Below, piece after piece: positions 1 to 64,000 of a stretch of 64,000 nt of DNA; position 1 is the first letter of the stretch; every line of letters begins with the position of its first letter. This DNA is from Actinomycetales bacterium (GTDB taxonomy: Bacteria; Actinomycetota; Actinomycetes; Actinomycetales; Kineosporiaceae): NCBI GenBank assembly GCA_012719445.1, contig JAAYAH010000212.1:1-64000 (forward strand), in the 5' to 3' direction. The position numbers and the translations under genes are program-made. The notes beneath the pieces were generated by a model. It saw only the letters and a list, made by a program, of their open reading frames with translations. It was not told where the DNA came from and searched no databases.

Positions 1-830
1 GCAGCGTCATCCTCGACCTGGCCAACCCGTTCTACGCGGAGCTCAACCGGGGGATCGAGGACCGGCTCGCCGAGGCCGGCTGCCTGGTCCTCACCTGCAG
101 CACCGACCACCAGTCCGTCAGGGAGAAGCAGTTGCTCGGGCTGCTGGAGGAGCAGGCGGTACGCGGAGTGATCATCTCTCCCTCCGGTGCCGACCCCACG
201 GCCCTGCTGGAGATGAGCCGCCGCGGCACCCCGGTGGTCCTCATCGACCACCCGCGCGGACATCCCGACCTGTGCGCGGTGACCGTCGACCACCGCAGCG
301 GCGGCCGGCTCGTCGGTGAGCACCTGCTGGGCCTCGGTCATCGCCGGTTCGCCTACCTGGGCTCGACACTCGTCGCCGACGGGGTGAACCAGCGGCGCGA
401 GGGGCTGCGGGAGGCGCTGACAGCCGCAGGGCTCGACCCGGAGCAGGCGCTGCTCGATCTCAGGGTTCCGATGCAGCCGCCCCCGCTGGTCGACGCCGCC
501 GCGGGGGCCGTCGAGCAGGTCGTCCACGCCGATCCCCGGCCGACGGCGCTGGTGTGTCTCAACGACACCGCCGCCCTCGGTGCGCTGCACGGGCTGGAGG
601 CGGCGGGGCTCCGGGTCCCCGAGGACATCTCCGTCGTGGGCTACGACGACCTGTCGTTCGCCTCCCGGCTGGCGCCCCCGCTCACCACCGTGTCCCAACC
701 CACCTACCAGTTGGGCCGGGCAGCGGCCGACCTGCTGCTCGACGAGGCGGAGCCGGGGCACACCCACCGAGAGACGCTGTTCCCACCGGCCCTGGTGGTG
801 AGATCGTCAACAGCCGCCCCGTCGGGGTGA
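1..830 (+). CDS. LacI-family transcriptional regulator, 5' truncated by the window edge
   Basis: The open frame runs from base 3 (Ser-Val-Ile-Leu-Asp) to a TGA at 828-830, giving about 275 residues. What is present is the sugar-binding-protein-like effector domain of LacI/GalR regulators: the first strand with 'NPFYAELNRGIEDRL', the 'GVIISPSG' strand, 'LGHRRFAYLG', 'TALVCLND' and 'VVGYDDLSFASRLAPPLTTVSQP' split over the C-terminal lobe. The N-terminal helix-turn-helix (about 60 residues) lies before base 1. Family knowledge: these dimeric repressors bind a palindromic operator and respond to a sugar. The effector cannot be read here. The nearby secreted esterases and cellulase make a plant-wall sugar plausible (inference). 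The ATG at 132 is internal and not the true start. Confidence 0.9.
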   Translation, partial: SVILDLANPFYAELNRGIEDRLAEAGCLVLTCSTDHQSVREKQLLGLLEEQAVRGVIISPSGADPTALLEMSRRGTPVVLIDHPRGHPDLCAVTVDHRSGGRLVGEHLLGLGHRRFAYLGSTLVADGVNQRREGLREALTAAGLDPEQALLDLRVPMQPPPLVDAAAGAVEQVVHADPRPTALVCLNDTAALGALHGLEAAGLRVPEDISVVGYDDLSFASRLAPPLTTVSQPTYQLGRAAADLLLDEAEPGHTHRETLFPPALVVRSSTAAPSG

Positions 831-1090
831 CAGCCGCCACGCCGAAGTGAACAACGGTCGCCGATCCGGTGCGGGGACCGGAAGAGCCGCTCCAGGGACG
901 CGAGGACCCCCGCGCCCCCACCCCGCGACCCGGGAGTGAACCGGGCGCGACGTGCGGACCCGGCTGCGCACCTCGGCGCGGGCACGAGCGCGGGCATGCG
1001 TGCGGACCGAGGCGCGGGCACGTGACCGCGCGGGGGGCAGCCCGGGACACCCGGACCGCCCCCCGCGGCAGAGCTGCGGACGAACCATGG

Positions 1091-1290
1091 TCAGCAGCGG
1101 GAGATGGACACCGCGAGACCGCCGATCTGGGTCCAGGACCCTGGGTCGCCGTTGTACCGGTACACGGCGGTGCCGGCCTTGTTGAGGCTGTAGATGATGT
1201 TCCCGGACACGGCGTACGACCCCGCCCCGACGCCGAACGACTCACCTCCCGACTTGACGGTCTCAGGGAACCCAACGGAGCCGACCACCG
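1091..1290 (-). pseudogene. Remnant of a propeller-repeat ('W-IGG') secreted protein
   Basis: Reading leftward from about 1290 to the TGA at 1091-1093 gives about 65 residues ending '...YRYNGDPGSWTQIGG...', preceded by 'YAVSGNIIYSLN'. This alternation of 'G..W..IGG' with 'YAV.GN.IY.L' is the blade repeat of tachylectin-like beta-propeller proteins that are often secreted by actinomycetes. Only about one blade and the C-terminus remain. No start codon with a ribosome site, signal peptide or further blades can be found upstream, so I read it as the 3' stub of a lost gene. The rest of 831-1361 holds no recognisable gene; 940-1025 carries a run of imperfect GC-rich short repeats. Confidence 0.5.
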
Positions 1291-1361
1291 GTGATCCCGC
1301 ACTGCCGTGACCGCGACGGTGTCGCGTCCGTCGGATCAGCCCCTGACCTCCGACTGCCGGA

Positions 1362-2495
1362 TCAGGCTGCCGCGCAGGAGACCGTCGCCCCGGCACCGAT
1401 GCCGTTGCCGACGAATCCGAAGGACGCCTTCTGCCCCGGTGTCACCCGGCCGTTGTAGGCGGCGTTCGTCACCCGCACCATCCCGGAGGTCCCGCTGGGC
1501 TGGCCGCCCCACAGGTTGTTGATCGAGGTCCCGCTCGGTAGGGCCACGGTCACTGTCCAGCCCTCGATCGCGGTGGCCCCCGCGGCCACCTCCACGGTCG
1601 CCACGAACCCGCCCGGCCACTGGCTCTGCACCGTGTACGTCGCCGTGCACCCACCCGGCCCCTGCGTCGTCGTGGGCGGAGTGGTCGACGTGGTGGTGGT
1701 CGACGTGGTGGTGGTCGAGGTGGTGGTGGTCGAGGTGGTGGTCGACGTGGTCGTGGTCGTGGACCGCGTGGTCGTCGTGGTGGTGGGCGTGGTCTGCGGG
1801 TCGTCGTCCGGGGCCACGGCCCGGCCTGTCACCGGGGAGATCATTCCGGGGCAGAGGCCCCTGGCGCCCAGGTTGGCGACGATCCTCGGGATGGCCTGGA
1901 TCGTGTTCGGCGGCCAGTCGTGCATGATGATGATCTCGCCGGCGTCGAGGGCGTCGGCCGCCAGCACGATCTGGTCGGCGCTGACGTTGTCCCAGTCCCG
2001 GGTGTCGACGTCAGCGGTGATCTCGATCAGCCCGAACGACCCCTCGACCGCCCTGAGGGTGTCGTTGGTGTCGAAGTACGGCGGCCGGAACAGCGTCGGC
2101 GTCCTGCCGGTGAGCTGTTCGATGATCTGCTGGGTCTGCGAGATCTCCGACCGCATCTGGTCCTGGCCGAGCTGGGTCAGGTAGGGGTGGCTCCAACTGT
2201 GGTTCTCCACCCACATCCCCGCCGCCGCCTCGGCCCGCACCAGGTCCGGGTTCGCCTGGGCGTACTGGCCGACGTTGAACAGGGTCGCCCGTACCCCGGC
2301 CGCCTTCAGCGTGTCGAGCAGGGTCGGGGTGGTGTTCGCGTTGGGTCCGTCGTCGAAGGTCAGCGCGACGTACCCGGTACAGGAAGCCGCCGCCGACGGT
2401 GTGGCGACCGCCAGGCCGATGCCGCCGGTCACCGTCACGGCCGCGAGCACCGTGGCCGCGCTCGTGAGACGCCTGCTGAGGGGTGTGCGATGCAT
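1362..2495 (-). CDS. Secreted polysaccharide deacetylase (CE4) with C-terminal CBM2; probable acetylxylan esterase
   Basis: The 377-residue product starts at the ATG at 2495, which has CAGGAGAGAG upstream; the longer frame to 2576 has no such site. A signal peptide covers about residues 1-37 (ends ATPSAAA). The NodB fold follows: TFDDG (46-50) with the metal/base Asp pair, H99-SWS-H103 metal ligands, RPPY (137-140) and the MHD motif (191-193). A Thr/Ser linker runs about 236-278, then a family 2 cellulose-binding module (282-377, 'GGCTATYTVQSQWPGGF'). CE4 plus CBM2 is the architecture of Streptomyces acetylxylan esterase AxeA. The enzyme would be exported, bind cellulose and remove acetyl groups from xylan; chitin deacetylase activity is the alternative. 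The next gene upstream is also a CBM2 enzyme on the same strand. Confidence 0.88.
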   Translation of the reverse strand: MHRTPLSRRLTSAATVLAAVTVTGGIGLAVATPSAAASCTGYVALTFDDGPNANTTPTLLDTLKAAGVRATLFNVGQYAQANPDLVRAEAAAGMWVENHSWSHPYLTQLGQDQMRSEISQTQQIIEQLTGRTPTLFRPPYFDTNDTLRAVEGSFGLIEITADVDTRDWDNVSADQIVLAADALDAGEIIIMHDWPPNTIQAIPRIVANLGARGLCPGMISPVTGRAVAPDDDPQTTPTTTTTTRSTTTTTSTTTSTTTTSTTTTSTTTTSTTPPTTTQGPGGCTATYTVQSQWPGGFVATVEVAAGATAIEGWTVTVALPSGTSINNLWGGQPSGTSGMVRVTNAAYNGRVTPGQKASFGFVGNGIGAGATVSCAAA

Positions 2496-2661
2496 GTGCT
2501 CTCTCTCCTGCTCGTCGTGTGGTCGGGTGGATCCGCGGGTCGGCGGGTCTGCGGGTGCAGCCGACGGGATCGCCACATCGGTGGGTTCTCCGCGGTGGTG
2601 GGATCGCCATGCCGGGGGAATCGAGGGGACGTCGTCCCTGCGGTCCTCGGGGACGTCGTGG

Positions 2662-3864
2662 TCAGGCGACGGCGCACGTGGCCGAGGTCCCCGCCGCCGA
2701 TCCGGTCCCCTGGAAGCCGAACTCGGTCGACTGCCCGGCGGGCACGACCCCGTTGTAGACCGCGTTGTTCACCAGGACGGTGCCGCTGGTGCCGGTGGCG
2801 ACGCCGTTCCAGAGATTCGCGACCGTCGCGCCGCCCGGGAGGACCATCGTCACCCGCCAGCCGTTGATCGCCGAGCCGCCTGCGACCACCCGGACGCTCG
2901 CGACGAACCCGCCGGGCCACGAACTGCTGACGGCGAAGGTCGCCGTGCACCCTCCGGGTCCCTGCGAAGTGGTGGTCGTCGTCGTGCTGGGTCTGGTCGA
3001 CGTGGTGGGTGTCGTCCGGGTCGTCGTGGTCGTCGTGGTGGGCGTCGTCCGGGTCGTCGTGGTCGTCGTGGTGGGCGTCGTCCGGGTCGTGGTGGTCGTC
3101 GTGGTGGGCGTCGTCCGGGTCGTGGTGGTCGTCGTGGTGGGCGTCACCCCGCCGAGGACGGCGGTCAGGGCCGGGTACCACCGGTCGGCCATCTTCTGGT
3201 TTCCGGCGTCGCTCTGGTGCACGCCGTCGATGGTGTCGGTCGCCGGGTCCCAGCCGGTCCAGTGGTCCACGACGGTGATCGGGGATTGTGCGGTGGTCAG
3301 CGAGCGCGCCCACCCGGGGATGGCGTTGTCGAGGTCGATCGTCAACTGCTGGCACTCGGCGCAGCCGGGGGGCGCCACGGGAATGATCTGGGCCACGAGG
3401 ATCCTCATGGCGGGATTGCTCGCCCGCATCTGGCCGACGAGCGTGGTGTAGGCGGCGAGGATGTCCGTCACCGGGCGACGGTTCCAGATGTCGTTGGTGC
3501 CGAAGTGCATCATCACGACATCGGGGCGGGTCGTCGACAGCCATCCGGTCAACAGGTTCTCGTTCGCGACGTTGATCGCGAGGGCTCCGCCGTGCCCCTC
3601 GTTCTCGCCGTCCCAGGTGGCCAGCCCGCAGCCGCCACCGGGCAACGTGCCCACGAAGTCGACGTCGGTGTACCCCGTCGCCTGCAATCGGCTCCACAGC
3701 AGCGCCCGCCAGCAGCCGGGACCTCCGGTGATCGAGTCGCCCAGCGGCATCACCCGCACCGGCGCGGCGGACGCCGGTGCCACGGGAAGGGCCAGCACCG
3801 CGCCGGCGACGGTGACGACCGCCGCCGTCAGGAGGGAGACAGGGGAACGACGGATGGGACGCAT
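2662..3864 (-). CDS. Secreted SGNH-hydrolase esterase (CE3-like) with C-terminal CBM2
   Basis: The product has 400 residues. The ATG at 3864 is preceded by CTGGAG at good spacing and starts a signal peptide (1-33, ...APASAAP); the frame reaches 3966 without a better site. The catalytic SGNH domain shows block I 'MPLGDSITGG' (Ser44), 'GGALAIN', block III 'HFGTND' (121-125) and the C-terminal 'DGVHQSD' (Asp213, His216). A linker of TPTTTTTTTRT units follows at about 241-300, built from four 33-nt DNA repeats (3011-3142), then CBM2 (about 305-400). Family knowledge: SGNH esterases of CE3 deacetylate xylan. Together with the neighbouring CE4 enzyme it would strip acetyl groups so glycosidases can reach the backbone. 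Acyl specificity is not visible in the sequence. Confidence 0.85.
   Translation of the reverse strand: MRPIRRSPVSLLTAAVVTVAGAVLALPVAPASAAPVRVMPLGDSITGGPGCWRALLWSRLQATGYTDVDFVGTLPGGGCGLATWDGENEGHGGALAINVANENLLTGWLSTTRPDVVMMHFGTNDIWNRRPVTDILAAYTTLVGQMRASNPAMRILVAQIIPVAPPGCAECQQLTIDLDNAIPGWARSLTTAQSPITVVDHWTGWDPATDTIDGVHQSDAGNQKMADRWYPALTAVLGGVTPTTTTTTTRTTPTTTTTTTRTTPTTTTTTTRTTPTTTTTTTRTTPTTSTRPSTTTTTTSQGPGGCTATFAVSSSWPGGFVASVRVVAGGSAINGWRVTMVLPGGATVANLWNGVATGTSGTVLVNNAVYNGVVPAGQSTEFGFQGTGSAAGTSATCAVA
3011..3142. repeat. Four 33-nt tandem repeats coding for the SGNH esterase linker
   Basis: Four head-to-tail units of 33 nt (3011-3043, 3044-3076, 3077-3109, 3110-3142) differ at one or two bases. 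On the minus strand each unit codes for 11 residues of Thr-Pro-Thr7-Arg type. The array is in frame, so slippage would change linker length in steps of 11 residues without breaking the gene. Confidence 0.9.
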
Positions 3865-4092
3865 GAGGTGCTCCAGGTGGTCGAGCGGACGGCTCGTCGA
3901 GCCGGACACGGTGGGTGGAACCCGTCCGGTGGGACTCAGGCCGGGCCGGCGAGGGATTACCCTCACCGGCCGAGGCCCGTCGAACGCGAGTCGGTCGGGC
4001 GGGATGCGGGATGCGCTGCCGCGCCCCGCCCGACCGGCAGTCCCCCCCTGTCAGCCGGCGCAACGGCTGTCGGGTGAGCGCCTGGGCGAGTG

Positions 4093-5658
4093 TCAGTCGG
4101 AGACGGTCGCCAGGTGGTCCTTCAGACCCTGTCCGAAGGCGGTGGGCGTACCGGTGTAGTCGGTGATGAGCGAGGGACCGGTGCTGCAGTCCCAGTTGTT
4201 CCAGGTCCAGCCGAGGTACCCCACATCGTGGGAGTCGGCCCATGCCATCACCTTGTCGATGAAGCTGTGCCCGCAGGTGTTCTCACCGATCTCCGTGATC
4301 GCCAGAGGCACCTGGGCCGCCACCGGAGCCCACTCCCTGTCCCAGCAGGTGCTGTCGATGCAGGCGTTGAAGTTGTAGATGTGGGCGAAGGCCATGAGGT
4401 TGTTCAGCGGATCGGTGGGCTTGTAGGTCAGCCACTGGCTGAGGTCGTTGGACCACCGGATGCCGCCGACCATCACGACGTTCGTCGCTCCGGTGGCCCG
4501 GACCGCGTTGAGCAGGGACTGGAAGCCTGCCACCTGGTAGCTGATCCCGGTGCAGGTGCCACCGTCACGCCAGCACTTCCAGGCTGCGGCGGCATCGGTC
4601 CAGCCGTTGGCCGCGTCGGGGTAGGGCTCGTTGAAGAGGTCGAGGATGACCGCGTCGTTGCCCTTGAAGGTGTTGGCCACGCCGGTCCAGAACTCCGGTG
4701 CGTACTGCGCGTCCGGCATCGGCTTCTGGCAGCTGGCCTTGGTGTCCGAGCAGCCCGCGCCCTGGCCGCTGTACTGGCCGTAGTTCCAGTGCATCTCCAC
4801 GATCGGGGTGATCCCGTTGCGGATCAGCAGGTCGACGTAGTTCTTCACCTCGGTCTGGTACGCCGCGCCGGAGGTCCCGCCCGAGGGCACGTTCGCGGTC
4901 CCCAGCCAGCACTCCTCGTTCAACGGAACCCGTACCGCGCGGACCTTCCAGGCGCGCATGGCGTCGATGGAGGCCTGGTCCATGGGACCGTTCCACATCC
5001 CGTAACCCTGGATGCAGGTGAACTCCCCACCGGATCGGTTGACGCCGAGCAGGCGATAGGGCTGGCCGCTGCTGGTGAGCAACCTGTTGCCGGAGACGTG
5101 GAGGGCCGGAGCAGCCCCGGTGTTCTGCGACGTCGTGGTGGTCGTGGTCGTGGGCCGCGTCGTGGTCGTGGTGGTGGTCGTCGTCGGCCGCGTGGTGGTG
5201 GTCGTCGTGGTGGTGGTCGTCGGCCGCGTCGTGGTGGTCGTGGTCGGCGTGATCGTCGATCCTCCGTTGCAGGCGACGCCGTTCACCGAGAAGCTCGTGG
5301 GCGCGCCGTTGCTCCCGTTCCAGCTGCCGATGAAGCCGGGCTGCACGGACTGGCCGCTCGCGACGGCGCCGTTCCACGCCTCGTTGGACACGGTCACGTT
5401 CGCGCCGGACTGCTGGAACCTGGCGATCCACATCTGGGAGATGCTCTGGCCGTCGGGGAAACCGAAGCTCAGCGACCAACTCGACCACGCGTCGCCGGTG
5501 TTGGTGATGGTGAGACCGCCTTGGAAGCCCCCCGGCCACTGATTGACGATCGTGTACTTCACGCTGCAGGAGGTAGCGGCCTGGGCCGTCGGCGGGACGG
5601 TGAGCAGGGGGGTGAGCGCTACCAAGCCTGCTGCCAGGAGCGCGGCGCGATGCTTCAT
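4093..5658 (-). CDS. Secreted GH5 cellulase (endoglucanase) with N-terminal CBM2
   Basis: The product has 521 residues. The ATG at 5658 follows GCGAGGACC; upstream in-frame codons to 5739 lack a ribosome site. Signal peptide about 1-28 (AQA cleavage), CBM2 about 29-130, Thr-rich linker with Arg-Pro breaks (137-176), then a GH5 (beta/alpha)8 barrel (about 185-515). Catalytic features are visible: acid/base Glu344 in 'DLFNEPYPD', nucleophile Glu456 in 'AITEIGEN', plus 'VEMHWNY' and 'GWTWNNWDC'. Known role: retaining hydrolysis of beta-1,4-glucan, with the CBM2 anchoring the enzyme on crystalline cellulose. The gene is divergent to a LacI regulator across an 870-bp gap that contains a perfect 12-bp palindrome (5806-5817). 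It probably belongs to a cello-oligosaccharide-controlled regulon (inference). Mannan- or xyloglucan-active GH5 is possible. Confidence 0.9.
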   Translation of the reverse strand: MKHRAALLAAGLVALTPLLTVPPTAQAATSCSVKYTIVNQWPGGFQGGLTITNTGDAWSSWSLSFGFPDGQSISQMWIARFQQSGANVTVSNEAWNGAVASGQSVQPGFIGSWNGSNGAPTSFSVNGVACNGGSTITPTTTTTTRPTTTTTTTTTTRPTTTTTTTTTRPTTTTTTTSQNTGAAPALHVSGNRLLTSSGQPYRLLGVNRSGGEFTCIQGYGMWNGPMDQASIDAMRAWKVRAVRVPLNEECWLGTANVPSGGTSGAAYQTEVKNYVDLLIRNGITPIVEMHWNYGQYSGQGAGCSDTKASCQKPMPDAQYAPEFWTGVANTFKGNDAVILDLFNEPYPDAANGWTDAAAAWKCWRDGGTCTGISYQVAGFQSLLNAVRATGATNVVMVGGIRWSNDLSQWLTYKPTDPLNNLMAFAHIYNFNACIDSTCWDREWAPVAAQVPLAITEIGENTCGHSFIDKVMAWADSHDVGYLGWTWNNWDCSTGPSLITDYTGTPTAFGQGLKDHLATVSD

Positions 5659-6531
5659 GGGTGGTCCTCGCTGTCGATGGCAGGTGCGGTGCTCCGGCTC
5701 GTCGGACCTCCACCACACGAAGCCATGAGCAGTGACCAAGTGTGTTCAGCAGGAGCCCACGAATCCAGTGGCGGGACTCTAGGTCAGCCTCACGGATAGT
5801 GTCAATAAACCGGTTTACTATATCGTTTTGCACGCCAAGAGTTCACCGTGGGAGATATCTCGACCACCCGAGGGTGATCGGGGTGCGCGCCCCGGGATGC
5901 CACCGGGGGCATGGCAGGGTTCCCAGAGATCACCTCACCGCTGTGTGACCACGACCGGCCCGGCTCGCACAGTGGCTCTCACCACCGGTCCCTCGATGAC
6001 CACGGATGATGGAGCGTCGGCCACCTCGGCTGGCGCTGAACTGCCAACCCTCTCGATGCGTGACACGCGACGGTGAGTGACCTGTCGGGTCGGAGGGAAA
6101 CCTTCCACGGGATTGCCGCCAGAACATGGCCCCTAAGGTCATCGGTATCTCACGAGCGCGATGCCGTGCACCGCCACCGGGCTTCCCGGAGGAGTTCCGG
6201 GAAGAACAATGTGGTAGGCCACCGGCCCACCTTCCGTCGGCCGTTCCGGATACGGAGCGTGCTCACCCACGGTGAGTGACGAGGGCCGGGACGCGGCGTC
6301 CCGTCGCCCTGCTCCGGAAGCCGTCTCACCACTGCGGTCGCGACCGGCCGGCTATGCGAAGCCCTCGGCCCCGGGCGACGCACCGGGCCGCGACCATGAT
6401 CGTCATAGTGATCCAAGACCCACGCCCGGCCGGACGGCGCGGGGTACCCTGACAGCCGCGCGGCCGGTCGGCGGCTCGCTCGCCACCCGGCGGTCGAGAA
6501 GGCGGCCGAAGACGACGAGTAGGAGTCCGGC
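5659..6531. other. Long divergent intergenic region between the GH5 cellulase and the LacI regulator
   Basis: About 870 bp without a convincing gene; the short frames on both strands have no family features. The part next to the cellulase is unusually AT-rich for this genome (5795-5835). It holds the palindrome at 5806-5817 and a second short palindrome GAGATATCTC at 5852-5861, preceded by TGGGAG-like sequence. A control region for both flanking genes is the likely content. Confidence 0.5.
5806..5817. promoter_or_regulatory. Candidate LacI-type operator (TAAACCGGTTTA)
   Basis: A perfect 12-bp palindrome with the central CG typical of LacI-family operators lies in an AT-rich patch 148 bp upstream of the GH5 start. 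A LacI-family gene is transcribed away from it on the other side. The sequence is seen directly; the link to either LacI regulator in this window is inference. I found no second exact copy upstream of the other CBM2 genes. Confidence 0.45.
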
Positions 6532-7620
6532 GTGAACGCGCCCATCCCCGGCGGCCCGGAGGCCAGGGCCGAGAGCCGAAGGAGCGCGCCGGCCCGCCGT
6601 CCCACCCTGGCCGACATCGCCCGGAGGGCCGGGGTGTCCAAGGGTGCGGCGTCCCACGCGCTCAACGGCCGTCCCGGCGTCTCCGAGCTGACCCGTCAGC
6701 GGGTGCTCGCCATCGCCCAGCAGCTCGGCTGGAGTCCCAACAGCGCGGCGAGGGCACTCTCGGTGGCGCGCAGCGACGCCATCGGCCTTGTCCTGGCCCG
6801 GCCCGCCAGGATGCTCGGCCTCGAGCCCTTCTACATGGAGTTCATCTCCGGGATCGAAGCCGTCCTCGCGGAGGGGTCGACCTCTCTACTGCTGAAGGTC
6901 GTCGACGCCCCGGGCACCGGCACGGAGATCGACGTCTACCGGAGGTGGTGGACCGGACGGCGGGTCGACGGCGTCATCGTCACCGACGTCAGGGTCCACG
7001 ACCGGCGGCTCCCGCTCCTGTCCGAGCTGGGCATGCCCGCCGTCGTCCTGGGCAGCGACCCCGGGTTCGCCGGTGCCCCGAGCACCGCGACGGTGTGGAC
7101 CGACGACGACACGCTCGTCGGCACCGCCGTCCGGTACCTCGTCGGTCTCGGCCACCGACGGCTGGCCAGGGTCTCCGGGCCCGGTGAGCTCGCCCACTGT
7201 GCGTCGCGCACGGAGTCCTTCCTGAGGATCACCGCCGAGCTGGGAGTCCCGCCGCCCCGGGTGGTGGAGGCCGACTTCTCCGGGGAGGACGGCGCCAGGG
7301 CCACCCGGCAGCTCCTGCTGCACGACCGGCCACCGACGGCGATCATGTACGAGAACGACGTCATGGCGGTCGCCGCGATCGGAGCGGCCCGCGAGGCCGG
7401 GATCTCCGTCCCCGCCGAGGTGTCCGTCCTGGCCTGGGACGACTCCCCGCTGTGCAGCCTCACCCACCCGACGGTCTCCGCCGTGCAACGCGACATCCCG
7501 GGCATGGGGCGGCAGGTGGCCAGGCTGCTCCTTGACGTCGTCGACGGCGCGGCGCCCAGGGCCTGCCTGGACTCCCCCGGCGCCCTCGTCCCCCGCGGGA
7601 GCACCGCACCGCCCCGCTGA
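6532..7620 (+). CDS. LacI-family transcriptional regulator
   Basis: The product has 362 residues and a GTG start at 6532 after AGGAGTCCGGC. The N-terminal extension is short (about 23 residues); then comes the LacI helix-turn-helix 'TLADIARRAGVSKGAASHAL' (about 25-44) with the hinge helix 'NSAARALS', followed by the two-lobe effector domain ('DAIGLVLARP', 'GVIVTDVRV', 'LGHRRLARVSG', 'AIMYENDVMAVAAI', 'SVLAWDDS'). Family role: sugar-responsive repressor. It faces the GH5 cellulase divergently, so control of the CBM2 enzymes is the natural guess, by analogy to CebR/CelR (established family knowledge, inferred here). A small membrane-protein gene starts two bases after its stop, so the two are probably co-transcribed. 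Confidence 0.92.
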   Translation: MNAPIPGGPEARAESRRSAPARRPTLADIARRAGVSKGAASHALNGRPGVSELTRQRVLAIAQQLGWSPNSAARALSVARSDAIGLVLARPARMLGLEPFYMEFISGIEAVLAEGSTSLLLKVVDAPGTGTEIDVYRRWWTGRRVDGVIVTDVRVHDRRLPLLSELGMPAVVLGSDPGFAGAPSTATVWTDDDTLVGTAVRYLVGLGHRRLARVSGPGELAHCASRTESFLRITAELGVPPPRVVEADFSGEDGARATRQLLLHDRPPTAIMYENDVMAVAAIGAAREAGISVPAEVSVLAWDDSPLCSLTHPTVSAVQRDIPGMGRQVARLLLDVVDGAAPRACLDSPGALVPRGSTAPPR

Positions 7621-7622
7621 CG

Positions 7623-8096
7623 ATGCCCTCGCACCATCGACCGAGACGAGGTGCCCGGTTGCGACCCCGGTTCCCCAAGGCCCTGCTGGTGGGCCTGGAC
7701 GCCTTCGTGGCGGTCACCGCGATCGGCGGCGGGATCGCCCTGACCACCGGACTGGAGGACGAGCGCTTCCCGACCAGCTGGCTGGACGGCACGCCGTTCA
7801 CCAGCTACCTCGTTCCCGGCGTGATCCTGGCCGTGGTGGTCGGCGGGAGCGCCGCCCTGGCGACGGTGGCCGTCTGGCGGAACCCGCGGACCGGCGGAGC
7901 CCTCTCGGTCCTCGCCGGGGCCGCCCTCGTCGGCCAGATCATCGGTGAGATCCTGCTCCTCACCCAGCCCGGGCAGCCCACCGCGACCGAGCTCGTCTAC
8001 CTGACTATCGGCGTGCTCATGGCGGCACTCGGACTGCTGTTCTGGCATGAGGGACGCCCGTCGGCCGCTGTCGAACCCCCGACAGCGAGCGCCTGA
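7623..8096 (+). CDS. Small four-helix membrane protein of unknown function
   Basis: The product has 157 residues; the ATG at 7623 lies two bases after the LacI stop codon. Four hydrophobic helices are visible at about 24-42, 64-86, 94-115 and 124-144, with a basic N-terminus (PSHHRPRRGARLRPR), so the N-terminus is probably inside. No catalytic motif is seen. The order of helices, with a central 'VPGVILAVVVGG', resembles small uncharacterised actinobacterial membrane proteins. I do not recognise a functional family. The close spacing suggests translation coupled to the regulator. Confidence 0.7.
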   Translation: MPSHHRPRRGARLRPRFPKALLVGLDAFVAVTAIGGGIALTTGLEDERFPTSWLDGTPFTSYLVPGVILAVVVGGSAALATVAVWRNPRTGGALSVLAGAALVGQIIGEILLLTQPGQPTATELVYLTIGVLMAALGLLFWHEGRPSAAVEPPTASA

Positions 8097-8417
8097 TCCG
8101 GGATCACGGCGTCAACTGCACCGTCTCGGTCGACGCCGGGAGAGGCCGCAGCAGTTCGATCCTCGCCAGGCCGGGAGGACCCGCGACCATCGAGAGCCTC
8201 ACCAGGCACTCCAAGCCGGCGCCCTTGCAGCAGCTCGCGTGAGAACCACTCGCGGGAGAACCGCCGGTACGGGCCGAATGGCACGCCTCCCCCATCGCCG
8301 TGACGATGGGGAGCGCCTTGACCACCACAGCGAGGACCGCCTGCGAAGGGCCGTCACCACCACCTTCAGCGCTGGTCCGCGATACCGTCCCGCGATCACG
8401 AGGCCCGAGGAGGGCGC
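8097..8417. other. Intergenic region with no recognised gene
   Basis: About 320 bp between two plus-strand genes. A minus-strand frame (8104-8328) and plus-strand frames run through it, but none has a recognisable motif, signal peptide or ribosome site. It probably contains the promoter of the DUF255 gene. Confidence 0.4.
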
Positions 8418-10433
8418 GTGGCCAACCGCCTGGCGCGGGCGATGTCGCCGTACCTGCAGCAGCACGCCGACAACCCGGTCGACTGGCACGAGTGGGGACC
8501 GGAGGCCTTCGCGGAGGCGCGACGGCGCGACGTCCCGCTGCTGCTGAGCGTCGGCTACGCCGCCTGTCACTGGTGTCACGTCATGGCCCACGAGTCCTTC
8601 GAGGACCCGGCGGTCGCGGCGCTGATGAACGAGCACTTCGTCAACGTGAAGGTCGACCGCGAGGAACGGCCGGACATCGACTCCCTCTACCTGACCGCGA
8701 CCCAGGCCATGACCGGCCGGGGCGGCTGGCCGATGACCGTCTTCCTCGCCCCCGACGGCCGCCCGTTCCACGCCGGCACCTACTACCCGCCCCGGCCCCT
8801 GCCACCGACGCCGTCCTTCCCCCAACTGCTCACGGCCGTGACCGGGGCGTGGCGGGAGCGTCGCGGCGAGCTCGAGCGGGTGGCCGACGCCGTCACCCAG
8901 GTCCTGCGCCGCGCCTCAGCCACCACCACAACCACCACGGCCAGCACGGCCAGTACGGCCGCCGACATCCCCGGCGGGACCGCGGGGCCCCTCGACCCCG
9001 CCCTGCTCCGGTCCGCTGTGCTGGCCCTGGCCCGGGTGGAGGACCGGCGCAACGGCGGCTTCGGCGGCGCTCCGAAGTTCCCGCCGTCCCTGGTGTGCGC
9101 CTTCCTGCTCCGGCATGCCGCCCGGCGACGACTCGACCGCGACGCCACGACCGGCGGTCCGGACGACACCGGGACGCTCGCCCTGGACATGGCCGGCCGG
9201 GTGCTGCGGGCGATGGCGCGCAGCGGCATGTACGACCAGGTGGCCGGGGGCTTCGCCCGGTACGCCGTCGACGAGGCCTGGACGGTGCCGCACTTCGAGA
9301 AGATGCTCTCCGACAACGCCCTGCTGGCCCGGGTCTACCTGGACTGGTGGCGGCTGACCGGCGAGCCCGACGGGGCACGGGTCGCCCTGGAGACCTGCGA
9401 CTGGATGCTCGCCGCCCTGCGCACCCCGGAGGGCGGGCTGGCGTCGTCCCTGGACGCCGACACCCCGGTCGAGGGACCGGACGGACGGGTCACCGGGGTG
9501 GAGGGTGCCGGCTACGTCTGGACGCCGTCGCAGCTCGCCGACGTGCTCGGTCCCGAGGAGGGCGCCTGGGCTGCGGAACTGCTCGGGGTGACCGAGACCG
9601 GCAGCTTCGCCCGGGGGACGTCGACCCTGCGGCTCACCCGCGACGTCTGGGCGGACGCCGGTCAGGCGGCGCGGTGGCTGGCGGCGCGGGCCCGGCTGGC
9701 CGAGGTCAGGGCGGCCGGACCCCAGCCCGGACGGGACGACAAGGTGGTGGCCGGCGAGGCCCCCGCGGTGCTCGACGACCACGGCGACCTCGCCGAGGGG
9801 CTGCTCGCCCTGCACGCCGTCACCGGAGAGGCCCGCTGGCTCCGGATCGCCGGGGAGCTGCTGGACACGGTGCTCGCCGAGTTCTGCGACCCCGGTGCGG
9901 ACGGCGACTGGACCCGGGCGGTGTTCCACGACACGGCGGCCGGTGCCGAGGATCCCGCGCTGGCCGCGTTCGGTCGGCCGCACGATCCCGCGTACTCGGC
10001 GACGCCGTCGGGCACGTCGGCGACGGCCGGTGCCCTGCTCGGCTACGCGGCGCTCACCGGGTCCGCCCGGCACCGGGAGGCCGCGGTGGCGGGGCTCCGG
10101 CCGCTCTCGGGGATGGTCCACCGGGCACCGCAGGCCTTCGGCTGGGCCATGGCCGTGGCCGAGGCGCTCGCCGACGGCCCCCGGGAGATCGCAGTGGTGG
10201 GACCGGACGACGACGCCAGGGCACGGCTGAGGCGCGTCGCGCTCTCCGGCACGGCGCCCGGACGGGTGGTCAGCGTCGGGGAGCCGGATCGTCCCGGGGT
10301 CCCCCTGCTCGCCTCCCGAGCCGCCGTCGAGGGCAGGGCGACCGGCTACGTTTGCCGCGGGTTCGTGTGCGACCTGCCGACGACGGACGCCGCGGCCCTG
10401 GCCGAGAGCGTCGGAGCACGGCGTCCCCGCTGA
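8418..10433 (+). CDS. Thioredoxin-fold DUF255 protein (YyaL/SSP411 family)
   Basis: The product has 671 residues with a GTG start at 8418 behind GAGGAGGGCGC. The N-terminal thioredoxin-like domain (about 1-165) begins '[21 protein letters not shown]', the hallmark of this family, and carries a C50-H-W-C53 redox-type motif and '[12 protein letters not shown]'. The remainder (about 170-660) is an (alpha/alpha)6-barrel of the six-hairpin glycosidase type ('[12 protein letters not shown]', '[28 protein letters not shown]'). Length and domain order match the conserved family, found from bacteria to human SPATA20, whose reaction is not established. No signal peptide is seen, so it is cytosolic. Its neighbours give no clear link, although two rhodanese genes follow downstream. 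Confidence 0.9.
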
Positions 10434-10525
10434 CCCACCCGCCGAATCCACCGACCTGGCCCACCCACCGACCCGGCCCGCCCCGCCCAACGACCTGCGC
10501 CACCCGCACGACCTGGCCCACCCAT

Positions 10526-10582
10526 CGACCGGTGGCCAAGTGGGCTCATCCGGCGGAAATGAGCCCGATTGGCCACCGGTCG
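10526..10582. repeat. Large intergenic palindrome, copy A of a two-copy element
   Basis: Arms of 24 nt (10526-10549 and 10559-10582) pair at 22 of 24 positions around a 9-nt loop. The outer 14 nt, CGACCGGTGGCCAA, recur in the palindrome at 41170-41230. The element is preceded by degenerate tandem repeats of 'acctggcccaccca' type (10455-10525). It sits between two plus-strand genes and could act as a terminator or mRNA-end hairpin. The shared arms also suggest a dispersed REP/MITE-like family. The whole gap 10434-10779 otherwise holds no gene. Confidence 0.75.
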
Positions 10583-10779
10583 GCGGCGGCGTGGCTGCTA
10601 TAGGCTTCCGACGCCCGTTTCGTGTGCTTCGAATGGTTTTCGACCTCACGACGGTCGCTGCCGGACGCCGGAGGACGACGAGCGGACGCTGACGGCGCGA
10701 CACGTCGACCACGGAGTCGCGACACGTGGACCACGAGGTGAGGCATCGAGCAGAGCGGTGCCCCCGCATGGAGGAGACC

Positions 10780-11715
10780 ATGGAGAGAACAGCCCGCACC
10801 AGGATCCGTGACATCCTCGCCAGGACCCGGCGCCTGATCCACCCGGTGCGGGTCCGGAAGGGCGGAGGGCAACCCGGGGCCCGGCTGCCGGGAGCCGTGG
10901 TGGACAGCGCGTGGCTGGACGCCCACCTGGACCGGAAGGGGATCGTCGTCGTCGATGTGCGATCGGCGGAGGAGTACGCGCAGGGGCACCTGAGGAACGC
11001 CGTCAGCCTGCCGTTCGAGATGCCGGTCTGTGCCTGGACCACGACCCGCGACGACCTGCTCATGGAACTGCCGGACCCTGCCGAGCTGCGCGCCGCCCTC
11101 GGCGAGGCCGGGATCACCCGCGAGTCGTCGGTGGTCGTCGTGACCGGGTTCGGTGAGCCGCCCTTCCCGCAGGCGAACGCGACCCGGGTGGCGATGACCC
11201 TCCGCTGGGCCGGGGTGGGAGAGGTGGCCGTGCTCGACGGCGGGCATCCGCGCTGGGTGGCGGAGGGACACCCGACCACCACCGAGGATCCCCAGGTCAC
11301 GCCGCGGGAGTTCACCGGCGACGTCGACGGCAGCGCCTTCGTCGACATCGACCACGTCCGGCAGGGCATCGGAACCGCGGTCCTCGTGGACGCCAGGGAC
11401 ACGGCGGTGTACACGGGTGAGGTCGTGGAGCCCTGGGCCCAGAAGCCGGGTCACCTTCCCTCGGCCCGGTCGCTGCCTGCACCCTCGATCTGGAACGCGG
11501 ACGGGACGTTCGTCGACCCTGCGGAGCTCGCGGCGATGGCCGCGACGGCGATCGGCCCGCGCGAGGAGGGCCGGGAGGTCATCGTCTATTGCGGGGTCGG
11601 CGGGTACGGGAGCGCGTGGCTCTTCGTGCTGACCCAGGTTCTGGGGTACCGAAACGTCGCGCTGTTCGACGGCGCCGCCCAGGAATGGGTGCGGTACCAC
11701 GACGTGGAACGGTGA
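10780..11715 (+). CDS. Tandem-domain rhodanese (thiosulfate sulfurtransferase), no signal peptide
   Basis: The product has 311 residues. The ATG at 10780 follows GGAGGAGACC; the frame upstream to 10726 lacks a ribosome site. Two rhodanese folds: the N-terminal one (about 38-168, 'VVVDVRSAEEYAQGHL') has no Cys in its active-site loop, so it is the usual inactive half; the C-terminal one (about 185-305) has Cys271 in 'VIVYCGVGGYGSAW'. Known reaction: transfer of sulfane sulfur from thiosulfate or mercaptopyruvate to an acceptor through a Cys persulfide. The active loop CGVGGYG departs from the common C-R-x-G-x-R/T pattern. The N-terminus is basic and lacks a hydrophobic core, so the protein is probably cytosolic. 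A paralogue of identical length follows at 11980. Confidence 0.9.
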   Translation: MERTARTRIRDILARTRRLIHPVRVRKGGGQPGARLPGAVVDSAWLDAHLDRKGIVVVDVRSAEEYAQGHLRNAVSLPFEMPVCAWTTTRDDLLMELPDPAELRAALGEAGITRESSVVVVTGFGEPPFPQANATRVAMTLRWAGVGEVAVLDGGHPRWVAEGHPTTTEDPQVTPREFTGDVDGSAFVDIDHVRQGIGTAVLVDARDTAVYTGEVVEPWAQKPGHLPSARSLPAPSIWNADGTFVDPAELAAMAATAIGPREEGREVIVYCGVGGYGSAWLFVLTQVLGYRNVALFDGAAQEWVRYHDVER

Positions 11716-11979
11716 CCCGTCGCCAAGGTCGGGGCGATTCCTGTCATATCCGTCCAGGTATCGCAATACCCACTCACCTCTCGCGCCGCATACCCGCCCG
11801 GACCATCTCGACCTGCGTGAGACCTGGCGGAAACCCATATCTCCTCCTATAGGCTGCGAGCCGCACGCCTCGGGATCCGTCGGCGGAGAAGTGCCCGATC
11901 CGCACGTCCGACGCGTGTGCGGCCACAGCTGCACCCGGGAGACATCGGTCAACGGGTGTCCTCAGCCACGGAGGAGAAC

Positions 11980-12915
11980 ATGAAGAGAACCGTTTCCGTC
12001 CTGATGGCGTCCGCACTCGCGCTCACGCTCTCGGCCGGGGCTCCGGCCGAGGCGTCGACGAGCACCCACTGGCCGGGGGTCCACCCGATCCCCGCGCTGG
12101 TCTCCTGCGACTGGCTGGAGCGGAACCAGCGGATGAAGGACCTCGTCGCGATCGACGTCCGACCGACCGCGGACTACGTGGCGGGGCACCTCGCGAGATC
12201 CGTGAGCCTGCCCTTCGCCACCCCCGTCTCCACCTGGTCGGCGGCGCGGGACGAGCTCACCCTCGAGACGCCCGAGCCGGCGGTGCTCTTCGCCGCCCTC
12301 GGCGACGCCGGGATCACAAAGCGGTCCAAGATCGTCATCGTCACCTCCGTCGCCCAGCCACCTGCGACGACGGCCAACGCCACCAGGGTCGCCGCGACCC
12401 TCGCCTACGCCGGCCTGACGGACGTGACCATCCTCGACGGCGGGTACCAGCGGTGGGTCGCGGAGGGACGACCGACGACCACGGCGGTTCCGCGGGTGAC
12501 CCCCCGCAGGTACCGCGCCGTGGTGAACGACGACGTCTTCGTCGACCGCGCCTACGTCGAGGCCCGCCTCGGAACCGCACGCCTCGTCGACGCGCGCAGC
12601 GCCGAGGCGTACTCGGGTGCCGCGCCGGACACCTTGTCCGACAAGCTCGGGCACCTCCCCACCGCGGTGTCCCTGCCCGCAGCCTCCATCTGGAACGCTG
12701 ACGGCACGTACCGGAACTGGCCCGAGCTCGCGGCCATGGCCCGGCAGGCGCTCGGCGACACCGGCTGGGACGACGAGATCATCGTGTACTGCAGCACCGG
12801 CCGCCTCGCGACCGCCTGGCAGTTCGTGCTGACGGAGGTGCTCGTGTACCGCAACGTGAAGGTGTACGACGGCTCCACCCAGGACTGGGTGCGGTACAAC
12901 GACCTCGTGGTGTGA
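11980..12915 (+). CDS. Exported tandem-domain rhodanese paralogue
   Basis: The product has 311 residues, the same length as its upstream paralogue, and aligns with it throughout. The ATG at 11980 has GGAGGAGAAC before it. Unlike the first copy it has a clear signal peptide ('MKRTVSVLMASALALTLSAG', cleavage near PAEAS, about residue 26). The active Cys271 lies in 'VYCSTGRLATAW', closer to the canonical C-x-x-G-R loop; the N-terminal half lacks the Cys. It is predicted to act outside the membrane, for example in sulfur transfer or thiosulfate/cyanide detoxification (inference). The 264-bp gap to the first copy contains its own control region, so it may be expressed independently. The pair is a clear tandem duplication with divergence of the leader. 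Confidence 0.9.
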   Translation: MKRTVSVLMASALALTLSAGAPAEASTSTHWPGVHPIPALVSCDWLERNQRMKDLVAIDVRPTADYVAGHLARSVSLPFATPVSTWSAARDELTLETPEPAVLFAALGDAGITKRSKIVIVTSVAQPPATTANATRVAATLAYAGLTDVTILDGGYQRWVAEGRPTTTAVPRVTPRRYRAVVNDDVFVDRAYVEARLGTARLVDARSAEAYSGAAPDTLSDKLGHLPTAVSLPAASIWNADGTYRNWPELAAMARQALGDTGWDDEIIVYCSTGRLATAWQFVLTEVLVYRNVKVYDGSTQDWVRYNDLVV

Positions 12916-12937
12916 GGCCCCCTCCCCGAGACACGCT

Positions 12938-12972
12938 GACGTCCCCGTGACCCGAGCGGTCACGGGGACGTC
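12938..12972. terminator. Perfect 15-bp hairpin after the rhodanese pair
   Basis: Arms 12938-12952 and 12958-12972 (GACGTCCCCGTGACC and its complement) pair perfectly around a 5-nt loop, 22 bp after the second rhodanese stop and upstream of a convergent gene. There is no T-run, as is common for actinobacterial terminators. It would serve both strands. Confidence 0.75.
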
Positions 12973-12975
12973 GTC

Positions 12976-13031
12976 GTCACCCGGCATCAGGCCGTCACCC
13001 GGGCATCAGGCCGTCACCCGGGCATCGGGAC
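12976..13031. repeat. Three 18-19 nt tandem repeats between convergent genes
   Basis: Units at 12976-12993, 12994-13012 and 13013-13031 share the core GTCACCCGGGCATCAGGCC with small changes. They follow the terminator hairpin directly and end just before the stop codon of the minus-strand gene. No coding role is seen. Confidence 0.8.
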
Positions 13032-13038
13032 GTCGCCG

Positions 13039-13689
13039 TCACGGAGCGGGCCACACCCCCTCCGCCACCGCCGCGGCCTCCGGGACCGGCTCGTACCGCG
13101 CCGACAGCCCGGTCAGCGCCGAGATCCTGCCGACGGCCTCGCGGTAGGAGAGCGGGCGGGGACCGGACAGCTCGTAGGTCCGGCCGTGATGACCGCCCCG
13201 GGTGAGCACGACCGCGGCCACCTCGGCGATGTCCTCCGCGTCGACGAAGGGCTCCCGCCCCTCTCCGGCGGGCAGTCGGAGCACCCCTGACCGGACCTCC
13301 GCGTCGAAGTGGGTCATGAAGTTCTGCGCGAACCAACTGGCCCGCAGCACCGTCCAGCCCGTTCCCGCCTCCCGCACCGCCTGCTCGCTCAGCGCGTGCC
13401 GCCGGTACTCCCCCAGCGGCAGTCCCGCCTCGCGGGAGGACAGCAGCACCAGGGTGCCCACGCCCTCGGCGGCCGCGAGCCGGGCCAGCGCCGCCGTGTC
13501 CTCCGGACCGGCGCTGCCGCGTTCCACGAGGTAGAGCGCTCGGGCCCCAGCCACGGCCGGACGCCAGGTGGTCCGATCGGTCCAGTCGAAGCGGGTGTCA
13601 CCCGAGCGCGAGGCTGCCCGCACGGGTACCCCGGCGTCCCGCAGCCGACGCACCACCCGCCGTCCCGTGGTACCCGTCGCGCAGAGCAC
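13039..13689 (-). CDS. NmrA-like NAD(P)-binding protein (atypical SDR)
   Basis: The product has about 216 residues ending at TGA 13039. The Rossmann start 'VLCATGTTGRRVVRRL' carries the TGATG-like dinucleotide-binding turn; 'GTLVLLSSREA', 'YRRHALSEQAVREAGTGWTVLR' and 'FVDAEDIAEVAAVVLT' are typical of the NmrA/HSCARG group, which bind NAD(P) and often act as redox sensors or reductases. The start is uncertain. The GTG at 13689 lies one residue before the glycine-rich strand and has only a weak ribosome site; the open frame extends much farther upstream (to 15501), but that part is the antisense of the AI-2E gene. At about 216 residues it is shorter than most members (about 280), so an N-terminal trim or a non-standard start is possible. 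Confidence 0.75.
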   Translation of the reverse strand: MLCATGTTGRRVVRRLRDAGVPVRAASRSGDTRFDWTDRTTWRPAVAGARALYLVERGSAGPEDTAALARLAAAEGVGTLVLLSSREAGLPLGEYRRHALSEQAVREAGTGWTVLRASWFAQNFMTHFDAEVRSGVLRLPAGEGREPFVDAEDIAEVAAVVLTRGGHHGRTYELSGPRPLSYREAVGRISALTGLSARYEPVPEAAAVAEGVWPAP

Positions 13690-13851
13690 CAGGACCGGCG
13701 CACCCGAGCCCGATGATCGCCGGTTTGACCGCGCACCTCCCGGGTACCTGGCGGCAGCAGCGCCCCGACGACAGCGGCCACGACGGACGACGACCGCGGG
13801 AGCGGAGGACACCACGAGCGCCCCGGGACGACGAGCGAGGACGGTGCGGCG

Positions 13852-15228
13852 ATGAGGTGGATGGCGTCGACCCGGGAGCTGGCCCGAGCCCGCCTGGCCG
13901 CCGCCCGGCGGGACGACGCCCTGCCGACGTTCGCGGTCGACGACGAGTGGGACGGACGACGGAACGAGACCGGCGGGCAGATCGTGGTGGTCGAGCCGAC
14001 ACCGACCGTCGACGACGGCCTGCCGAGGGCGGTGCGGATCGCCGCGGCGTGGTCGTGGCGGCTGGTCCTGTTCGTCGTGACCGCCTACCTGCTCATCCGG
14101 GTCATCGGGCTGCTCCGCGTCGTCGTGGTTCCGGTCGTGGTGGCGCTCCTGCTCGCTGCGCTGTTCGAGCCGGTGGTCAGAGGGCTGGCGGCGCGCGGCG
14201 TCAACCGGTCGCTCGCCGCCGCCACCGCCCTGGTCGCCGGGCTGGTGGTCGTGTTCGGCGGGCTCGGACTCATCGTGCGCACGGTCATCTCCCAGTTCGA
14301 CGACCTGTCCATCCAGGTGGCCGAGGGCGTCAACGAGGTTCAGCGGTGGCTCGCGCAGGGTCCGCTGCACGTCTCGGAGGCCCAACTCGGCGACGGGGTC
14401 GAGCGGCTGCGGCAGGAGCTGACCGACCACCAGGCGGCGCTGACCGCGGGAGCGTTGACCACCGCGACGACGCTCGGTGAGGTGCTCGCCGGGTTCTTCC
14501 TGGTGCTGTTCACCCTGTTCTTCTTCCTGCGCGACGGGGCGGAGATCTGGAGGTTCCTGTGCCGGCTGCTGCCGCGCCCCGCCCGCCGCCCGGTGGCTCG
14601 GGCAGGTCGCTACTCCTGGCACACCCTGTCGTCGTACGTCCGGGCGACGGTGCTGGTGGCCCTCATCGACGCCACGGGCATCGGCATCGGCCTGGTCGTG
14701 CTGGGCATCCCGCTGGCCCTGCCGCTGGCGGCCCTGGTGTTCCTCAGCTCCTTCGTCCCGGTCATCGGGGCGACGCTGTCCGGCGCGGTGGCCGTGCTGG
14801 TGGCGCTGGTCGCCCAGGGACCGGTCAGCGCGCTCATCGTGCTGGGGATCGTCATCGCCGTTCAGCAGTTGGAGGGTCACGTCTTCCAGCCCTTGATCAT
14901 GGGAAGGGCCGTCGCGCTGCACCCGTTGGCCGTCGTCCTCGCGATCACCACGGGGGTGGTCGTCGCGGGCATCGTCGGCGGCCTGGTGGCCGTCCCGCTG
15001 CTGGCGGTGGGCAACACCGCGGTGCGCTACCTGACCGTCCACCCCGAGGGGGAGCCCACCCCGGACCGGGAACCGCCGGGAACCCAGCCGACCGTGGACG
15101 ACCCGGAGGACGGTGACCGCGACCTGCCGACGACCGGCGCCCCTGCCGAGGACCACGCGCCGCAACCGGGAGAGGACCCCGGGACTCAGGCCCTGACGAG
15201 CACGAGGTCGGAGTACCCGCGGCCCTGA
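13852..15228 (+). CDS. AI-2E family transporter (PerM/TqsA-like membrane protein)
   Basis: The product has 458 residues and starts at ATG 13852 (weak GAGGAC site; a second ATG lies three codons on). A cytosolic N-terminal segment of about 60 residues is followed by about eight hydrophobic helices in the order of this family: 'LVLFVVTAYLLIRVIGLL', two more to about 145, an amphipathic loop (about 150-200), 'VLAGFFLVLFTLFFFLRDG', then the signature block 'FLSSFVPVIGATLSGAVAV' and 'QQLEGHVFQPLIMGRAV'. The C-terminal tail (about 395-458) is charged and probably disordered. Family knowledge is thin: members are proposed to export autoinducer-2 or to act as sodium/proton antiporters. The gene overlaps the convergent gene at 15186 by 43 nt. 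Confidence 0.88.
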   Translation: MRWMASTRELARARLAAARRDDALPTFAVDDEWDGRRNETGGQIVVVEPTPTVDDGLPRAVRIAAAWSWRLVLFVVTAYLLIRVIGLLRVVVVPVVVALLLAALFEPVVRGLAARGVNRSLAAATALVAGLVVVFGGLGLIVRTVISQFDDLSIQVAEGVNEVQRWLAQGPLHVSEAQLGDGVERLRQELTDHQAALTAGALTTATTLGEVLAGFFLVLFTLFFFLRDGAEIWRFLCRLLPRPARRPVARAGRYSWHTLSSYVRATVLVALIDATGIGIGLVVLGIPLALPLAALVFLSSFVPVIGATLSGAVAVLVALVAQGPVSALIVLGIVIAVQQLEGHVFQPLIMGRAVALHPLAVVLAITTGVVVAGIVGGLVAVPLLAVGNTAVRYLTVHPEGEPTPDREPPGTQPTVDDPEDGDRDLPTTGAPAEDHAPQPGEDPGTQALTSTRSEYPRP

Positions 15229-16157
15229 GCCTCCGCCGCCCAGCCGTCCAGGACGGAGCTGACGGTGCCCGGGTCGGCCGCGAGGGCGACGACCCGCCGC
15301 GGACGCCCGCCGTCGGGCGCCGGACGGTGGGGGGCACCGGTGCGTCCGGCGTCCCCGGTCCGGCGCAGGATCCAGGCCGCAGCGGTCCAGTCCTCCACCG
15401 TCCCCCCGGTGGCGTGCAGTCGCCCGGCGAGCGCGACGACCGCCCTCGGGTCGGGAACCTCGACGGTCGCGGTGAACGTCGCGAGGGGCGAGCGTCGCCA
15501 CACCTCGATCTCGTCGAACACCGCGTACTCCCTGCCGCCGAGGCGGCGCTCCCCGGCGGGGACCCCGTCGTGCAGGACCACGTCCCCGTACCGGTGGCCG
15601 GACTCCGGCGGGGGGATGGTGGTGATCCTGGTCCTGGCCGGACAGATCCGGCGCCCCCAGACCACCTGATCGTCTCCGGCGAGGTCGGGGGCGGGACGGA
15701 GCCGGACCGGCGCCGGGCCGAGGTCGAGCTCGACCGGCGCGGCGGCGTCCTCCCCGCGGGGGAGCTCGAACCCCAGGGCGGTCCAGGCCGTGCGGGCGGA
15801 GGTCCAGGCGCCCATGGCGGTTGCGGCGACGCCCAGCTGCCAGGCGGTGCGTTCCACCCGGGGATCACCGGCCGGGAGCAGGTCCAGCGCCACGCGGTGA
15901 CAGGCGAGGGACGACGCCCAGTCCCGACGCCGCCGGGCGAGCAGCCCACGCTCGTCCCAGAGAGCCGCGTCGCCCGGATCGCGCCGCAGCAGCTCCGCCA
16001 CCAGCTCGTCGAGGTCGGCGACCGCCTCGGGGCGACCGTCGCCGGCGGAGGAGCCGACCTCCCGGTACCGGGCCCGCAGCTCGGCGTCCCCGCACCCGGC
16101 GAGCCCGGACGCGCGCACCTCGACGGGAGTGCGACGTCGGCGACCTGACAACGGCAC
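15186..16157 (-). CDS. Hypothetical protein with TPR-like N-terminal half
   Basis: The product has 323 residues. The GTG at 16157 follows ATGGGGCC; the frame continues open to 16334 without a better start. Residues about 25-130 form helical pairs of tetratricopeptide type ('ALWDERGLLARRRRDWASSLACHRVALDLLP', shown in two parts here, then 'RTAWQLGVAATAMGAWTSAR'). The C-terminal half (about 150-320) is beta-rich with 'RYGDVVLHDGVPAG' and 'EIEVWRRSPLATFTATVEVPD' and has no motif I recognise. No signal peptide or membrane segment. It resembles uncharacterised actinobacterial proteins annotated as TPR proteins. Its 3' end overlaps the convergent AI-2E gene by 43 nt. Confidence 0.65.
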   Translation of the reverse strand: MPLSGRRRRTPVEVRASGLAGCGDAELRARYREVGSSAGDGRPEAVADLDELVAELLRRDPGDAALWDERGLLARRRRDWASSLACHRVALDLLPAGDPRVERTAWQLGVAATAMGAWTSARTAWTALGFELPRGEDAAAPVELDLGPAPVRLRPAPDLAGDDQVVWGRRICPARTRITTIPPPESGHRYGDVVLHDGVPAGERRLGGREYAVFDEIEVWRRSPLATFTATVEVPDPRAVVALAGRLHATGGTVEDWTAAAWILRRTGDAGRTGAPHRPAPDGGRPRRVVALAADPGTVSSVLDGWAAEAQGRGYSDLVLVRA

Positions 16158-16419
16158 GGCCCCATGATGCCGCCGTGCCGGTGGGGAACACCCACGCGCC
16201 GCCCCGGAAGGACGCCCCTTTCGGGAGGAGAAGAACCCTCCCGACCGAAGAACACCCACCCGCCCGGGACGGGCCTTCCGCTGGGGGAAGCCCCTCCGTC
16301 CCGAAACGCCCCGGGCGGGGAGGAGCCCGCCCACCGCATCGATGCTGAAGCTGGCCTCACCCGGAACCCGGATGACGACCTCATGGCCGGTGTCCGCCCC
16401 GGACTCCTACCGTGGTCAC

Positions 16420-17709
16420 GTGACCTCGACGATCACCACCACCCCCGGAGACGGACAGCGAACCGCCCCGGCTGGCCGACGGTACCCGGTGTGGCGGGGG
16501 GCCCTCACCCTGACCGCCCACGCGGTGACCGGGATGCCGGTCGGCATCGTGTCGTTCGTCGTCGCGCTCACCCTCGCCGCCCTCACCGCCGGACTGCTGA
16601 TCACCTTCGTGCTCGCCGTCCCGGTGCTGGTCGCCCTGCTGCTCTCGATCCGGGCCCTCACCCACGTGCAACGGTCCCGCTTCCGCTCGCTGCTCGGCGT
16701 GGACATCCCGCCGCCGACCCGGCCGGTCGGGGAGACCTGGGGGGCCAGGCTGAAGGCCGAGACGCGGTCGGGCGACACCTGGCGACAGTTCGGGTACCAC
16801 CTGCTCGCACTGCCCCTCGGTGTCCTCGGCTTCGTCCTGGTGACCACCGTCTGGGCCTGGGCCCTCGCCCTGGTCACCCTCCCGGCCTACGCCTGGACGC
16901 TTCCGGCCAACGGGCTGTTCGGCTGGGAGCTGCACTCCCCCGCCATGGTCGCCGCGCTCACCGTGACCGGGATCCTGCTGCTGCTCGTGGCCCCGTGGGT
17001 GGCCTGGGCGGTTGCCTCGGTCGACACCGTGGTGGCCGTCGCCCTGCTCGGCCCCAGTCGCAGCAAGGCCCTGGCCCGCCGGGTGGAGGACCTGACCCGC
17101 AGCCGGGCTGGAGCTGTCGATGCCGCGGACGCCGAGCGACGGCGGATCGAGCGGGACCTGCACGACGGCGCCCAGCAACGGCTGGTCTCGCTCGCGATGA
17201 ACCTGGGCAGGGCACGGACCCGGCTCAGGGACGCCCCGGAACCGGCCCGGAAGGCGATCGAGGAGGCGCACGAGGAGGCGAAGCAGGCGCTCGCGGAACT
17301 GCGCGACTTCGTCCGCGGGCTGCACCCCGCCGTGCTCGACGACCGGGGGCTGGACGCCGCGCTCTCCGGGATCGTCGCCAGGGCACCGCTGCCGGTCCGG
17401 CTGCGGGTGGACGTCCCCGGGCGCTGCTCCCCGACCATCGAGGCCATCGCCTACTTCGTGGTCGCCGAGGCCCTGACCAACGTGATCAAGCACGCGAGGG
17501 CGACCACGGCGGAGGTGAACGTCACCGCGACCGACGGCCGGCTGCGGATCGCCGTCACCGACGACGGTCACGGCGGCGCCTCCCCCGACGCCGGCAGCGG
17601 GCTGCGCGGCCTGGCCCAGCGCACCGCCGCCGCGGACGGGGTGCTGCGCATCGACAGCCCCCCTGGCGGCCCGACAGTGATCGAGGTGGACCTGCCGTGC
17701 GAATCGTGA
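16420..17709 (+). CDS. Sensor histidine kinase, NarL/DesK class
   Basis: The product has 429 residues from the GTG at 16420; in-frame ATG 16342 and 16372 are alternatives. The N-terminal half is a putative sensor domain of the actinobacterial four-helix type (helices about 44-80, 128-160, 176-210) with the cytosolic 'RFRSLLGVDIPPP' loop. The HisKA_3 dimerisation helix follows with phospho-acceptor His248 in 'ERDLHDGAQQRL', then the HATPase domain with N box 'EALTNVIKHA', 'DDGHGG' and 'GSGLRGLAQR'. Family role: autophosphorylates and passes phosphate to a LuxR-type regulator, commonly in cell-envelope stress (LiaS/VraS type). The response regulator start overlaps its last 13 nt, so the two are translationally coupled. 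Confidence 0.92.
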   Translation: MTSTITTTPGDGQRTAPAGRRYPVWRGALTLTAHAVTGMPVGIVSFVVALTLAALTAGLLITFVLAVPVLVALLLSIRALTHVQRSRFRSLLGVDIPPPTRPVGETWGARLKAETRSGDTWRQFGYHLLALPLGVLGFVLVTTVWAWALALVTLPAYAWTLPANGLFGWELHSPAMVAALTVTGILLLLVAPWVAWAVASVDTVVAVALLGPSRSKALARRVEDLTRSRAGAVDAADAERRRIERDLHDGAQQRLVSLAMNLGRARTRLRDAPEPARKAIEEAHEEAKQALAELRDFVRGLHPAVLDDRGLDAALSGIVARAPLPVRLRVDVPGRCSPTIEAIAYFVVAEALTNVIKHARATTAEVNVTATDGRLRIAVTDDGHGGASPDAGSGLRGLAQRTAAADGVLRIDSPPGGPTVIEVDLPCES

Positions 17710-18335
17710 TCGCCGAGGACTCGGTGCTGCTCCGCGAGGGCCTGACCCGGCTGCTCGAGGAGGCGGGCATCGAGGTCGTCGACGCCGTCGGTGACGGCGA
17801 GAGCCTGCTGCGGTCGGCCGAACGGAGCCGACCGGACGCCGTCGTGGTGGACGTACGGATGCCGCCCACGTTCACCGACGAGGGCCTCCGCTCCGCCCTG
17901 GTGCTGCGCCGGCAGTGGCCCGGCCTCCCCGTCCTGGTCCTCTCCCAGTACGTCGAGGAGCGGTACGCGACCGAGCTGCTGTCCAGCGAGACCAGCGGCG
18001 TCGGCTACCTGCTCAAGGACCGGGTGGCCGACGTGGACCAGTTCCTCGACGCGCTGCGGCGGGTGGCCGAGGGCGGCACCGTGCTCGACCCCGAGGTCGT
18101 CAGCCAGCTCCTGGTCCGCCGCAGGGACCCGCTGGAGCGGCTCACCCCCCGCGAGCTGGAGGTACTGCGGCTCATGGCCGAGGGGATGTCCAACTCGGGG
18201 ATCGCCACAGCCCTCACGGTCAGCCCTGGCGCCGTGGAGAAGCACATCAACAACATCCTCGCCAAGCTCGACCTCGCCCCGACCGACGACGGCCACCGCC
18301 GGGTGCTGGCCGTCCTGCGGTTCCTGCGCAGCTGA
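17697..18335 (+). CDS. Response regulator, NarL/LuxR family
   Basis: The product has 212 residues; the GTG at 17697 overlaps the kinase 3' end by 13 nt. Receiver domain (1-120): acidic pair in 'VIAEDSVLLREGL', phospho-acceptor Asp52 in 'AVVVDVRMPP', switch residues around 'VLVLSQY' and the conserved Lys in 'GYLLKDRVADV'. LuxR-type helix-turn-helix (about 148-205): 'LTPRELEVLRLMAEGMSN', 'VSPGAVEKHINNILAKL'. Phosphorylated by the adjacent kinase, it would bind DNA as a dimer. The next gene (12 nt on) codes for a membrane protein with repeat structure, a likely target and effector of the pair (inference). Confidence 0.94.
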   Translation: MRIVIAEDSVLLREGLTRLLEEAGIEVVDAVGDGESLLRSAERSRPDAVVVDVRMPPTFTDEGLRSALVLRRQWPGLPVLVLSQYVEERYATELLSSETSGVGYLLKDRVADVDQFLDALRRVAEGGTVLDPEVVSQLLVRRRDPLERLTPRELEVLRLMAEGMSNSGIATALTVSPGAVEKHINNILAKLDLAPTDDGHRRVLAVLRFLRS

Positions 18336-18346
18336 CGGAGACCTCA

Positions 18347-19186
18347 GTGGAGATCAAGGAAAACCACGACAACCCCACGACGACCGACCCTCGACCGGTC
18401 GCGCCCCCCGCGGTGCGACCTGCCTCGGGCCGGGGGGCCTGGTTCGCCCTCGGCGCCGTGGTCACCGTGCTGGCCGTCGCGTTCGCGGCCGTGTCGGCCG
18501 TCGCCTGGCTGGCCAGGCAGTCCGAGCACCAGCACCAGGTGTACCGGCAGCGGATCACCCGGCTGGTCATGGACGTCGACACCGGGGACGTGACCATTCG
18601 CCGCGGCGGGGACGGGATCGTCGACGTCCGCCGGCACCTCGTCTGGTCGTGGACCAAACCCGAGATCGAGGAGAGCTGGGACGGCGACACCCTCAGGACC
18701 CGGGTCCGCTGCCCGGTGATCACCCTCGGCCCCGGCTGCGGCGTCGACTTCGCGATCCAGGTGCCCGACGGCACGGCCGTCGAGCTGCGCACCGACACCG
18801 GCGACATCAGGGTCTCCAACCTCACCTCCGCCGGGGTCACGGCGGTGACCGACACCGGCGACGTGGTCGTGACGAACGCCGGGGGCACCGTGAAGCTGCG
18901 CACCGACACCGGCGACATCAGGGCGAGCGAGCTGACCGCCACCGAGGTCACCGCGGTGACCGACACCGGCGACGTCGGGCTGCGCTTCGTCCGGCCCCCC
19001 GACCGGGTGGTCGCCACCGTCGACACCGGCGACGTGTCGATCACCGTGCCGCAGAGCGACCCGTACCGGGTGACCTCCCGGACCGACACCGGGAAGGTGA
19101 CCGTCTCCGTTGCCAACGACCCGAACGCCATCCGCACGATCGACGCCAGGACCGACACCGGCGACGTGAGGGTGCGCGGGACCTGA
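18347..19186 (+). CDS. DUF4097-type repeat protein with N-terminal membrane anchor
   Basis: The product has 279 residues. The GTG at 18347 is 6 nt after GGAG and 12 nt after the response-regulator stop. A cytosolic tail (1-30, Pro-rich) leads to a single helix (about 33-57, 'WFALGAVVTVLAVAFAAVSAVAWLA' in two parts). Outside lies a beta-helix-like array in which the sequence T-D-T-G-D-V/I recurs about every 20-22 residues, seven or more times. This is the DUF4097/DUF4098 putative adhesin/LiaF-like fold. In Firmicutes and actinobacteria such proteins accompany LiaSR-like systems and tune the kinase. It probably reads or responds to envelope stress with the two upstream genes. Confidence 0.82.
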   Translation: MEIKENHDNPTTTDPRPVAPPAVRPASGRGAWFALGAVVTVLAVAFAAVSAVAWLARQSEHQHQVYRQRITRLVMDVDTGDVTIRRGGDGIVDVRRHLVWSWTKPEIEESWDGDTLRTRVRCPVITLGPGCGVDFAIQVPDGTAVELRTDTGDIRVSNLTSAGVTAVTDTGDVVVTNAGGTVKLRTDTGDIRASELTATEVTAVTDTGDVGLRFVRPPDRVVATVDTGDVSITVPQSDPYRVTSRTDTGKVTVSVANDPNAIRTIDARTDTGDVRVRGT

Positions 19187-19188
19187 GG

Positions 19189-19355
19189 TCACCGTCCCGG
19201 TCCGGCTACCGGGTCCCAGAGGTTCGCGGGCCGGTCGGGGTCCCGCGGCTGGTCGGTCTGCTGCGAGTCGACCCCCGCACGGGCGAGGTACCGATCCCCG
19301 CGCTGGCCCCGGTGACGACGACGGTCTGGTTCCGGGTGCGTCGGTCCTCGGTCAT
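19189..19355 (-). pseudogene. Internally deleted SDR oxidoreductase
   Basis: The ATG at 19355 overlaps the upstream stop (ATGA) and opens 'MTEDRRTRNQTVVVTGASAG' then 'IG', the first strand and TGxxxGIG turn of a short-chain dehydrogenase. Right after this turn the frame shifts, and another frame gives 'YLARAGVDSQQTDQPRDPDR' then 'PANLWDPV...', ending at TGA 19189. That is the typical C-terminal tail of actinobacterial SDRs of the 'QQTDEP.DPDRPDNL.EPVPGDHGAHG' type. So about 230 central residues (NAD pocket, catalytic Ser/Tyr/Lys) are missing. The remnant sits at the end of the hydrolase/dehydrogenase operon. The deletion is seen directly; the family assignment rests on the two end motifs. Confidence 0.75.
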
Positions 19356-22345
19356 GGCTGCTCTCCCTCCGGGTGGGGGCCGAGGTCCTCGCCCCGGACG
19401 GCCGCGGCGAGGACCTCGGCCAGGTGCACCGCGTGGCGCCCGGTGCCGGCGTCGGCGATCTGGGTCCGGCAGGAGAACCCGTCGGCGAGGACGACGGTGC
19501 GGGGATCGGCGTCCCGGACGGCGGGCAGCAGCACCCGCTCGGCGCAGGCCAGGGACACCTCACGGTGCTCGGGGACCATGCCGAAGTTGCCCGCGAGACC
19601 GCAGCAGCCGGAGTCCAGCACCTCGGGGTCCAGCCCGATCCGGCGCATCAGCGCGACGTCGGCGTCGAAGCCGGTCACCGCGTGCTGGTGGCAGTGCGTC
19701 TGGATCACCGCGCGGACGCCGGGCGCCGTCCCCGGCAGCCGGGGCGCGAAGTCCGGGGCGTCGCGGGCGAGCAGCTCGGCCAGGGTCACGGTCTGACGCC
19801 GCAGCCGCAGCACGTCCTGGTCCTGGTCGAGCAGCTCGGCCGCGTCGGACCGGAACACCGCCGTGCAGCTCGGCTCCAGCCCGACAACGGGCAGCCCGGC
19901 GTGCAGGTACGGCGCGAGGTGGTCGACGGTGCGCCGCAGCACCCGCCGGGCGACGCCGAGCTGACCGGTGGAGATCCAGGTCAACCCGCAGCACAGCGGC
20001 TCGGTGGGGATCTCGACGGAGAACCCGGCCGCCTCCAGCACCTCGACCGCAGCCATCGCGACCGAGGGCGAGAAGTGCCGGGTGAAGGTGTCCGGCCAGA
20101 GCACGACCGGGCCGCGCTGCCCGCCGCCCCGGGGACGCCTGCTGGCCCACGTGGCGAACCGGACCCGGGAGAACCGGGGGATCTCCCGCAGGGGGTCCAG
20201 CCCGGCGGCCCGCATGACCAGCCGGGAGATCCCCGGCAGGTGGGTGACGGCGTTCGCGAGGCCGGGGGCGTGCGAGGCCAGCTCGGCGACGAGCGGCAGC
20301 CAGCCCAGCGAGTAGTGGTCCCGGGGGCGCAGCCGGTGGGCGTAGTGGTGGGCGAGGAACTCCGCCTTGTAGGTGGCCAGGTCGACGCCTGCCGGGCAGT
20401 CGCTGCGGCAGCCCTTGCAGGCCAGGCACAGGTCCAGCGCGTCGTGCACCGCCTCGCTGCGCCACCCGTCGGTGACGGTCTCGCCGCGGACCATCTCGAA
20501 CAGCAGCCGGGCCCTGCCGCGGGTGGAGTGCTCCTCCTCGCGGGTGACCATGTAGCTGGGGCACATCACCCCGCCCTCGTGCCGACGGCACTGCCCCGCC
20601 CCGACGCAGCGGTTGGCCGCGCGGGCGAAGCTGTGCCCGTCCTCCGGGTAGCCGAAGTGGGTCGCCGGTTCCGCCGGGGCGTAGCCGGGGCCGAGGCGCA
20701 GGTCGGCGTCCAGCGGACGGGCGTGCACCACCTTCCCCGGGTTCATCCGGTTGTCCGGGTCGAAGACCGCCTTGAACTCCTGGAACAGCGCGACGCCGTC
20801 GGCGCCGTACATCCGGTCCAGCAGCTCGCCGCGGGCCTGCCCGTCGCCGTGCTCCCCCGACAGCGATCCCCCGTGGGACACCACCAGGTCGGCCGCCCGT
20901 TCCATGAACCGCCGGAAGTCGGCCACCCCCGCCGCCGTGACCAGGTCGAACGGGATCCGGGTGTGCACGCACCCGTGGCCGAAGTGCCCGTACAGGTTCG
21001 CCGAGCCGTAGCCGAACTCCCGCTGCAGCCCGACGAGGTCCGTCAGGTAGTCCGCCAACCGCTCCGGTGGCACCGCGGAGTCCTCCCACCCCGGCCAGGT
21101 GTCCGGGTCGCCGGGGAGCCTCGCGGTGGCGCCGAGTCCCGACTCGCGCAGGGCGAACACCCGCGCCTGGTCCGCCGGGTCGGTCAGCACGGTGACCGTC
21201 GGCGGGTGAGCCGCCGACTCCAGCTCCGCGCGGAGGGCGTCGGCCCTGTCCCGGGCCTCCGCCGCGGAGTCGGCGCCGAACTGGACCATGAGCCACCCGC
21301 CGCCGGGCGGGAACAGGGACAGGGCGTCGCGGTGCAGGCCCCTGCGCTCGGCGAGCCGCAGGACCGTGGCGTCCAGCCCCTCCAGGACGAACGGCCGGTG
21401 CGGGTTGATCGCCGGGACGGCGCGCGCCGCGGCGATCACGTCGGGGTACCCCAGGACGACCATCGCCGTCACGGCGGGCTCCGGCAGCAGCCGGAGCTCG
21501 GCCCGCAGCACCGTGACACAGGTCGACTCGCTGCCGACCAGGGCCTGCGCCACCTGGAACCCGTTCTCCGGCAGCAGCGCCGGCAGGTTGAACCCGGACA
21601 CCCTGCGGGGCAGGTCGGGGAACGCCCTGATCCGGTCGGCGTGCCGGTCCCGCAGCTCCCGCAGCCGCCGATGGATCTCCGCCCGCCGCCCGCCGCCGGC
21701 CAGGATCCGCCGGTACTCCGCGTCCGGCGTCGGGCCGACCCACATCCGCGCCCCGTCGTAGGTGAGGATCTCCAGGCGCTCGACGTTGGCGTCGGTCGTC
21801 CCGCTCCACTGCGCCGTGGCCCCGCAGGAGTTGTTGCCGACCATCCCGCCGATCGTGCACTGCGCGTGCGTCGCCGGCCGCGGCCCGAAGACCAGGCCGC
21901 AGTCCCGCCGGGTACGGGCGTTGAGGGCGTCGAGCACGACACCGGGCTGCACCCGGGCCACCCGGCGGCCGGCGTCCACGTGCTCGATCGCGGTGAGGTG
22001 CCGGGAGAGGTCCATGACCACCGCGACGTTGCAGCACTCGCCGGCCAGGCTGGTCCCGCCGCCCCGGGACAGGACCGGGACGCCGTGCTCGCGGCAGGTG
22101 GCGACGGTCGCGACGACGTCGTCCAGGGTGCGCGGCAGCACCACCCCGATCGGGACCTGGCGGTAGTTCGAGGCGTCCGTGGCGTACACGGCCCGACTGC
22201 CGTCGTCGAACCGCACCTCGCCCTCGATCCGGCCGCGCAGCGCGGTCGCCAACGGACCGTCGCCACGCCCGCCGCGCCCACCACGTCGGCGGGCCGGGCG
22301 CCGACGCCCGCTCGGGACGGGGACGGGGACAGGCACGGTGCCCAC
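19352..22345 (-). CDS. FAD-linked oxidase / 4Fe-4S dehydrogenase fusion (D-lactate dehydrogenase-like)
   Basis: The product has about 997 residues from the GTG at 22345, which follows GAGGAGCTGATC; upstream codons to 22414 lack a site. Order: Pro/Arg-rich leader, FAD-binding PCMH domain (about 40-270: 'VLSRGGGTSLAGE', 'FGPRPATHAQCTIGGMVGNN'), FAD-linked oxidase C-terminal domain ('GHFGHGCVHTRI', 'SLSGEHGDGQARG', 'FDPDNRMNPGK'), ferredoxin-type cluster motifs ('CVGAGQCRR', 'CLACKGCRSDCPAG') and two CCG domains ('LCCGLTWISTGQ', 'CCGLAGNFG'). This layout matches GlcD-GlpC/YdiJ-type enzymes that oxidise D-2-hydroxyacids and pass electrons through Fe-S centres to the quinone pool. The natural substrate cannot be read. 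It is 10 nt downstream of the hydrolase and overlaps the SDR remnant by 4 nt. Confidence 0.9.
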   Translation of the reverse strand: MGTVPVPVPVPSGRRRPARRRGGRGGRGDGPLATALRGRIEGEVRFDDGSRAVYATDASNYRQVPIGVVLPRTLDDVVATVATCREHGVPVLSRGGGTSLAGECCNVAVVMDLSRHLTAIEHVDAGRRVARVQPGVVLDALNARTRRDCGLVFGPRPATHAQCTIGGMVGNNSCGATAQWSGTTDANVERLEILTYDGARMWVGPTPDAEYRRILAGGGRRAEIHRRLRELRDRHADRIRAFPDLPRRVSGFNLPALLPENGFQVAQALVGSESTCVTVLRAELRLLPEPAVTAMVVLGYPDVIAAARAVPAINPHRPFVLEGLDATVLRLAERRGLHRDALSLFPPGGGWLMVQFGADSAAEARDRADALRAELESAAHPPTVTVLTDPADQARVFALRESGLGATARLPGDPDTWPGWEDSAVPPERLADYLTDLVGLQREFGYGSANLYGHFGHGCVHTRIPFDLVTAAGVADFRRFMERAADLVVSHGGSLSGEHGDGQARGELLDRMYGADGVALFQEFKAVFDPDNRMNPGKVVHARPLDADLRLGPGYAPAEPATHFGYPEDGHSFARAANRCVGAGQCRRHEGGVMCPSYMVTREEEHSTRGRARLLFEMVRGETVTDGWRSEAVHDALDLCLACKGCRSDCPAGVDLATYKAEFLAHHYAHRLRPRDHYSLGWLPLVAELASHAPGLANAVTHLPGISRLVMRAAGLDPLREIPRFSRVRFATWASRRPRGGGQRGPVVLWPDTFTRHFSPSVAMAAVEVLEAAGFSVEIPTEPLCCGLTWISTGQLGVARRVLRRTVDHLAPYLHAGLPVVGLEPSCTAVFRSDAAELLDQDQDVLRLRRQTVTLAELLARDAPDFAPRLPGTAPGVRAVIQTHCHQHAVTGFDADVALMRRIGLDPEVLDSGCCGLAGNFGMVPEHREVSLACAERVLLPAVRDADPRTVVLADGFSCRTQIADAGTGRHAVHLAEVLAAAVRGEDLGPHPEGEQP

Positions 22346-22355
22346 GATCAGCTCC

Positions 22356-23303
22356 TCAGTCGCCGGATCCGGTCCCTGAACAGGATGGTGGCGACGGCCG
22401 CCCCGGGTGCGCACCGGTGCCCGGCCCGGTCGTCGTGTCCTGCCGGAGGGGCGTCGTGTCCTGCCGGAGGAAGGACCGGATCTCCTCGATCACCGGCCCG
22501 TGGACGAGCATCCTGCGGTGTCCCCTGCCCCTGGTGGTCCTCAGCACGGCCCGGTCACCGTAGGTCTCGACGACCCGGCGGGCATGTGCGACGGGCACGA
22601 CCTCGTCGTCCTCGTCGTGCAGCACCAGGATCGGGACGGTGACCGCCTCGGGGTGGTCGGTGGCCGAGAACAGGTCCCAGATCCCGGTCTCCGGGAGCAG
22701 CGAGGTCTCCACCCGGCGGCGCAGCTCCGGCACCAGCCCGGGGCGCAGCCCCATCCACCGGCAGTACTCCTCGACGAGGAACCCGAACTCGCACGGCCCC
22801 GACACCACGACGAGCCGGCTCGCGACAACGCCGGTCTTCACCGCGTGGAAGGCCCCCAGCGCTCCGAAGGAGTACCCGACGATCCCGTGGAACGGCCCGT
22901 ACCGTTCCTGGAGCAGAGCCGCGATCGCCCGGTTCCGCGGCACCGTGTTCCCGCGGCTGCGGGACTCCCCGTGCCCCGGTGCGTCGTAGCTGAGCACCGT
23001 GCACCCGTCGCGCAGCAGCCCGGGGACGAGGCCGGCGCACCGCGACCCCCGCGAGCCCCAGCCGTGCATGTAGAGCACGGGCCTCTCGCCGTCGCCCCAC
23101 CGGTACAGGGTGACGGAGAGCCCGTCGACCTCGGCGGTCTCGCGGACCGCCGCCGCGTGCGCCTCCCGTTCGTGGGGGCGGACCACCCCGCGGCGCAGTG
23201 GATGCCGGAAGAGCTCGAAGGCGAGCCTGCCCCCTGCCGACGGCGCGACCGCGAACACGCCGTTGAGCCCGTGACCGATGACAGCGTTGACTCGGTTCAT
23301 CAT
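22356..23303 (-). CDS. Alpha/beta-hydrolase, first gene of the hydrolase-dehydrogenase operon
   Basis: The product has 315 residues. The double ATG at 23303/23300 follows CAGGGACGG; the frame runs to 23378 without a site. Alpha/beta-hydrolase features: oxyanion strand 'VLYMHGWGSRGSRCAG', 'LSYDAPGHGES', nucleophile elbow 'GYSFGALGA', acid loop 'LVLHDEDDEVVP' and catalytic His in 'RGRGHRRML'. No signal peptide. The C-terminal tail contains a short tandem duplication (LRQDTT twice). It probably hydrolyses a small ester, lactone or thioester; the substrate is unknown. Ten nucleotides separate it from the FAD/Fe-S dehydrogenase, so a common mRNA is very likely. Confidence 0.85.
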   Translation of the reverse strand: MMNRVNAVIGHGLNGVFAVAPSAGGRLAFELFRHPLRRGVVRPHEREAHAAAVRETAEVDGLSVTLYRWGDGERPVLYMHGWGSRGSRCAGLVPGLLRDGCTVLSYDAPGHGESRSRGNTVPRNRAIAALLQERYGPFHGIVGYSFGALGAFHAVKTGVVASRLVVVSGPCEFGFLVEEYCRWMGLRPGLVPELRRRVETSLLPETGIWDLFSATDHPEAVTVPILVLHDEDDEVVPVAHARRVVETYGDRAVLRTTRGRGHRRMLVHGPVIEEIRSFLRQDTTPLRQDTTTGPGTGAHPGRPSPPSCSGTGSGD

Positions 23304-23785
23304 CCGTCCCTGGCGTCCGCCGTCGACCGGTGGACGCCCGTCGCCGCCCGAGGGGAGCCCTGCCCGCAGGGATCGCACCTCCCACCGCTCGGGAGACTAC
23401 GTGACCCGAAATGCCCTCGGCAGGTGCGGTGACCCGGCAGGGCGCCGAGCGTGCATCCCGTTCCGACCAGAGGCTTTACCCGGCGCAAACGGTTCGATAC
23501 CGTGCCCGGGGAGCCCCGCCGTGCGCACCTGAGAGACGGTCTCGGGCGGCTGCGGCCTCGTCGAGGCCGAGCCCGTCGCGCTCATCACTGCACAGGACCT
23601 GACCACGAACGGTCGTCCCTTGGGCCGACCGACAGGCGCGCCGATCGAGGGCGTGCTGGTCGGCGGGAACGGCCACCCATGTCGCGTCCTGGTCCCCGGT
23701 CGGTCGCACGCTCGCCCGTTCGCTCCGGGCGCCCGCGCCGTGGCACCGATCACGGATCAGGCCACCCGTTGATTGGAGTGCACGG
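23304..23785. other. Divergent intergenic region upstream of the arabinofuranosidase-like gene
   Basis: About 480 bp between a minus-strand hydrolase and a plus-strand secreted glycosidase. No frame in it carries a recognisable motif. It should hold both promoters; I do not see a copy of the 12-bp palindrome found upstream of the GH5 gene. Confidence 0.4.
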
Positions 23786-25858
23786 ATGAGGATCCGTTCC
23801 CAGCGCTGCCTGGCAGTGGCAGCCACCGCGATCCTGGCAGCCGGCGTGCTGAGCGCCGTCACCTCGAGCGCACACGCCGAGCCCGCCCCGGTCACCGTGA
23901 CCGTCAACCCTCTCGCCGGACTCGCCGACGTCCCCTCGACCGGCCGTGGGACCAACCACGCCATCTGGGACAGCGAGCTGGGCAGCACCGCCGTCTCGGA
24001 CCTGCTCAGGAAGGCGGGCGTGCAGATGCTGCGCTATCCCGGTGGCTCCTACGCCGACATCTACCACTGGGAGGACCACACGGCACCCGGCGGGTACGTG
24101 GCTCCCGGCACCGACTTCGACACGTTCATGGCGGGGGCGAAGCGGGTCGGCGCGCAGCCGATCGTCATCGCCAACTACGGCACCGGCACCGCAGAGGAGG
24201 CCGCGGAGTGGGTCCGATACGCCAACGTGACCAAGCGCTACCGGGTGAAGTACTGGGAGATCGGGAACGAGAACTACGGCAACGGGCACTACGGTTCCGC
24301 ATGGGAGGCCGACGACCACGAGGACAAGAGCCCGACGGCGTACGCCAACGGCGTCGTCGCCTACGCCGACGCGATGAAGAAGGTCGACCCGGGCATCAAG
24401 ATCGGGGCCGTGCTCACCACCCCCGGCGCGTGGCCGGACGGACTGGTGGCCGAGGGTGACTCGGCCACCTGGAACGACACCGTGCTCTCGATCGCCGGAT
24501 CGAAGATCGACTTCGTGATCCTGCACTGGTACCCCAGCAACGACGGCGGCAGCGGCATCGCGGGCGTCCTGGCCAGGACCAACCAGATCGAGGACATCCT
24601 GCACCTGACCCGGAAGAAGATCGCCAAGCACGCCGGTGCGCGGGCCGACAGGATCGGCATCGCCATGACCGAGATCAACTCCGGGGTCGGGACGACGACG
24701 CAGCCCGGCGCGCTCTTCCTCGCGGACGCCTACCCCGCGCTGATGGCCGGCGGCGTGTTCACCGTCGACTGGTGGAACGTGCACAACGGGATCGGCACGG
24801 TGACCACGGTCGCCGGCCAGACCGACTACGGCGACTGGGGCATCCTCTCCTCGGGCGGCTGCACCGAGGACGGAACCTGCGAGCCACCCCTCAACACGCC
24901 CTTCGCGCCGTACCACGCGCTGACGATGATGTCGGACCTCACCCGCCCCGGTGACCAGCTCGTCCGGGCCGGCAGCGACGACCGGCTCGTCGTCGCGCAC
25001 GCCGCCCGTCGGGCCAACGGCGACCTGGCCGTGCTGCTGCTCAACGAGGACCCGGACGAGGCGCGCACGGTCACCCTCGACTACGTCGGCTTCACCCCTG
25101 CCGCCGAGGCACCGCTGGTGTCCTCGTTCACCAACGGCGCGTCCTCGATCACCAGAGGTCGGAACGGCAGCGCGACCAGCAGGACCCTGCCCCCGTACTC
25201 GCTGACGACCCTGGTGCTCCGCCCGGCCAGGCGGATCGCCGGGGCACCGGGCGCTCCGGTCCGGCCGGCGGCCGGTGAGGTCGGCGACAGCAGCGCAACG
25301 GTCTCGTGGTCGCCGTCCCGACGCGGTCGGCTCCCCGTCGCCGGCTACGACGTGTACCGCCAGGACGGCGCGAAGAGCGTGCTCCTGGGGAGCACGAAGG
25401 CCACCTCGCTGACGGTGACCGGCCTGGAGCCCGGCACCCGGTACACGCTCAACGTCGTCGCGAGGGACACCGCCGGGAACCTGTCGCCCTCCTCGCAACC
25501 GCTGGTGCTGGAGACCGGCACCCCGGAGGACAGCACCTGCGCCGTGCACCTGGCCGACGTCAACGACTGGGGCAACGGGTACGTGGGCAGCATCGACATC
25601 ACCAACAAGGGCACCGAGCCGATCGACGGCTGGACCCTCGACTTCAGCTGGCCGAGGAGCTGGCAGAGCTTCGGCAGCGGCTGGAGCGGGACCTGGACCG
25701 CCGAGGGGTCGTCGGTGTCCGTCGTCAACACCGACTACAACCAGACCATCCCCCCCGGCGGCAGCGTCAACACCGGGTTCGTCGGCAACTACGGCGGACC
25801 CAACGTGCTGCCGAACCTGTTCACCCTCAACGGCACGCTCTGCACGACGATCCCGTGA
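23786..25858 (+). CDS. Secreted clan GH-A glycosidase, arabinofuranosidase-like, with FN3 and CBM2
   Basis: The product has 690 residues with an ATG at 23786 after TTGGAGTGCACGG. Signal peptide about 1-31 (HAEPAP). The catalytic (beta/alpha)8 barrel (about 38-375) shows 'RYPGGSYADIYHW', acid/base candidate Glu162 in 'YWEIGNENYGNG' and nucleophile candidate Glu296 in 'IAMTEINSG'; a beta-sandwich (about 380-480) follows, then FN3 (about 488-577) and CBM2 (583-690). The layout resembles secreted actinobacterial alpha-L-arabinofuranosidases related to GH51, but the motifs are not classical GH51, so the family number is tentative. The context supports arabinose release: a convergent GH54 arabinofuranosidase next door and an arabinose operon 30 kb away. 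Endo-glucanase or xyloglucanase activity is the alternative. Confidence 0.8.
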   Translation: MRIRSQRCLAVAATAILAAGVLSAVTSSAHAEPAPVTVTVNPLAGLADVPSTGRGTNHAIWDSELGSTAVSDLLRKAGVQMLRYPGGSYADIYHWEDHTAPGGYVAPGTDFDTFMAGAKRVGAQPIVIANYGTGTAEEAAEWVRYANVTKRYRVKYWEIGNENYGNGHYGSAWEADDHEDKSPTAYANGVVAYADAMKKVDPGIKIGAVLTTPGAWPDGLVAEGDSATWNDTVLSIAGSKIDFVILHWYPSNDGGSGIAGVLARTNQIEDILHLTRKKIAKHAGARADRIGIAMTEINSGVGTTTQPGALFLADAYPALMAGGVFTVDWWNVHNGIGTVTTVAGQTDYGDWGILSSGGCTEDGTCEPPLNTPFAPYHALTMMSDLTRPGDQLVRAGSDDRLVVAHAARRANGDLAVLLLNEDPDEARTVTLDYVGFTPAAEAPLVSSFTNGASSITRGRNGSATSRTLPPYSLTTLVLRPARRIAGAPGAPVRPAAGEVGDSSATVSWSPSRRGRLPVAGYDVYRQDGAKSVLLGSTKATSLTVTGLEPGTRYTLNVVARDTAGNLSPSSQPLVLETGTPEDSTCAVHLADVNDWGNGYVGSIDITNKGTEPIDGWTLDFSWPRSWQSFGSGWSGTWTAEGSSVSVVNTDYNQTIPPGGSVNTGFVGNYGGPNVLPNLFTLNGTLCTTIP

Positions 25859-25933
25859 TCACGGAACGGATCCCGTGATCACGGCGCCGTCGCGGCCGTC
25901 GCCCTGACGGACACGCGGGCCACCGGCTCCACC

Positions 25934-25972
25934 TGCTGGGCACTGCTCCGTACTCCGGAGCAGTGCCCAGCA
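25934..25972. terminator. Perfect 17-bp hairpin between two convergent glycosidase genes
   Basis: Arms 25934-25950 and 25956-25972 are exact complements around a 5-nt loop (TACTC), midway between the stop codons at 25858 and 26059. It would terminate both transcripts. Just before it, the 12-bp palindrome CCGTGATCACGG occurs twice (about 25853-25884). Confidence 0.8.
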
Positions 25973-25983
25973 CTGTGGACCGC

Positions 25984-26027
25984 CACCACGAACTCCCGGT
26001 GCGGGCACCACGAACTCCCGGTGCGGG
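25984..26027. repeat. Two exact 22-nt tandem repeats
   Basis: 25984-26005 and 26006-26027 are identical 22-nt units directly after the bidirectional hairpin. They lie in the non-coding gap before the GH54 stop codon. No function is evident. Confidence 0.85.
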
Positions 26028-26058
26028 CACCAGCTCCCCCGCCGGCGCCCGGGGTCCG

Positions 26059-27552
26059 TTACCGGTAGCCGGCGGCGACGATGTCGGCCTGGACGGCGTC
26101 CTCGGTGGCGTTCGACGGGTAGCCGTAGGTCATCGCGCCCTCGTAGAAGGTGCCCCGGCCGCTGATGCTGTTGTCGCCGCCGGTGCCGAGGATGATGGCG
26201 CCTTCCTTCTTCATCGGGTTGTAGCCGGAGACGTTGGGACGCCTGCCGTCGTAGTAGGTCGACAGCCCACCGGCCTGGGCGTTGCCGCCCCGGGTGGCCC
26301 AGTGGTTCGGCTCACCCTTGAGGATGGTGGTCAGGTACCGGTGGCTCACCGTCGGGGTGTTGGCGTTGTAGCCGGTGTTCACCCCGGAGAACAGGCCGTT
26401 CTCGAGGTCGGCCATCACCCACGGCCCGTTACCCGTACCGCGGCCCCACACGGTGCAGTTGCCGAAGTAGATCGCCTCCATGGTGCCGTTGCCGTTGTCC
26501 CGGCTGTTGCGTTCGGCGTTGCCGTAGTCGAAGCAGCAGCCGCCGTTGTAGTGGGTGCCGTCGAAGATCGCGTACATGCCCTCCGGCTGGTCGCCGGTGG
26601 CGGTGCCGGTTGCGCCGTTGTTGCGGTACCCGGTGCCGGGCGCGACGTAGACGCCGTAGGCCCGGCTGCCGTAGACCGTCGTCGGTGCAGCGGTGGCGTT
26701 GGCGAGGTTGTCGTACCCGCCGGGAGCCGGTCCCCTGAACGCGCCGGGAGGAGCCTGGGTGAGGTGGTTACCGCGGCCGGACTGGTCGTAGATGATCGTG
26801 ATCAGGCAGGTGGTGCCGGAGCAGAAGGAATCCTGGGTCGCCGCGTCGGCTGCACCACCGGCGGTGATCACTCCGATGTCCCGGGTCGTGCTGTCCGAGG
26901 CACGTCGGACCTGGTACAGGGCACCGCTGTAGGAGCGGTACAGCGCCCGGGTGGTGCTGTGCGCGGCAACGCAGGGGGTGCCGCCCGCGGCGTAGAGGTC
27001 ACACGGCCGGTTCCCGACCGGCGTCGACGTCGTCGTGGTGGTCGTCGAGCGGGACGTCGTGGTCGTGGACCGACTGGTCGTCGAGGTCGTCGTGGTCCGG
27101 CTCGTGCTGGACGTCGAGGTGACCCCACCGGTGCAGGCGGTGCCGTTGAGGGCGAACCCGGTCGGTGCGGGATTGGTGGAGTTGTTCCAGCTGCCGTTGA
27201 ACCCGAACTCGACACGTCCACCGGTGGCGACAACCCCGTTCCAGGAGGCGTTGGTCACGCTCACCTGCGCCCCGGACTGGCTCGCGCTGCCGTTCCACAG
27301 CTGCGTGATGGCCTGCCCCGCGGTGAACGACCAGGTCAGGCGCCAACCGGTGAGCGGATCACCGAGGTTGTCGACGCTGACGCTCGCACCGAAACCACCG
27401 GGCCATTGGCTGGTCACCGCGTAGCGGACACTGCAACCGACAGCAGCCGGGGCCGAGATCGCGGTGAGAACGGTCGCGGCAGGGACCGCAGCCACCACCG
27501 CGGTGACCGCTACAACTCCCACCAGCCGTGACCGGCAACGGATGAATCGCAT
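26059..27552 (-). CDS. Secreted GH54 alpha-L-arabinofuranosidase with N-terminal CBM2
   Basis: The product has 497 residues. The ATG at 27552 follows GGAGGAGTTCAG; the longer frame to 27672 has no site. Signal peptide about 1-37, CBM2 38-142, Ser/Thr/Arg linker about 143-180, then the AbfB catalytic domain (181-497) starting 'PCDLYAAGGTPCVAAHSTTR', with 'IIYDQSGRGNHLTQAPPG', the paired Cys and Glu347 in 'GGCCFDYGNAE' (nucleophile position in characterised GH54) and 'PMKKEGAIILGTGGDNS'. Known reaction: retaining release of L-arabinose from arabinoxylan and arabinan. Characterised GH54 enzymes usually carry a C-terminal CBM42; here that module is absent and a CBM2 sits at the N-terminus. It would feed the arabinose importer at 57-62 kb. 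Confidence 0.92.
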   Translation of the reverse strand: MRFIRCRSRLVGVVAVTAVVAAVPAATVLTAISAPAAVGCSVRYAVTSQWPGGFGASVSVDNLGDPLTGWRLTWSFTAGQAITQLWNGSASQSGAQVSVTNASWNGVVATGGRVEFGFNGSWNNSTNPAPTGFALNGTACTGGVTSTSSTSRTTTTSTTSRSTTTTSRSTTTTTTSTPVGNRPCDLYAAGGTPCVAAHSTTRALYRSYSGALYQVRRASDSTTRDIGVITAGGAADAATQDSFCSGTTCLITIIYDQSGRGNHLTQAPPGAFRGPAPGGYDNLANATAAPTTVYGSRAYGVYVAPGTGYRNNGATGTATGDQPEGMYAIFDGTHYNGGCCFDYGNAERNSRDNGNGTMEAIYFGNCTVWGRGTGNGPWVMADLENGLFSGVNTGYNANTPTVSHRYLTTILKGEPNHWATRGGNAQAGGLSTYYDGRRPNVSGYNPMKKEGAIILGTGGDNSISGRGTFYEGAMTYGYPSNATEDAVQADIVAAGYR

Positions 27553-28018
27553 CTGAACTCCTCCGATGAAGACGTCCGGTCCCCCTCGGTACTGCCACCG
27601 GGCGCAGGGTGGGGGCGCCGTGCCACGACCTCGACCGACCTCCGCCGGACCTCTCACCGGATCACCCGGCACCCGCCGCAGCGACCGTCACCGGCCGGGG
27701 CCGTACGGTCAGCGGGAGCCCGGTCCGTCCCGGAGCCGTCCGCCGCGAGCTCACCGACCGGTCGTGCGACGCCATGCCCAGTAGATGCCGGAGGCCCTAC
27801 GGCGACAACACGCTTGCGCCCGGAAACCCACGGAACACCCGGAATCGTCCCGGGACCACCGGGCACCCGTGGCTGGACGAGCGGTGCCAGGGGAGGCGGA
27901 CCACCCGCGGAGCCGAGTCCCCGTCGGCGCCGGGCCAGGCGACGTCCCCATCAGCCCCGGTGACGTCCCCATAGCCCCGACGACCACCGCGAACCGGCCG
28001 CCCGGAGCGCCGTCGCGG
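27553..28018. other. Intergenic region between GH54 and GH6-like genes
   Basis: About 465 bp between two minus-strand genes, without a recognisable gene. It holds the GH54 control region. Near the GH6-like stop there is a two-unit direct repeat of about 20 nt (27939-27979, core GACGTCCCCAT). Confidence 0.4.
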
Positions 28019-29830
28019 CTACAGCGGCGGGTGGGCGTTGGCCAGCAGCTCACGGAACTGGGCGGAGAACCACATCCCGTAGTCGGGTGCCCCCGGCAGC
28101 GCCCCGGTGTGGACGACGGCACCGCGCGGCGGGGTGTAGCTGGGATCGCACCAGCTGTCGAAGCCCTTGATGATCGACGGTGTCGGTGAGCCGTCCGACT
28201 CGCCGGGGAGCTTCACCCAGGCGTAGGCGTCGATCCCCGGTGCCGGCTCGGCTCGCGGCGGCTCCCCCAACCCCGCCCCGGCCTGGTTGCACCACCCGTA
28301 GCCGGCGTGGAACCGCCGATCGATGCGGGAGGCGTCGACGAAGGTGTTGACGTCGCTGGACGTGCTCGGCCCGCCGGGCCGGGCCGGACCGCCCCAGCCG
28401 TTGCGGGAGGTGTCGACGACCATGCCGATGCTCTCCGGGAAGCCCTCGCCGACGAGCTGGTCGCGCAGGCCCTGCGCGTAGCCGAGTTCGTCGACGTGGT
28501 CGTTCCAGTCGACCCACCGCGACATCCGCACCGACGTCCCCAGGATGACCGTGTCGATGGTGAAGTACGGCTCGACGGTCGCGGAGTATCCGGCGACGTT
28601 GACGAAGAACCCGTCGACGCTGTCGAAACCTCCCGCGGAGGAGGCCACCAGGTCGGCGGCGAGCGTGGTGAACGGGGTGCGGTTCCCCTCCCACCCCAGC
28701 ACCGCGTGGTGCGCGGCGTCGAGGTAGGCGTACACGTTCGCGATGGGGCGCAGCGCGTCGAGGGCGTACCGGATGCCGTCCCGGTAGCCGCCGTTCGCCA
28801 GCATCTCGTCGCACGCGACGGTGGCGTCCGACCGGCTGCCGGTGTGGACGACGAGGCCGGCCAGCGCACCGGGCTCGACGAGCACGACGATCCGCAGCGA
28901 GGCGTAGCCGGGGTCACCCAGGATCTCGACGATCGGGTCGATGTACTCGGTCCGGTACCGGGAGAGCTCGTCGGTGCCGAACTCCCCGTAGGAGACCAGC
29001 CTCCAGCAGTCGCGTCCGGGCAGGTCGTACAGCACCACCGGGACGGTCAGCTCGCCACCGGCCGCGGCCTGCTGGCGCAGCGCCTCGTCGAGGTGGTCGC
29101 GCAGGCCCAGCTCGCGGCCGGGCCGCCCCGGGATCCCCTCGATCGCGTCGACGCTGTCCAGCCACACCGCCGTCGGGGTCCGCGCCACCCGGTCCCCGCC
29201 CGGCTCCGCCGCGGCCTGGGCGGACCACTCGGGATTGACGTACCCGGTCGCCCCCGCGAAGGGATTGTCCCGGTGCGGGTCCGTCCCCGTGGTCGTGGTC
29301 GTCGTGGTCGTCGTCGTGGTCGTCGTCGTGGTCGTCGTCGTGGTCGTCGTCGTGGTGGTCGTGGTCGTCGTCGTGGTCGTCGTCGTGGTCGTCGGTTCGC
29401 CCGGCACGACGCAGCGCGGTGCCACGAAGGAGCCGTCGTGCCCGCCGAGGAGGCCGAAGGAGGCGGTGCCCCCCGGTGACAGGGCACCGTTGTAGGTCTG
29501 GTTCCCGGCCGTCACCACGGTCCCCCGGGTGGAGAGGACGGCGTTCCACGCCTGGGAGACCTCGGGTGGCTCACCGAACAGCAGCTGGACGGTCCACCCC
29601 GCGACACGGGACGGACCGCCGTTGGTGACCGTCACGTCCAGGACGTAGCCGTTCGGCCAGGAGACCGAGCGCACCGCGCAGGAGACACCGGAGGAGGCCT
29701 GGCCGGGGATCGCGGTGCCGAGCACCGCCCCGGTGACGACGAGCACCGCGGCGGAGGCGAGGCCGAGGAGACCTCTGGGGGTGGCGGGCCGGCCGGCTCC
29801 GGGGCGACGGCGACGAGTGGTCATTCCCAT
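28019..29830 (-). CDS. Secreted GH6-like protein with N-terminal CBM2; catalytic-acid Asp replaced by Gly
   Basis: The product has 603 residues. The ATG at 29830 follows GGAGAGCCTC; another ATG lies two codons in. Signal peptide about 1-46, CBM2 about 48-142, a linker of 35 uninterrupted Thr (147-181), then a GH6 catalytic domain (about 185-603). GH6 features: 'TAVWLDSVDAIEG', 'VVLYDLPGRDCWRL' with the conserved RDC Asp274, 'YLDAAHHAVLGW', 'FFVNVAGY', 'VVDTSRNGWGGP' and 'AYAWVKLPGESDGSP' (Glu544, Asp546). The motif that normally holds the proton donor (E-P/I-D-S-L) reads 'VEPGALAGLV' here, with Gly320 in place of Asp. Intact GH6 enzymes are inverting cellobiohydrolases or endoglucanases. This one may be inactive, use another acid, or act as a binding protein. 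Confidence 0.88.
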   Translation of the reverse strand: MGMTTRRRRPGAGRPATPRGLLGLASAAVLVVTGAVLGTAIPGQASSGVSCAVRSVSWPNGYVLDVTVTNGGPSRVAGWTVQLLFGEPPEVSQAWNAVLSTRGTVVTAGNQTYNGALSPGGTASFGLLGGHDGSFVAPRCVVPGEPTTTTTTTTTTTTTTTTTTTTTTTTTTTTTTTTTTTGTDPHRDNPFAGATGYVNPEWSAQAAAEPGGDRVARTPTAVWLDSVDAIEGIPGRPGRELGLRDHLDEALRQQAAAGGELTVPVVLYDLPGRDCWRLVSYGEFGTDELSRYRTEYIDPIVEILGDPGYASLRIVVLVEPGALAGLVVHTGSRSDATVACDEMLANGGYRDGIRYALDALRPIANVYAYLDAAHHAVLGWEGNRTPFTTLAADLVASSAGGFDSVDGFFVNVAGYSATVEPYFTIDTVILGTSVRMSRWVDWNDHVDELGYAQGLRDQLVGEGFPESIGMVVDTSRNGWGGPARPGGPSTSSDVNTFVDASRIDRRFHAGYGWCNQAGAGLGEPPRAEPAPGIDAYAWVKLPGESDGSPTPSIIKGFDSWCDPSYTPPRGAVVHTGALPGAPDYGMWFSAQFRELLANAHPPL

Positions 29831-29953
29831 GAGGCTCTCCGTCGAGCGGCGCGAGGTCCGGGGGCCGGTGTCCGCCTCTCCGAGGTACCCCCCGTCCGAC
29901 GGCCCCTTCACCGTCGGCAAGAGACGTCATTCCGGACATCCGGGACGGTAACC

Positions 29954-30793
29954 TCAGCCGACCGGGGGGTCAACGACAGCGACGACGCCCTCCGGAACCC
30001 TGCCCGACCGGCTTCCCCCCGCACTGCCCGAAGAGGCCTCGGTCCTGCCCGAGGACACCGGGGTCCCGCCCGACGACACCGGGGTCCCGCCCGACGGGGC
30101 CGGGTGCCTGCCCGAGGCGGCCTGAGCCGCGGCGGCAACCCGCCGGGACCGCAGCAGGAACGCCACCGCGAGCACGGACCGGACGAGAGCGGCCCCGAGG
30201 AACGTTCCGAGGGCGTTGAGCAGCACGTCGTCCACGTCGGCCGACCGGCTCCCGCCGACGAACTGCAGCACCTCGATCGACAGCGACAGCCCGGCCCCGC
30301 ACGCGGTCGCCCTCGGCACGGTGCGGGCGAAGGAGAGCAGGAACAGGACGCCGAGGGGGACGAACACCGCGACATTGCCCGCGAGGTTGATCACCACGAG
30401 GGCATAATTCGGGTTCTCGGCCATGGCGAGGACACCTCGCGTCGGGAGGAGCTGGACGGTCCGCCCCTCCGGCGACGCGAGACCGGAGATCGAGGTGAGG
30501 ACCACCACCGCGGTGGCCACCCCCACCGCGAGGATGCCCGCCGCCACGCGCCACCGGTCGGTCCCGGCGGTCGCCTCCCCACCGACCCGGTCCCCGCCGA
30601 CCCGGTCCCCGCCGACCCGGTCCCCGCCGGCCCCGTCCCCGCCGGCCGTCGTCCCGGTCACCCCCGGCACCGCCGTCCGTCGAGGCCGGCAGAGGTGACC
30701 GACCGCCACCACGAGGGACACCAGCACCGCCAGGGCGGCGAGCGGGAACCCCTCGCCGAAGTACCGGTCCAGTTCCTCGACGAGATGCGTCAC
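29954..30793 (-). CDS. VanZ-like membrane protein with low-complexity repeats
   Basis: The product has about 279 residues if started at the GTG at 30793, just before the first helix; a GTG at 30847 is possible and neither has a strong ribosome site. Hydrophobic segments: about 15-32, 82-100, 127-148, 153-170 and 190-210. The VanZ core is seen in 'NPNYALVVINLAGNVAVFVPLGV' (two parts) and 'LSIEVLQFVGGSRSADVDDVLLN'. VanZ proteins contribute to glycopeptide tolerance in some species; most members are uncharacterised. A loop after helix 1 carries GGDRV repeats from four 15-nt DNA units (30582-30641), and the C-terminal tail has SGGTPVS repeats. These additions are unusual for the family. Confidence 0.75.
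   Translation of the reverse strand: MTHLVEELDRYFGEGFPLAALAVLVSLVVAVGHLCRPRRTAVPGVTGTTAGGDGAGGDRVGGDRVGGDRVGGEATAGTDRWRVAAGILAVGVATAVVVLTSISGLASPEGRTVQLLPTRGVLAMAENPNYALVVINLAGNVAVFVPLGVLFLLSFARTVPRATACGAGLSLSIEVLQFVGGSRSADVDDVLLNALGTFLGAALVRSVLAVAFLLRSRRVAAAAQAASGRHPAPSGGTPVSSGGTPVSSGRTEASSGSAGGSRSGRVPEGVVAVVDPPVG
30582..30641. repeat. Four 15-nt tandem repeats inside the VanZ-like gene
   Basis: Units 30582-30596, 30597-30611 and 30612-30626 are identical (CCGACCCGGTCCCCG); 30627-30641 is a variant. On the minus strand they encode Gly-Gly-Asp-Arg-Val units in a cytosolic or exposed loop. Confidence 0.9.
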
Positions 30794-30959
30794 GGGGAGA
30801 GCCTGCCCCGGACACCCACCACCCTGCCGGGTCTTCACCGATCCCACGCATCCGGCGGCCGATCCCGTCCCGAGCGGACTCAGCCCGGTCTCGCGGGCCA
30901 GGTCGACGATCCGGACCGGCCGATCTCCTGACCCGGCCGCAGCCGCACGGGACGGCGGC

Positions 30960-32738
30960 TCAGGCGTAGGCCCGCGACTGCAGCGTGAACAGCTCGGCGT
31001 AGCGGCCGTCCGCGGCGAGGAGCTCGTCGTGGCTGCCGACCTCCACGACCCGTCCCTCGTGCAGGACCACGATGAGATCCGCCAGCCGGACCGTGGACAG
31101 CCGGTGGGTGACGAACAGGGTCACCCCGCCGAGGGTCACGGCGAACTCCCGGGCCGCCGCGTAGTACGCCTCGCACATCCGCTCCTCGGCGAGCGCGTCG
31201 AGGGCGTGGCCCGGCTCGTCCAGGCTGAGCAGCAGCGGGTCGGTGCGCATCAGGGTGCGGGAGAAGCCGACCCCCTGCCACTGGCCGCCGGACAGGTCCC
31301 TGCCCTCGCCGTACCCGCTGCCGAGCAGGGTGTCCAACCCGTCGGGGAGGGACTCCAGCACCCCGCCGGCCCTGGCCCGGCCGAACGCGGCCCGCACCGC
31401 GTCGGGATCGGCGACGTCCGCGAGCCGGCCGACGCCGACGCTGTCCTGCACGGTGAAGTCGAGGTGCGCGAAGTCCTGGAACAGGGTCGCGGTGCGCTCC
31501 CGCCACGACCCCGGGTCGACGCCCGCGAGGTCGGTGCCGTCGACGAGGATCCGGCCGGAGGTGGGCACGTAGAGCCCGGTGAGCAGCTTGATCAGGGTGC
31601 TCTTGCCCGCGCCGTTCTCGCCGACCAGGGCCACCGACGTCCCTGCGGGCAGGTGCAGGTCCACCTCGCGGAGCACCTCGGCGTCGCTCGCCGGGTAGCG
31701 GAACCCGACCCCCTCCAGGGTGATCCCCTGCCGGAGCGACGTCACGTCGAGGCCGGGACGCTGCACCGGCGCGCTCGCCTCGGCCCGCAGCTGCACCAGC
31801 CGCCGGAACCCCGACGCCGCGGTGTGCAGCGACGCGAGCAGTTCCAGTCCGGTGGTGACCTGGGTGCTGACCTGGGTGGCCAGGGTGACCAGCAGGACGA
31901 CGTCCCCCGGCCCCGCGCTGCCCCGGTCGACCATCCGGATCACCAGCACCACCGAGGTGATGTAGGCGAGCGCGAACACCGTCTGGCCGGCCGCGCGGAG
32001 CAGGCCGTGCCGCCGCAGCGCCCGTCCCAGCACGACGTTCAGCTCCCACTGCAGCCGTGACTGGGCCTCGACGAGGAACGCCTGGCTGCCGCTGATCCGG
32101 ATCTCCTTCTGCGTCTGCGGGGTGGTCGCCAGCTCGCGCAGGTGGGCGATCTGCCGCATCAGCGGGGAGGCCTGCTCCCGCCCGGCCTGCAGCACCCGCT
32201 CCGCGCGCTTGCCCGCGAGCACGGGGACGACGGCGACGAGCGGGAGCAGCAACAGGAGTCCCTGCAGCCGGGCGAGGATCACCGCGGTGATCAGTGCCTG
32301 GACGAGCAGCCCGGCGAGCTGGAGCACCGCCGAGACGCACTCGCGCATCCGCATGACGTCCTGCCGGAGCAGGGTGAGCGCGTCGGCGAAGTCGGGGTCG
32401 TCGCACCGGTCGAGCCGGTCGGTGCCGTTGACGAGGTGCAGGATCTCCCGGTTCAGCCGGTTCTCGTTGGTCTCGCCGAGCTCGAAGTAGGACAGGTGCC
32501 CGAAGTGGCCGGCCTGCAGTTCGGCGATGAGGGCGGTACCCGCGACGACGGCCCAGAAGGACGCCGTCCGAGCGTCACCGGCAAGGGCGGCGTCCACGAG
32601 TCCCTTGAGCGCGACGGCGATGAGTGGGGTCGCGACGAAGCCGAGCATCACCAGCCCGCCGCCGACGAGCAGCCGGCGCCGGTCGGTGCGCCAGGACAGT
32701 CCCACCAGGAACCGGACGGCGAACAGCAGGTCCCTCAC
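30960..32738 (-). CDS. ABC transporter, fused permease/ATPase (second of a pair)
   Basis: The product has 592 residues. The GTG at 32738 overlaps the upstream stop (GTGA) and has GGGAGGGAACGCG before it. Type I exporter membrane domain (about 1-325, about six helices, e.g. 'LLVGGGLVMLGFVATPLIAV', 'LQGLLLLLPLVAVVPVLAG') and ATPase domain (about 345-585): Walker A 'GENGAGKST', Q-loop 'ATLFQDFAHLD', signature 'LSGGQWQ', Walker B 'PLLLSLDEP', D-loop variant 'GHALD' (usually TSALD) and H-loop 'VTHRLS'. The coupled upstream half-transporter makes a heterodimer likely. Such pairs in actinomycetes export peptides, lipids or drugs; the substrate is unknown. Confidence 0.92.
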   Translation of the reverse strand: MRDLLFAVRFLVGLSWRTDRRRLLVGGGLVMLGFVATPLIAVALKGLVDAALAGDARTASFWAVVAGTALIAELQAGHFGHLSYFELGETNENRLNREILHLVNGTDRLDRCDDPDFADALTLLRQDVMRMRECVSAVLQLAGLLVQALITAVILARLQGLLLLLPLVAVVPVLAGKRAERVLQAGREQASPLMRQIAHLRELATTPQTQKEIRISGSQAFLVEAQSRLQWELNVVLGRALRRHGLLRAAGQTVFALAYITSVVLVIRMVDRGSAGPGDVVLLVTLATQVSTQVTTGLELLASLHTAASGFRRLVQLRAEASAPVQRPGLDVTSLRQGITLEGVGFRYPASDAEVLREVDLHLPAGTSVALVGENGAGKSTLIKLLTGLYVPTSGRILVDGTDLAGVDPGSWRERTATLFQDFAHLDFTVQDSVGVGRLADVADPDAVRAAFGRARAGGVLESLPDGLDTLLGSGYGEGRDLSGGQWQGVGFSRTLMRTDPLLLSLDEPGHALDALAEERMCEAYYAAAREFAVTLGGVTLFVTHRLSTVRLADLIVVLHEGRVVEVGSHDELLAADGRYAELFTLQSRAYA

Positions 32739-34600
32739 CGCGTTCCCTCCCCCGCCACGGCTCCGGCGAAACGTCTCGCCTGGGCCGCGAACATCCGGGC
32801 GTAGTGCCCGTCGAGGGCGACCAGCTCGTCGTGGCTGCCCTGCTCGGTGATCCGCCCGCCGTCGAGGACCACGATCCGGTCCGCCCGCCGGACGGTGGAG
32901 AAGCGGTGCGAGATGACGACGCTGGTCACCCCCATGGTGAGGTCGAGGAAGGCGTCGTAGAACTCGGCCTCGCCGCGGGCGTCCAGCTGGGCCGTCGGCT
33001 CGTCCAGCACCAGCACCGTGGCCCCGTGCCGGACGGCGAAGAGCGACCGGGCCAGGGCGACGCGCTGCCACTGCCCGCCGGAGAGGTCCCGGCCGCCGGG
33101 GAGCATCCGGCTGAGCGGGGTCTCCAGCCCGCGGTCCAGCCCGGCCACCAGGTCCGCCAGCCCCGCCTGGCGCAGGCAGTCGAGCATGCCCTCGGTGTCG
33201 TCGAGGTGGTCGACGGCGCCCATCGCCACGTTCTCGCGGAGGGTGAGCTGGTAGCGCACGTAGTCCTGGAAGGTCACCGCGAACCGGCGCTGCCACTGTG
33301 CGCCGTCCACCTCGGCCAGGTCGACGCCGTCGGCGAGGATGACCCCCTCGGTCGGCCGGTACAGCCCGCTGAGCAGCTTGACCAGGGTGGTCTTGCCGGC
33401 CCCGTTGACCCCGACGACGGCCAGCGACCGGCCGGCGGGGATGGTCAGGTCGAGTCCGTGCAGGACGTCGCTGCCCGGCCGGTAGGCGAAGGACACCCCG
33501 CGCAGCTCGATCGCCCGGGACGGGCCGGGGGCCGGCAGGTCCCCGATCCTCTCGCCGTCGATCGCGGCGGTCAGCTCCTCGGCCTCGAGCATGGCCTGCC
33601 AGGCGGCCCGCCCGTAGACCAGCTTGACGTCGGACTCGGGGAACATCACCCCGAACCGGATGCACAGCACCGCGGCCTGCACCGCCATGGTGAGCCGGGC
33701 GACGTGCGCCCCGGCCCCCGTCGTCGTCGCGCCGGAGAGCACGACGAGGGCCGCGACCGCGCCGACCACCCCGATGGCGGCATAGACGGCGAAGGGCCTG
33801 CCGTAGATCCGGCGTCGTTCGCTCCACTGCGGACGGAGCATGGCGTCGGCCTCGGCGGTGAACCGGCGTTCCAGCCAGTCGACGAGCCCGAGGGTCCGGA
33901 TCTCCTTGGCCGCCGCGGTGCCGATGCCGAGGTCCCGGACGTAGGCGGCACGGCGTCGCGTCGACCGGAAGCCGACGATCACCCGGCCCCAGCTGTGGAA
34001 CGCCTCGGTCTGCCCGAACCTGCCGACCAGCGCGACGGCGAGCGCCAGGACGGCGGGCAGCGGGCCGACGGTCACCAGCAGCACCGTGGTCGCGCCGACG
34101 AGCTGGGTGTACCGGGCGACGAGGGCGAGCGTCCCCTCCGCCGCCATGCCCGGGGTGAGCCGCATCAGGGTCAGCGCGTCGACGGCGTCGTGGAGCTTGT
34201 CCGCGACCGCGGCGGACTCCAGGGCGCGCAGCGGTGCCTGCTGGAGCGCGTGCCGCATCAGCCGGGTCGAGCAGTAGGCGTCCACCCGCCGGGCGACGGC
34301 CTGGCTGACGGCGAACTGGACCGGAACGAGCACCTGCTGGGCGAGGAAGGCGGCCAGCGCCGCGGCCAGCGGCAGGGTCGGCCGCCCGCCGGTGGCGAGG
34401 GCGTGCAGGGCCGCCCCGATGCCCACGAGGAACACCACCGGCATGGACCCGCAGACGAGGTGGAGCAGGGACGTGCCCACGATCCACCGGGGTCCCGCCC
34501 TCGCGATCAGCTGCCGTAGCTGGGCGGCGGCGGCGCGCCGCTCCCCCAGCCTGTTCCGGACCCTTCCCGTGATCGTCGTTGGCGTGCCCGTCGCTCCCAC
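32735..34600 (-). CDS. ABC transporter, fused permease/ATPase (first of a pair)
   Basis: The product has 621 residues from the GTG at 34600, which lies 7 nt after GGAGGG; the GTG at 34618 would place it inside the ribosome site. The N-terminal tail (1-45) is basic; the six-helix exporter domain spans about 45-330 ('IVGTSLLHLVCGSMPVVFLV', 'TVLLVTVGPLPAVLALAVAL'). ATPase domain about 365-600: Walker A 'GVNGAGKTT', signature 'LSGGQWQRVALARSLF', Walker B 'VLVLDEPTAQLD', H-loop 'VISHRFS'. All catalytic elements look intact. The stop codon overlaps the start of the second half-transporter by 4 nt, so equal translation and a heterodimer are expected. Its own start is about 58 bp beyond the terminator hairpin of pgi, so it should have its own promoter in that gap or depend on readthrough. 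Confidence 0.92.
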   Translation of the reverse strand: MGATGTPTTITGRVRNRLGERRAAAAQLRQLIARAGPRWIVGTSLLHLVCGSMPVVFLVGIGAALHALATGGRPTLPLAAALAAFLAQQVLVPVQFAVSQAVARRVDAYCSTRLMRHALQQAPLRALESAAVADKLHDAVDALTLMRLTPGMAAEGTLALVARYTQLVGATTVLLVTVGPLPAVLALAVALVGRFGQTEAFHSWGRVIVGFRSTRRRAAYVRDLGIGTAAAKEIRTLGLVDWLERRFTAEADAMLRPQWSERRRIYGRPFAVYAAIGVVGAVAALVVLSGATTTGAGAHVARLTMAVQAAVLCIRFGVMFPESDVKLVYGRAAWQAMLEAEELTAAIDGERIGDLPAPGPSRAIELRGVSFAYRPGSDVLHGLDLTIPAGRSLAVVGVNGAGKTTLVKLLSGLYRPTEGVILADGVDLAEVDGAQWQRRFAVTFQDYVRYQLTLRENVAMGAVDHLDDTEGMLDCLRQAGLADLVAGLDRGLETPLSRMLPGGRDLSGGQWQRVALARSLFAVRHGATVLVLDEPTAQLDARGEAEFYDAFLDLTMGVTSVVISHRFSTVRRADRIVVLDGGRITEQGSHDELVALDGHYARMFAAQARRFAGAVAGEGTR

Positions 34601-34657
34601 GGGTCCACCCTCCCCCACCCCGGGGCGTCGGCACCCCTCATTTTCCGGGTGTCGCGT

Positions 34658-34702
34658 CCCCTGCTGCCGCCGGCCGGGGGCACCGGCCGGCGGCAGCAGG
34701 GG
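34658..34702. terminator. Perfect 20-bp hairpin downstream of pgi
   Basis: Arms 34658-34677 and 34683-34702 are exact 20-nt complements (CCCCTGCTGCCGCCGGCCGG) around GGGCA. The hairpin begins 7 nt after the pgi stop on the minus strand and precedes the ABC operon. No T-run. A strong terminator or mRNA 3'-end stabiliser. Confidence 0.85.
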
Positions 34703-34708
34703 AGCAGG

Positions 34709-36355
34709 TCAGGCGCCGCGCCCCCGGTGCACCCGGTACCGGCGGATCAGCTCGGTGGTCGACGCGTCGAGGCCCGGTCCGGAGGCGCCGCCGGCTGGCC
34801 GGTCCTCCGCGAGCTCCGGCGCGATCCGGGTGGCCATCACCTTGCCCAGCTCGACACCCCACTGGTCGAAGGGGTTGATCCCCCAGATCACGCCCTTGAC
34901 GAACACGGTGTGCTCGTAGAGGGCGACGAGCTGGCCGAGCGTCGACGGGGTGAGCCGTGGCATGAGGATCGTCGAGGACGGCTGGTTGCCGGGCATCACC
35001 CGGTGCGGGACGACGTCCGCCCTGGTGCCCTCCGCCTCGACCTCCTCGACGGTCTTCCCGAAGGCCAGGGCAGCGCCCTGGGCCAGCATGTTCGCGGTGA
35101 ACAGGTCGAAGTCGCCCCTGCCCGCGCCGGACGGCTCGGCGAAGCCGATGAAGTCGCTGGGCACCAGCCAGGTCCCCTGGTGCAGCAGTTGGTAGAAGGC
35201 GTGCTGGCCGTTGGTGCCCGGCTCACCCCAGTAGATCTCGCCGGTGTCGGTGGTGACCGCGCTGCCGTCGACGCGGACCCGCTTGCCGTTGCTCTCCATG
35301 GTCAGCTGCTGGAGGTAGGCCGGGAACCGGCGCAGCCTGCTGCTGTAGGGGAGCACGGCGTGGGTGGCGGCGCCGAAGAAGTTCGTGTACCAGACCCCGA
35401 GCAGCGCCTGGATCACGGGCACGTTCTCCGCGAACGGCGCGGTGCGGAAGTGCTCGTCCATGAGGTGCAGTCCGGCGAGCAGGTCCTCGAAGTTACCGCG
35501 GCCGATGCCGAGCATGAGGGAGAGACCGATGGCGGAGTCGAAGGAGTACCGGCCGCCGACCCAGTCGAACATGGGGAAGACCAGCTCGGGGTCGACGCCG
35601 AACGCGGCGGCCCGCGCCGGGGCGGCCGAGACGGCGGCGATGTGCCGGGCGGCGACCTCTGGACCGGTGCCGAGGGCTTCGGTCAGCCACTGCCGGGCGA
35701 CCCTCGCGTTGGTCAGCGTCTCGACGGTGGTGAACGTCTTCGAGGAGACGATGAACAGGGTCTGCTCCGGGTCGGCCCCGGCCAGGGCGTCCTCGAGGTC
35801 GGTGGGGTCGAGGTTGGACACGAACCGGCACTCCAGGCCGGGCTGGTGGTGGTCGCGCAGCGCCTCGTAGGCCATCAGCGGGCCGAGGTCGGAGCCGCCG
35901 ATGCCGATGTTGACGACGGTCCGGATCGGGCGGCCGGTGCAGCCGACGAAGTCGCCGCTGTGCACCCGCTCGGTGAACGCGGCCATCCGGTCGAGGACGG
36001 CGTGCACCTCGGCCGCGACGTCCACGCCGTCGACGACGAGGCTGCCGCCCCGGGGGATGCGCAGGGCGACGTGCAGGACGGCGCGGTCCTCGCTGCCGTT
36101 GATGTGGTCACCGCGGAACATCGCCTCGGTCCGCTCGCGCACCCCGGCCCGTTCGGCCAGCGCGGTCAGCAGCCGCAGGGTCTCCCTGGTCACCCGGTGC
36201 TTGGAGTAGTCGAGGTAGACGTCGCCCGCCGTCGCACTCAGTTCGGTCCCCCGGCCGGGGTCCTCGGCGAAGAGCCGGCGCAGGTGCACCCCGGCGAGCT
36301 CGGACTGGTGCTTGGCGAGCGCGAGCCACTCCGGGGACGCGGTGATGTCTTCCAC
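34709..36355 (-). CDS. pgi: Glucose-6-phosphate isomerase
   Basis: The product has 548 residues, the normal length for the long bacterial form. The GTG at 36355 follows AGGATGGAACACC. SIS-type isomerase motifs are complete: '[14 protein letters not shown]', '[15 protein letters not shown]', '[16 protein letters not shown]', '[20 protein letters not shown]' (two parts) and the terminal '[12 protein letters not shown]' with the catalytic Lys. It interconverts glucose 6-phosphate and fructose 6-phosphate in the cytosol, linking glycolysis, gluconeogenesis and the pentose phosphate pathway. The common GGRYSLWSAVG motif is changed to [11 protein letters not shown], seen in many actinobacteria. It is divergent to glgX across a gap with a long palindrome, a sensible sugar-phosphate/glycogen neighbourhood. 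Confidence 0.97.
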
Positions 36356-36699
36356 GGTGTTCCATCCTCACCATCGGTTCGAGGGACGCGTCAGGACGGC
36401 CGGACGGCACGGCATGCGATGCGATCTGGTCCGGCCGTCCCGCAGCCTACGGTGCCAGCCCAGCCGCCCCGCAGCAGCGCCCCGACCGCGCCTGCCGCCA
36501 CGGCCCGGAACCGATCGCTCGCACAAGATCTTGGTGAATCCGGACCGTGTGCGGCGCCGGACTCACCAAGATCTTCGGGCGGGAGAGGACCGTGCGCACC
36601 CAGGTACGCCCCGACCTCAAGTTCGCGCGGGAACCGTCGATGGAGTAGCCGGGCTCCCACCATCGGGGACGGGGGACCACGACGTGGGGGGGCAGCCGG
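36356..36699. other. Divergent pgi-glgX intergenic region
   Basis: About 345 bp with both promoters expected. The main structure is the palindrome at 36525-36575. No gene is recognised; the short frames crossing it lack motifs. Confidence 0.45.
36525..36575. repeat. 51-bp imperfect palindrome, AAGATCTTGGTGA...TCACCAAGATCTT
   Basis: Arms of 19 nt (36525-36543, 36557-36575) match at 18 of 19 positions around a 13-nt loop. Each arm starts with the restriction-like palindrome AAGATCTT and the loop itself is GC-rich. It lies between divergent genes, where a terminator is not expected, so an operator, a cruciform-forming site or a mobile palindromic repeat is more likely. Confidence 0.7.
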
Positions 36700-38817
<2,118 letters not shown>

Positions 38818-38921
38818 CCGGCTCCCGCCGCAGCATCCGGCACCGCCCCCGCCGGCGCCCGTACCACCCGGCACCGCCCGTCCGCCTCGGCCTCGGCCTC
38901 GACCTCGACCTCGGAGCAGTG

Positions 38922-41084
38922 ATGACGACGCAGCACGAGTTCCCGTTCTCGGACCTGATCATGGGCTACGTCACGGAGTTCGACCCGGCCGCCGACAGCC
39001 TGACGGTCACCACGACCGACGGACGGCCGTACGAGATCGGGATGCACCCGCTGACCTCGGCGGAGATCGTCCGGAACCTCGGCGAGCCCTACCGCGACGC
39101 CACCGACTCCCTGCGCGACCGGTTCACCCCCGGCCGGCTGGTGTTCGTCTACGGCACCTACCTGCCCGGGACGGAGACGACCCGGTTCGAGGCCAAGAAG
39201 ATCCTGTTCCTCGGTGACCGGCCGGACGAGTACCGCTTCGAGGAGCGCACCTGGTGGGTGGACCAGTTGCGGCAGATGGCCGACTACTACCTGCGGGCGG
39301 AGTTCGGCGACGGCCCCGTCGACTGGCACGAGTACCGCACCACCCTCACCGCGGACGGCAGGAAGACCGACGAGGACAGCCACCGCCAGGAGTGCGACAC
39401 CATCTCCCGCCTGGTCTACGGCATGGCCTCGGCCTACCTGCTCACCGGCGACGACCGCTTCCGGGAGGCGGCGGAGACGGGGACCGAGTACCTGCGGACG
39501 CACTTCCGCGGCACCGACCCGGAGACCGGCACCAGCTTCTGGTACCACGCCATCGACTGGGTGCAGACCGGAACCGGTGAGACCACGAGCGTCCACGAAC
39601 GCAAGGTGTTCGCCTCGGAGTTCGGTGACGACTACGACGCCGTCCCCCTGTACGAGCAGATCTACGCGCTCGCCGGACCGGTGCAGACCTTCCGGATCAG
39701 CGGCGACCCCCGCGTCCTCGCCGACGTCACCAGCACCGCCGACCTGTTCGACAGGTACTTCCTCGACAACGAGCTCGGCGGGTACTTCAGCCACGCCGAC
39801 CCGATCGACTTCGACCCCAGGGCGCCGCAGCTCGGCCAGGACCGCGCCCGCAAGAACTGGAACTCGGTCGGCGACCACGCCCCCGCCTACCTGATCAACG
39901 TCGTCGCCGCCACCGCGGGGGAGAAGCGGTGGACGGAGATGCTGACGATGACGGCGGACACCGTCATCGCGCACTTCGGGGACTACGAGAACAGTCCGTT
40001 CGTCAACGAGCGCTTCTTCGAGGACTGGTCCATGGACCAGTCCTGGGGCTGGCAGCAGAACCGGGCCGTGGTCGGCCACAACCTGAAGATCGCCTGGAAC
40101 CTCATGCGGGTGCAGAACCTCGCGCCCCGGGACGAGTACGTCTCCTTCGCCCGCCGCATCGCCGAGGTCATGCCCGCCGCGGGCAGCGACCAGCAGCGCG
40201 GCGGGTGGTACGACGTCGTCGAACGGACCAGGCGGGACGGCGACCTCTTCTTCCCGTTCGCCTGGCACGACCGCAAGGCCTGGTGGCAGCAGGAACAGGC
40301 GATCCTCGCCTACCTGGTCCTCGCCGGCTGCCTGGGTGACGAGGAGTACCGGCGCAGGGCGCGGGAGGCGGCCGCCTTCTACAACGCCTGGTTCCTCGAC
40401 CACGACTCCGGGGGCGTGTACTTCAACGTGCTCGCCAACGGGATCCCCTACCTCCTGGGGACCGAGCGACTCAAGGGCAGCCACTCGATGGCCGGGTACC
40501 ACAGCTTCGAGCTGTGCTACCTCGCCGCCACCTACACCAACCTGCTGCTCACCCGGCAGCCGCTGGACCTCTACTTCAAGCCGATGGCGGACCAACTGCC
40601 CGACCGGGTCCTGCACATCTCCCCCGACCTGCTGCCGCCCGGCGCCGTCAGGATCCGGCGGGTGTGGGTCGACGGCGTCCCCAGCGAGGACTTCGACGAC
40701 GAGACGCTCGCCGTCCGGATCCCCGAGGGGCCCGACCGACCGACGGTCCGGGTGGAGCTGGTCCCGGCCGAGTGCGGCGACAGCCACGACCTCCGCCTCG
40801 ACACCGACGGCACGACGACGACGGTGACCCTGGTCGGTGATGTCGGCGAGCACGCGCTGGCCGAACTGCGGGCCGCCCTCGCCGAGCTGCCGGCCGCCGA
40901 CCCCCGGCAGGTGGTCTTCGACCTGGACGAGGCCGACTCCCTCTCCCCTGCGGTCTGCCGCGCGATCGCCTTCGCCTGCTCGAAGCTCGACCTCGGCTGC
41001 GAGGTGGTCATGCGCGGAGCCTGCGCCTCGATCAGGGCCGACCTGGACGCCGTCGACCTGTCGGAGGCGGTCCGCTTCGACTGA
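38922..41084 (+). CDS. AGE-family epimerase/isomerase fused to a C-terminal STAS-like domain
   Basis: The product has 720 residues; the ATG at 38922 is 5 nt after GGAG (a GTG sits immediately before it). Residues 1-105 are a beta-rich segment I do not recognise ('LIMGYVTEFDPAADSLTV'). About 108-560 form an (alpha/alpha)6 barrel of the N-acylglucosamine 2-epimerase type: 'TISRLVYGMASAYLLTGD', 'SFWYHAIDWVQTG', 'DYENSPFVNERFFEDWSMDQ', 'RRDGDLFFPFAWHDRKAWWQ'. About 565-630 is a short beta domain. About 633-720 looks like a STAS domain: 'VTLVGDVGEHALAELRAAL', 'VVFDLDEADSLSPAV', with a Ser where anti-sigma antagonists are phosphorylated. AGE enzymes epimerise or isomerise sugars; STAS domains transmit regulatory signals. 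Their fusion is unusual. No signal peptide. Confidence 0.8.
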   Translation: MTTQHEFPFSDLIMGYVTEFDPAADSLTVTTTDGRPYEIGMHPLTSAEIVRNLGEPYRDATDSLRDRFTPGRLVFVYGTYLPGTETTRFEAKKILFLGDRPDEYRFEERTWWVDQLRQMADYYLRAEFGDGPVDWHEYRTTLTADGRKTDEDSHRQECDTISRLVYGMASAYLLTGDDRFREAAETGTEYLRTHFRGTDPETGTSFWYHAIDWVQTGTGETTSVHERKVFASEFGDDYDAVPLYEQIYALAGPVQTFRISGDPRVLADVTSTADLFDRYFLDNELGGYFSHADPIDFDPRAPQLGQDRARKNWNSVGDHAPAYLINVVAATAGEKRWTEMLTMTADTVIAHFGDYENSPFVNERFFEDWSMDQSWGWQQNRAVVGHNLKIAWNLMRVQNLAPRDEYVSFARRIAEVMPAAGSDQQRGGWYDVVERTRRDGDLFFPFAWHDRKAWWQQEQAILAYLVLAGCLGDEEYRRRAREAAAFYNAWFLDHDSGGVYFNVLANGIPYLLGTERLKGSHSMAGYHSFELCYLAATYTNLLLTRQPLDLYFKPMADQLPDRVLHISPDLLPPGAVRIRRVWVDGVPSEDFDDETLAVRIPEGPDRPTVRVELVPAECGDSHDLRLDTDGTTTTVTLVGDVGEHALAELRAALAELPAADPRQVVFDLDEADSLSPAVCRAIAFACSKLDLGCEVVMRGACASIRADLDAVDLSEAVRFD

Positions 41085-41169
41085 CCCGAACTCGCACCGC
41101 CCACCCGCCCCGTTCCGCAGCCGCCGACCGTCATCTCGCAGCCGCCGACTGCAGCCGCCGACCGCAGCC

Positions 41170-41230
41170 GCCGACCGGTGGCCAATGGGGGTCATAACCC
41201 GGGTTCAGGCCCGGTTGGCCACCGGTCGGC
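41170..41230. repeat. Large intergenic palindrome, copy B of the two-copy element
   Basis: Perfect 16-nt arms (41170-41185, 41215-41230: GCCGACCGGTGGCCAA and complement) share their sequence with copy A at 10526-10582. The 29-nt centre differs and contains its own palindrome AACCCGGGTT (41196-41205). As in copy A, degenerate tandem repeats (here GCAGCCGCCGACCG, about 41115-41176) run directly into the left arm. It lies between the AGE/STAS gene and the DJ-1 gene. Confidence 0.75.
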
Positions 41231-41338
41231 GGGAGGCCCGCCGCGGGAGACCTTGCTGAGGGAGACCTGCTGCGGGAGACCCACGGAGAGACCTACCGGC
41301 AGACCGGCTGACACCGACGATCGTTCTGGAGGAGACCG

Positions 41339-42202
41339 ATGAGGCACGTCCTGTTCGTCATCTCGGAGTGGGGCTACTGGGGCGAGGAGCTCATCGGCCC
41401 GCTGGCGGCCTGCGACGAGGCCGGGTACCGGGTGAGCTTCTGCACCCCGACCGGGCAGCGGCCGACGGCGCTCACGGTGAGCATGGACCCCTCCTACCTC
41501 GACCCGCCGCTTGGCCGCCCGGTGACCAGTGAGGAGATGGCGGCGAGGACCCGCGCCCTCGTCGAGTCCGACCGGCTGGACAAGCCGATCGACCTGTCGA
41601 GCTGGGTGCCCGCCAGGCCGTATCCCAGCTCGCCGGACTACCTCCGGGAGCTGGAGTCGTACTTCTCCCGGGTGGACGAGATCGTCCGCGACGAGCTCAC
41701 CGCGTACGACGCCATGGTCATCGTCGGTGGCAGCGGCGCCATGGTCGACCTGGCGAACAACGCCCGGCTGCACGAACTGGTCCTCGGCTTCGTCAGACTC
41801 GACAAGCCGATCGCCGCGGAGTGCTACGGGGTGGCCACCCTCGCGTTCGCCAGGGACTTCCGGGAGAAGCGGAGCATCATCGCCGGCCGCCACGTCACCG
41901 GGCACCCGCTGGACTACGACTACGCCGACGGCACCGGCTTCGAGGGCCCGCACGCCCTCGACGGGTCGAACACCGGTTTCGGCGACGGCTGGATCAACTT
42001 CGGCGCCCCGTTCTACCCGCTGGAGCACATCCTCCGCGACGCCGTCGGACCGGACGGCCGGTTCATCGGCAACGTCGGCCATCGCACCTCGGTGATCGTC
42101 GACTACCCGTTCGTCACCGGCCGGTCCACCGCCTGCGCGACGGAGTGCGGGCAGGTGCTGGTCCGGGTCCTCGACGAGGGCCTGCGCCGCTACGGCTGGT
42201 GA
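41339..42202 (+). CDS. DJ-1/PfpI superfamily protein (class I amidotransferase-like), long form
   Basis: The product has 287 residues; the ATG at 41339 follows GGAGGAGACCG. The fold begins 'RHVLFVISEWGYWGEEL' with the conserved acidic residue, then 'GYRVSFCTPTGQRP', 'YDAMVIVGGSGAMVDL' and the nucleophile elbow with Cys162 in 'PIAAECYGVATLAF'. It is longer than DJ-1 (about 190) and resembles Hsp31/glyoxalase-III-like or PfpI-type members with an inserted cap (about 55-115). Known activities in the superfamily: glyoxalase III, deglycase (disputed), chaperone, isocyanide hydratase, amidase. It starts the tightly spaced run 41339-47181; a second DJ-1 homologue closes that run. Confidence 0.82.
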   Translation: MRHVLFVISEWGYWGEELIGPLAACDEAGYRVSFCTPTGQRPTALTVSMDPSYLDPPLGRPVTSEEMAARTRALVESDRLDKPIDLSSWVPARPYPSSPDYLRELESYFSRVDEIVRDELTAYDAMVIVGGSGAMVDLANNARLHELVLGFVRLDKPIAAECYGVATLAFARDFREKRSIIAGRHVTGHPLDYDYADGTGFEGPHALDGSNTGFGDGWINFGAPFYPLEHILRDAVGPDGRFIGNVGHRTSVIVDYPFVTGRSTACATECGQVLVRVLDEGLRRYGW

Positions 42203-42249
42203 GACCGCGAGGGAGAGGGACGAGAGAGAGCGAACGGAGGGACCAGAAG

Positions 42250-43959
42250 ATGACGTCATCCCGGCCGGGACGGTTCGCGGTGCTCGAACAGCTCGCAGCC
42301 GACGGCTTCACGCACATGTTCGGCAACCCCGGAACCGTCGAGCAGGGCCTGCTGGACGAGCTCCGTTCCGTTCCCGACCTCCGCTACGTGCTGACCCTGC
42401 ACGAGACCGTCGCCGTCATGGCGGCGGACGGCTACGCCAGAGCGGGGGGCAGGCCGGGGCTGGTGCAGCTGCACAGCAGCCCAGGGCTCGGCAACGCGAT
42501 CGGCGCGCTGTACCAGGCCCGGCGCGGGCACGCCCCGCTGGTGGTGCTCGGCGGCGACGCGGGGATCCGCTACCAGCCGATGGACGCCCAGATGGCCGGT
42601 GACCTGGTGGGGATGGCCCGGCCGGTCACCAAGTGGGCGGCGATGGCGCCCGACGCGTCGTCGCTGCTGCGGATGCTGCGCCGGGCGGTCAAGGTGGCCT
42701 GCACCCCGCCGTGCGGACCGGTGTACCTGTGCCTGCCCCAGGACGTCATGGACGCGGCGTGCACCGAGCGGGTGGTGCCGACGTCGATCCCGGACACCCG
42801 GGTCAGCCCGGACGAGACCGTGGTGGCCGAGCTGGCCGCCCGGCTCGCCGCGGCCGAGCACCCGCTGATCCTCGTCGGGGACGGGGTGGCGTTCTCCGGG
42901 GCCCAGGTCGAGCTGGCCGCGGTGGCCGAGCTCGTCGGGGCCGAGGTCTGGGACGCCGACGCCGGCGAGCTGAACCTGTCCCACGCCCACCCCTGCTACC
43001 GCGGCGCGACCGGGCACATGTTCGGCGAGCAGAGCCTGGCCGTCACCCGGCGCGCCGACGCGGTGCTCGCCGTCGGCACCTACCTGCTGCCGGAGGTGTT
43101 CCCCGAGCTCGGGGAGATCTTCGCCCCGGACGCCCACGTCGCCCACGTCGACCTCGACCCGGATGCCATCGCCAAGAACCACCGGGTGGACCTCGGCGTC
43201 GTCGCCGACCCGAAGCGCACCCTCGCCGCGCTGGCTGCCCGACTCGCCGACACCATGCCCGAGGCGGCCCGCACCGCCGCCCGGGGCAGGGTGGAGGCCA
43301 TGGCCGAGGCCCGCGCCGGGGCCAGGGCCGCCGAGCTCGCCGCCGACCGCGAGCGGCAGGGCCGCAGTCCGCTGGACTTCGCGGAGTTCGCGGCCGCGCT
43401 CGCCGAGCGGCTGCCGGACGACGCGGTGATCGTCGACGAGGCGCTCACCAACTCCCCCGCGCTGACCCGCTACCGGCCGCCCGAGGTCCCCGGCAGCCAC
43501 CTGCTCACCCGCGGCGGCTCGCTGGGGATCGGGTTCCCGGGTGCCGTCGGCGCCAAGCTCGCGCTGCCGGGACACCCGGTGGTCGGGGTCTCCGGGGACG
43601 GCGGGTCGATGTACACCGCCCAGGCGCTGTGGACGGCGGCCCGGCACCACCTGGACACGGTGTTCGTGGTCTGCAACAACCGCTCCTACCGGCTGCTGCA
43701 GGCCAACATCGGCACCTGGTGGCGCGACCAGGGCATCCCCCGCCACGACTACCCGTTGGCGTTCGACCTGTCGGAGCCGCCGATCCGGTTCGACGAGCTG
43801 GCCTGGTCCATGGGCGTGCTGGGGATCCGGGTGGAGAAGTCGGAGCAGATCGAGCCGGCGATCGACGACGCGTTGTCCACGAAGGGTCCGGTGCTCCTCG
43901 AGGTCGTCGTCGAGGGCGACGTGCATCCCGAGCTCGTCGACGTCCGGTGCGGCCAGTAG
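42250..43959 (+). CDS. Thiamine-diphosphate enzyme, benzoylformate decarboxylase-like
   Basis: The product has 569 residues from the ATG at 42250 (CGGAGGGACCAGAAG before it), 47 nt after the DJ-1 gene. PYR domain: 'GFTHMFGNPGTVEQGLLDEL' and the cofactor-activating Glu52 in 'LTLHETVAVMAADGYARAGG'. Central domain: 'LPQDVMD', 'HPLILVGDGVAFSG'. PP domain: 'SHLLTRGGSLGIGFPGAVGA', TPP/Mg motif 'VSGDGGSMYTAQALW' ending with 'VFVVCNNRSYRLLQ'. The GNPGT...E opening is closer to benzoylformate decarboxylase/carboligases than to acetolactate synthase. It should decarboxylate a 2-oxo acid or join the resulting aldehyde unit to a second carbonyl. No typical ALS small-subunit gene is nearby, so a branched-chain role is unlikely. 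Confidence 0.88.
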   Translation: MTSSRPGRFAVLEQLAADGFTHMFGNPGTVEQGLLDELRSVPDLRYVLTLHETVAVMAADGYARAGGRPGLVQLHSSPGLGNAIGALYQARRGHAPLVVLGGDAGIRYQPMDAQMAGDLVGMARPVTKWAAMAPDASSLLRMLRRAVKVACTPPCGPVYLCLPQDVMDAACTERVVPTSIPDTRVSPDETVVAELAARLAAAEHPLILVGDGVAFSGAQVELAAVAELVGAEVWDADAGELNLSHAHPCYRGATGHMFGEQSLAVTRRADAVLAVGTYLLPEVFPELGEIFAPDAHVAHVDLDPDAIAKNHRVDLGVVADPKRTLAALAARLADTMPEAARTAARGRVEAMAEARAGARAAELAADRERQGRSPLDFAEFAAALAERLPDDAVIVDEALTNSPALTRYRPPEVPGSHLLTRGGSLGIGFPGAVGAKLALPGHPVVGVSGDGGSMYTAQALWTAARHHLDTVFVVCNNRSYRLLQANIGTWWRDQGIPRHDYPLAFDLSEPPIRFDELAWSMGVLGIRVEKSEQIEPAIDDALSTKGPVLLEVVVEGDVHPELVDVRCGQ

Positions 43960-44008
43960 CCGCCCACCGCCCCGGCACCGGGGACACCACCAGGACAGGA
44001 GGAACCAC

Positions 44009-44704
44009 GTGATCCACCAGCTGATCTTCGCGAGCCCCCGGCCGGGGATGACGGAGAAGGAGTTCTGCGACTACTGGGTGCACGGGCACGCCGTGAACTA
44101 CGCGGCGAAGATCCCGCAGATCCGCCGGTACGCCATCGCCACCAGGGTCCCGTTCGGGATGGAGACGACCGAGCCCCTCTGGAGCGGGGTCGGCGAGATC
44201 TGGCTCCGGGACGAGGCCGAGCAGCTCGCCTCGCTGCAGACCCCGGAGTTCCTCGACGGGGCCCGGCGCGACGAGCCGACCTGGGCGGCCTTCTGGCGGA
44301 CCCTGGTCCTGGACACCGACGCCCACGAGTGGCCCGGCAGCGAGCCGCTGTCGGCGGAGCGGGAGTGGGTCAAGGTGTTCTGGCTGGCCAAGCGCAGGGC
44401 CGGGATCCCGCTGGACGTCGCCCGCCGCTACGCGCTCGACGTGCACGCTCCGCTGCTCGCGGCCCTGCCGGGGATGCGGCGGATGGTGCAGGGCCACACC
44501 AGGGACGGCGCGTACGGCGTCGGCGAGGCGACCCTCGACTTCGCCTTCCAGCTCTGGTTCGACTCGGTGGACGCCCTCGTCACCGCGACGGAGAGCGCCG
44601 AGTACCGGGCGGTCGAGGCCGACCGCGGCTCCTTCCTCGAACCCCGGTACCTGCACCGGCTGGTGGCGAGGGAGAACTGGATCATCGGCCCGACCCCGCG
44701 CTGA
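44009..44704 (+). CDS. EthD-domain protein (two dimeric alpha+beta barrel units)
   Basis: The product has 231 residues; the GTG at 44009 follows AGGAGGAACCAC, 49 nt after the ThDP enzyme. Two related halves are visible: 1-105 ('IHQLIFASPRPGMTEKEFCDYWVHGHAVNY') given here only by its key elements H-x-H and the Trp before it, and 118-225 ('VKVFWLAKRRAG', 'YALDVHAPLLAALPGMRR', 'FQLWFDSVDALVTATES'). EthD-type ferredoxin-fold proteins occur in ether degradation and as small cyclases, isomerases or decarboxylases in aromatic polyketide pathways. Which reaction applies is unknown. Its place between a ThDP enzyme and a SnoaL-like protein suggests a step on a reactive carbonyl intermediate (inference). 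Confidence 0.78.
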   Translation: MIHQLIFASPRPGMTEKEFCDYWVHGHAVNYAAKIPQIRRYAIATRVPFGMETTEPLWSGVGEIWLRDEAEQLASLQTPEFLDGARRDEPTWAAFWRTLVLDTDAHEWPGSEPLSAEREWVKVFWLAKRRAGIPLDVARRYALDVHAPLLAALPGMRRMVQGHTRDGAYGVGEATLDFAFQLWFDSVDALVTATESAEYRAVEADRGSFLEPRYLHRLVARENWIIGPTPR

Positions 44705-44773
44705 CCGCTGGCACCGACCGACGACACCGACAGAGCACGGCGACGACACCGACAGAGCGGCGAAGGAGTGACC

Positions 44774-45202
44774 GTGAGCAACCCGCTGGTCCGCACGGCA
44801 CTGCGCGAGGTCTACGAGACCCACATGCGGTACATCGCGGCGCAGGACATCGAGGCCCTCGTGCACGACACGTACACCGACGACGCGGTGCTCGTGCACA
44901 ACTTCCCCTACTTCCCCGGGGAGCCGCCCTACCGGCACGAGGGCATGCAGGCGATCATCGACGCGCAGCGGACGATCTTCGCGCCGGAGAACCACGGCGC
45001 CATCACCGCCGGGCCGACCTTCTCCTATCTGGAGAGCGGGAACGCGATCGTGTTCCAGCTGCACATCCTCTCCCCCACCCGCGGCCGCTGGATGAACACC
45101 GACCTGTGGATCGTCCGGGACGGCAGGCTGGCCGAGCAGTACGTGCTCGGCTACCCGCTGGACCGGATCGACGAGCAGTGGACGGCGGCCCCGCCGTGCT
45201 GA
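44774..45202 (+). CDS. SnoaL-like/NTF2-fold protein
   Basis: The product has 142 residues. The GTG at 44774 is 5 nt after AAGGAG; the GTG at 44768 would be too close. The cone-shaped NTF2 fold is recognisable from 'REVYETHMRYIAAQDIEALV', 'TYTDDAVLVHNFP', 'RHEGMQAIIDAQRTIF', 'AIVFQLHILSPTRGRWMNTDLW' (split) and 'RDGRLAEQYVLGYPLD'. Such proteins act as ketosteroid isomerases, polyketide cyclases, hydrolases or dehydratases; an acidic residue in the pocket is often catalytic. The specific activity cannot be read. The ankyrin gene starts inside its last codons, so the two are coupled. Confidence 0.82.
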   Translation: MSNPLVRTALREVYETHMRYIAAQDIEALVHDTYTDDAVLVHNFPYFPGEPPYRHEGMQAIIDAQRTIFAPENHGAITAGPTFSYLESGNAIVFQLHILSPTRGRWMNTDLWIVRDGRLAEQYVLGYPLDRIDEQWTAAPPC

Positions 45203-46227
45203 CCGTCACCGACCTCGCGGGAGCGGTCGGCGTCGGTGACGCCGGGTCGGTGGTCGCGGCGCTGGACAGCGGTGCCGCCGTCGACGCACGGGACAGCGAC
45301 GGGCTGACCCCGTTGATGATCGCCGCGTGCCACGCCAGGACCGACCTCGTCAAGCTGCTGCTCGACGCGGGGGCCGACCTGTTCACGACGGACTCCCGGG
45401 CCGGGGCGACCGCCCTGCACAAGGCCTGCCAGGGCGGCAGCGCCGAGGTGGTCCGGCTGCTGCTGGGCGCCGGGGCGTTCGTGGACGCCGTCGCCGCCTC
45501 CACCGGGCACACCCCGCTCATGGACGCGGTGTGGTTCAAGCAGCCGGACGTCGTGGCGGTGCTGCTGGAGCACGGCGCGAGCCTGAACCTCGGCACCCAC
45601 TACGGGTTCTCGTTCCTGGAGCACCTGGAGTTCGAGAGCCGGTTCTCCGGCGCGGGCGCTGACGCCTTCAACGAGGCGGTGCGGCTCATCCAGGCGCGCA
45701 GGGCGGCGGACGAGCAGGCGACGACAGAGGCCCTGCTCATGTCGGCGGTCTCCCGCGGTGCCGTGGAGACGGTGCGGGAGCTGCTCGCCAGGGGGGTCGA
45801 GGTCGACGCCCGGTTCCCCGTCGTCAACGGCTTCAACGACGCGCACACCCCGCTGCTGGTCGCGGCGAGGGACGGGCACACCGAGATCGTCGAACTGCTG
45901 TGCGCCAACGGCGCGGACGTCAACGCCACCGAGCCGACCTTCGGGGCGGTACCGCTGCACAAGGCGACGTACAACGGGCACGCGGACATCGTCCGGACCC
46001 TGGCGGCCCGGCCGGGGATCGATCTCGACTACCAGGGCATCACCAACGGGTACACCCCGCTGCACGACGCACTGTGGCACGGCTACGCCGAGTGCGCGCG
46101 GGTGCTCATCGAGGCCGGGGCGCGGCTGGACCTGCGCGGCCACGACGGCAAGACCCCGCTCCAGCTCGCCCACGAGTCCTTCGCCCCGGCGCTGGACCTC
46201 GTGCGGCTCATCACCAGCCGGCTGTAG
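45196..46227 (+). CDS. Ankyrin-repeat protein
   Basis: The product has 343 residues with a GTG at 45196 that overlaps the SnoaL-like stop by 7 nt; the ribosome site is poor, so it probably relies on translational coupling. About eight ankyrin repeats fill the sequence, e.g. 'DGLTPLMIAACHARTDLVKL', 'GATALHKACQGGSAEVVRLL', 'GHTPLMDAVWFKQPDVVAVL', 'AHTPLLVAARDGHTEIVELL', 'GYTPLHDALWHGYAECARVL'. A less regular segment lies at about 150-180. No signal peptide or membrane helix. Ankyrin arrays bind proteins; a scaffold or inhibitor role for the enzymes of the cluster is an inference. Ankyrin proteins inside small metabolic operons are uncommon in actinobacteria. Confidence 0.85.
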   Translation: MLTVTDLAGAVGVGDAGSVVAALDSGAAVDARDSDGLTPLMIAACHARTDLVKLLLDAGADLFTTDSRAGATALHKACQGGSAEVVRLLLGAGAFVDAVAASTGHTPLMDAVWFKQPDVVAVLLEHGASLNLGTHYGFSFLEHLEFESRFSGAGADAFNEAVRLIQARRAADEQATTEALLMSAVSRGAVETVRELLARGVEVDARFPVVNGFNDAHTPLLVAARDGHTEIVELLCANGADVNATEPTFGAVPLHKATYNGHADIVRTLAARPGIDLDYQGITNGYTPLHDALWHGYAECARVLIEAGARLDLRGHDGKTPLQLAHESFAPALDLVRLITSRL

Positions 46228-46292
46228 CCGGGGACCACCGGCCGCGGCCGGGCCGAGAGGCCCCGCCGTCGCCGTACCGAGAGGGAGGCACC

Positions 46293-46601
46293 GTGCTGTT
46301 CTACGTCCAGATGCGCTGGAACCATGAGGGCCGCATCTCGCTCGAGGACCTCTGGGAGGTCGAGGAGCAGGAGGCCGAGCACGCCAAGGAGACCATCGAC
46401 TCGGGGATGGTGGTCGGGATCTGGAAGGTGGCCGCCCAGAAGCGGGTCATCGCCGTCGTCGACCTGCCCTCGGCCGAGGAGCTCGACCGCACCGCCCTCG
46501 GGCGGCTGCCGATGCGCGAGTACCTCGAGTTCGAGGAGGTCTGGCCGCTGCGGGACTACCTCGGCTTCGCCGAGGACGTCAAGGCCCGATACCAGGTGTG
46601 A
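46293..46601 (+). CDS. Muconolactone delta-isomerase-like small protein
   Basis: The product has 102 residues with a GTG at 46293 after GAGGGAGGCACC. The sequence 'LFYVQMRWNHEGRISLEDLW', 'EEQEAEHAKETIDSGMVVGI', 'VAAQKRVIAVVDLPSAEELD' and 'LPMREYLEFEEVWPLRDYL' follows the muconolactone isomerase (MIase) ferredoxin fold, which forms decamers and shifts a lactone double bond in the beta-ketoadipate pathway. There are no catA/catB-like genes nearby, so the true substrate is probably different. It is 65 nt after the ankyrin gene and 7 nt before the second DJ-1 gene. Confidence 0.78.
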   Translation: MLFYVQMRWNHEGRISLEDLWEVEEQEAEHAKETIDSGMVVGIWKVAAQKRVIAVVDLPSAEELDRTALGRLPMREYLEFEEVWPLRDYLGFAEDVKARYQV

Positions 46602-46608
46602 GGCCTCG

Positions 46609-47181
46609 ATGCGACTGCGCGGCACGAGGATCGGCATCCTCGTCGAGTCGGACTTCTACGAGCACGAGATCTGGTACTACTCCTACCGGTTCCCGGAGGA
46701 GGGCGCGGAGGTGCGGCTGCTGTCCAGGCTCTGGGGACAGCCCTCGCTGACGTTCACCGGCCACCAGTACCAGGCTCCGCTCACCTGCGAGCACTCGTTC
46801 GAGGCCATGACGGACGCCGAGCTCGGCACCTACTCCGCGATCATCGTGCCGTCCGGCATGGTGTCGGACCGGCTGCGCTGGACCGACGACGTGAGCAAGC
46901 CGGCCGAGGCCACCGAGTTCGTCCGCCGGGCCATGGCCACCCCGGGGATCCTCACCGGGATCATCTGCCACGGCATGTGGCTGCTCGCCACCGCCCCGGA
47001 CCTGGTCAGGGGCCGCGACGTGACCTGTCACAACAACCTGTACGGGGACGTCGTGAACATGGGGGCGCACTACGTCGACGCCGACGTGGTGGTGGACGGC
47101 GACCTGGTCACCGGCCGGACCGGGGCCGAGGCGCACCTGTTCGCCCGGCGGATCATCGACCTGCTCGCCGGGGAGGGCTGA
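46609..47181 (+). CDS. DJ-1/PfpI family protein, short form
   Basis: The product has 190 residues; the ATG at 46609 lies 7 nt after the MIase-like stop. Features: 'TRIGILVESDFYEHEIWYYS' with the active-site acidic residue, 'YSAIIVPSGMVSDRLRW' and the nucleophile elbow Cys120-His121 in 'GIICHGMWLLATAPD', then 'VNMGAHYVDADVVVDGDLVT' and 'GRTGAEAHLF'. This is the standard PfpI length, so it is not simply a copy of the longer homologue at 41339. PfpI/DJ-1 members hydrolyse, hydrate or deglycate small reactive molecules. It closes the run of same-direction genes; after its stop the next gene is convergent. Confidence 0.85.
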   Translation: MRLRGTRIGILVESDFYEHEIWYYSYRFPEEGAEVRLLSRLWGQPSLTFTGHQYQAPLTCEHSFEAMTDAELGTYSAIIVPSGMVSDRLRWTDDVSKPAEATEFVRRAMATPGILTGIICHGMWLLATAPDLVRGRDVTCHNNLYGDVVNMGAHYVDADVVVDGDLVTGRTGAEAHLFARRIIDLLAGEG

Positions 47182-47217
47182 GCGGGACGCGCCCGGAGCG
47201 GACCCGGCCCACGGGGT

Positions 47218-48093
47218 TCACCAGTGGGAGCGCCTCCGGCGGAGGAGCCGGGCCCAGAACCCCGAGCGCTGCCCCTGGCGCGGCTGTGCCTGCCAGGAGT
47301 GGCCGGCGAGGTCCTGCTGGTCACCGGCACGGAACGACCGGGGGTACAGCTGCCCCGTGTCGTACCGGTCGTCCGCGGGCTGAGCCGGGGGCTCGGGGCT
47401 CGCGTACTGCTGCTGCCCGTACGACTGCTGTCCGTACGGCTGCTGCCCGAACGACGACCCGGCGCCCTGCGGATCAGCGGCCTGCTGCCCGGTGTACGGC
47501 TGCTGCCCGAACGACGACCCGGTGGCCTGCGGGTCGGCGTAGCGCGGCTGCCCGTACGAGGGCTGGCCGAACGCCGACTCCCTCGGCTGCGCGGTCCCGT
47601 ACGGCGCGCCTCCCTGGGGCTGCTGCCCGTACGGGGGCACAGCCGGCTGCTGCCCGGTGTACGGCTGCTGCCCGGTGTACGACTGCTGCCCGGTGTACGA
47701 CTGCTGGCTGAACAACGACCCGGTGGCCTGCGGGTCGGCGTAGCGCGGCTGCCCATACGAGGGCTGCTCGTACGAGGGCACCGCGGGCTGCTGACCGGTG
47801 TACTGGGGTCCCGCGGGGGGACCGGGCTGGTGGGACGGCGCGGGGGAGGTCCCGACGTCCGTACCGGCCGGCATGGGGGCCTCCGCGCCCTGCAGGTCCA
47901 GGGAGAGCATGGCCGCCGGTGTCCTGCCGTTCGGCAGCAGGGCCAGCGGCACCTTCTGACCGGAGAGGGCGAGCTTCAACCGAGCGCAGTCGTTCCACCC
48001 GCTCTCGCTGTCGCAGTAGGCCTCCCGCCAGCCCGCCAGGCTCGCGTTGAGATGGGGGAACAACGGACAACGCGCGACGCGCTCGCAGCTCAT
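47218..48093 (-). CDS. Protein with Cys-rich N-terminal domain and long Gln/Tyr/Gly/Pro (prion-like) region
   Basis: The product has 291 residues. The ATG at 48093 follows GGAAGGTGTGAG; the upstream frame to 48198 lacks a site. Residues 1-70 form a compact domain with four Cys ('MSCERVARCPLFPHLNASLA', 'WREAYCDSESGWNDCARLKL', ending 'VPLALLPNGRTPAAM'). I have the impression of similar small domains near actinobacterial conservons. Residues about 80-270 are almost only Q, Y, G, P, S, A with repeated 'YTGQQ', 'SYGQP' and a duplicated block 'RYADPQATGS'. The C-terminus is strongly basic (FWARLLRRRRSHW). No membrane helix. The composition predicts a disordered, phase-separating chain. The function is unknown. 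Confidence 0.8.
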   Translation of the reverse strand: MSCERVARCPLFPHLNASLAGWREAYCDSESGWNDCARLKLALSGQKVPLALLPNGRTPAAMLSLDLQGAEAPMPAGTDVGTSPAPSHQPGPPAGPQYTGQQPAVPSYEQPSYGQPRYADPQATGSLFSQQSYTGQQSYTGQQPYTGQQPAVPPYGQQPQGGAPYGTAQPRESAFGQPSYGQPRYADPQATGSSFGQQPYTGQQAADPQGAGSSFGQQPYGQQSYGQQQYASPEPPAQPADDRYDTGQLYPRSFRAGDQQDLAGHSWQAQPRQGQRSGFWARLLRRRRSHW

Positions 48094-48464
48094 CTCACAC
48101 CTTCCGCCGCGTACCGGCCCTCCGCGGTCAGGGCTGTGCCTGATGGCGCGCTGAAGCCGTCGCGCTCCGACGCTGATGGCATCCGCTGGCCTCGGCACCC
48201 TTCAGCCGGCGAGGAGGCTATCTACTGATCCACATGTCCGTCAATGTCCTGGAACCCACTAGATATCCCCCAGAGAGGGAGAAGTCGATCGATGCCGCAC
48301 TGTGCGTCGTCCGCACGATGTGCACGATGTGCAGCGAAAGCGTTTTCTGCACCACTTGGAGGGCATGCGTGCGACGCCGGCGCCCAGCTCCCCGCGATAT
48401 GGCGGCTCCACCGGGGCCTCGGGTTCGAGCGGCTGCCGGACCGTGACCGGGACCCGCACCCGGC
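48094..48464. other. Intergenic region upstream of the Cys-rich/prion-like gene
   Basis: About 370 bp between two minus-strand genes. It contains an AT-richer patch with GATATC (about 48230-48300), probably the promoter of the 48093 gene. No coding frame with a recognisable feature. Confidence 0.4.
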
Positions 48465-49106
48465 TCAGCCGGAGGGGGGCTGAGCGGGTGGCAGAGCCTC
48501 CCGCCACATCGGGTAGAGCGGCTCTCCCCGGTAGGGCAGGACGATCGGCGGGCCGCAGTCGAGGTACCCGTGCCGGAGGTAGAGCCTGCGACTCCTGGCA
48601 CTCGCGGCCTCGAGGAAGGCCGGGGTCCCCGTGGCGTCGAGCGCGGCGTGCCGGTGGGCCAGCAGGACGCTGCCGAGCCCCTCCCCCTGGTGCGCCGGGT
48701 GGACGGCGAGCAGGGGCAGGTAGGCGTGCGGCGGGCTCGGCCGGGCGGCGAGCATGGCCTCGTCGAGCAGCCGGTACCGCGGTGCCCATCGACCGGTGAC
48801 CTCGGTCAGCAGAGCGTCGTACCCGGGGACGTCGGGGCCGGGGCACGGGAGCCAGACGGCGGCGGCCCGGTACCCGGGCAGGTACTCGACCGTGCCGTGC
48901 CGGACGGCGTGCCGCACGGTGATCCCGAGCTGGCCGGAGAGCACCGCGGGACGACTCGGCGGGTCGTCGCAGAGCCAGCGGCAGACGTCGAGGTCCGCGA
49001 AGGCGGCGGCGATCGTCCCGGTGACCGCGGCGGCGTCCTCCTCGGTCGCGGTAAGGACCGGTCCGATCGCGGCGGGCGTCTCCGGACCGGTGTGGCTGAG
49101 GGTCAT
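48465..49106 (-). CDS. GNAT-family N-acetyltransferase
   Basis: The product has 213 residues. The ATG at 49106 follows CGGAGGTTCTCGGG; the frame continues upstream to 49532 only as antisense of the GTPase gene. GNAT features: 'ATEEDAAAVTGTIAAAFADL', 'HAYLPLLAVHPAHQGEGLGS' containing the acetyl-CoA pyrophosphate loop (Q-G-E-G-L-G) and 'AFLEAASARSRRLYLRHGYL' for the last helix and strand. It resembles the YncA/puromycin-acetyltransferase-like group that modifies small amines. It lies 65 nt downstream of the conservon GTPase on the same strand and may be co-transcribed with it. The substrate is unknown. Confidence 0.87.
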   Translation of the reverse strand: MTLSHTGPETPAAIGPVLTATEEDAAAVTGTIAAAFADLDVCRWLCDDPPSRPAVLSGQLGITVRHAVRHGTVEYLPGYRAAAVWLPCPGPDVPGYDALLTEVTGRWAPRYRLLDEAMLAARPSPPHAYLPLLAVHPAHQGEGLGSVLLAHRHAALDATGTPAFLEAASARSRRLYLRHGYLDCGPPIVLPYRGEPLYPMWREALPPAQPPSG

Positions 49107-49171
49107 CCCGAGAACCTCCGTCGACGAGAGGCGAGCGGACAGCCGCGGCGGCGGGTGCGGCTGTGGACGGA

Positions 49172-49843
49172 TCAGCGGAGCCCCTCGCCAGCCACCGGGT
49201 CGCCGAGGGTGAACCACGGCTGCGCGGGGTCGGGTTCCGTGGTGACCTCGGTCGTGAGCTGGATGATGTGCTCGACGAGGGTGAGCAGCAGGGCCTTGCA
49301 GGACTCCCGGCGCCGGACGTCGCAGAGCATGACCGGGACGTCCGGGCCGAGGTCGAGGGCTCGGCGGACCTCGCTCTCGGAGTAGAGCGGGGCGCCGTCG
49401 AAGCAGTTGACCCCGACGATGAAGGGCAGCTCCCGCCGCTCGAAGAAGTCGATGGAGGCGAAGCAGGTGTCCAGGCGGCGCGTGTCGGCGAGAACGATCG
49501 CGCCGAGCGCGCCGAGGGCGAGCTCGTTCCACATGAACCAGAACCGGTCCTGACCGGGGGTGCCGAACAGGTAGAGGATCAGCTCGGGGCTGAGGGTGAT
49601 CCGGCCGAAGTCCAGCGCCACGGTGGTCGTGGTCTTGCTCTCGACCCCGGTGAGGTTGTCCACCCCGATGCTCAGCTCGGTGAGGACCTCCTCGGTGTGC
49701 AGGGGCCTGATCTCGCTGATCGACCCGACCATGGTGGTCTTGCCGACCCCGAACCCTCCTGCCACCAGGATCTTGACCGAAGCGATGCGCAGGCCGCTCG
49801 GTTCCGATGCGGCTGTCGCACGTTCAGAGCTTGCGGATGCCAT
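49172..49843 (-). CDS. Conservon GTP/ATP-binding protein (CvnD-like)
   Basis: The product has 223 residues; the ATG at 49843 overlaps the DUF742 gene by 20 nt. A Ras-like P-loop 'VAGGFGVGKTTMVGSISE' opens the fold; 'LDFGRITL' and 'LYLFGTPGQDRFWFMW' give the switch II/DxxG-like region with the family's GTPGQ variant; 'ALGAIVLADTRRL' and 'VGVNCFD' complete it. CvnD proteins form, with CvnA-C, a membrane-associated module likened to eukaryotic GPCR/small-GTPase signalling and shown in Streptomyces to influence development and secondary metabolism. It is the last of the four cvn genes. Confidence 0.93.
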   Translation of the reverse strand: MASASSERATAASEPSGLRIASVKILVAGGFGVGKTTMVGSISEIRPLHTEEVLTELSIGVDNLTGVESKTTTTVALDFGRITLSPELILYLFGTPGQDRFWFMWNELALGALGAIVLADTRRLDTCFASIDFFERRELPFIVGVNCFDGAPLYSESEVRRALDLGPDVPVMLCDVRRRESCKALLLTLVEHIIQLTTEVTTEPDPAQPWFTLGDPVAGEGLR

Positions 49844-50183
49844 GAAGTACCTCGAACAGGACGGCCTTGTCCGGCGAGATTCCGGAACGGAAGATGACCC
49901 TGCGCTCCTCGACGAGATCGCTGATGAGCACCTTCACCACGCCGAGGGGAAGGGCCATGCTGGCCGCGATCTCGGCGATGGAGAGGGGTCGCTGACAGAG
50001 TTTGAGGATCGTCGTGTACTCGGGCTCGGAGGCGAACCGGCCGGCGTCGGACGACACGGCGACCACCAGAGTGATCATGTCCAGCGGGAGCTGGGCGGAT
50101 CGCGTCCGGCCACGCGTCACCGCGTAGGGCCTGACGAGGGGGCCCGCGTCGTCGTCGAACCACGTCTCGTCGTCCGGGATCAT
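49824..50183 (-). CDS. DUF742 conservon protein (CvnC-like)
   Basis: The product has 119 residues; the ATG at 50183 overlaps the roadblock stop by 4 nt. The DUF742 winged-helix core is clear: 'LVRPYAVTRGRTRS' at the N-terminus, 'ILKLCQRPLSIAEIAASMAL' and 'LGVVKVLISDLVEERRV', ending 'LHGIRKL'. In cvn operons this protein accompanies the kinase-like CvnA and probably binds the GTPase; a DNA-binding role has been suggested from the winged helix. It is cytosolic. Confidence 0.93.
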   Translation of the reverse strand: MIPDDETWFDDDAGPLVRPYAVTRGRTRSAQLPLDMITLVVAVSSDAGRFASEPEYTTILKLCQRPLSIAEIAASMALPLGVVKVLISDLVEERRVIFRSGISPDKAVLFEVLHGIRKL

Positions 50184-50626
50184 GACGCACCCGGGTCGCC
50201 CGCCAGGTGCGTCCGGGAGGATCTCGGTGCCGAGGTGAGCACGCTGCCCACCTGCCGGACCAGGAGGTTCATCTCGTAGACGATGATCCCCAGATCGGCG
50301 TCCTCGGTGGCGAGCAGGGCAAGACAGGCGCCCTGTCCCGCCGCCGTCACGACAAGGACGTTGCGCTCCATCTCCACGACCGTCTGCCGGACCCGCCCGC
50401 AGCCGAAGTGCCTGCTGCTCCCCCTCGCCAGGCTCTGGAAGCCGGAGGCGACGGCCGACAGGTGCTCCGCGTCCTCGGCCGACAGGTTGCGCGACCGACT
50501 GATCGGCAACCCGTCCCCGGAGAGCACCACGGCGCGTTCCGCTCCGACCACGCGTGCGACGAGGTCGTCGAGCAACCAGCTCAGATCGGTGGTGCTGGAA
50601 TTGACCGTCATGGTGGGACCACTCAT
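50180..50626 (-). CDS. Roadblock/LC7 conservon protein (CvnB-like)
   Basis: The product has about 148 residues if started at ATG 50626 (GAAGAG directly before) or 143 from ATG 50611; both are plausible. The roadblock fold is seen in 'DLSWLLDDLVARVVGAERAV', 'VLSGDGLPISRSRNLSAEDA', 'LSAVASGFQSLARG', 'VVEMERNVLVVTAAGQGACL' and 'DLGIIVYEMNLLVRQVG'. It would act as GTPase-activating or scaffold partner of the CvnD protein at the membrane. Thirteen nucleotides separate it from the CvnA stop, and it overlaps CvnC by 4 nt. Confidence 0.92.
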   Translation of the reverse strand: MSGPTMTVNSSTTDLSWLLDDLVARVVGAERAVVLSGDGLPISRSRNLSAEDAEHLSAVASGFQSLARGSSRHFGCGRVRQTVVEMERNVLVVTAAGQGACLALLATEDADLGIIVYEMNLLVRQVGSVLTSAPRSSRTHLAGDPGAS

Positions 50627-50639
50627 CTCTTCACGGCTG

Positions 50640-53333
50640 TCATGACAACGGCGATCGGGGACCGTCCGACCTGGCCTGCCGGGTGCCGCGCTGGATGGCG
50701 GCGTACCTGGCACGTGCCTGTTCCGCGCTGCGCCAGAGATCGGCGGTGGCGTCGGTCTCGGCCTCGGCGGTCCGTCCCTCGTCGCGCAGTTGGGGCGCGA
50801 GATTCGCCTGCCGCGTGCGCCGGGGCAAAGCCGGCCGATCAACGGCCGGGGTCATCGGGTAGGGCAGGTCGGAGGGCTCCACGGCGTCGGTGTGGGTGTT
50901 CCCCGCACCGGCACCTCCGGAACCCCTGCCTGCCGGTGTCGCGCCCCCCTCGGCAGCCGCGGGCGGCACGGCTTCCGTCGACACGGCACCCGTCGGCGGC
51001 ACCGGCCCTGTCGACGGCACAGCGCCGGTCGCCCTGCTCGGTGTCATGGCGTCGGTGGTCGCTGTGCCCGACGCCACAGTGCCCGACGCCACAGTGCCCG
51101 ACGCCACAGTGCCCGAGGCGACCGTGACCGCGGGAACCGTGCCCGTGGGAACCGTGCCCGTGGGAACCGTGCCCGTGGGAACCGTGCCCGTGGGAACCGT
51201 GCCCGCCGCCGTGCCCGACGTCAGCGCACCGGCCGACACAGGGCCCACCGACACTGGACCCACCGACACAGGGCCCGCCGGGACGGTTGCGGGAGCGGTG
51301 AGCTGCTGCCGCCGTCCGTGCATCCGCTGACCCGCGGGGAGCTGCGCCGCCGCCCGGTCGAGGTCGATCCTGAGGTCGCCCTCCGCCGTCGGCGTCTCGG
51401 CGATCAGGGTGGAGGGGATGAGCACGACCGCGCGGGTGCCGCCGTAGATCGGCGACTCGGACAGGGTGACCTGGATGCCGTGTCGAGCGGCCAACCGGGC
51501 CACGACGAAGAGCCCGAGCCGGGGCTCGTCGGCCAACGCCATGATCGAGAAGTCGGGTGCGGCCCGGAGCATGGCGTTGAGCCGGCCCAGCTGGTCCGGT
51601 GCGATGCCGATGCCCTGGTCCTCGACCTCGATGACCACTCCCCTGCCGACCACGTTCCCCCGGACCTCGACCCGGGACGTCGGTGGGCCGAAGACCACCG
51701 CGTTGTCGACCAGCTCGGCGACGATGTGCACGAGGTCGGCGACCACCGTGCCGTCCAGCCAGCACCCCGGCAGCCGCACGGTGGCGACCCGGGTGTACTG
51801 CTCCGTCTCGGCGATCGCGCTGCGCACCACCTGGACCAGCGACACCGGCTTGCGCCACCGGCGTCCGGGCTGCTCGCCGGCGAGGATGATGAGGTTCTCG
51901 GCGTTGCGCCGGGACCTGGTGGCGAGGTGGTCGAGCTGGAACAGCACGCCCAGCTGGTCCGGGTCCTCCTGGGTGCGCTCGGCCTGGTCCAGCAGCTCGA
52001 GCTGACGGTGGACCACGGCCTGGCTCCTGCGGGCGATGTTGAGGAACACCAGCCGGGTTCCGGTCCTGGTCGCTGCCTCCTGCGCCGCGGCATCGACGGC
52101 CGTGCGCTGGGCCTTGGTGAACGCCTCGGCCACCTGGCCGATCTCGTCCCCGCCGTGGTCGAGCGGCGGCAGCTCGGCTTCGAGGTCGACGCGCTCCCCG
52201 CGGCGGAGCCGGTCGACCAGCGCCGGCAGCTTCTCGTCCGCCAGGGCGAGCGTCTCCGACCGCAGCGCGGACAGCCGCCGGACGAGCACGTTCGAGAGCT
52301 GGAGGGCGATGACGAACACCAGCAGGGCGAGGAGCAGCAACCCGAACCCGCTCAGCAGCGCCCTGACGAAGGTGTTCCGCGCCGTCGTCGCGGCCAGGTC
52401 GGAGGCGTGCGCGGAGTGGCTGACGTAGAGCTGCAGCAGGGCGGTGGTGACCTCGGTGGTCGCGGTCCGCAGGGTCTGCGCACCCGGCAGCTGGGGAAGG
52501 TTCCGGCCCGAGGCCGCGGTGAGGCCGGCACCGGGGGCATTGGCGGCGAACCCGGCCGTCGTCACGGCGTCCTCGACCGCGACGATCGTGGCCCAGGCGG
52601 AACTGGAGGTGAGCGAGGTGTACATCGCCCGTTCCCCCGGGGTCATCCGCGGGACGAGGGACTCCAGGGCCGTGTGGTAGCTGACGATCTGGCGGTTGTA
52701 CTCCTGGACGAGGTCCCTGCGCAGCCCGCCGCCCTCGAGGATCGCCGACCGCAGCACCGTGCTCCGGGCCATGCCCTCGGCCGCGGCGAAGAGTTCGGCG
52801 CCGACGAGTTTCTCGTACGCCGACTCGACGTCGGGGGCCGAGCGCGCCAATTCGGTGAGCACGGCGGTGAAGATGTCGATGTAGCGGTTGAAGGACTGGT
52901 AGACGACGAGGGGGGCGACCCCGCCGGAATCCACCTGTTCCCTCAGGTCAGGCAGTTCCTCCACCACCCGGTCCAGGCCGGCGAGAGCCTCCCTCAATTC
53001 GGGTGAGCCTCCCGTCGAGAGCGCCGTGGCGACGTCCCCGATATTGACGAGCTCGGTGTCCACCTTTTTCCGGAGCGTGGGAAGCTCGCCGGGGCCGCCC
53101 TGCGGGTTCACCATTTTCCGCAGGCTGGCCAGACGCTCGGCCTGAATGGCTGCGATCATCAATGCCGCAGGTGCCGCGGCATCCGCGCTCGTCGTCGAGG
53201 AATCCTGGATCCTTTTCCCCTCGCGGGCGAGGTACCCGGTCACCCCGATTCCGACCAGCAGCAACGCGATACTCGGGACGAGCGCGATGGCCAGGACGCG
53301 GGTACGGATACTCGGCTGGCCTGCGCGTGACAT
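50640..53333 (-). CDS. Nitrate/nitrite-sensor-type histidine kinase-like protein (CvnA-like)
   Basis: The product has about 897 residues from ATG 53333 (GGAG nine bases before); a GTG at 53360 is the alternative. An N-terminal helix (about 12-35), a large extracytoplasmic NIT (nitrate-nitrite sensing) domain (about 40-310, 'LMIAAIQAERLASLRKMV'), a second helix (about 318-345), a HAMP-like linker, then a dimerisation region ('VFLNIARRSQAVVHRQLELL') and an HATPase domain ('ELVDNAVVFGPPTSRVEV', 'VEDQGIGIAP', 'LGLFVVARLAARHGI'). The usual phospho-His box is not obvious, as in other CvnA proteins. The C-terminal 230 residues are low-complexity with GTVPT, GTVAS and VGPVS repeats. It is the sensor of the conservon. 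Confidence 0.9.
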   Translation of the reverse strand: MSRAGQPSIRTRVLAIALVPSIALLLVGIGVTGYLAREGKRIQDSSTTSADAAAPAALMIAAIQAERLASLRKMVNPQGGPGELPTLRKKVDTELVNIGDVATALSTGGSPELREALAGLDRVVEELPDLREQVDSGGVAPLVVYQSFNRYIDIFTAVLTELARSAPDVESAYEKLVGAELFAAAEGMARSTVLRSAILEGGGLRRDLVQEYNRQIVSYHTALESLVPRMTPGERAMYTSLTSSSAWATIVAVEDAVTTAGFAANAPGAGLTAASGRNLPQLPGAQTLRTATTEVTTALLQLYVSHSAHASDLAATTARNTFVRALLSGFGLLLLALLVFVIALQLSNVLVRRLSALRSETLALADEKLPALVDRLRRGERVDLEAELPPLDHGGDEIGQVAEAFTKAQRTAVDAAAQEAATRTGTRLVFLNIARRSQAVVHRQLELLDQAERTQEDPDQLGVLFQLDHLATRSRRNAENLIILAGEQPGRRWRKPVSLVQVVRSAIAETEQYTRVATVRLPGCWLDGTVVADLVHIVAELVDNAVVFGPPTSRVEVRGNVVGRGVVIEVEDQGIGIAPDQLGRLNAMLRAAPDFSIMALADEPRLGLFVVARLAARHGIQVTLSESPIYGGTRAVVLIPSTLIAETPTAEGDLRIDLDRAAAQLPAGQRMHGRRQQLTAPATVPAGPVSVGPVSVGPVSAGALTSGTAAGTVPTGTVPTGTVPTGTVPTGTVPAVTVASGTVASGTVASGTVASGTATTDAMTPSRATGAVPSTGPVPPTGAVSTEAVPPAAAEGGATPAGRGSGGAGAGNTHTDAVEPSDLPYPMTPAVDRPALPRRTRQANLAPQLRDEGRTAEAETDATADLWRSAEQARARYAAIQRGTRQARSDGPRSPLS
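51064..51206. repeat. 15-nt tandem repeats in the CvnA-like C-terminal tail
   Basis: Three exact units plus one variant of GTGCCCGACGCCACA (51064-51123), followed by five units of GGGAACCGTGCCCGT (51132-51206, last base changed). They encode Val-Ala-Ser-Gly-Thr and Pro-Thr-Gly-Thr-Val pentapeptides on the minus strand. In-frame length changes are likely between strains. Confidence 0.92.
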
Positions 53334-53360
53334 CGGACCGAACTCCACTGACCGTCTCAC

Positions 53361-53756
53361 GCCCTTTCATCGCCCGCTCACCACACGCCGGTGTCGAGGG
53401 AAAGGGCACGAATGCCCAGGCGTCGGGCTCGCAGCACAGGCTAGGGAGTCACGCGGTGCACGTCAATCATCGGGGTGGTCCGCCGAGGGGCCCCGGAAAC
53501 GACCCGATCATTGACCGGCACCCGCGGGACACCTGCATAAACAACGGAGAGTAATGGGAGTCATGCACTCGGTGAACACATGGTGAGTCTCGCGACATCG
53601 CACCTCACCCGGCACCTCACCCGCCCGTGCCGGACCGGGTCGAGGTCACGGAGAACCGCCCGACGGTTGCCGCACCGGGGGTCGTCAGCAGATCATGTCT
53701 CGCCCGGCGTCGGGAACCCTCTGCCGGGGCCAGGTCCCTTTGGGGGTGTGACGAGC
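53361..53756. other. Divergent region between the conservon and the SigE-type sigma gene
   Basis: About 395 bp without a recognised gene. It contains an inverted repeat, GTCAATCATCGGG (53462-53474) and CCCGATCATTGAC (53503-53515), 12 of 13 positions paired, 28 nt apart, with GGGGCCCC (53487-53494) near the centre. AT-richer stretches follow at about 53530-53580. Promoters for both directions are expected. Confidence 0.5.
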
Positions 53757-54404
53757 ATGGGTCACCGTCGTCGGACGGACGCGCCACCGGGCTTCGAGGA
53801 GTTCACCACGGCGAGGTATACGGCCCTGGTCCGGCTCGGGACGCTGCTCACCGGTGACCCCCACCACGGCGAGGACCTGACCCAGGCGGCCCTGGTCGCC
53901 GTGCTGCGCGCGTGGCCCCGGTTGCATCCGGACGGCGACCCGGAGTCCTACGCCCGGCGGGTGATGACCCGGCTGGCCGGGAAGGCCGGGCGCCGCCGTT
54001 GGCGGGGAGAGGTCCCGACGGAGCCGCTGCCGGACGGCGAACTGCTCGCCCCGCAGGACCGCGTCGCCGACACCGTCGACGCACAACGCCTGCTGGCCGG
54101 TCTGCCGACGCCGCTGCGGCAGGTGCTGGTCCTGCGGTTCTGGCTCGACTACGGGGAGGCCAGGACGGCCGCCGAGCTCGGCTGCTCGATCGGCACGGTC
54201 AAGAGCAGGACCCACCGGGCCCTTGCCCGGCTGCGGGCGACGGTGTCCCGGCCGACGACCGGGACCGGGGGCGTCGACCGGGTCGCGGGCCGGGATGAGG
54301 CCGGGCGCGGAACCGGGGTCCGGCCCGTGCCGCCGCCGGAGGACGACGCCCCCGTCCCCGGCTCCTCCGGCGAGATGTCGCGATGGATCGAGGCGCTGCC
54401 GTGA
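53757..54404 (+). CDS. SigE-family RNA polymerase sigma-70 factor (ECF type)
   Basis: The product has 215 residues from ATG 53757; a GTG at 53748 is possible and the frame extends to 53580 without a site. Sigma region 2: 'FEEFTTARYTALVRLGTLLT', 'HHGEDLTQAALVAVLRAWPR', 'YARRVMTRLAGKAGRRRWRG'. Region 4: 'LPTPLRQVLVLRFWLDYGEA', 'AELGCSIGTVKSRTHRALAR'. This is the SigE-like ECF subgroup common in actinomycetes (name by similarity, not the M. tuberculosis stress SigE). It would direct RNA polymerase to a small regulon. The GTGA overlap with the next gene suggests a membrane partner of anti-sigma type. Confidence 0.92.
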   Translation: MGHRRRTDAPPGFEEFTTARYTALVRLGTLLTGDPHHGEDLTQAALVAVLRAWPRLHPDGDPESYARRVMTRLAGKAGRRRWRGEVPTEPLPDGELLAPQDRVADTVDAQRLLAGLPTPLRQVLVLRFWLDYGEARTAAELGCSIGTVKSRTHRALARLRATVSRPTTGTGGVDRVAGRDEAGRGTGVRPVPPPEDDAPVPGSSGEMSRWIEALP

Positions 54405-55519
54405 ACGACGTCCATGACCTCCTCGAACGCGCCGCCCGGGTCACCCCGGTCGAGCGGGACCCGGTGACGGCCGTGCTCCGACGCGCCGAGCGGATGCGCA
54501 GGCTCACGACGATGCGCGCCGGCGCCGCGGTCCTGGCGGCCGCCGCCGTGACCGTGATCTGCCTGACCGTCCCGGAGATCGGCTGGCGACCGTCGGCCGG
54601 AGAGGCGGTCCCGGGGGACGCCCCGCCCGCCAGGACCTGGTCGTCGTCGCCGCCCGCACCGGAGCGATCGGCCTCCCGGACCGCGGACACCACGACGGCA
54701 CCGGGCACGTTCCCCTCGGCCGAGCAGACCATCGCCCCGCCCCCCGCCGTGACGTCGGTCGGTGCGCGCGGCCTGAACGGGGTGACCGTGACCACCGGCA
54801 CCGTGACGGTCAGCACCGCGGCCGAGGGCTGTGCGGGCCGCCCCACGACGGCACCCGGCCCTGCCTCGCAGGGACCCTCGCCCTGCCTGTCCGGCCGGTC
54901 CGACGGTCCCGCCGCGCTGGTCACCCCCGCGCTCGACCGGGAGTGGACGTACGACTACCCGGGCGAGCCGGGGATCCGGCTCGTCGACGGCACGGCGGTG
55001 TGGCTGACCGAGACGGACCCCACCACGGCGTGGGGCAGCGCTGCCGTCATCGTCCCGTCCCGCGGGGTGGTCGTGACGCTCATCGGGACCCCGTCGCAGC
55101 GCGCGGCCCAGCTCGCCTCGATCCGGATCGCTCCCCCGCCGCCCGGGAGGGTCCCCGCCCTGTTCGGCTCGACGGAGCCGGTCGCCGTCTCGGCTGTCAC
55201 GGCCGGTTTCTCCGCGGCCGGGGGGACCGAGGACGCCCCCGTCGTCGCGGAGCTGACCCGGTTGCTCACCTCCGCGCGCGACGTGAGCATCGGGGTCACC
55301 GGGGACTCCCCGCGGTGTCTCCCCGCGTTCGAGGACACGGTCCTGCTCACCGTGAACACCTCGCGGCAGATGACGGAGGAGCTGCCGGACGACCCGACCG
55401 TCCTGGTCACCGACCTGCACGGGCGCTGCGGACTGGTGTACTCCGGCACCGGGGCGGTCCTCGACGTCGACCGCTCCCTGCTCGACCCGCTGCTGGCCAC
55501 GCTGCTGACCTCACACTGA
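54401..55519 (+). CDS. Membrane-anchored protein coupled to the sigma factor (possible anti-sigma or effector)
   Basis: The product has 372 residues; the GTG at 54401 overlaps the sigma stop (GTGA). A cytosolic segment (1-40: 'VNDVHDLLERAARVTPVERD', Arg-rich) precedes one helix (about 43-62, 'AGAAVLAAAAVTVICLTVPE'), followed by a Pro/Thr/Ser-rich stalk and a beta-rich extracytoplasmic domain ('YDYPGEPGIRLVDGTAVWLT', 'GRCGLVYSGTGAVLDVD'). No zinc-binding HxxxCxxC anti-sigma motif is visible. Similar proteins follow SigE-type genes in many actinomycetes without known function. A role in binding the sigma factor by the short N-terminus is possible. Confidence 0.75.
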   Translation: MNDVHDLLERAARVTPVERDPVTAVLRRAERMRRLTTMRAGAAVLAAAAVTVICLTVPEIGWRPSAGEAVPGDAPPARTWSSSPPAPERSASRTADTTTAPGTFPSAEQTIAPPPAVTSVGARGLNGVTVTTGTVTVSTAAEGCAGRPTTAPGPASQGPSPCLSGRSDGPAALVTPALDREWTYDYPGEPGIRLVDGTAVWLTETDPTTAWGSAAVIVPSRGVVVTLIGTPSQRAAQLASIRIAPPPPGRVPALFGSTEPVAVSAVTAGFSAAGGTEDAPVVAELTRLLTSARDVSIGVTGDSPRCLPAFEDTVLLTVNTSRQMTEELPDDPTVLVTDLHGRCGLVYSGTGAVLDVDRSLLDPLLATLLTSH

Positions 55520-55534
55520 CGGGACGTCCCCTCT

Positions 55535-55620
55535 CCCGGCCGGCCGGGGGTGAGCCCCCGGCCGGCCGGGCGGGAGAACCGGGCAGGGCCGGGAGGGGAG
55601 GCGGACCCTCCCGGCCCCTG
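55535..55620. terminator. Two consecutive hairpins between convergent genes
   Basis: First hairpin: perfect 16-nt arms 55535-55550 and 55555-55570 around TGAG. Second: arms 55584-55597 and 55606-55620, paired with one bulged base. They separate the convergent sigma-partner gene and the arabinose isomerase gene and should terminate both. Confidence 0.85.
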
Positions 55621-55703
55621 CATCTGGCTGCCCGGACTCCGACCGCTCGCTGGTGCGGTCGCAGGCCACGTCCCGGGCAGCCGGGCTCCGGTCGTACGCG
55701 CGG

Positions 55704-57101
55704 TCAGACCTGGACGAACTCGATCCCGGTGAGGTGGCAGAACGCCCGCCAGTCCTCCGCGTGCCTGCCCAGGTTCATCACCTGGTGGTGCGGGCCTCCG
55801 TTGCGCAGCCAGCCGTTGAGGCACTCGCGGACCCCGGAGTCCGGTCGGAACTGGCCGTAGGGCATCTCCAGCACCGGCAGCTCCTGGCTGTCCAGCACCT
55901 CGCCCTCGGCGACGACGAGGCGGAACCGGTCGCCCTCGAGGGAGACCAGGGTCGCGATCGTGGCCGGCCCCGGCTGGTACTGGAAGACGAAGGTCGGCGG
56001 GTCACCGAGCCTGCCGATCCCGAGCGGTCGCTTGACCAGCCGCACCGGGCGGTCCCGCCGGGCCACCTTCCAGTTGCCCTCGCCCATGTGACTCATCAGG
56101 ATCGAGTCCGTCGGGAAGTCCATCGCGTACATCTCGGTGAAGTGCGCGTCACCGATCAGGGTGTGCCCCGCGGACACCAGCGCGGCGGTGAGCACGTCGC
56201 CCTCGGCGCCGTAGCCGTACCCCTTGGCCATCAGGCTGGACGCCGCGGCGAGCGGCAGCCTGCCGAACCGGCCGTCCTCGCCGATGGCGTCGAAGTGCGT
56301 CGAGTAGGCGCCGAGACCGCGGTCGACGAGCAGCCGCTCGATGGCCACCTGCATCCGGGCGTGGTCGGTGCGTTCCTCCGCCGACAGCCGCTCGTCGACG
56401 TCGAAGGTCGCGTCCTCGAAGGCGACGACCTCGGCGATCTCGTCGTCGGCGACCTCCTGACCCGCCCGGTACAGGTCGCCCGGCGCGACCACGACGACCT
56501 CGGGGCCGAGGGTGCGGACGAGCACGTTCTCGTCGACCCGGATGTCCCCCATGCCGTTCATGGCGTACCCGACGATGCCGACCCGCAACGACTTCCACCT
56601 GGTCACCGCCGCGGCGGCCCTCGCCCACCGGCCGACGTCGGCGGCGAAGGCATCGCTGTGCCAGTCGTCGGTGACGACGTGGAACCGGACCCCGGCCCGG
56701 ACCATGGCGTTGGCCGTGTCCTGTGCCCCGTGCACCCCCTGGTTGTAGGTCATGTCGGCCATGTCCCATGCCGGCGTGACGGCCGCCTCCGGCTGGGTGT
56801 TGGCCAGGCAGATCGGCAGCCGGCACTCGGCGAGCAGCCGGGCGACCCGCATCGCGGGGCCGTAGGTGAGCATGACGACGAGCAACCCGTCGAGGTCGGA
56901 CCGCTCGAACTCGGCCATCACCTGCTCGGCGTCGGCCCGGTTGCGCACCGGACGGCCGGGGACGAACTCCCCGACGTCCGAGAGCCGCGCGGCCAGGTCC
57001 GCCGCGTACCCTGCCTGCCGCTCGGTGATCCCCGGAACCATGTCGTCGTAGAGCTCCTGCATGATGCCGAAGATGCCGATGCGCGGCTTCCTGTCGTTCA
57101 T
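55704..57101 (-). CDS. araA: L-arabinose isomerase-type protein
   Basis: The product has 465 residues. The ATG at 57101 follows GAGGCGAGGAGACGGA. The L-arabinose/L-fucose isomerase fold is seen: 'RIGIFGIMQELYDDMVPGIT', 'LLVVMLTYGPAMRVARLLAE', 'NTQPEAAVTPAWDMADMTYN', 'LRVGIVGYAMNGMGDIRVDE', 'LIGDAHFTEMYAMDF', 'LMSHMGEGNWKVA' and 'GGPHHQVMNLGRHAE', which hold the usual metal-binding Glu and His positions. It would convert L-arabinose to L-ribulose in the cytosol. It is about 35 residues shorter than E. coli AraA and belongs to a divergent branch, so the assignment rests also on the adjacent araD/araB-type genes. It is the last gene of the operon, 47 nt after the second permease. Confidence 0.85.
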   Translation of the reverse strand: MNDRKPRIGIFGIMQELYDDMVPGITERQAGYAADLAARLSDVGEFVPGRPVRNRADAEQVMAEFERSDLDGLLVVMLTYGPAMRVARLLAECRLPICLANTQPEAAVTPAWDMADMTYNQGVHGAQDTANAMVRAGVRFHVVTDDWHSDAFAADVGRWARAAAAVTRWKSLRVGIVGYAMNGMGDIRVDENVLVRTLGPEVVVVAPGDLYRAGQEVADDEIAEVVAFEDATFDVDERLSAEERTDHARMQVAIERLLVDRGLGAYSTHFDAIGEDGRFGRLPLAAASSLMAKGYGYGAEGDVLTAALVSAGHTLIGDAHFTEMYAMDFPTDSILMSHMGEGNWKVARRDRPVRLVKRPLGIGRLGDPPTFVFQYQPGPATIATLVSLEGDRFRLVVAEGEVLDSQELPVLEMPYGQFRPDSGVRECLNGWLRNGGPHHQVMNLGRHAEDWRAFCHLTGIEFVQV

Positions 57102-57148
57102 TCCGTCTCCTCGCCTCAGTGCTGCTGGTTCTCGCCGCGCCGGACCCT

Positions 57149-58216
57149 TCAGGTGCGTACCTCCTGCCGTGGTGGTGCCGGTTTCTCCGTGACCGATCGG
57201 GTGGACAGCCGGGAGAGCGCGGACCTCTCCCGGACGCCGATGACCCGCTGCAGGACGATGAAGACGAAGAGCAGGATCCCGATGACGATCCGCGTCCACC
57301 AGGAGCTGAGCGTCCCCTCGAAGCTGATGATCGTCTGGATGACCCCGAGCACGAGCACCCCGAGCAGCGTCCCCAGGACGTACCCGGAGCCGCCGGTGAG
57401 CAGCGCGCCGCCGATGACGACCGCGGCGATCGCGTCCAGCTCCATGCCGAGGGCGTGCTGCCCGTAGCCGGACAGCATGTAGAAGGTGAGCAGGACGCCG
57501 CCGAGCGCCGAGCAGAAACCGCTGATCGCGTAGACCGTGATCTTCGTCTTGGCCACCGGGAGCCCCATGAGCAGGGCCGACTGCTCGTTGCCGCCGATGG
57601 CGTAGACGGTGCGCCCCAGCCGGCTGTAGTGGAGCACCACGAAGGCGACGGCCAGGACCACGAGGGCGATGAGGACGCTCGGGGACACGAACAGGCCGGC
57701 GAACCGCACCCGGGCCTGGGCCATCCTGGTGAACACCGGATCCGTGATCGAGATCGAGTCGATGCTGATCGTGTAGCAGAGCCCCCTGGCGAGGAACATC
57801 CCGGCCAGGGTCACGATGAACGGCTGGATCTCGAAGTAGTGGATGATGCAGCCCATCCCCAGCCCGAAGACGGTGCCCAGGGTCAGCACCACGAGGATGG
57901 CCAGCAGCGGCGGCCAGTTCTGCTGCTCGACGAGCGAGGCACCGATCATGGTCGAGAGGGCGACCACGGCGCCGACGGAGAGGTCGATCCCGCCGGACAG
58001 CAGCACGAAGGTCATCCCGATCGCGACGACGAGCAGGAACCCGTTGTCGATGAGCAGGTTGAGGAACACCTGCCCGTGCAGGAAGCCCTCGTACCGGTAG
58101 GACCCGATGCCGAACATGAGCAGGAACAGGGCGAGGGTCGCCAGCACCGGGACGTAGCGGCGCAGCCGGCCGGCTCCCCGCGTCACCTGGTCGCCGAGGG
58201 TCGTCAGGGCGGTCAC
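57149..58216 (-). CDS. ABC sugar transporter permease (YjfF/AraH-like), second permease
   Basis: The product has 355 residues; the GTG at 58216 overlaps the first permease stop (GTGA) and is preceded by GGAGGTGCCGGC. About nine to ten hydrophobic helices; the family signature 'MTFVLLSGGIDLSVGAVVAL' (about 75-94), 'EIQPFIVTLAGMFLARGLCY', 'GRTVYAIGGNEQSALLMGLP' and 'ELDAIAAVVIGGALLTGGSG'. It belongs to the ribose/arabinose/galactofuranose importer group (BPD_transp_2). With the other permease it forms a heterodimeric channel for the pentose delivered by the binding protein at 60910. Confidence 0.94.
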   Translation of the reverse strand: MTALTTLGDQVTRGAGRLRRYVPVLATLALFLLMFGIGSYRYEGFLHGQVFLNLLIDNGFLLVVAIGMTFVLLSGGIDLSVGAVVALSTMIGASLVEQQNWPPLLAILVVLTLGTVFGLGMGCIIHYFEIQPFIVTLAGMFLARGLCYTISIDSISITDPVFTRMAQARVRFAGLFVSPSVLIALVVLAVAFVVLHYSRLGRTVYAIGGNEQSALLMGLPVAKTKITVYAISGFCSALGGVLLTFYMLSGYGQHALGMELDAIAAVVIGGALLTGGSGYVLGTLLGVLVLGVIQTIISFEGTLSSWWTRIVIGILLFVFIVLQRVIGVRERSALSRLSTRSVTEKPAPPRQEVRT

Positions 58217-59289
58217 GCCGGCACCTCCACCTTCTGCTGCACCGATCGGGCGGGAGGATCGGCGCGTCCGGGTCTCCCGCGCCGGGAGAACTTGGCCCGG
58301 AACGCCGGCGACTGGATCAGGCAGACGACCGTCACCACGATCGCCTTGAACACCAACGTGGTCTGCGGCGGGACGCCGATCGTGTAGATCGTCGTGGAGA
58401 GCGCCTGGATGATGAGGGCGCCGACGACCGTCCCGCCGAGGGAGAACCGGCCCCCGGTGAGCAGGGTGCCGCCGATGACGACGGCGAGGATCGCGTCCAG
58501 CTCGATCAGCAGGCCCGCCTTGTTGCCGTCGGCGCTGGAGACGTTGGAGCTCACCATCAGGCCGGCGATGCCGGCGCAGAGCGCGCAGAAGACGTACACC
58601 AGCAGGGTGTACCGGCGGGACCGGATCCCGGACAGCCGGCTGGCCTCGGCGTTCGACCCCACCGCCTCGATGAGCATGCCGAGCGCGGTGCGTCGGGTGA
58701 ACAGCACGGCCAGCAGGGTCATCACGAGCGCCAGCAGGATCGAGAACGGCAGGCCGAACAGGTAGCCGCCGCCGATGAGCTTGTACGGCGAGCTGTTGAT
58801 GGTGATGATCTGCCCGTCGGTGATCAGCTGGGCGAGCCCCCTGCCCGCGACCATGAGGATCAGCGTCGCGATGATCGGCTGGATGCCCACCGCCGCGACC
58901 AGGAACCCGTTCCAGACCCCGAGGACCAGCGACAGGAGCAGCGCCAGCCCGACGGCGACGAGGACTCCCACCACCGCGTTCTGGTCCGGCTGCTTGCTGA
59001 TCCACAGGCAGGCCAGCGCGCCCGAGATGGCCACCACCGCGCCGACCGACAGGTCGATCCCGCCGGTCGCGATGACCAGGGTCATCCCGAGCGCGACGAG
59101 GACGAGGGGGGCGCCGAACCGGGCGATGTCGATCAGGCTGCCGTACAGGTGCCCGTTGCGCATCTCCACCGAGAAGAAGCTCGGGGTGAAGATCAGATTG
59201 CTCAGCAGGAGCACGACGAGGATGAGGACCGGCCAGAAGAGGCGGTGCCTCCACACCGTGCCCACCGCGGCGCCCATCCGGCCGCTCAT
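58213..59289 (-). CDS. ABC sugar transporter permease (YtfT/AraH-like), first permease
   Basis: The product has 358 residues; the ATG at 59289 overlaps the ATPase stop (ATGA). Hydrophobic helices in the BPD_transp_2 pattern: 'LFWPVLILVVLLLSNLIFTP', signature 'MTLVIATGGIDLSVGAVVAI' (about 70-89), 'GIQPIIATLILMVAGRGLAQ', 'GMLIEAVGSNAEASRLSGIR' and 'ELDAILAVVIGGTLLTGGRF'. The pair of different permeases plus a single double-ATPase is the YtfQRT-YjfF arrangement. Function: passage of L-arabinose (inferred from the operon) or another furanose sugar. Confidence 0.94.
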   Translation of the reverse strand: MSGRMGAAVGTVWRHRLFWPVLILVVLLLSNLIFTPSFFSVEMRNGHLYGSLIDIARFGAPLVLVALGMTLVIATGGIDLSVGAVVAISGALACLWISKQPDQNAVVGVLVAVGLALLLSLVLGVWNGFLVAAVGIQPIIATLILMVAGRGLAQLITDGQIITINSSPYKLIGGGYLFGLPFSILLALVMTLLAVLFTRRTALGMLIEAVGSNAEASRLSGIRSRRYTLLVYVFCALCAGIAGLMVSSNVSSADGNKAGLLIELDAILAVVIGGTLLTGGRFSLGGTVVGALIIQALSTTIYTIGVPPQTTLVFKAIVVTVVCLIQSPAFRAKFSRRGRPGRADPPARSVQQKVEVPA

Positions 59290-60809
59290 GCCACCGCTCC
59301 TTCCGCTATGGCCCGCATCACCCGTTCGGTGTCGACGTCGTCGTCGTTGGCGAGGGTCGCGACCATCCGCCGGTCCCGCATGACGCCGATCGTGTGGCTC
59401 AACCGCAGGACCTCCTCCAGCTCGGCCGAGATGAACAGCAGCGCCATGCCGTCGTCGGCGAGGGAGACGACCAGCCGCTGGATCTCCGCCTTGGCACCGA
59501 CGTCGATCCCGCGGGTCGGTTCGTCGACGATGAGCAGCCGGGGGTTGGTGATCAGCCATCGGGCCAGCAGCACCTTCTGCTGGTTCCCGCCGCTGAGGTC
59601 GCGGACCAGCAGCTCCGGGTTGGCCGGGGTGATCCGCAGCGACCGCAGGTAGGCCTCGACGAGCTCGTCCTGGCGGCGGCGGGAGAGCGGGCGGGTCCAG
59701 CCCCGGCTCGCCTGCAGTGCCAGGACGATGTTCTCGCGGACGGTGAGGTCCTCGATCAGTCCCTCGGCGCGCCGGTCCTCGGAGCAGAAGGCGACGCCGT
59801 TGGCCATGGCGACCCCTGGTCCCCGGAGGGCGACCGGGCGACCGCCGATCCGGATCTGCCCGTGGTCGGCCCGGTCGGCCCCGAAGAGCAGCCGCGCCAG
59901 TTCGGTGCGGCCGGAGCCGAGCAGCCCGGCCAGGCCGACCACCTCGCCGCGGTGCACGGAGAGGTCGAACGGGGCGACGGCCCCGGTCCTGGCCAGCCCG
60001 CTGGCCTCCAGCACCGGCTCGGCGTGGGCGCGGGCCGCGGCCTCGCGCCCCGGCTGCTCCTCGAGCTCCTCCAGGACCTCCAGCTCCTTGCCGATCATCT
60101 TGGCGACGAGCTCCAGCTGGGGCAGATCCCTGGTGAGGAACTCACCGACCAGCCCGCCGTTGCGGAGCACGGTGATCCGGTCGGAGATCTCGTACACCTG
60201 GTCGAGGAAGTGGGTGACGAAGAGGATCGCCGTTCCCTCGTCGCGCAGCTGCTTCATCACCCGGAACAGCTCGTCGACCTCCGAGGAGTCGAGGCTGGAC
60301 GTCGGCTCGTCGAGGATGAGCACCTTCGGCGAGATGTCGATCGCCCTGGCGATGGCCACGAGCTGCTGGACTGCGATGGAGTAGTCGCTGAGCCGTGCCG
60401 TCACGTCGAGGTCGAGCTGCAGCCGGTGCAGCAGCTCGGCCGCCCGGCGCCGGACCTCCTGCCACCGGACCGCCCCGAACCGCCGCGGCTCGCGGCCGAT
60501 GAAGATGTTCTCCGCCACCGACAGGTTCGGGCAGAGGTTGACCTCCTGGAACACGGTGCTGATCCCCGCCTGCTGCGCCTGCGACGGGCCGCTGAACCGC
60601 ACCGGCGCGCCCTCCAGCGCGATCGTGCCCTCGTCGATCGAGTAGACACCGGTCAACACCTTGATCAACGTCGACTTGCCGGCCCCGTTCTCCCCGAGGA
60701 GGGCGTGCACCTCCCCCGGGAGCAGCCGGAAGTCGACGTTGTCCAGCGCCTTGACCCCGGGGAACTGCTTGCTGATCCCTGTCATCGTCAGGATCGCGGG
60801 CTCTGCCAT
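59286..60809 (-). CDS. ABC sugar importer ATPase with two nucleotide-binding domains (AraG/YtfR-like)
   Basis: The product has 507 residues with an ATG at 60809 after AAGGGAAGATCAGGG. First domain: Walker A 'GENGAGKST', 'VFQEVNLCPNLSVAENIFIG', signature-region 'YSIAVQQLVAIARAI', Walker B 'VLILDEPTSSLD', 'FVTHFLDQ'. Second domain: 'GLLGSGRTELARLLFGADR' (degenerate Walker A of this class), 'CSEDRRAEGLIEDLTVRENI', 'LSGGNQQKVLLARWL', 'LLIVDEPTRGIDVG'. Both halves are complete. It energises pentose uptake. A perfect 16-bp hairpin separates it from the binding-protein gene upstream, which would lower its expression relative to that gene. Confidence 0.95.
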   Translation of the reverse strand: MAEPAILTMTGISKQFPGVKALDNVDFRLLPGEVHALLGENGAGKSTLIKVLTGVYSIDEGTIALEGAPVRFSGPSQAQQAGISTVFQEVNLCPNLSVAENIFIGREPRRFGAVRWQEVRRRAAELLHRLQLDLDVTARLSDYSIAVQQLVAIARAIDISPKVLILDEPTSSLDSSEVDELFRVMKQLRDEGTAILFVTHFLDQVYEISDRITVLRNGGLVGEFLTRDLPQLELVAKMIGKELEVLEELEEQPGREAAARAHAEPVLEASGLARTGAVAPFDLSVHRGEVVGLAGLLGSGRTELARLLFGADRADHGQIRIGGRPVALRGPGVAMANGVAFCSEDRRAEGLIEDLTVRENIVLALQASRGWTRPLSRRRQDELVEAYLRSLRITPANPELLVRDLSGGNQQKVLLARWLITNPRLLIVDEPTRGIDVGAKAEIQRLVVSLADDGMALLFISAELEEVLRLSHTIGVMRDRRMVATLANDDDVDTERVMRAIAEGAVA

Positions 60810-60838
60810 CCCTGATCTTCCCTTCGGTAACCCGGTGG

Positions 60839-60878
60839 ACGGGCCGTCCCGGCGAGCCCGGTCGCCGGGACGGCCCGT
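60839..60878. terminator. Perfect 16-bp hairpin between the binding-protein and ATPase genes
   Basis: Arms 60839-60854 and 60863-60878 (ACGGGCCGTCCCGGCG and complement) around an 8-nt loop, 31 bp after the binding-protein stop and 29 bp before the ATPase start on the minus strand. Its place fits partial termination or protection of the upstream message, a common means of making binding protein in excess. Confidence 0.8.
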
Positions 60879-60909
60879 CGGGCACCGTGAACGGTGCCTC
60901 CTCGGCAGG

Positions 60910-61887
60910 TCAGTACTGACGCTCCGGCAGTGCTGCCTTGGCCTGTTCCTGGGTGAAGGTGGTCTCCTCGGTGACGACCCGCTCCGGGACCGTCTCACCG
61001 GCGTCGACCTTCTTCACCAGCTCCATCAGCTGTGGGCCGAGGAGCGGGCTGCACTCGACGATGTAGTTGAACTTGCCGTCGGCCAGCGCCTTCATCCCGT
61101 CGCGGACCGCGTCGACGGTCACGATCTTGATGTCCTTGCCCGGCGTGAGTCCGGCTCCCTCGATGGCCTCGAGAGCACCGAGCCCCATGTCGTCGTTGTG
61201 CGCGTAGAGGACGTCGATGTCCTTGTGTGCCTTGAGGAAGGCCTCCATGACCTCCTTGCCGCCGGCCCTGGTGAAGTCACCGGTCTGCGAAGCGATGATC
61301 TTGAACTTGGGGTCCGCCCCGATGACCTCGGTGAAGCCCTGCTTGCGGTCGATCGCCGGAGCGGAGCCGGTGGTGCCCTGGAGCTCGGCGATGTTCACCT
61401 GGTCCGTGCTGTCCTTGTACTCCTCGACCAGCCACTCCCCCGCCTTCTTGCCCTCGAGCACGAAGTCGGAGCCGATGAAGGTCTTGTACAGCGAGGTGTC
61501 CTTGGAGTCGACCGCCCGGTCGGTCAGGATGACCGGGATGTTGTTGTCCTTGGCCTCCTTGAGGACGGTGTCCCACCCGGACTCGACGACCGGGGAGAAG
61601 GCGATGACGTCGACCCGCTGCTGGATGAACGACCGGATCGCCTTGATCTGGTTCTCCTGCTTCTGCTGGGCGTCGGAGAACTTGAGGTCGATCCCTGCGG
61701 CCTTCGCCGCGTCCTGGATGGACGTCGTGTTCGCCGTCCGCCACCCGCTCTCGGCACCCACCTGGGAGAAGCCGAGAGTGATCTTCTCGTCCTTCGCACC
61801 GCCCGAGTCACCCTCGTCCCCGCCGCACGCGGAGAGGGAGGCGACGACGAGGCCGGCGAGCAGAACAGCTGTTGCTCTTCTCAACAC
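60910..61887 (-). CDS. Sugar-binding lipoprotein of the pentose ABC importer (YtfQ/AraF-like)
   Basis: The product has 325 residues. The GTG at 61887 follows GAGGAGAGCTCA. Lipoprotein signal: 'MLRRATAVLLAGLVVASLSA' with Cys21. Mature domain of the periplasmic-binding-protein type I fold: 'ITLGFSQVGAESGWRTANTT', 'KAIRSFIQQRVDVIAFSPVV', 'IPVILTDRAVDSKDTSLYKT', 'FIGSDFVLEGKKAGEWL', 'DVLYAHNDDMGLGALEAIEG' and 'IVTVDAVRDGMKALADGKFN'. These features match the galactofuranose-binding protein YtfQ group; given araA/araD/kinase neighbours, L-arabinofuranose or arabinose is the likely ligand. Anchored to the outer face of the membrane, it delivers sugar to the two permeases. Confidence 0.93.
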   Translation of the reverse strand: MLRRATAVLLAGLVVASLSACGGDEGDSGGAKDEKITLGFSQVGAESGWRTANTTSIQDAAKAAGIDLKFSDAQQKQENQIKAIRSFIQQRVDVIAFSPVVESGWDTVLKEAKDNNIPVILTDRAVDSKDTSLYKTFIGSDFVLEGKKAGEWLVEEYKDSTDQVNIAELQGTTGSAPAIDRKQGFTEVIGADPKFKIIASQTGDFTRAGGKEVMEAFLKAHKDIDVLYAHNDDMGLGALEAIEGAGLTPGKDIKIVTVDAVRDGMKALADGKFNYIVECSPLLGPQLMELVKKVDAGETVPERVVTEETTFTQEQAKAALPERQY

Positions 61888-62046
61888 TGAGCTCTCCTCT
61901 TCAACTGCAGGTCACCGCTGACCTGCCGATCGCTGCGTACTACCGATTCATTGCCGATGGGCGCCGACGGTCACTGGCCTGGCGCGGGGGTCGGGGTGCC
62001 ACCTCCAGTACTGCTCGGTCGTCGGGGACTGCCGACGGCCTGCGGA

Positions 62047-62715
62047 TCACCGCTGGCCGTAGACGTTCTGGTAGCGGTCGTGGAGGGCGTCCACGGCCGC
62101 CGGATCGATGGGCGAGAGCTCCCCGAGTGCTCTGGCCAGGTGGACGGTGCGGGCGGCGTCCTCGCACATCACGGCGGCCTTGACCGCGTCCCGCGCGGTG
62201 GCCCCGATGGTGAAGACGCCGTGGTTGCGCATGAGCACCGCGGGCGAGCGCCGGCCGGACAGCGTCGCGACGATGCCCCTGCCGATGTCGTCCCCGCCGA
62301 TCAACGCGAACGGGCCGAGCGGGATCTCCCCGCCGAACTCGTCGGCCATCGCGGTGAGCACGCACGGGACGGCCTCGCCCCGGGCGGCCCATGCGGTCGC
62401 GTACGGGCTGTGGGTGTGCACCACCCCGCCGACCTCGGGCATGGCCCGGTAGACGTAGGCGTGCGCCGCGGTGTCGCTGGACGGCGCGAGGTCGCCCTCG
62501 ACCCGGTTGCCGTCCAGGTCGCACACCACCATCAGCTCCGGGCTCAGGTCCTGGTAGTCCACCCCGCTCGGCTTGATGACCATGAGGTCGGCCCCGGGCA
62601 CCCGGGCGGACACGTTGCCCGCCGTCCAGACGACCAGCCCGTAGCGCACCAGCTCCGCGTGCAGGTCGGTGACGGTCCGCCGGAGGTCGGCCAGCAGGCC
62701 GCGGTCGGCGCTCAT
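62047..62715 (-). CDS. araD: L-ribulose-5-phosphate 4-epimerase
   Basis: The product has 222 residues; the ATG at 62715 overlaps the kinase stop (ATGA). Class II aldolase/adducin fold: 'RYGLVVWTAGNVSARVPGAD', 'MVIKPSGVDYQDLSPELMVV', 'DTAAHAYVYRAMPEVGGVVH', metal ligands in 'HTHSPYATAWAARG' and 'RNHGVFTIGA'. It converts L-ribulose 5-phosphate to D-xylulose 5-phosphate, feeding the pentose phosphate pathway. The close homologue fuculose aldolase is less likely because of the isomerase and kinase next to it. A 159-nt gap separates it from the binding protein, so a second promoter there is possible. Confidence 0.93.
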   Translation of the reverse strand: MSADRGLLADLRRTVTDLHAELVRYGLVVWTAGNVSARVPGADLMVIKPSGVDYQDLSPELMVVCDLDGNRVEGDLAPSSDTAAHAYVYRAMPEVGGVVHTHSPYATAWAARGEAVPCVLTAMADEFGGEIPLGPFALIGGDDIGRGIVATLSGRRSPAVLMRNHGVFTIGATARDAVKAAVMCEDAARTVHLARALGELSPIDPAAVDALHDRYQNVYGQR

Positions 62716-64000
62716 CGGGCCACCGCCGCCCTGCGCAGGGCACGCAGCCGGTGCATGGCGCCGTTCGCCGCCCGCCCGAAGGCGTCGTGCAGCAGCCGGT
62801 ACTCCGCGTAGAGCGCCTGGTAGGCGTCGGCCCGTGCCGGGTCCGGCCGGTACACGTCCCGCTGGACGGTGCCCATCGCCCGGGAGGCGGCCGGGACGTC
62901 GGGGTAGCAGCCGGCGGCGACCGCGGCGTGGATGGCGGAGCCGAGGGCCGGGCCCTGCGTGGAGCCGATGAGGCTCAGCGGCCGACGGGTGACGTCGGCG
63001 TAGATCTGCATGAGCACCGGGTTGGTGATGAGCCCGCCCGCGGCGACGAGCTCGGTCACCGGGAGCCCCGCGTCCTCGAACGCCTCGACGATCATCCGGG
63101 TGCCGAAGGCGGTGGCCTCCAGCAGCGCCCGGTAGACCTCCGGCGGCCGGGTGGCCAGGGTCATCCCGACCAGCAGCCCGCTGAGCTCGTGGTCGACCAG
63201 CAGCGAGCGGTTCCCGTTCCACCAGTCGAGGGCGACCAGGCCGTGCGCACCGACCGGCTGGTCCGCCCCGAGCTCGCTGAGCAGGGTGTGCGCACTGATC
63301 CCCCGCGCTCTCGCCTGCTCGTGGTACTCCGCGGGGAGGGCGTTGTCGACGAACCAGGCGAAGATGTCCCCGACCCCGCTCTGCCCCGCCTCGTACCCCC
63401 ACATCCCCGAGGTGATCCCGCCCTCGACGACGCCGCACATCCCGGGCACCTCGGCGACGGTCTCGCCGTTCATCACGTGGCAGGTCGACGTCCCCATGAT
63501 CAGGACCAGCTGACCCGGGTCGATCGCCTGGGCGGCGGGCGGGGTGACGTGGGCGTCGACGTTGCCGACGGCGACCGCGATCCCCTCCGGGAGACCGGTC
63601 CAGGCGGCCGCCCGGGCGGTCAGCGAACCCGCCCTGGCGCCGAGGGCTGACAGCGGGCGGTCCAGCTTCGCGAGGACCTCGGGGAAGTCGGGGTGCAGCT
63701 GGGCGAGGTAGTCGGCCGAGGGGCTCGTCCCGTCCTGGACCATGCCCTTGTACCCGGCGGTGCAGACGTTGCGGGTCTCGTGCCCGCACAGCTGCCACAC
63801 GATCCAGTCCGCCGCCTCGATCCAGCGCTCGGTCGCCCGGTGGACCTCCCTGTCCTCCTCCAGCACCTGCAGGGCCTTGGCGTACTGCCACTCCGAGGAG
63901 ATCCTCCCCCCGTACCGGCCGATCCACGGCTCGCGCCGCCGGTGGGCCAGGGCGGTGATCCGGTCGGCCTGCCCCTGCGCCGCGTGGTGCTTCCACAGCT
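62712..64000 (-). CDS. araB: FGGY-family kinase, ribulokinase-like, 5' part beyond the window
   Basis: The frame enters at 64000 ('LWKHHAAQGQADRITALAHR') and ends at TGA 62712; about 429 residues are visible of an expected 550. The ATG at 63866 is internal. FGGY features: 'ERWIEAADWIVWQLCGHETR', 'TAWTGLPEGIAVAVGNVDAH' (Asp base region), 'LVLIMGTSTCHVMNGE', 'GHGLVALDWWNGNRS', 'VTELVAAGGLITNPVLMQIY' and 'QGPALGSAIHAAVAAGCYPD'. This long VGN-DAH/GTSTCH pattern is that of L-ribulokinase. It phosphorylates L-ribulose to L-ribulose 5-phosphate with ATP. It is translationally coupled to araD and is the first operon gene seen. Confidence 0.92.
   Translation of the reverse strand, partial: LWKHHAAQGQADRITALAHRRREPWIGRYGGRISSEWQYAKALQVLEEDREVHRATERWIEAADWIVWQLCGHETRNVCTAGYKGMVQDGTSPSADYLAQLHPDFPEVLAKLDRPLSALGARAGSLTARAAAWTGLPEGIAVAVGNVDAHVTPPAAQAIDPGQLVLIMGTSTCHVMNGETVAEVPGMCGVVEGGITSGMWGYEAGQSGVGDIFAWFVDNALPAEYHEQARARGISAHTLLSELGADQPVGAHGLVALDWWNGNRSLLVDHELSGLLVGMTLATRPPEVYRALLEATAFGTRMIVEAFEDAGLPVTELVAAGGLITNPVLMQIYADVTRRPLSLIGSTQGPALGSAIHAAVAAGCYPDVPAASRAMGTVQRDVYRPDPARADAYQALYAEYRLLHDAFGRAANGAMHRLRALRRAAVAR

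Follow-up and report, generated by a model that had tools for sequence, protein, structure and literature searches.

Nine genes on the plus strand between positions 36700 and 47181 of a 64,000-nucleotide stretch from an Actinomycetales bacterium (Kineosporiaceae; GCA_012719445.1, JAAYAH010000212.1, positions 1-64,000, forward strand; hereafter the window) represent a modular gene set that is widespread and spreads by horizontal transfer. Comparison of the relatives shows three modules. Module 1 consists of GlgX, an AGE-like protein, STAS and DJ-1B, module 2 of DJ-1A and a ThDP enzyme, and module 3 of EthD, SnoaL-ankyrin and MIase, the last being replaceable by a set of GMC oxidoreductase, VOC and small proteins. 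The cluster combines a core of the icfG type with an exchangeable module of putative carbonyl chemistry, and the best inference for the set as a whole is glycogen-to-carbonyl metabolism. We assign a probability of about 0.55 to the complete reading, that is, a modular mobile set with a putative glycogen-fed, three-module carbonyl pathway. For decades the enzymatic half of icfG (AGE, GlgX and DJ-1) has been known mainly as the neighbour of a phosphoprotein switch. The comparisons show it to be a mobile metabolic unit whose AGE has a distinctive active site and which recurs together with the same ThDP/DJ-1 pair and either of two alternative enzyme sets. The glycogen and carbon-control core of icfG is already known, though poorly understood, and here it is linked with swappable enzymes that would act on reactive carbonyl compounds. 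Streptomyces, Actinoplanes and Nostoc that can be grown in culture are among its carriers, so what the icfG cluster makes or removes is directly testable.

Table 1. Genes and domains of the cluster in the window.
Feature	Positions	Strand	Family evidence
GlgX, isoamylase-type glycogen debranching enzyme, cluster-specific copy	36700..38817	+	TIGR02100; CBM48 + alpha-amylase domains
AGE-superfamily protein: N-terminal beta domain, (alpha/alpha)6 barrel, C-terminal beta domain, fused STAS	38919..41084	+	PF07221
STAS domain of AGE protein	40788..41081	+	Alignment with stand-alone STAS genes; predicted secondary structure
DJ-1A, Hsp31/glyoxalase III-like fold	41339..42202	+	PF17124/PF01965 (ThiJ_like/DJ-1); Foldseek
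ThDP-dependent decarboxylase/carboligase, benzoylformate decarboxylase type	42250..43959	+	PF02775, PF02776, PF00205
EthD protein, two-domain	44009..44704	+	PF07110, two stretches
SnoaL/NTF2-like protein	44768..45202	+	SnoaL_2, below cut-off
Ankyrin-repeat protein	45196..46227	+	Ank_2 2e-50
Muconolactone-isomerase-fold (MIase) protein, 102 aa	46293..46601	+	PF02426 3e-13
DJ-1B, PfpI type	46609..47181	+	PF01965

The location, strand and families given in the original prediction were borne out by Pfam matches and by codon-position GC, which in the cluster genes follows the pattern of real genes. The intergenic gaps from DJ-1A onward are 47, 49, 63, -7, 65 and 7 nt, in agreement with the close spacing described there, and AGE is separated from DJ-1A by about 254 nt. 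From a reading of the sequence, the ankyrin gene starts with GTG and overlaps the SnoaL gene by 7 nt. The earlier gene list was correct as far as it went but omitted GlgX, so that the set begins one gene earlier. The view of these genes as a unit that fits no described pathway is supported, and literature searches found no publication on the combined set. The label 'unassigned' does not hold for the GlgX-AGE-STAS-DJ-1 part, whose counterpart is the Synechocystis icfG operon.

DJ-1A and the ThDP gene are adjacent in 65 of the 66 fully flanked relatives. Relatives of this pair share about 50-75% identity, come from about nine phyla and are often plasmid-borne; the conjugative plasmid pNe_3 of Nostoc edaphicum carries the same gene order. 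The hosts include Nostoc, Deinococcus, Streptomyces and Actinoplanes. The idea of a new system was to be dropped if homologous neighbourhoods kept only one or two of the genes, but all five core genes lay within the fetched stretch in 41 of 88 loci, and four of them in 14 further loci. That the genes are chance neighbours with no shared function is refuted by this conserved linkage across phyla; nothing was found in favour of it, and its probability is negligible. Of 396 actinobacterial genomes, 2 had the AGE-like protein, and these were also the 2 with DJ-1A; AGE was present elsewhere in the genome in 27 of the 28 genomes that have DJ-1A but no AGE inside 10 kb. The genes of DJ-1B and AGE are fused in loci L055, L069, L071 and L087, and the divergence of the two proteins is correlated across phyla (rho 0.77). 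In contrast, the pairwise divergences of DJ-1A and DJ-1B showed no correlation across phyla, which argues that the modules reassort; co-inheritance of the core genes as a single block was therefore upheld only in part. In one sample of cyanobacterial genomes, 13 carried AGE and 9 of these lacked DJ-1A, so a single linear pathway through the modules is not required.

The window GlgX scored 697 bits against TIGR02100, above the cut-off of 641, and its GH13 motifs are readable. In comparisons it falls among the GlgX copies from other clusters (61% identity to a planctomycete copy), and the two other GlgX proteins of the same genome are 46% identical to it. GlgX accompanies these genes in relatives, and genes for GlgE, TreS and maltokinase adjoin several relatives of the set; the latter three were not found beside the window cluster. 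The GlgE/TreS/maltokinase alpha-glucan clusters of actinobacteria differ in having no AGE/DJ-1/ThDP core. The sugar origin of the substrate proposed earlier becomes more likely with GlgX, and in many cases GlgE/TreS/maltokinase, as companions of the set, whereas the hydroxyketone or lactone suggested there as the product of a 2-oxo acid is speculative. The substrate of GlgX could be a glucan other than glycogen.

The model of the AGE protein (pLDDT 86) matched best, by structure, glucose-2-epimerase, cellobiose 2-epimerase and mannose isomerase; rows from plasmid records were left out of the alignments used for the structure models. With the AGE superfamily (the above enzymes and YihS) it shares the (alpha/alpha)6 fold and three active-site histidines, as seen in both the alignment and the model, and H320, H387, H522, K390 and Q379 are invariant in the alignment of relatives. 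It differs from the superfamily in having extra N- and C-terminal domains and an altered active site. Lys390 stands where sugar epimerases have the Glu of the GHxxE motif, and Gln379 stands where the Runella glucose-2-epimerase has Asp254; a canonical AGE elsewhere in the same genome reads GHGLE. A supposed stop-codon read-through in AGE ('1 TAG inside') proved to be an artefact wherever it was checked, the TAG being the protein's own end.

An AGE-like protein, a STAS anti-sigma antagonist and GlgX stand together in the icfG operon (slr1852-slr1862) of Synechocystis PCC 6803, as summarised in PMC8670252 with reference to Shi et al. 1999 and Beuf et al. 1994. Module 1 without the ThDP gene was found in cyanobacteria in the slr1852-1862 order (L149-L156), where DJ-1B, AGE, STAS, GlgX, STAS, RsbW, SpoIIE and CMD genes are present. 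The AGE proteins of these loci are 56-59% identical to the window AGE and have in common with it GHNLK, K312, Q379 and the three histidines, and the window likewise has an AGE of this subfamily adjoining GlgX. By gene order and the cited description, module 1 would correspond to the enzymatic half of icfG, the other half being the Rsb/Spo-like kinase and phosphatase switch. The window differs from icfG in having no kinase, phosphatase or stand-alone STAS genes, in the fusion of STAS, its acceptor motif degenerate, to AGE, and in having the additional DJ-1A, ThDP, EthD, SnoaL, ankyrin and MIase genes.

The STAS domain in the window gave no Pfam match. The SSAG acceptor motif of stand-alone STAS homologues is SPAV in the window, with Pro at the acceptor position, so that the acceptor serine of a STAS phosphoprotein is absent in this alignment. 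Genes for an Rsb-like kinase or a SpoIIE-type phosphatase are present in many relatives; a tblastn search for RsbW and SpoIIE relatives gave no match at 30-52 kb of the window. The earlier remark that the cluster has no regulator is right only in part, since STAS is a partner-switching domain. Given its fusion to AGE, the loss of the acceptor serine and the lack of a switch kinase or phosphatase nearby, the window STAS is probably an assembly domain and not a phospho-switch. The degenerate acceptor motif and the lack of nearby switch genes also weigh against a mainly regulatory set, in which GlgX and the AGE-like protein would be sugar sensors or partner-switching substrates coordinating carbon use and the other enzymes would be the output. 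The frequency of STAS (19 of 43 AGE loci), RsbW (18 of 66 loci) and SpoIIE (14 of 66) speaks for that explanation, as do titles cited in PMC8670252, which connect icfG with the coordination of inorganic carbon and glucose metabolism. However, the AGE histidines and the Glu, Cys and His of DJ-1B are fully conserved and the GH13 motifs intact enough to be read, as in working enzymes, and we regard a mainly regulatory role as unlikely.

In DJ-1B, E13, C120 and H121 are found in 100% of 70 relatives. DJ-1A has invariant E17, C162 and Y163, with Tyr following Cys162 where His would stand, and its Foldseek matches are 1u9c, SAV0551 and Hsp31. Both fall under all NCBIfam cut-offs of the named models (deglycase, glyoxalase III). 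The best PDB relatives of the ThDP enzyme are benzoylformate decarboxylases, whose His70 and Glu47 have conserved equivalents in the window protein and whose His281 has none. The names of the ThDP and MIase families suggest aromatic catabolism of the mandelate/beta-ketoadipate type, built around benzoylformate decarboxylase and muconolactone isomerase. However, both proteins are below the curated equivalog cut-offs (ThDP enzyme, 307 bits against 493 for NF005485 of NCBIfam; MIase, 28 bits against 131 for TIGR03221), neither ring-cleavage nor catechol genes turned up, and alpha-glucan genes are the constant companions. Together with the missing His281 equivalent, these results make aromatic catabolism highly improbable, and it was rejected on the missed cut-offs and missing partner genes.

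In the glycogen-fed pathway that we favour, branched alpha-glucan (glycogen) would enter module 1 and be trimmed by GlgX to linear malto-oligosaccharides. The AGE-like enzyme may carry out histidine enediol chemistry on a glucan-derived sugar, probably a negatively charged one because Lys and Gln take the place of the epimerases' Glu and Asp, and DJ-1B would work on a carbonyl compound coming from this step. In module 2, the ThDP enzyme would cleave or join a sugar-derived 2-oxo acid, and DJ-1A would work on a reactive aldehyde or dicarbonyl. Isomerisation or cyclisation of the product would fall to module 3, in which the ankyrin protein would anchor the SnoaL domain. A more specific version, which we offer tentatively and at well below even odds, is an undescribed pathway from glycogen-derived reducing ends or sugar acids to a specific small molecule. 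The scaffold would be built by a DJ-1 enzyme, a ThDP lyase and the altered AGE, whose lysines would bind anions, and the exchangeable small-barrel sets (EthD/SnoaL-ankyrin/MIase or GMC/VOC) would determine what is finally made; in that case the icfG switch would govern the flow from glycogen to product.

The main rival is carbonyl-stress protection, in which a set induced by carbon, salt or drying stress would mobilise glycogen and remove sugar-derived methylglyoxal, glyoxal and deoxyosones, with DJ-1, VOC, reductases and small-barrel proteins as detoxifiers and no biosynthesis. The two DJ-1 proteins within the core, the VOC, AKR, quinone-reductase-like and GMC genes alongside many loci, the Rsb/Spo-like switch genes that accompany module 1, and hosts such as Nostoc, Deinococcus and Streptomyces are all consistent with it. 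According to the account in PMC8670252, however, salt represses rather than induces the Synechocystis icfG operon, and detoxification on its own leaves the strict linkage of the ThDP enzyme, the MIase-EthD-SnoaL-ankyrin module and the changed AGE site unaccounted for. We consider protection a serious but rather doubtful alternative to the carbonyl pathway.

In module 3, the window SnoaL protein scored 24.2 bits against the SnoaL_2 cut-off of 27, and the domain clears the Pfam cut-off in a relative where it is fused to the ankyrin protein. Such fusions occur in several loci and tie the ankyrin protein to the SnoaL protein, a link missing from the earlier description of an ankyrin scaffold. Anti-phage defence was rejected, PADLOC having given just generic ankyrin-repeat and GlgB-like matches. 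The window MIase is 72-82% identical to actinobacterial cluster copies, and EthD is present in 11 of 11 MIase loci and ankyrin in 10 of 11. By the queries used, ankyrin and GMC never occurred in one locus. At least one locus, L015, has ankyrin plus GMC-like and VOC-like proteins, so the two alternative module sets can mix. Single proteins that combine CMD, EthD, VOC and SnoaL domains sit beside module 1.

The window has a GC content of 72%; the genome to which it belongs spans 5.4 Mb on 283 contigs. Its cluster consists of nine consecutive genes. The original prediction had described closely spaced genes, and this spacing was borne out from the Hsp31/glyoxalase III-like gene DJ-1A onward; its gene set was incomplete, as GlgX was left out. 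A phosphoglucose isomerase gene lies upstream in divergent orientation. Two further GlgX genes in the window genome (G000:C174 and C255) are 46% identical to the cluster GlgX. The NIT kinase/roadblock row, with an ECF-type sigma factor beside it, has what we take to be the make-up of an actinobacterial conservon.

Features of the window and of related loci (L-numbers), in the coordinates of each
Locus	Position	Strand	Feature
Window	28019-29926	-	GH6 cellulase with CBM2 domain
Window	36700-47181	+	Nine consecutive genes: GlgX, AGE-like with C-terminal STAS, DJ-1A, ThDP enzyme, two-domain EthD, SnoaL-like, ankyrin, MIase-like, DJ-1B
Window	47218-48198	-	Gln/Tyr/Pro-rich protein with YTGQQ-like repeats, no Pfam match; downstream of cluster, convergent
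Window	49172-53360	-	NIT-domain histidine kinase-like ATPase, roadblock/LC7 protein, ATP/GTP-binding protein in series
Window	53541-54404	+	ECF-type sigma factor
L006	15471-16131		Nif11-domain protein pair adjoining GMC oxidoreductase pair
L119	4110-4784		TMEM175-type potassium channel (Pfam match)
L121	15901-16635		TMEM175-type potassium channel (sequence similarity)
L127	12070-12756		TMEM175-type potassium channel (sequence similarity)
L150	3250-6411		1054-aa CMD-EthD-VOC(glyoxalase)-SnoaL-SnoaL single protein
L150	6444-7928		495-aa Nif11-SnoaL-SnoaL-ABM single protein

Scanning the GTDB species genomes produced 424 candidate relatives, distant matches included (E up to 1e-3 among candidate stretches). 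The best 80, at 55-75% identity, were fetched, for most loci with flanks of at most 10 kb. These best 80 of 424 came from Cyanobacteriota, Actinomycetota, Planctomycetota, Chloroflexota, Deinococcota, Thermodesulfobacteriota and Pseudomonadota, and from Bacillota in a single record marked as a possible contaminant; Bacteroidota were added through Runella. A tblastn search of plasmids found DJ-1A at 50-59% identity beside the same partners in Nostoc, Streptomyces, Deinococcus, Runella and Gemmobacter. At the thresholds used, none of 12 further genomes from the family of the window genome carried the cluster. EthD, AGE and DJ-1A queries gave nearly no matches in 396 actinobacterial genomes; AGE and DJ-1A were confined to the identical two genomes, and in the second of these about 6 kb separate them. 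Among 166 cyanobacterial genomes, DJ-1A was found in 5, AGE in 13 and both in 4. Saccharothrix sp. ALI-22-I holds two cluster copies (L075, L084) of different sub-lineages.

The linkage resolves into modules. Module 1 is GlgX-AGE-STAS-DJ-1B, and module 2 is DJ-1A-ThDP. ThDP directly follows DJ-1A in 65 of the 66 loci with full flanks, which carry DJ-1B in 54, AGE in 43 and GlgX in 36 cases. All five core genes were present in 41/88 loci and four in 14/88. In 27 of 28 genomes with DJ-1A but without AGE within 10 kb, the same AGE type was located elsewhere, sometimes on the same contig a few tens of kb off. Four loci carry DJ-1B and AGE fused as one gene. Across phyla, divergence was correlated for DJ-1B and AGE (rho 0.77) and for AGE and GlgX (0.50), weakly for DJ-1A and ThDP (0.27), and showed no positive correlation between DJ-1A and DJ-1B. 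In several cyanobacteria a TMEM175-type channel gene lies beside the AGE/DJ-1B module.

Cyanobacteria with AGE and without DJ-1A show the order DJ-1B-AGE-STAS-GlgX-STAS plus RsbW and SpoIIE genes, often accompanied by CMD, EthD and SnoaL proteins. The salt-repressed Synechocystis operon slr1852-1862 contains Slr1855 (2-epimerase), Slr1856 (anti-sigma antagonist), GlgX and IcfG (PMC8670252). As cited there, Shi et al. 1999 describe the icfG cluster as an Rsb/Spo-like kinase, a phosphatase and two phosphoproteins; Beuf et al. 1994 is likewise cited on icfG. In cyanobacterial icfG-order loci, AGE shares 56-59% identity and the hallmark residues with the window AGE, and a Streptomyces plasmid joins both halves as EthD-DJ-1A-ThDP-DJ-1B-AGE-STAS-GlgX-STAS-RsbW-SpoIIE. 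The cyanobacterial gene order, the operon description, the AGE identity and this plasmid lead us to class the window cluster as an icfG-type variant, with Synechocystis itself compared only through its operon description. The icfG switch half was not found near the window cluster, and, in contrast to icfG, the window STAS is fused to AGE and has a degenerate acceptor motif. Beside an icfG-type module, L150 encodes two multidomain proteins, and L151 has ORFs resembling these genes in size and start.

The AGE model (pLDDT 86) matches sugar 2-epimerases, including the Runella glucose-2-epimerase (E 2e-19, TM 0.79 by target). In AGE enzymes paired histidines act via an enediol, together with a third histidine (PMC5726027). 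H320, H387 and H522, invariant in the AGE-like proteins of the set, are assigned by motif as the putative triad. Whereas the Runella enzyme has D254, the set has an invariant Gln379 at the aligned position, and the Glu of the sugar-epimerase GHxxE is replaced by an invariant Lys390; the ordinary AGE of the window genome reads GHGLE. Since two acids are lost and a lysine is gained, the residue pattern suggests that the substrate may be charged. The benzoylformate-decarboxylase-like ThDP enzyme has the His70 and Glu47 equivalents but lacks that of His281, positions whose roles we presume from family knowledge. DJ-1A resembles Hsp31/glyoxalase III in fold and carries Cys-Tyr, and the Glu and Cys-His of DJ-1B are kept in 70/70 relatives.

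By family, GlgX yields malto-oligosaccharides in linear form, AGE enzymes act on reducing sugars by isomerisation or epimerisation, DJ-1 enzymes convert 2-oxoaldehydes to hydroxy acids, ThDP lyases use 2-oxo acids, and SnoaL, EthD and MIase folds carry out proton shifts and ring chemistry. Chained in series, these family activities would form a coherent putative glycogen-to-carbonyl pathway, the accessory protein functions all being assigned by family alone.

Module 3 is EthD-(SnoaL-ankyrin)-MIase. All 11 MIase loci contain EthD and 10 contain ankyrin; SnoaL and ankyrin are fused into a single protein in L011 and L015, and the reading frame indicates the same fusion in L025. The conjugative plasmid pNe_3 of Nostoc edaphicum carries DJ-1A-ThDP-EthD-ankyrin (484 aa)-MIase in the same order as the window. 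An alternative set consists of VOC-GMC and a small protein without Pfam match. With the queries used, ankyrin and GMC never occurred in one locus; in L015 a GMC-like and a VOC-like protein sit between EthD and ankyrin. Because L015 carries both kinds, module 3 and the GMC/VOC sets can mix. In the DJ-1A tree the window groups with cyanobacterial, planctomycete and Actinoplanes copies, away from most actinobacteria, whereas the nearest copies of its MIase and EthD are actinobacterial. These differing affinities give the window copy the appearance of a mosaic. In L006, L008, L079 and L123, small Nif11-domain proteins occur in pairs next to pairs of GMC oxidoreductases; these small proteins are annotated as natural-product precursors, yet their association with the GMC genes is conserved in several phyla.
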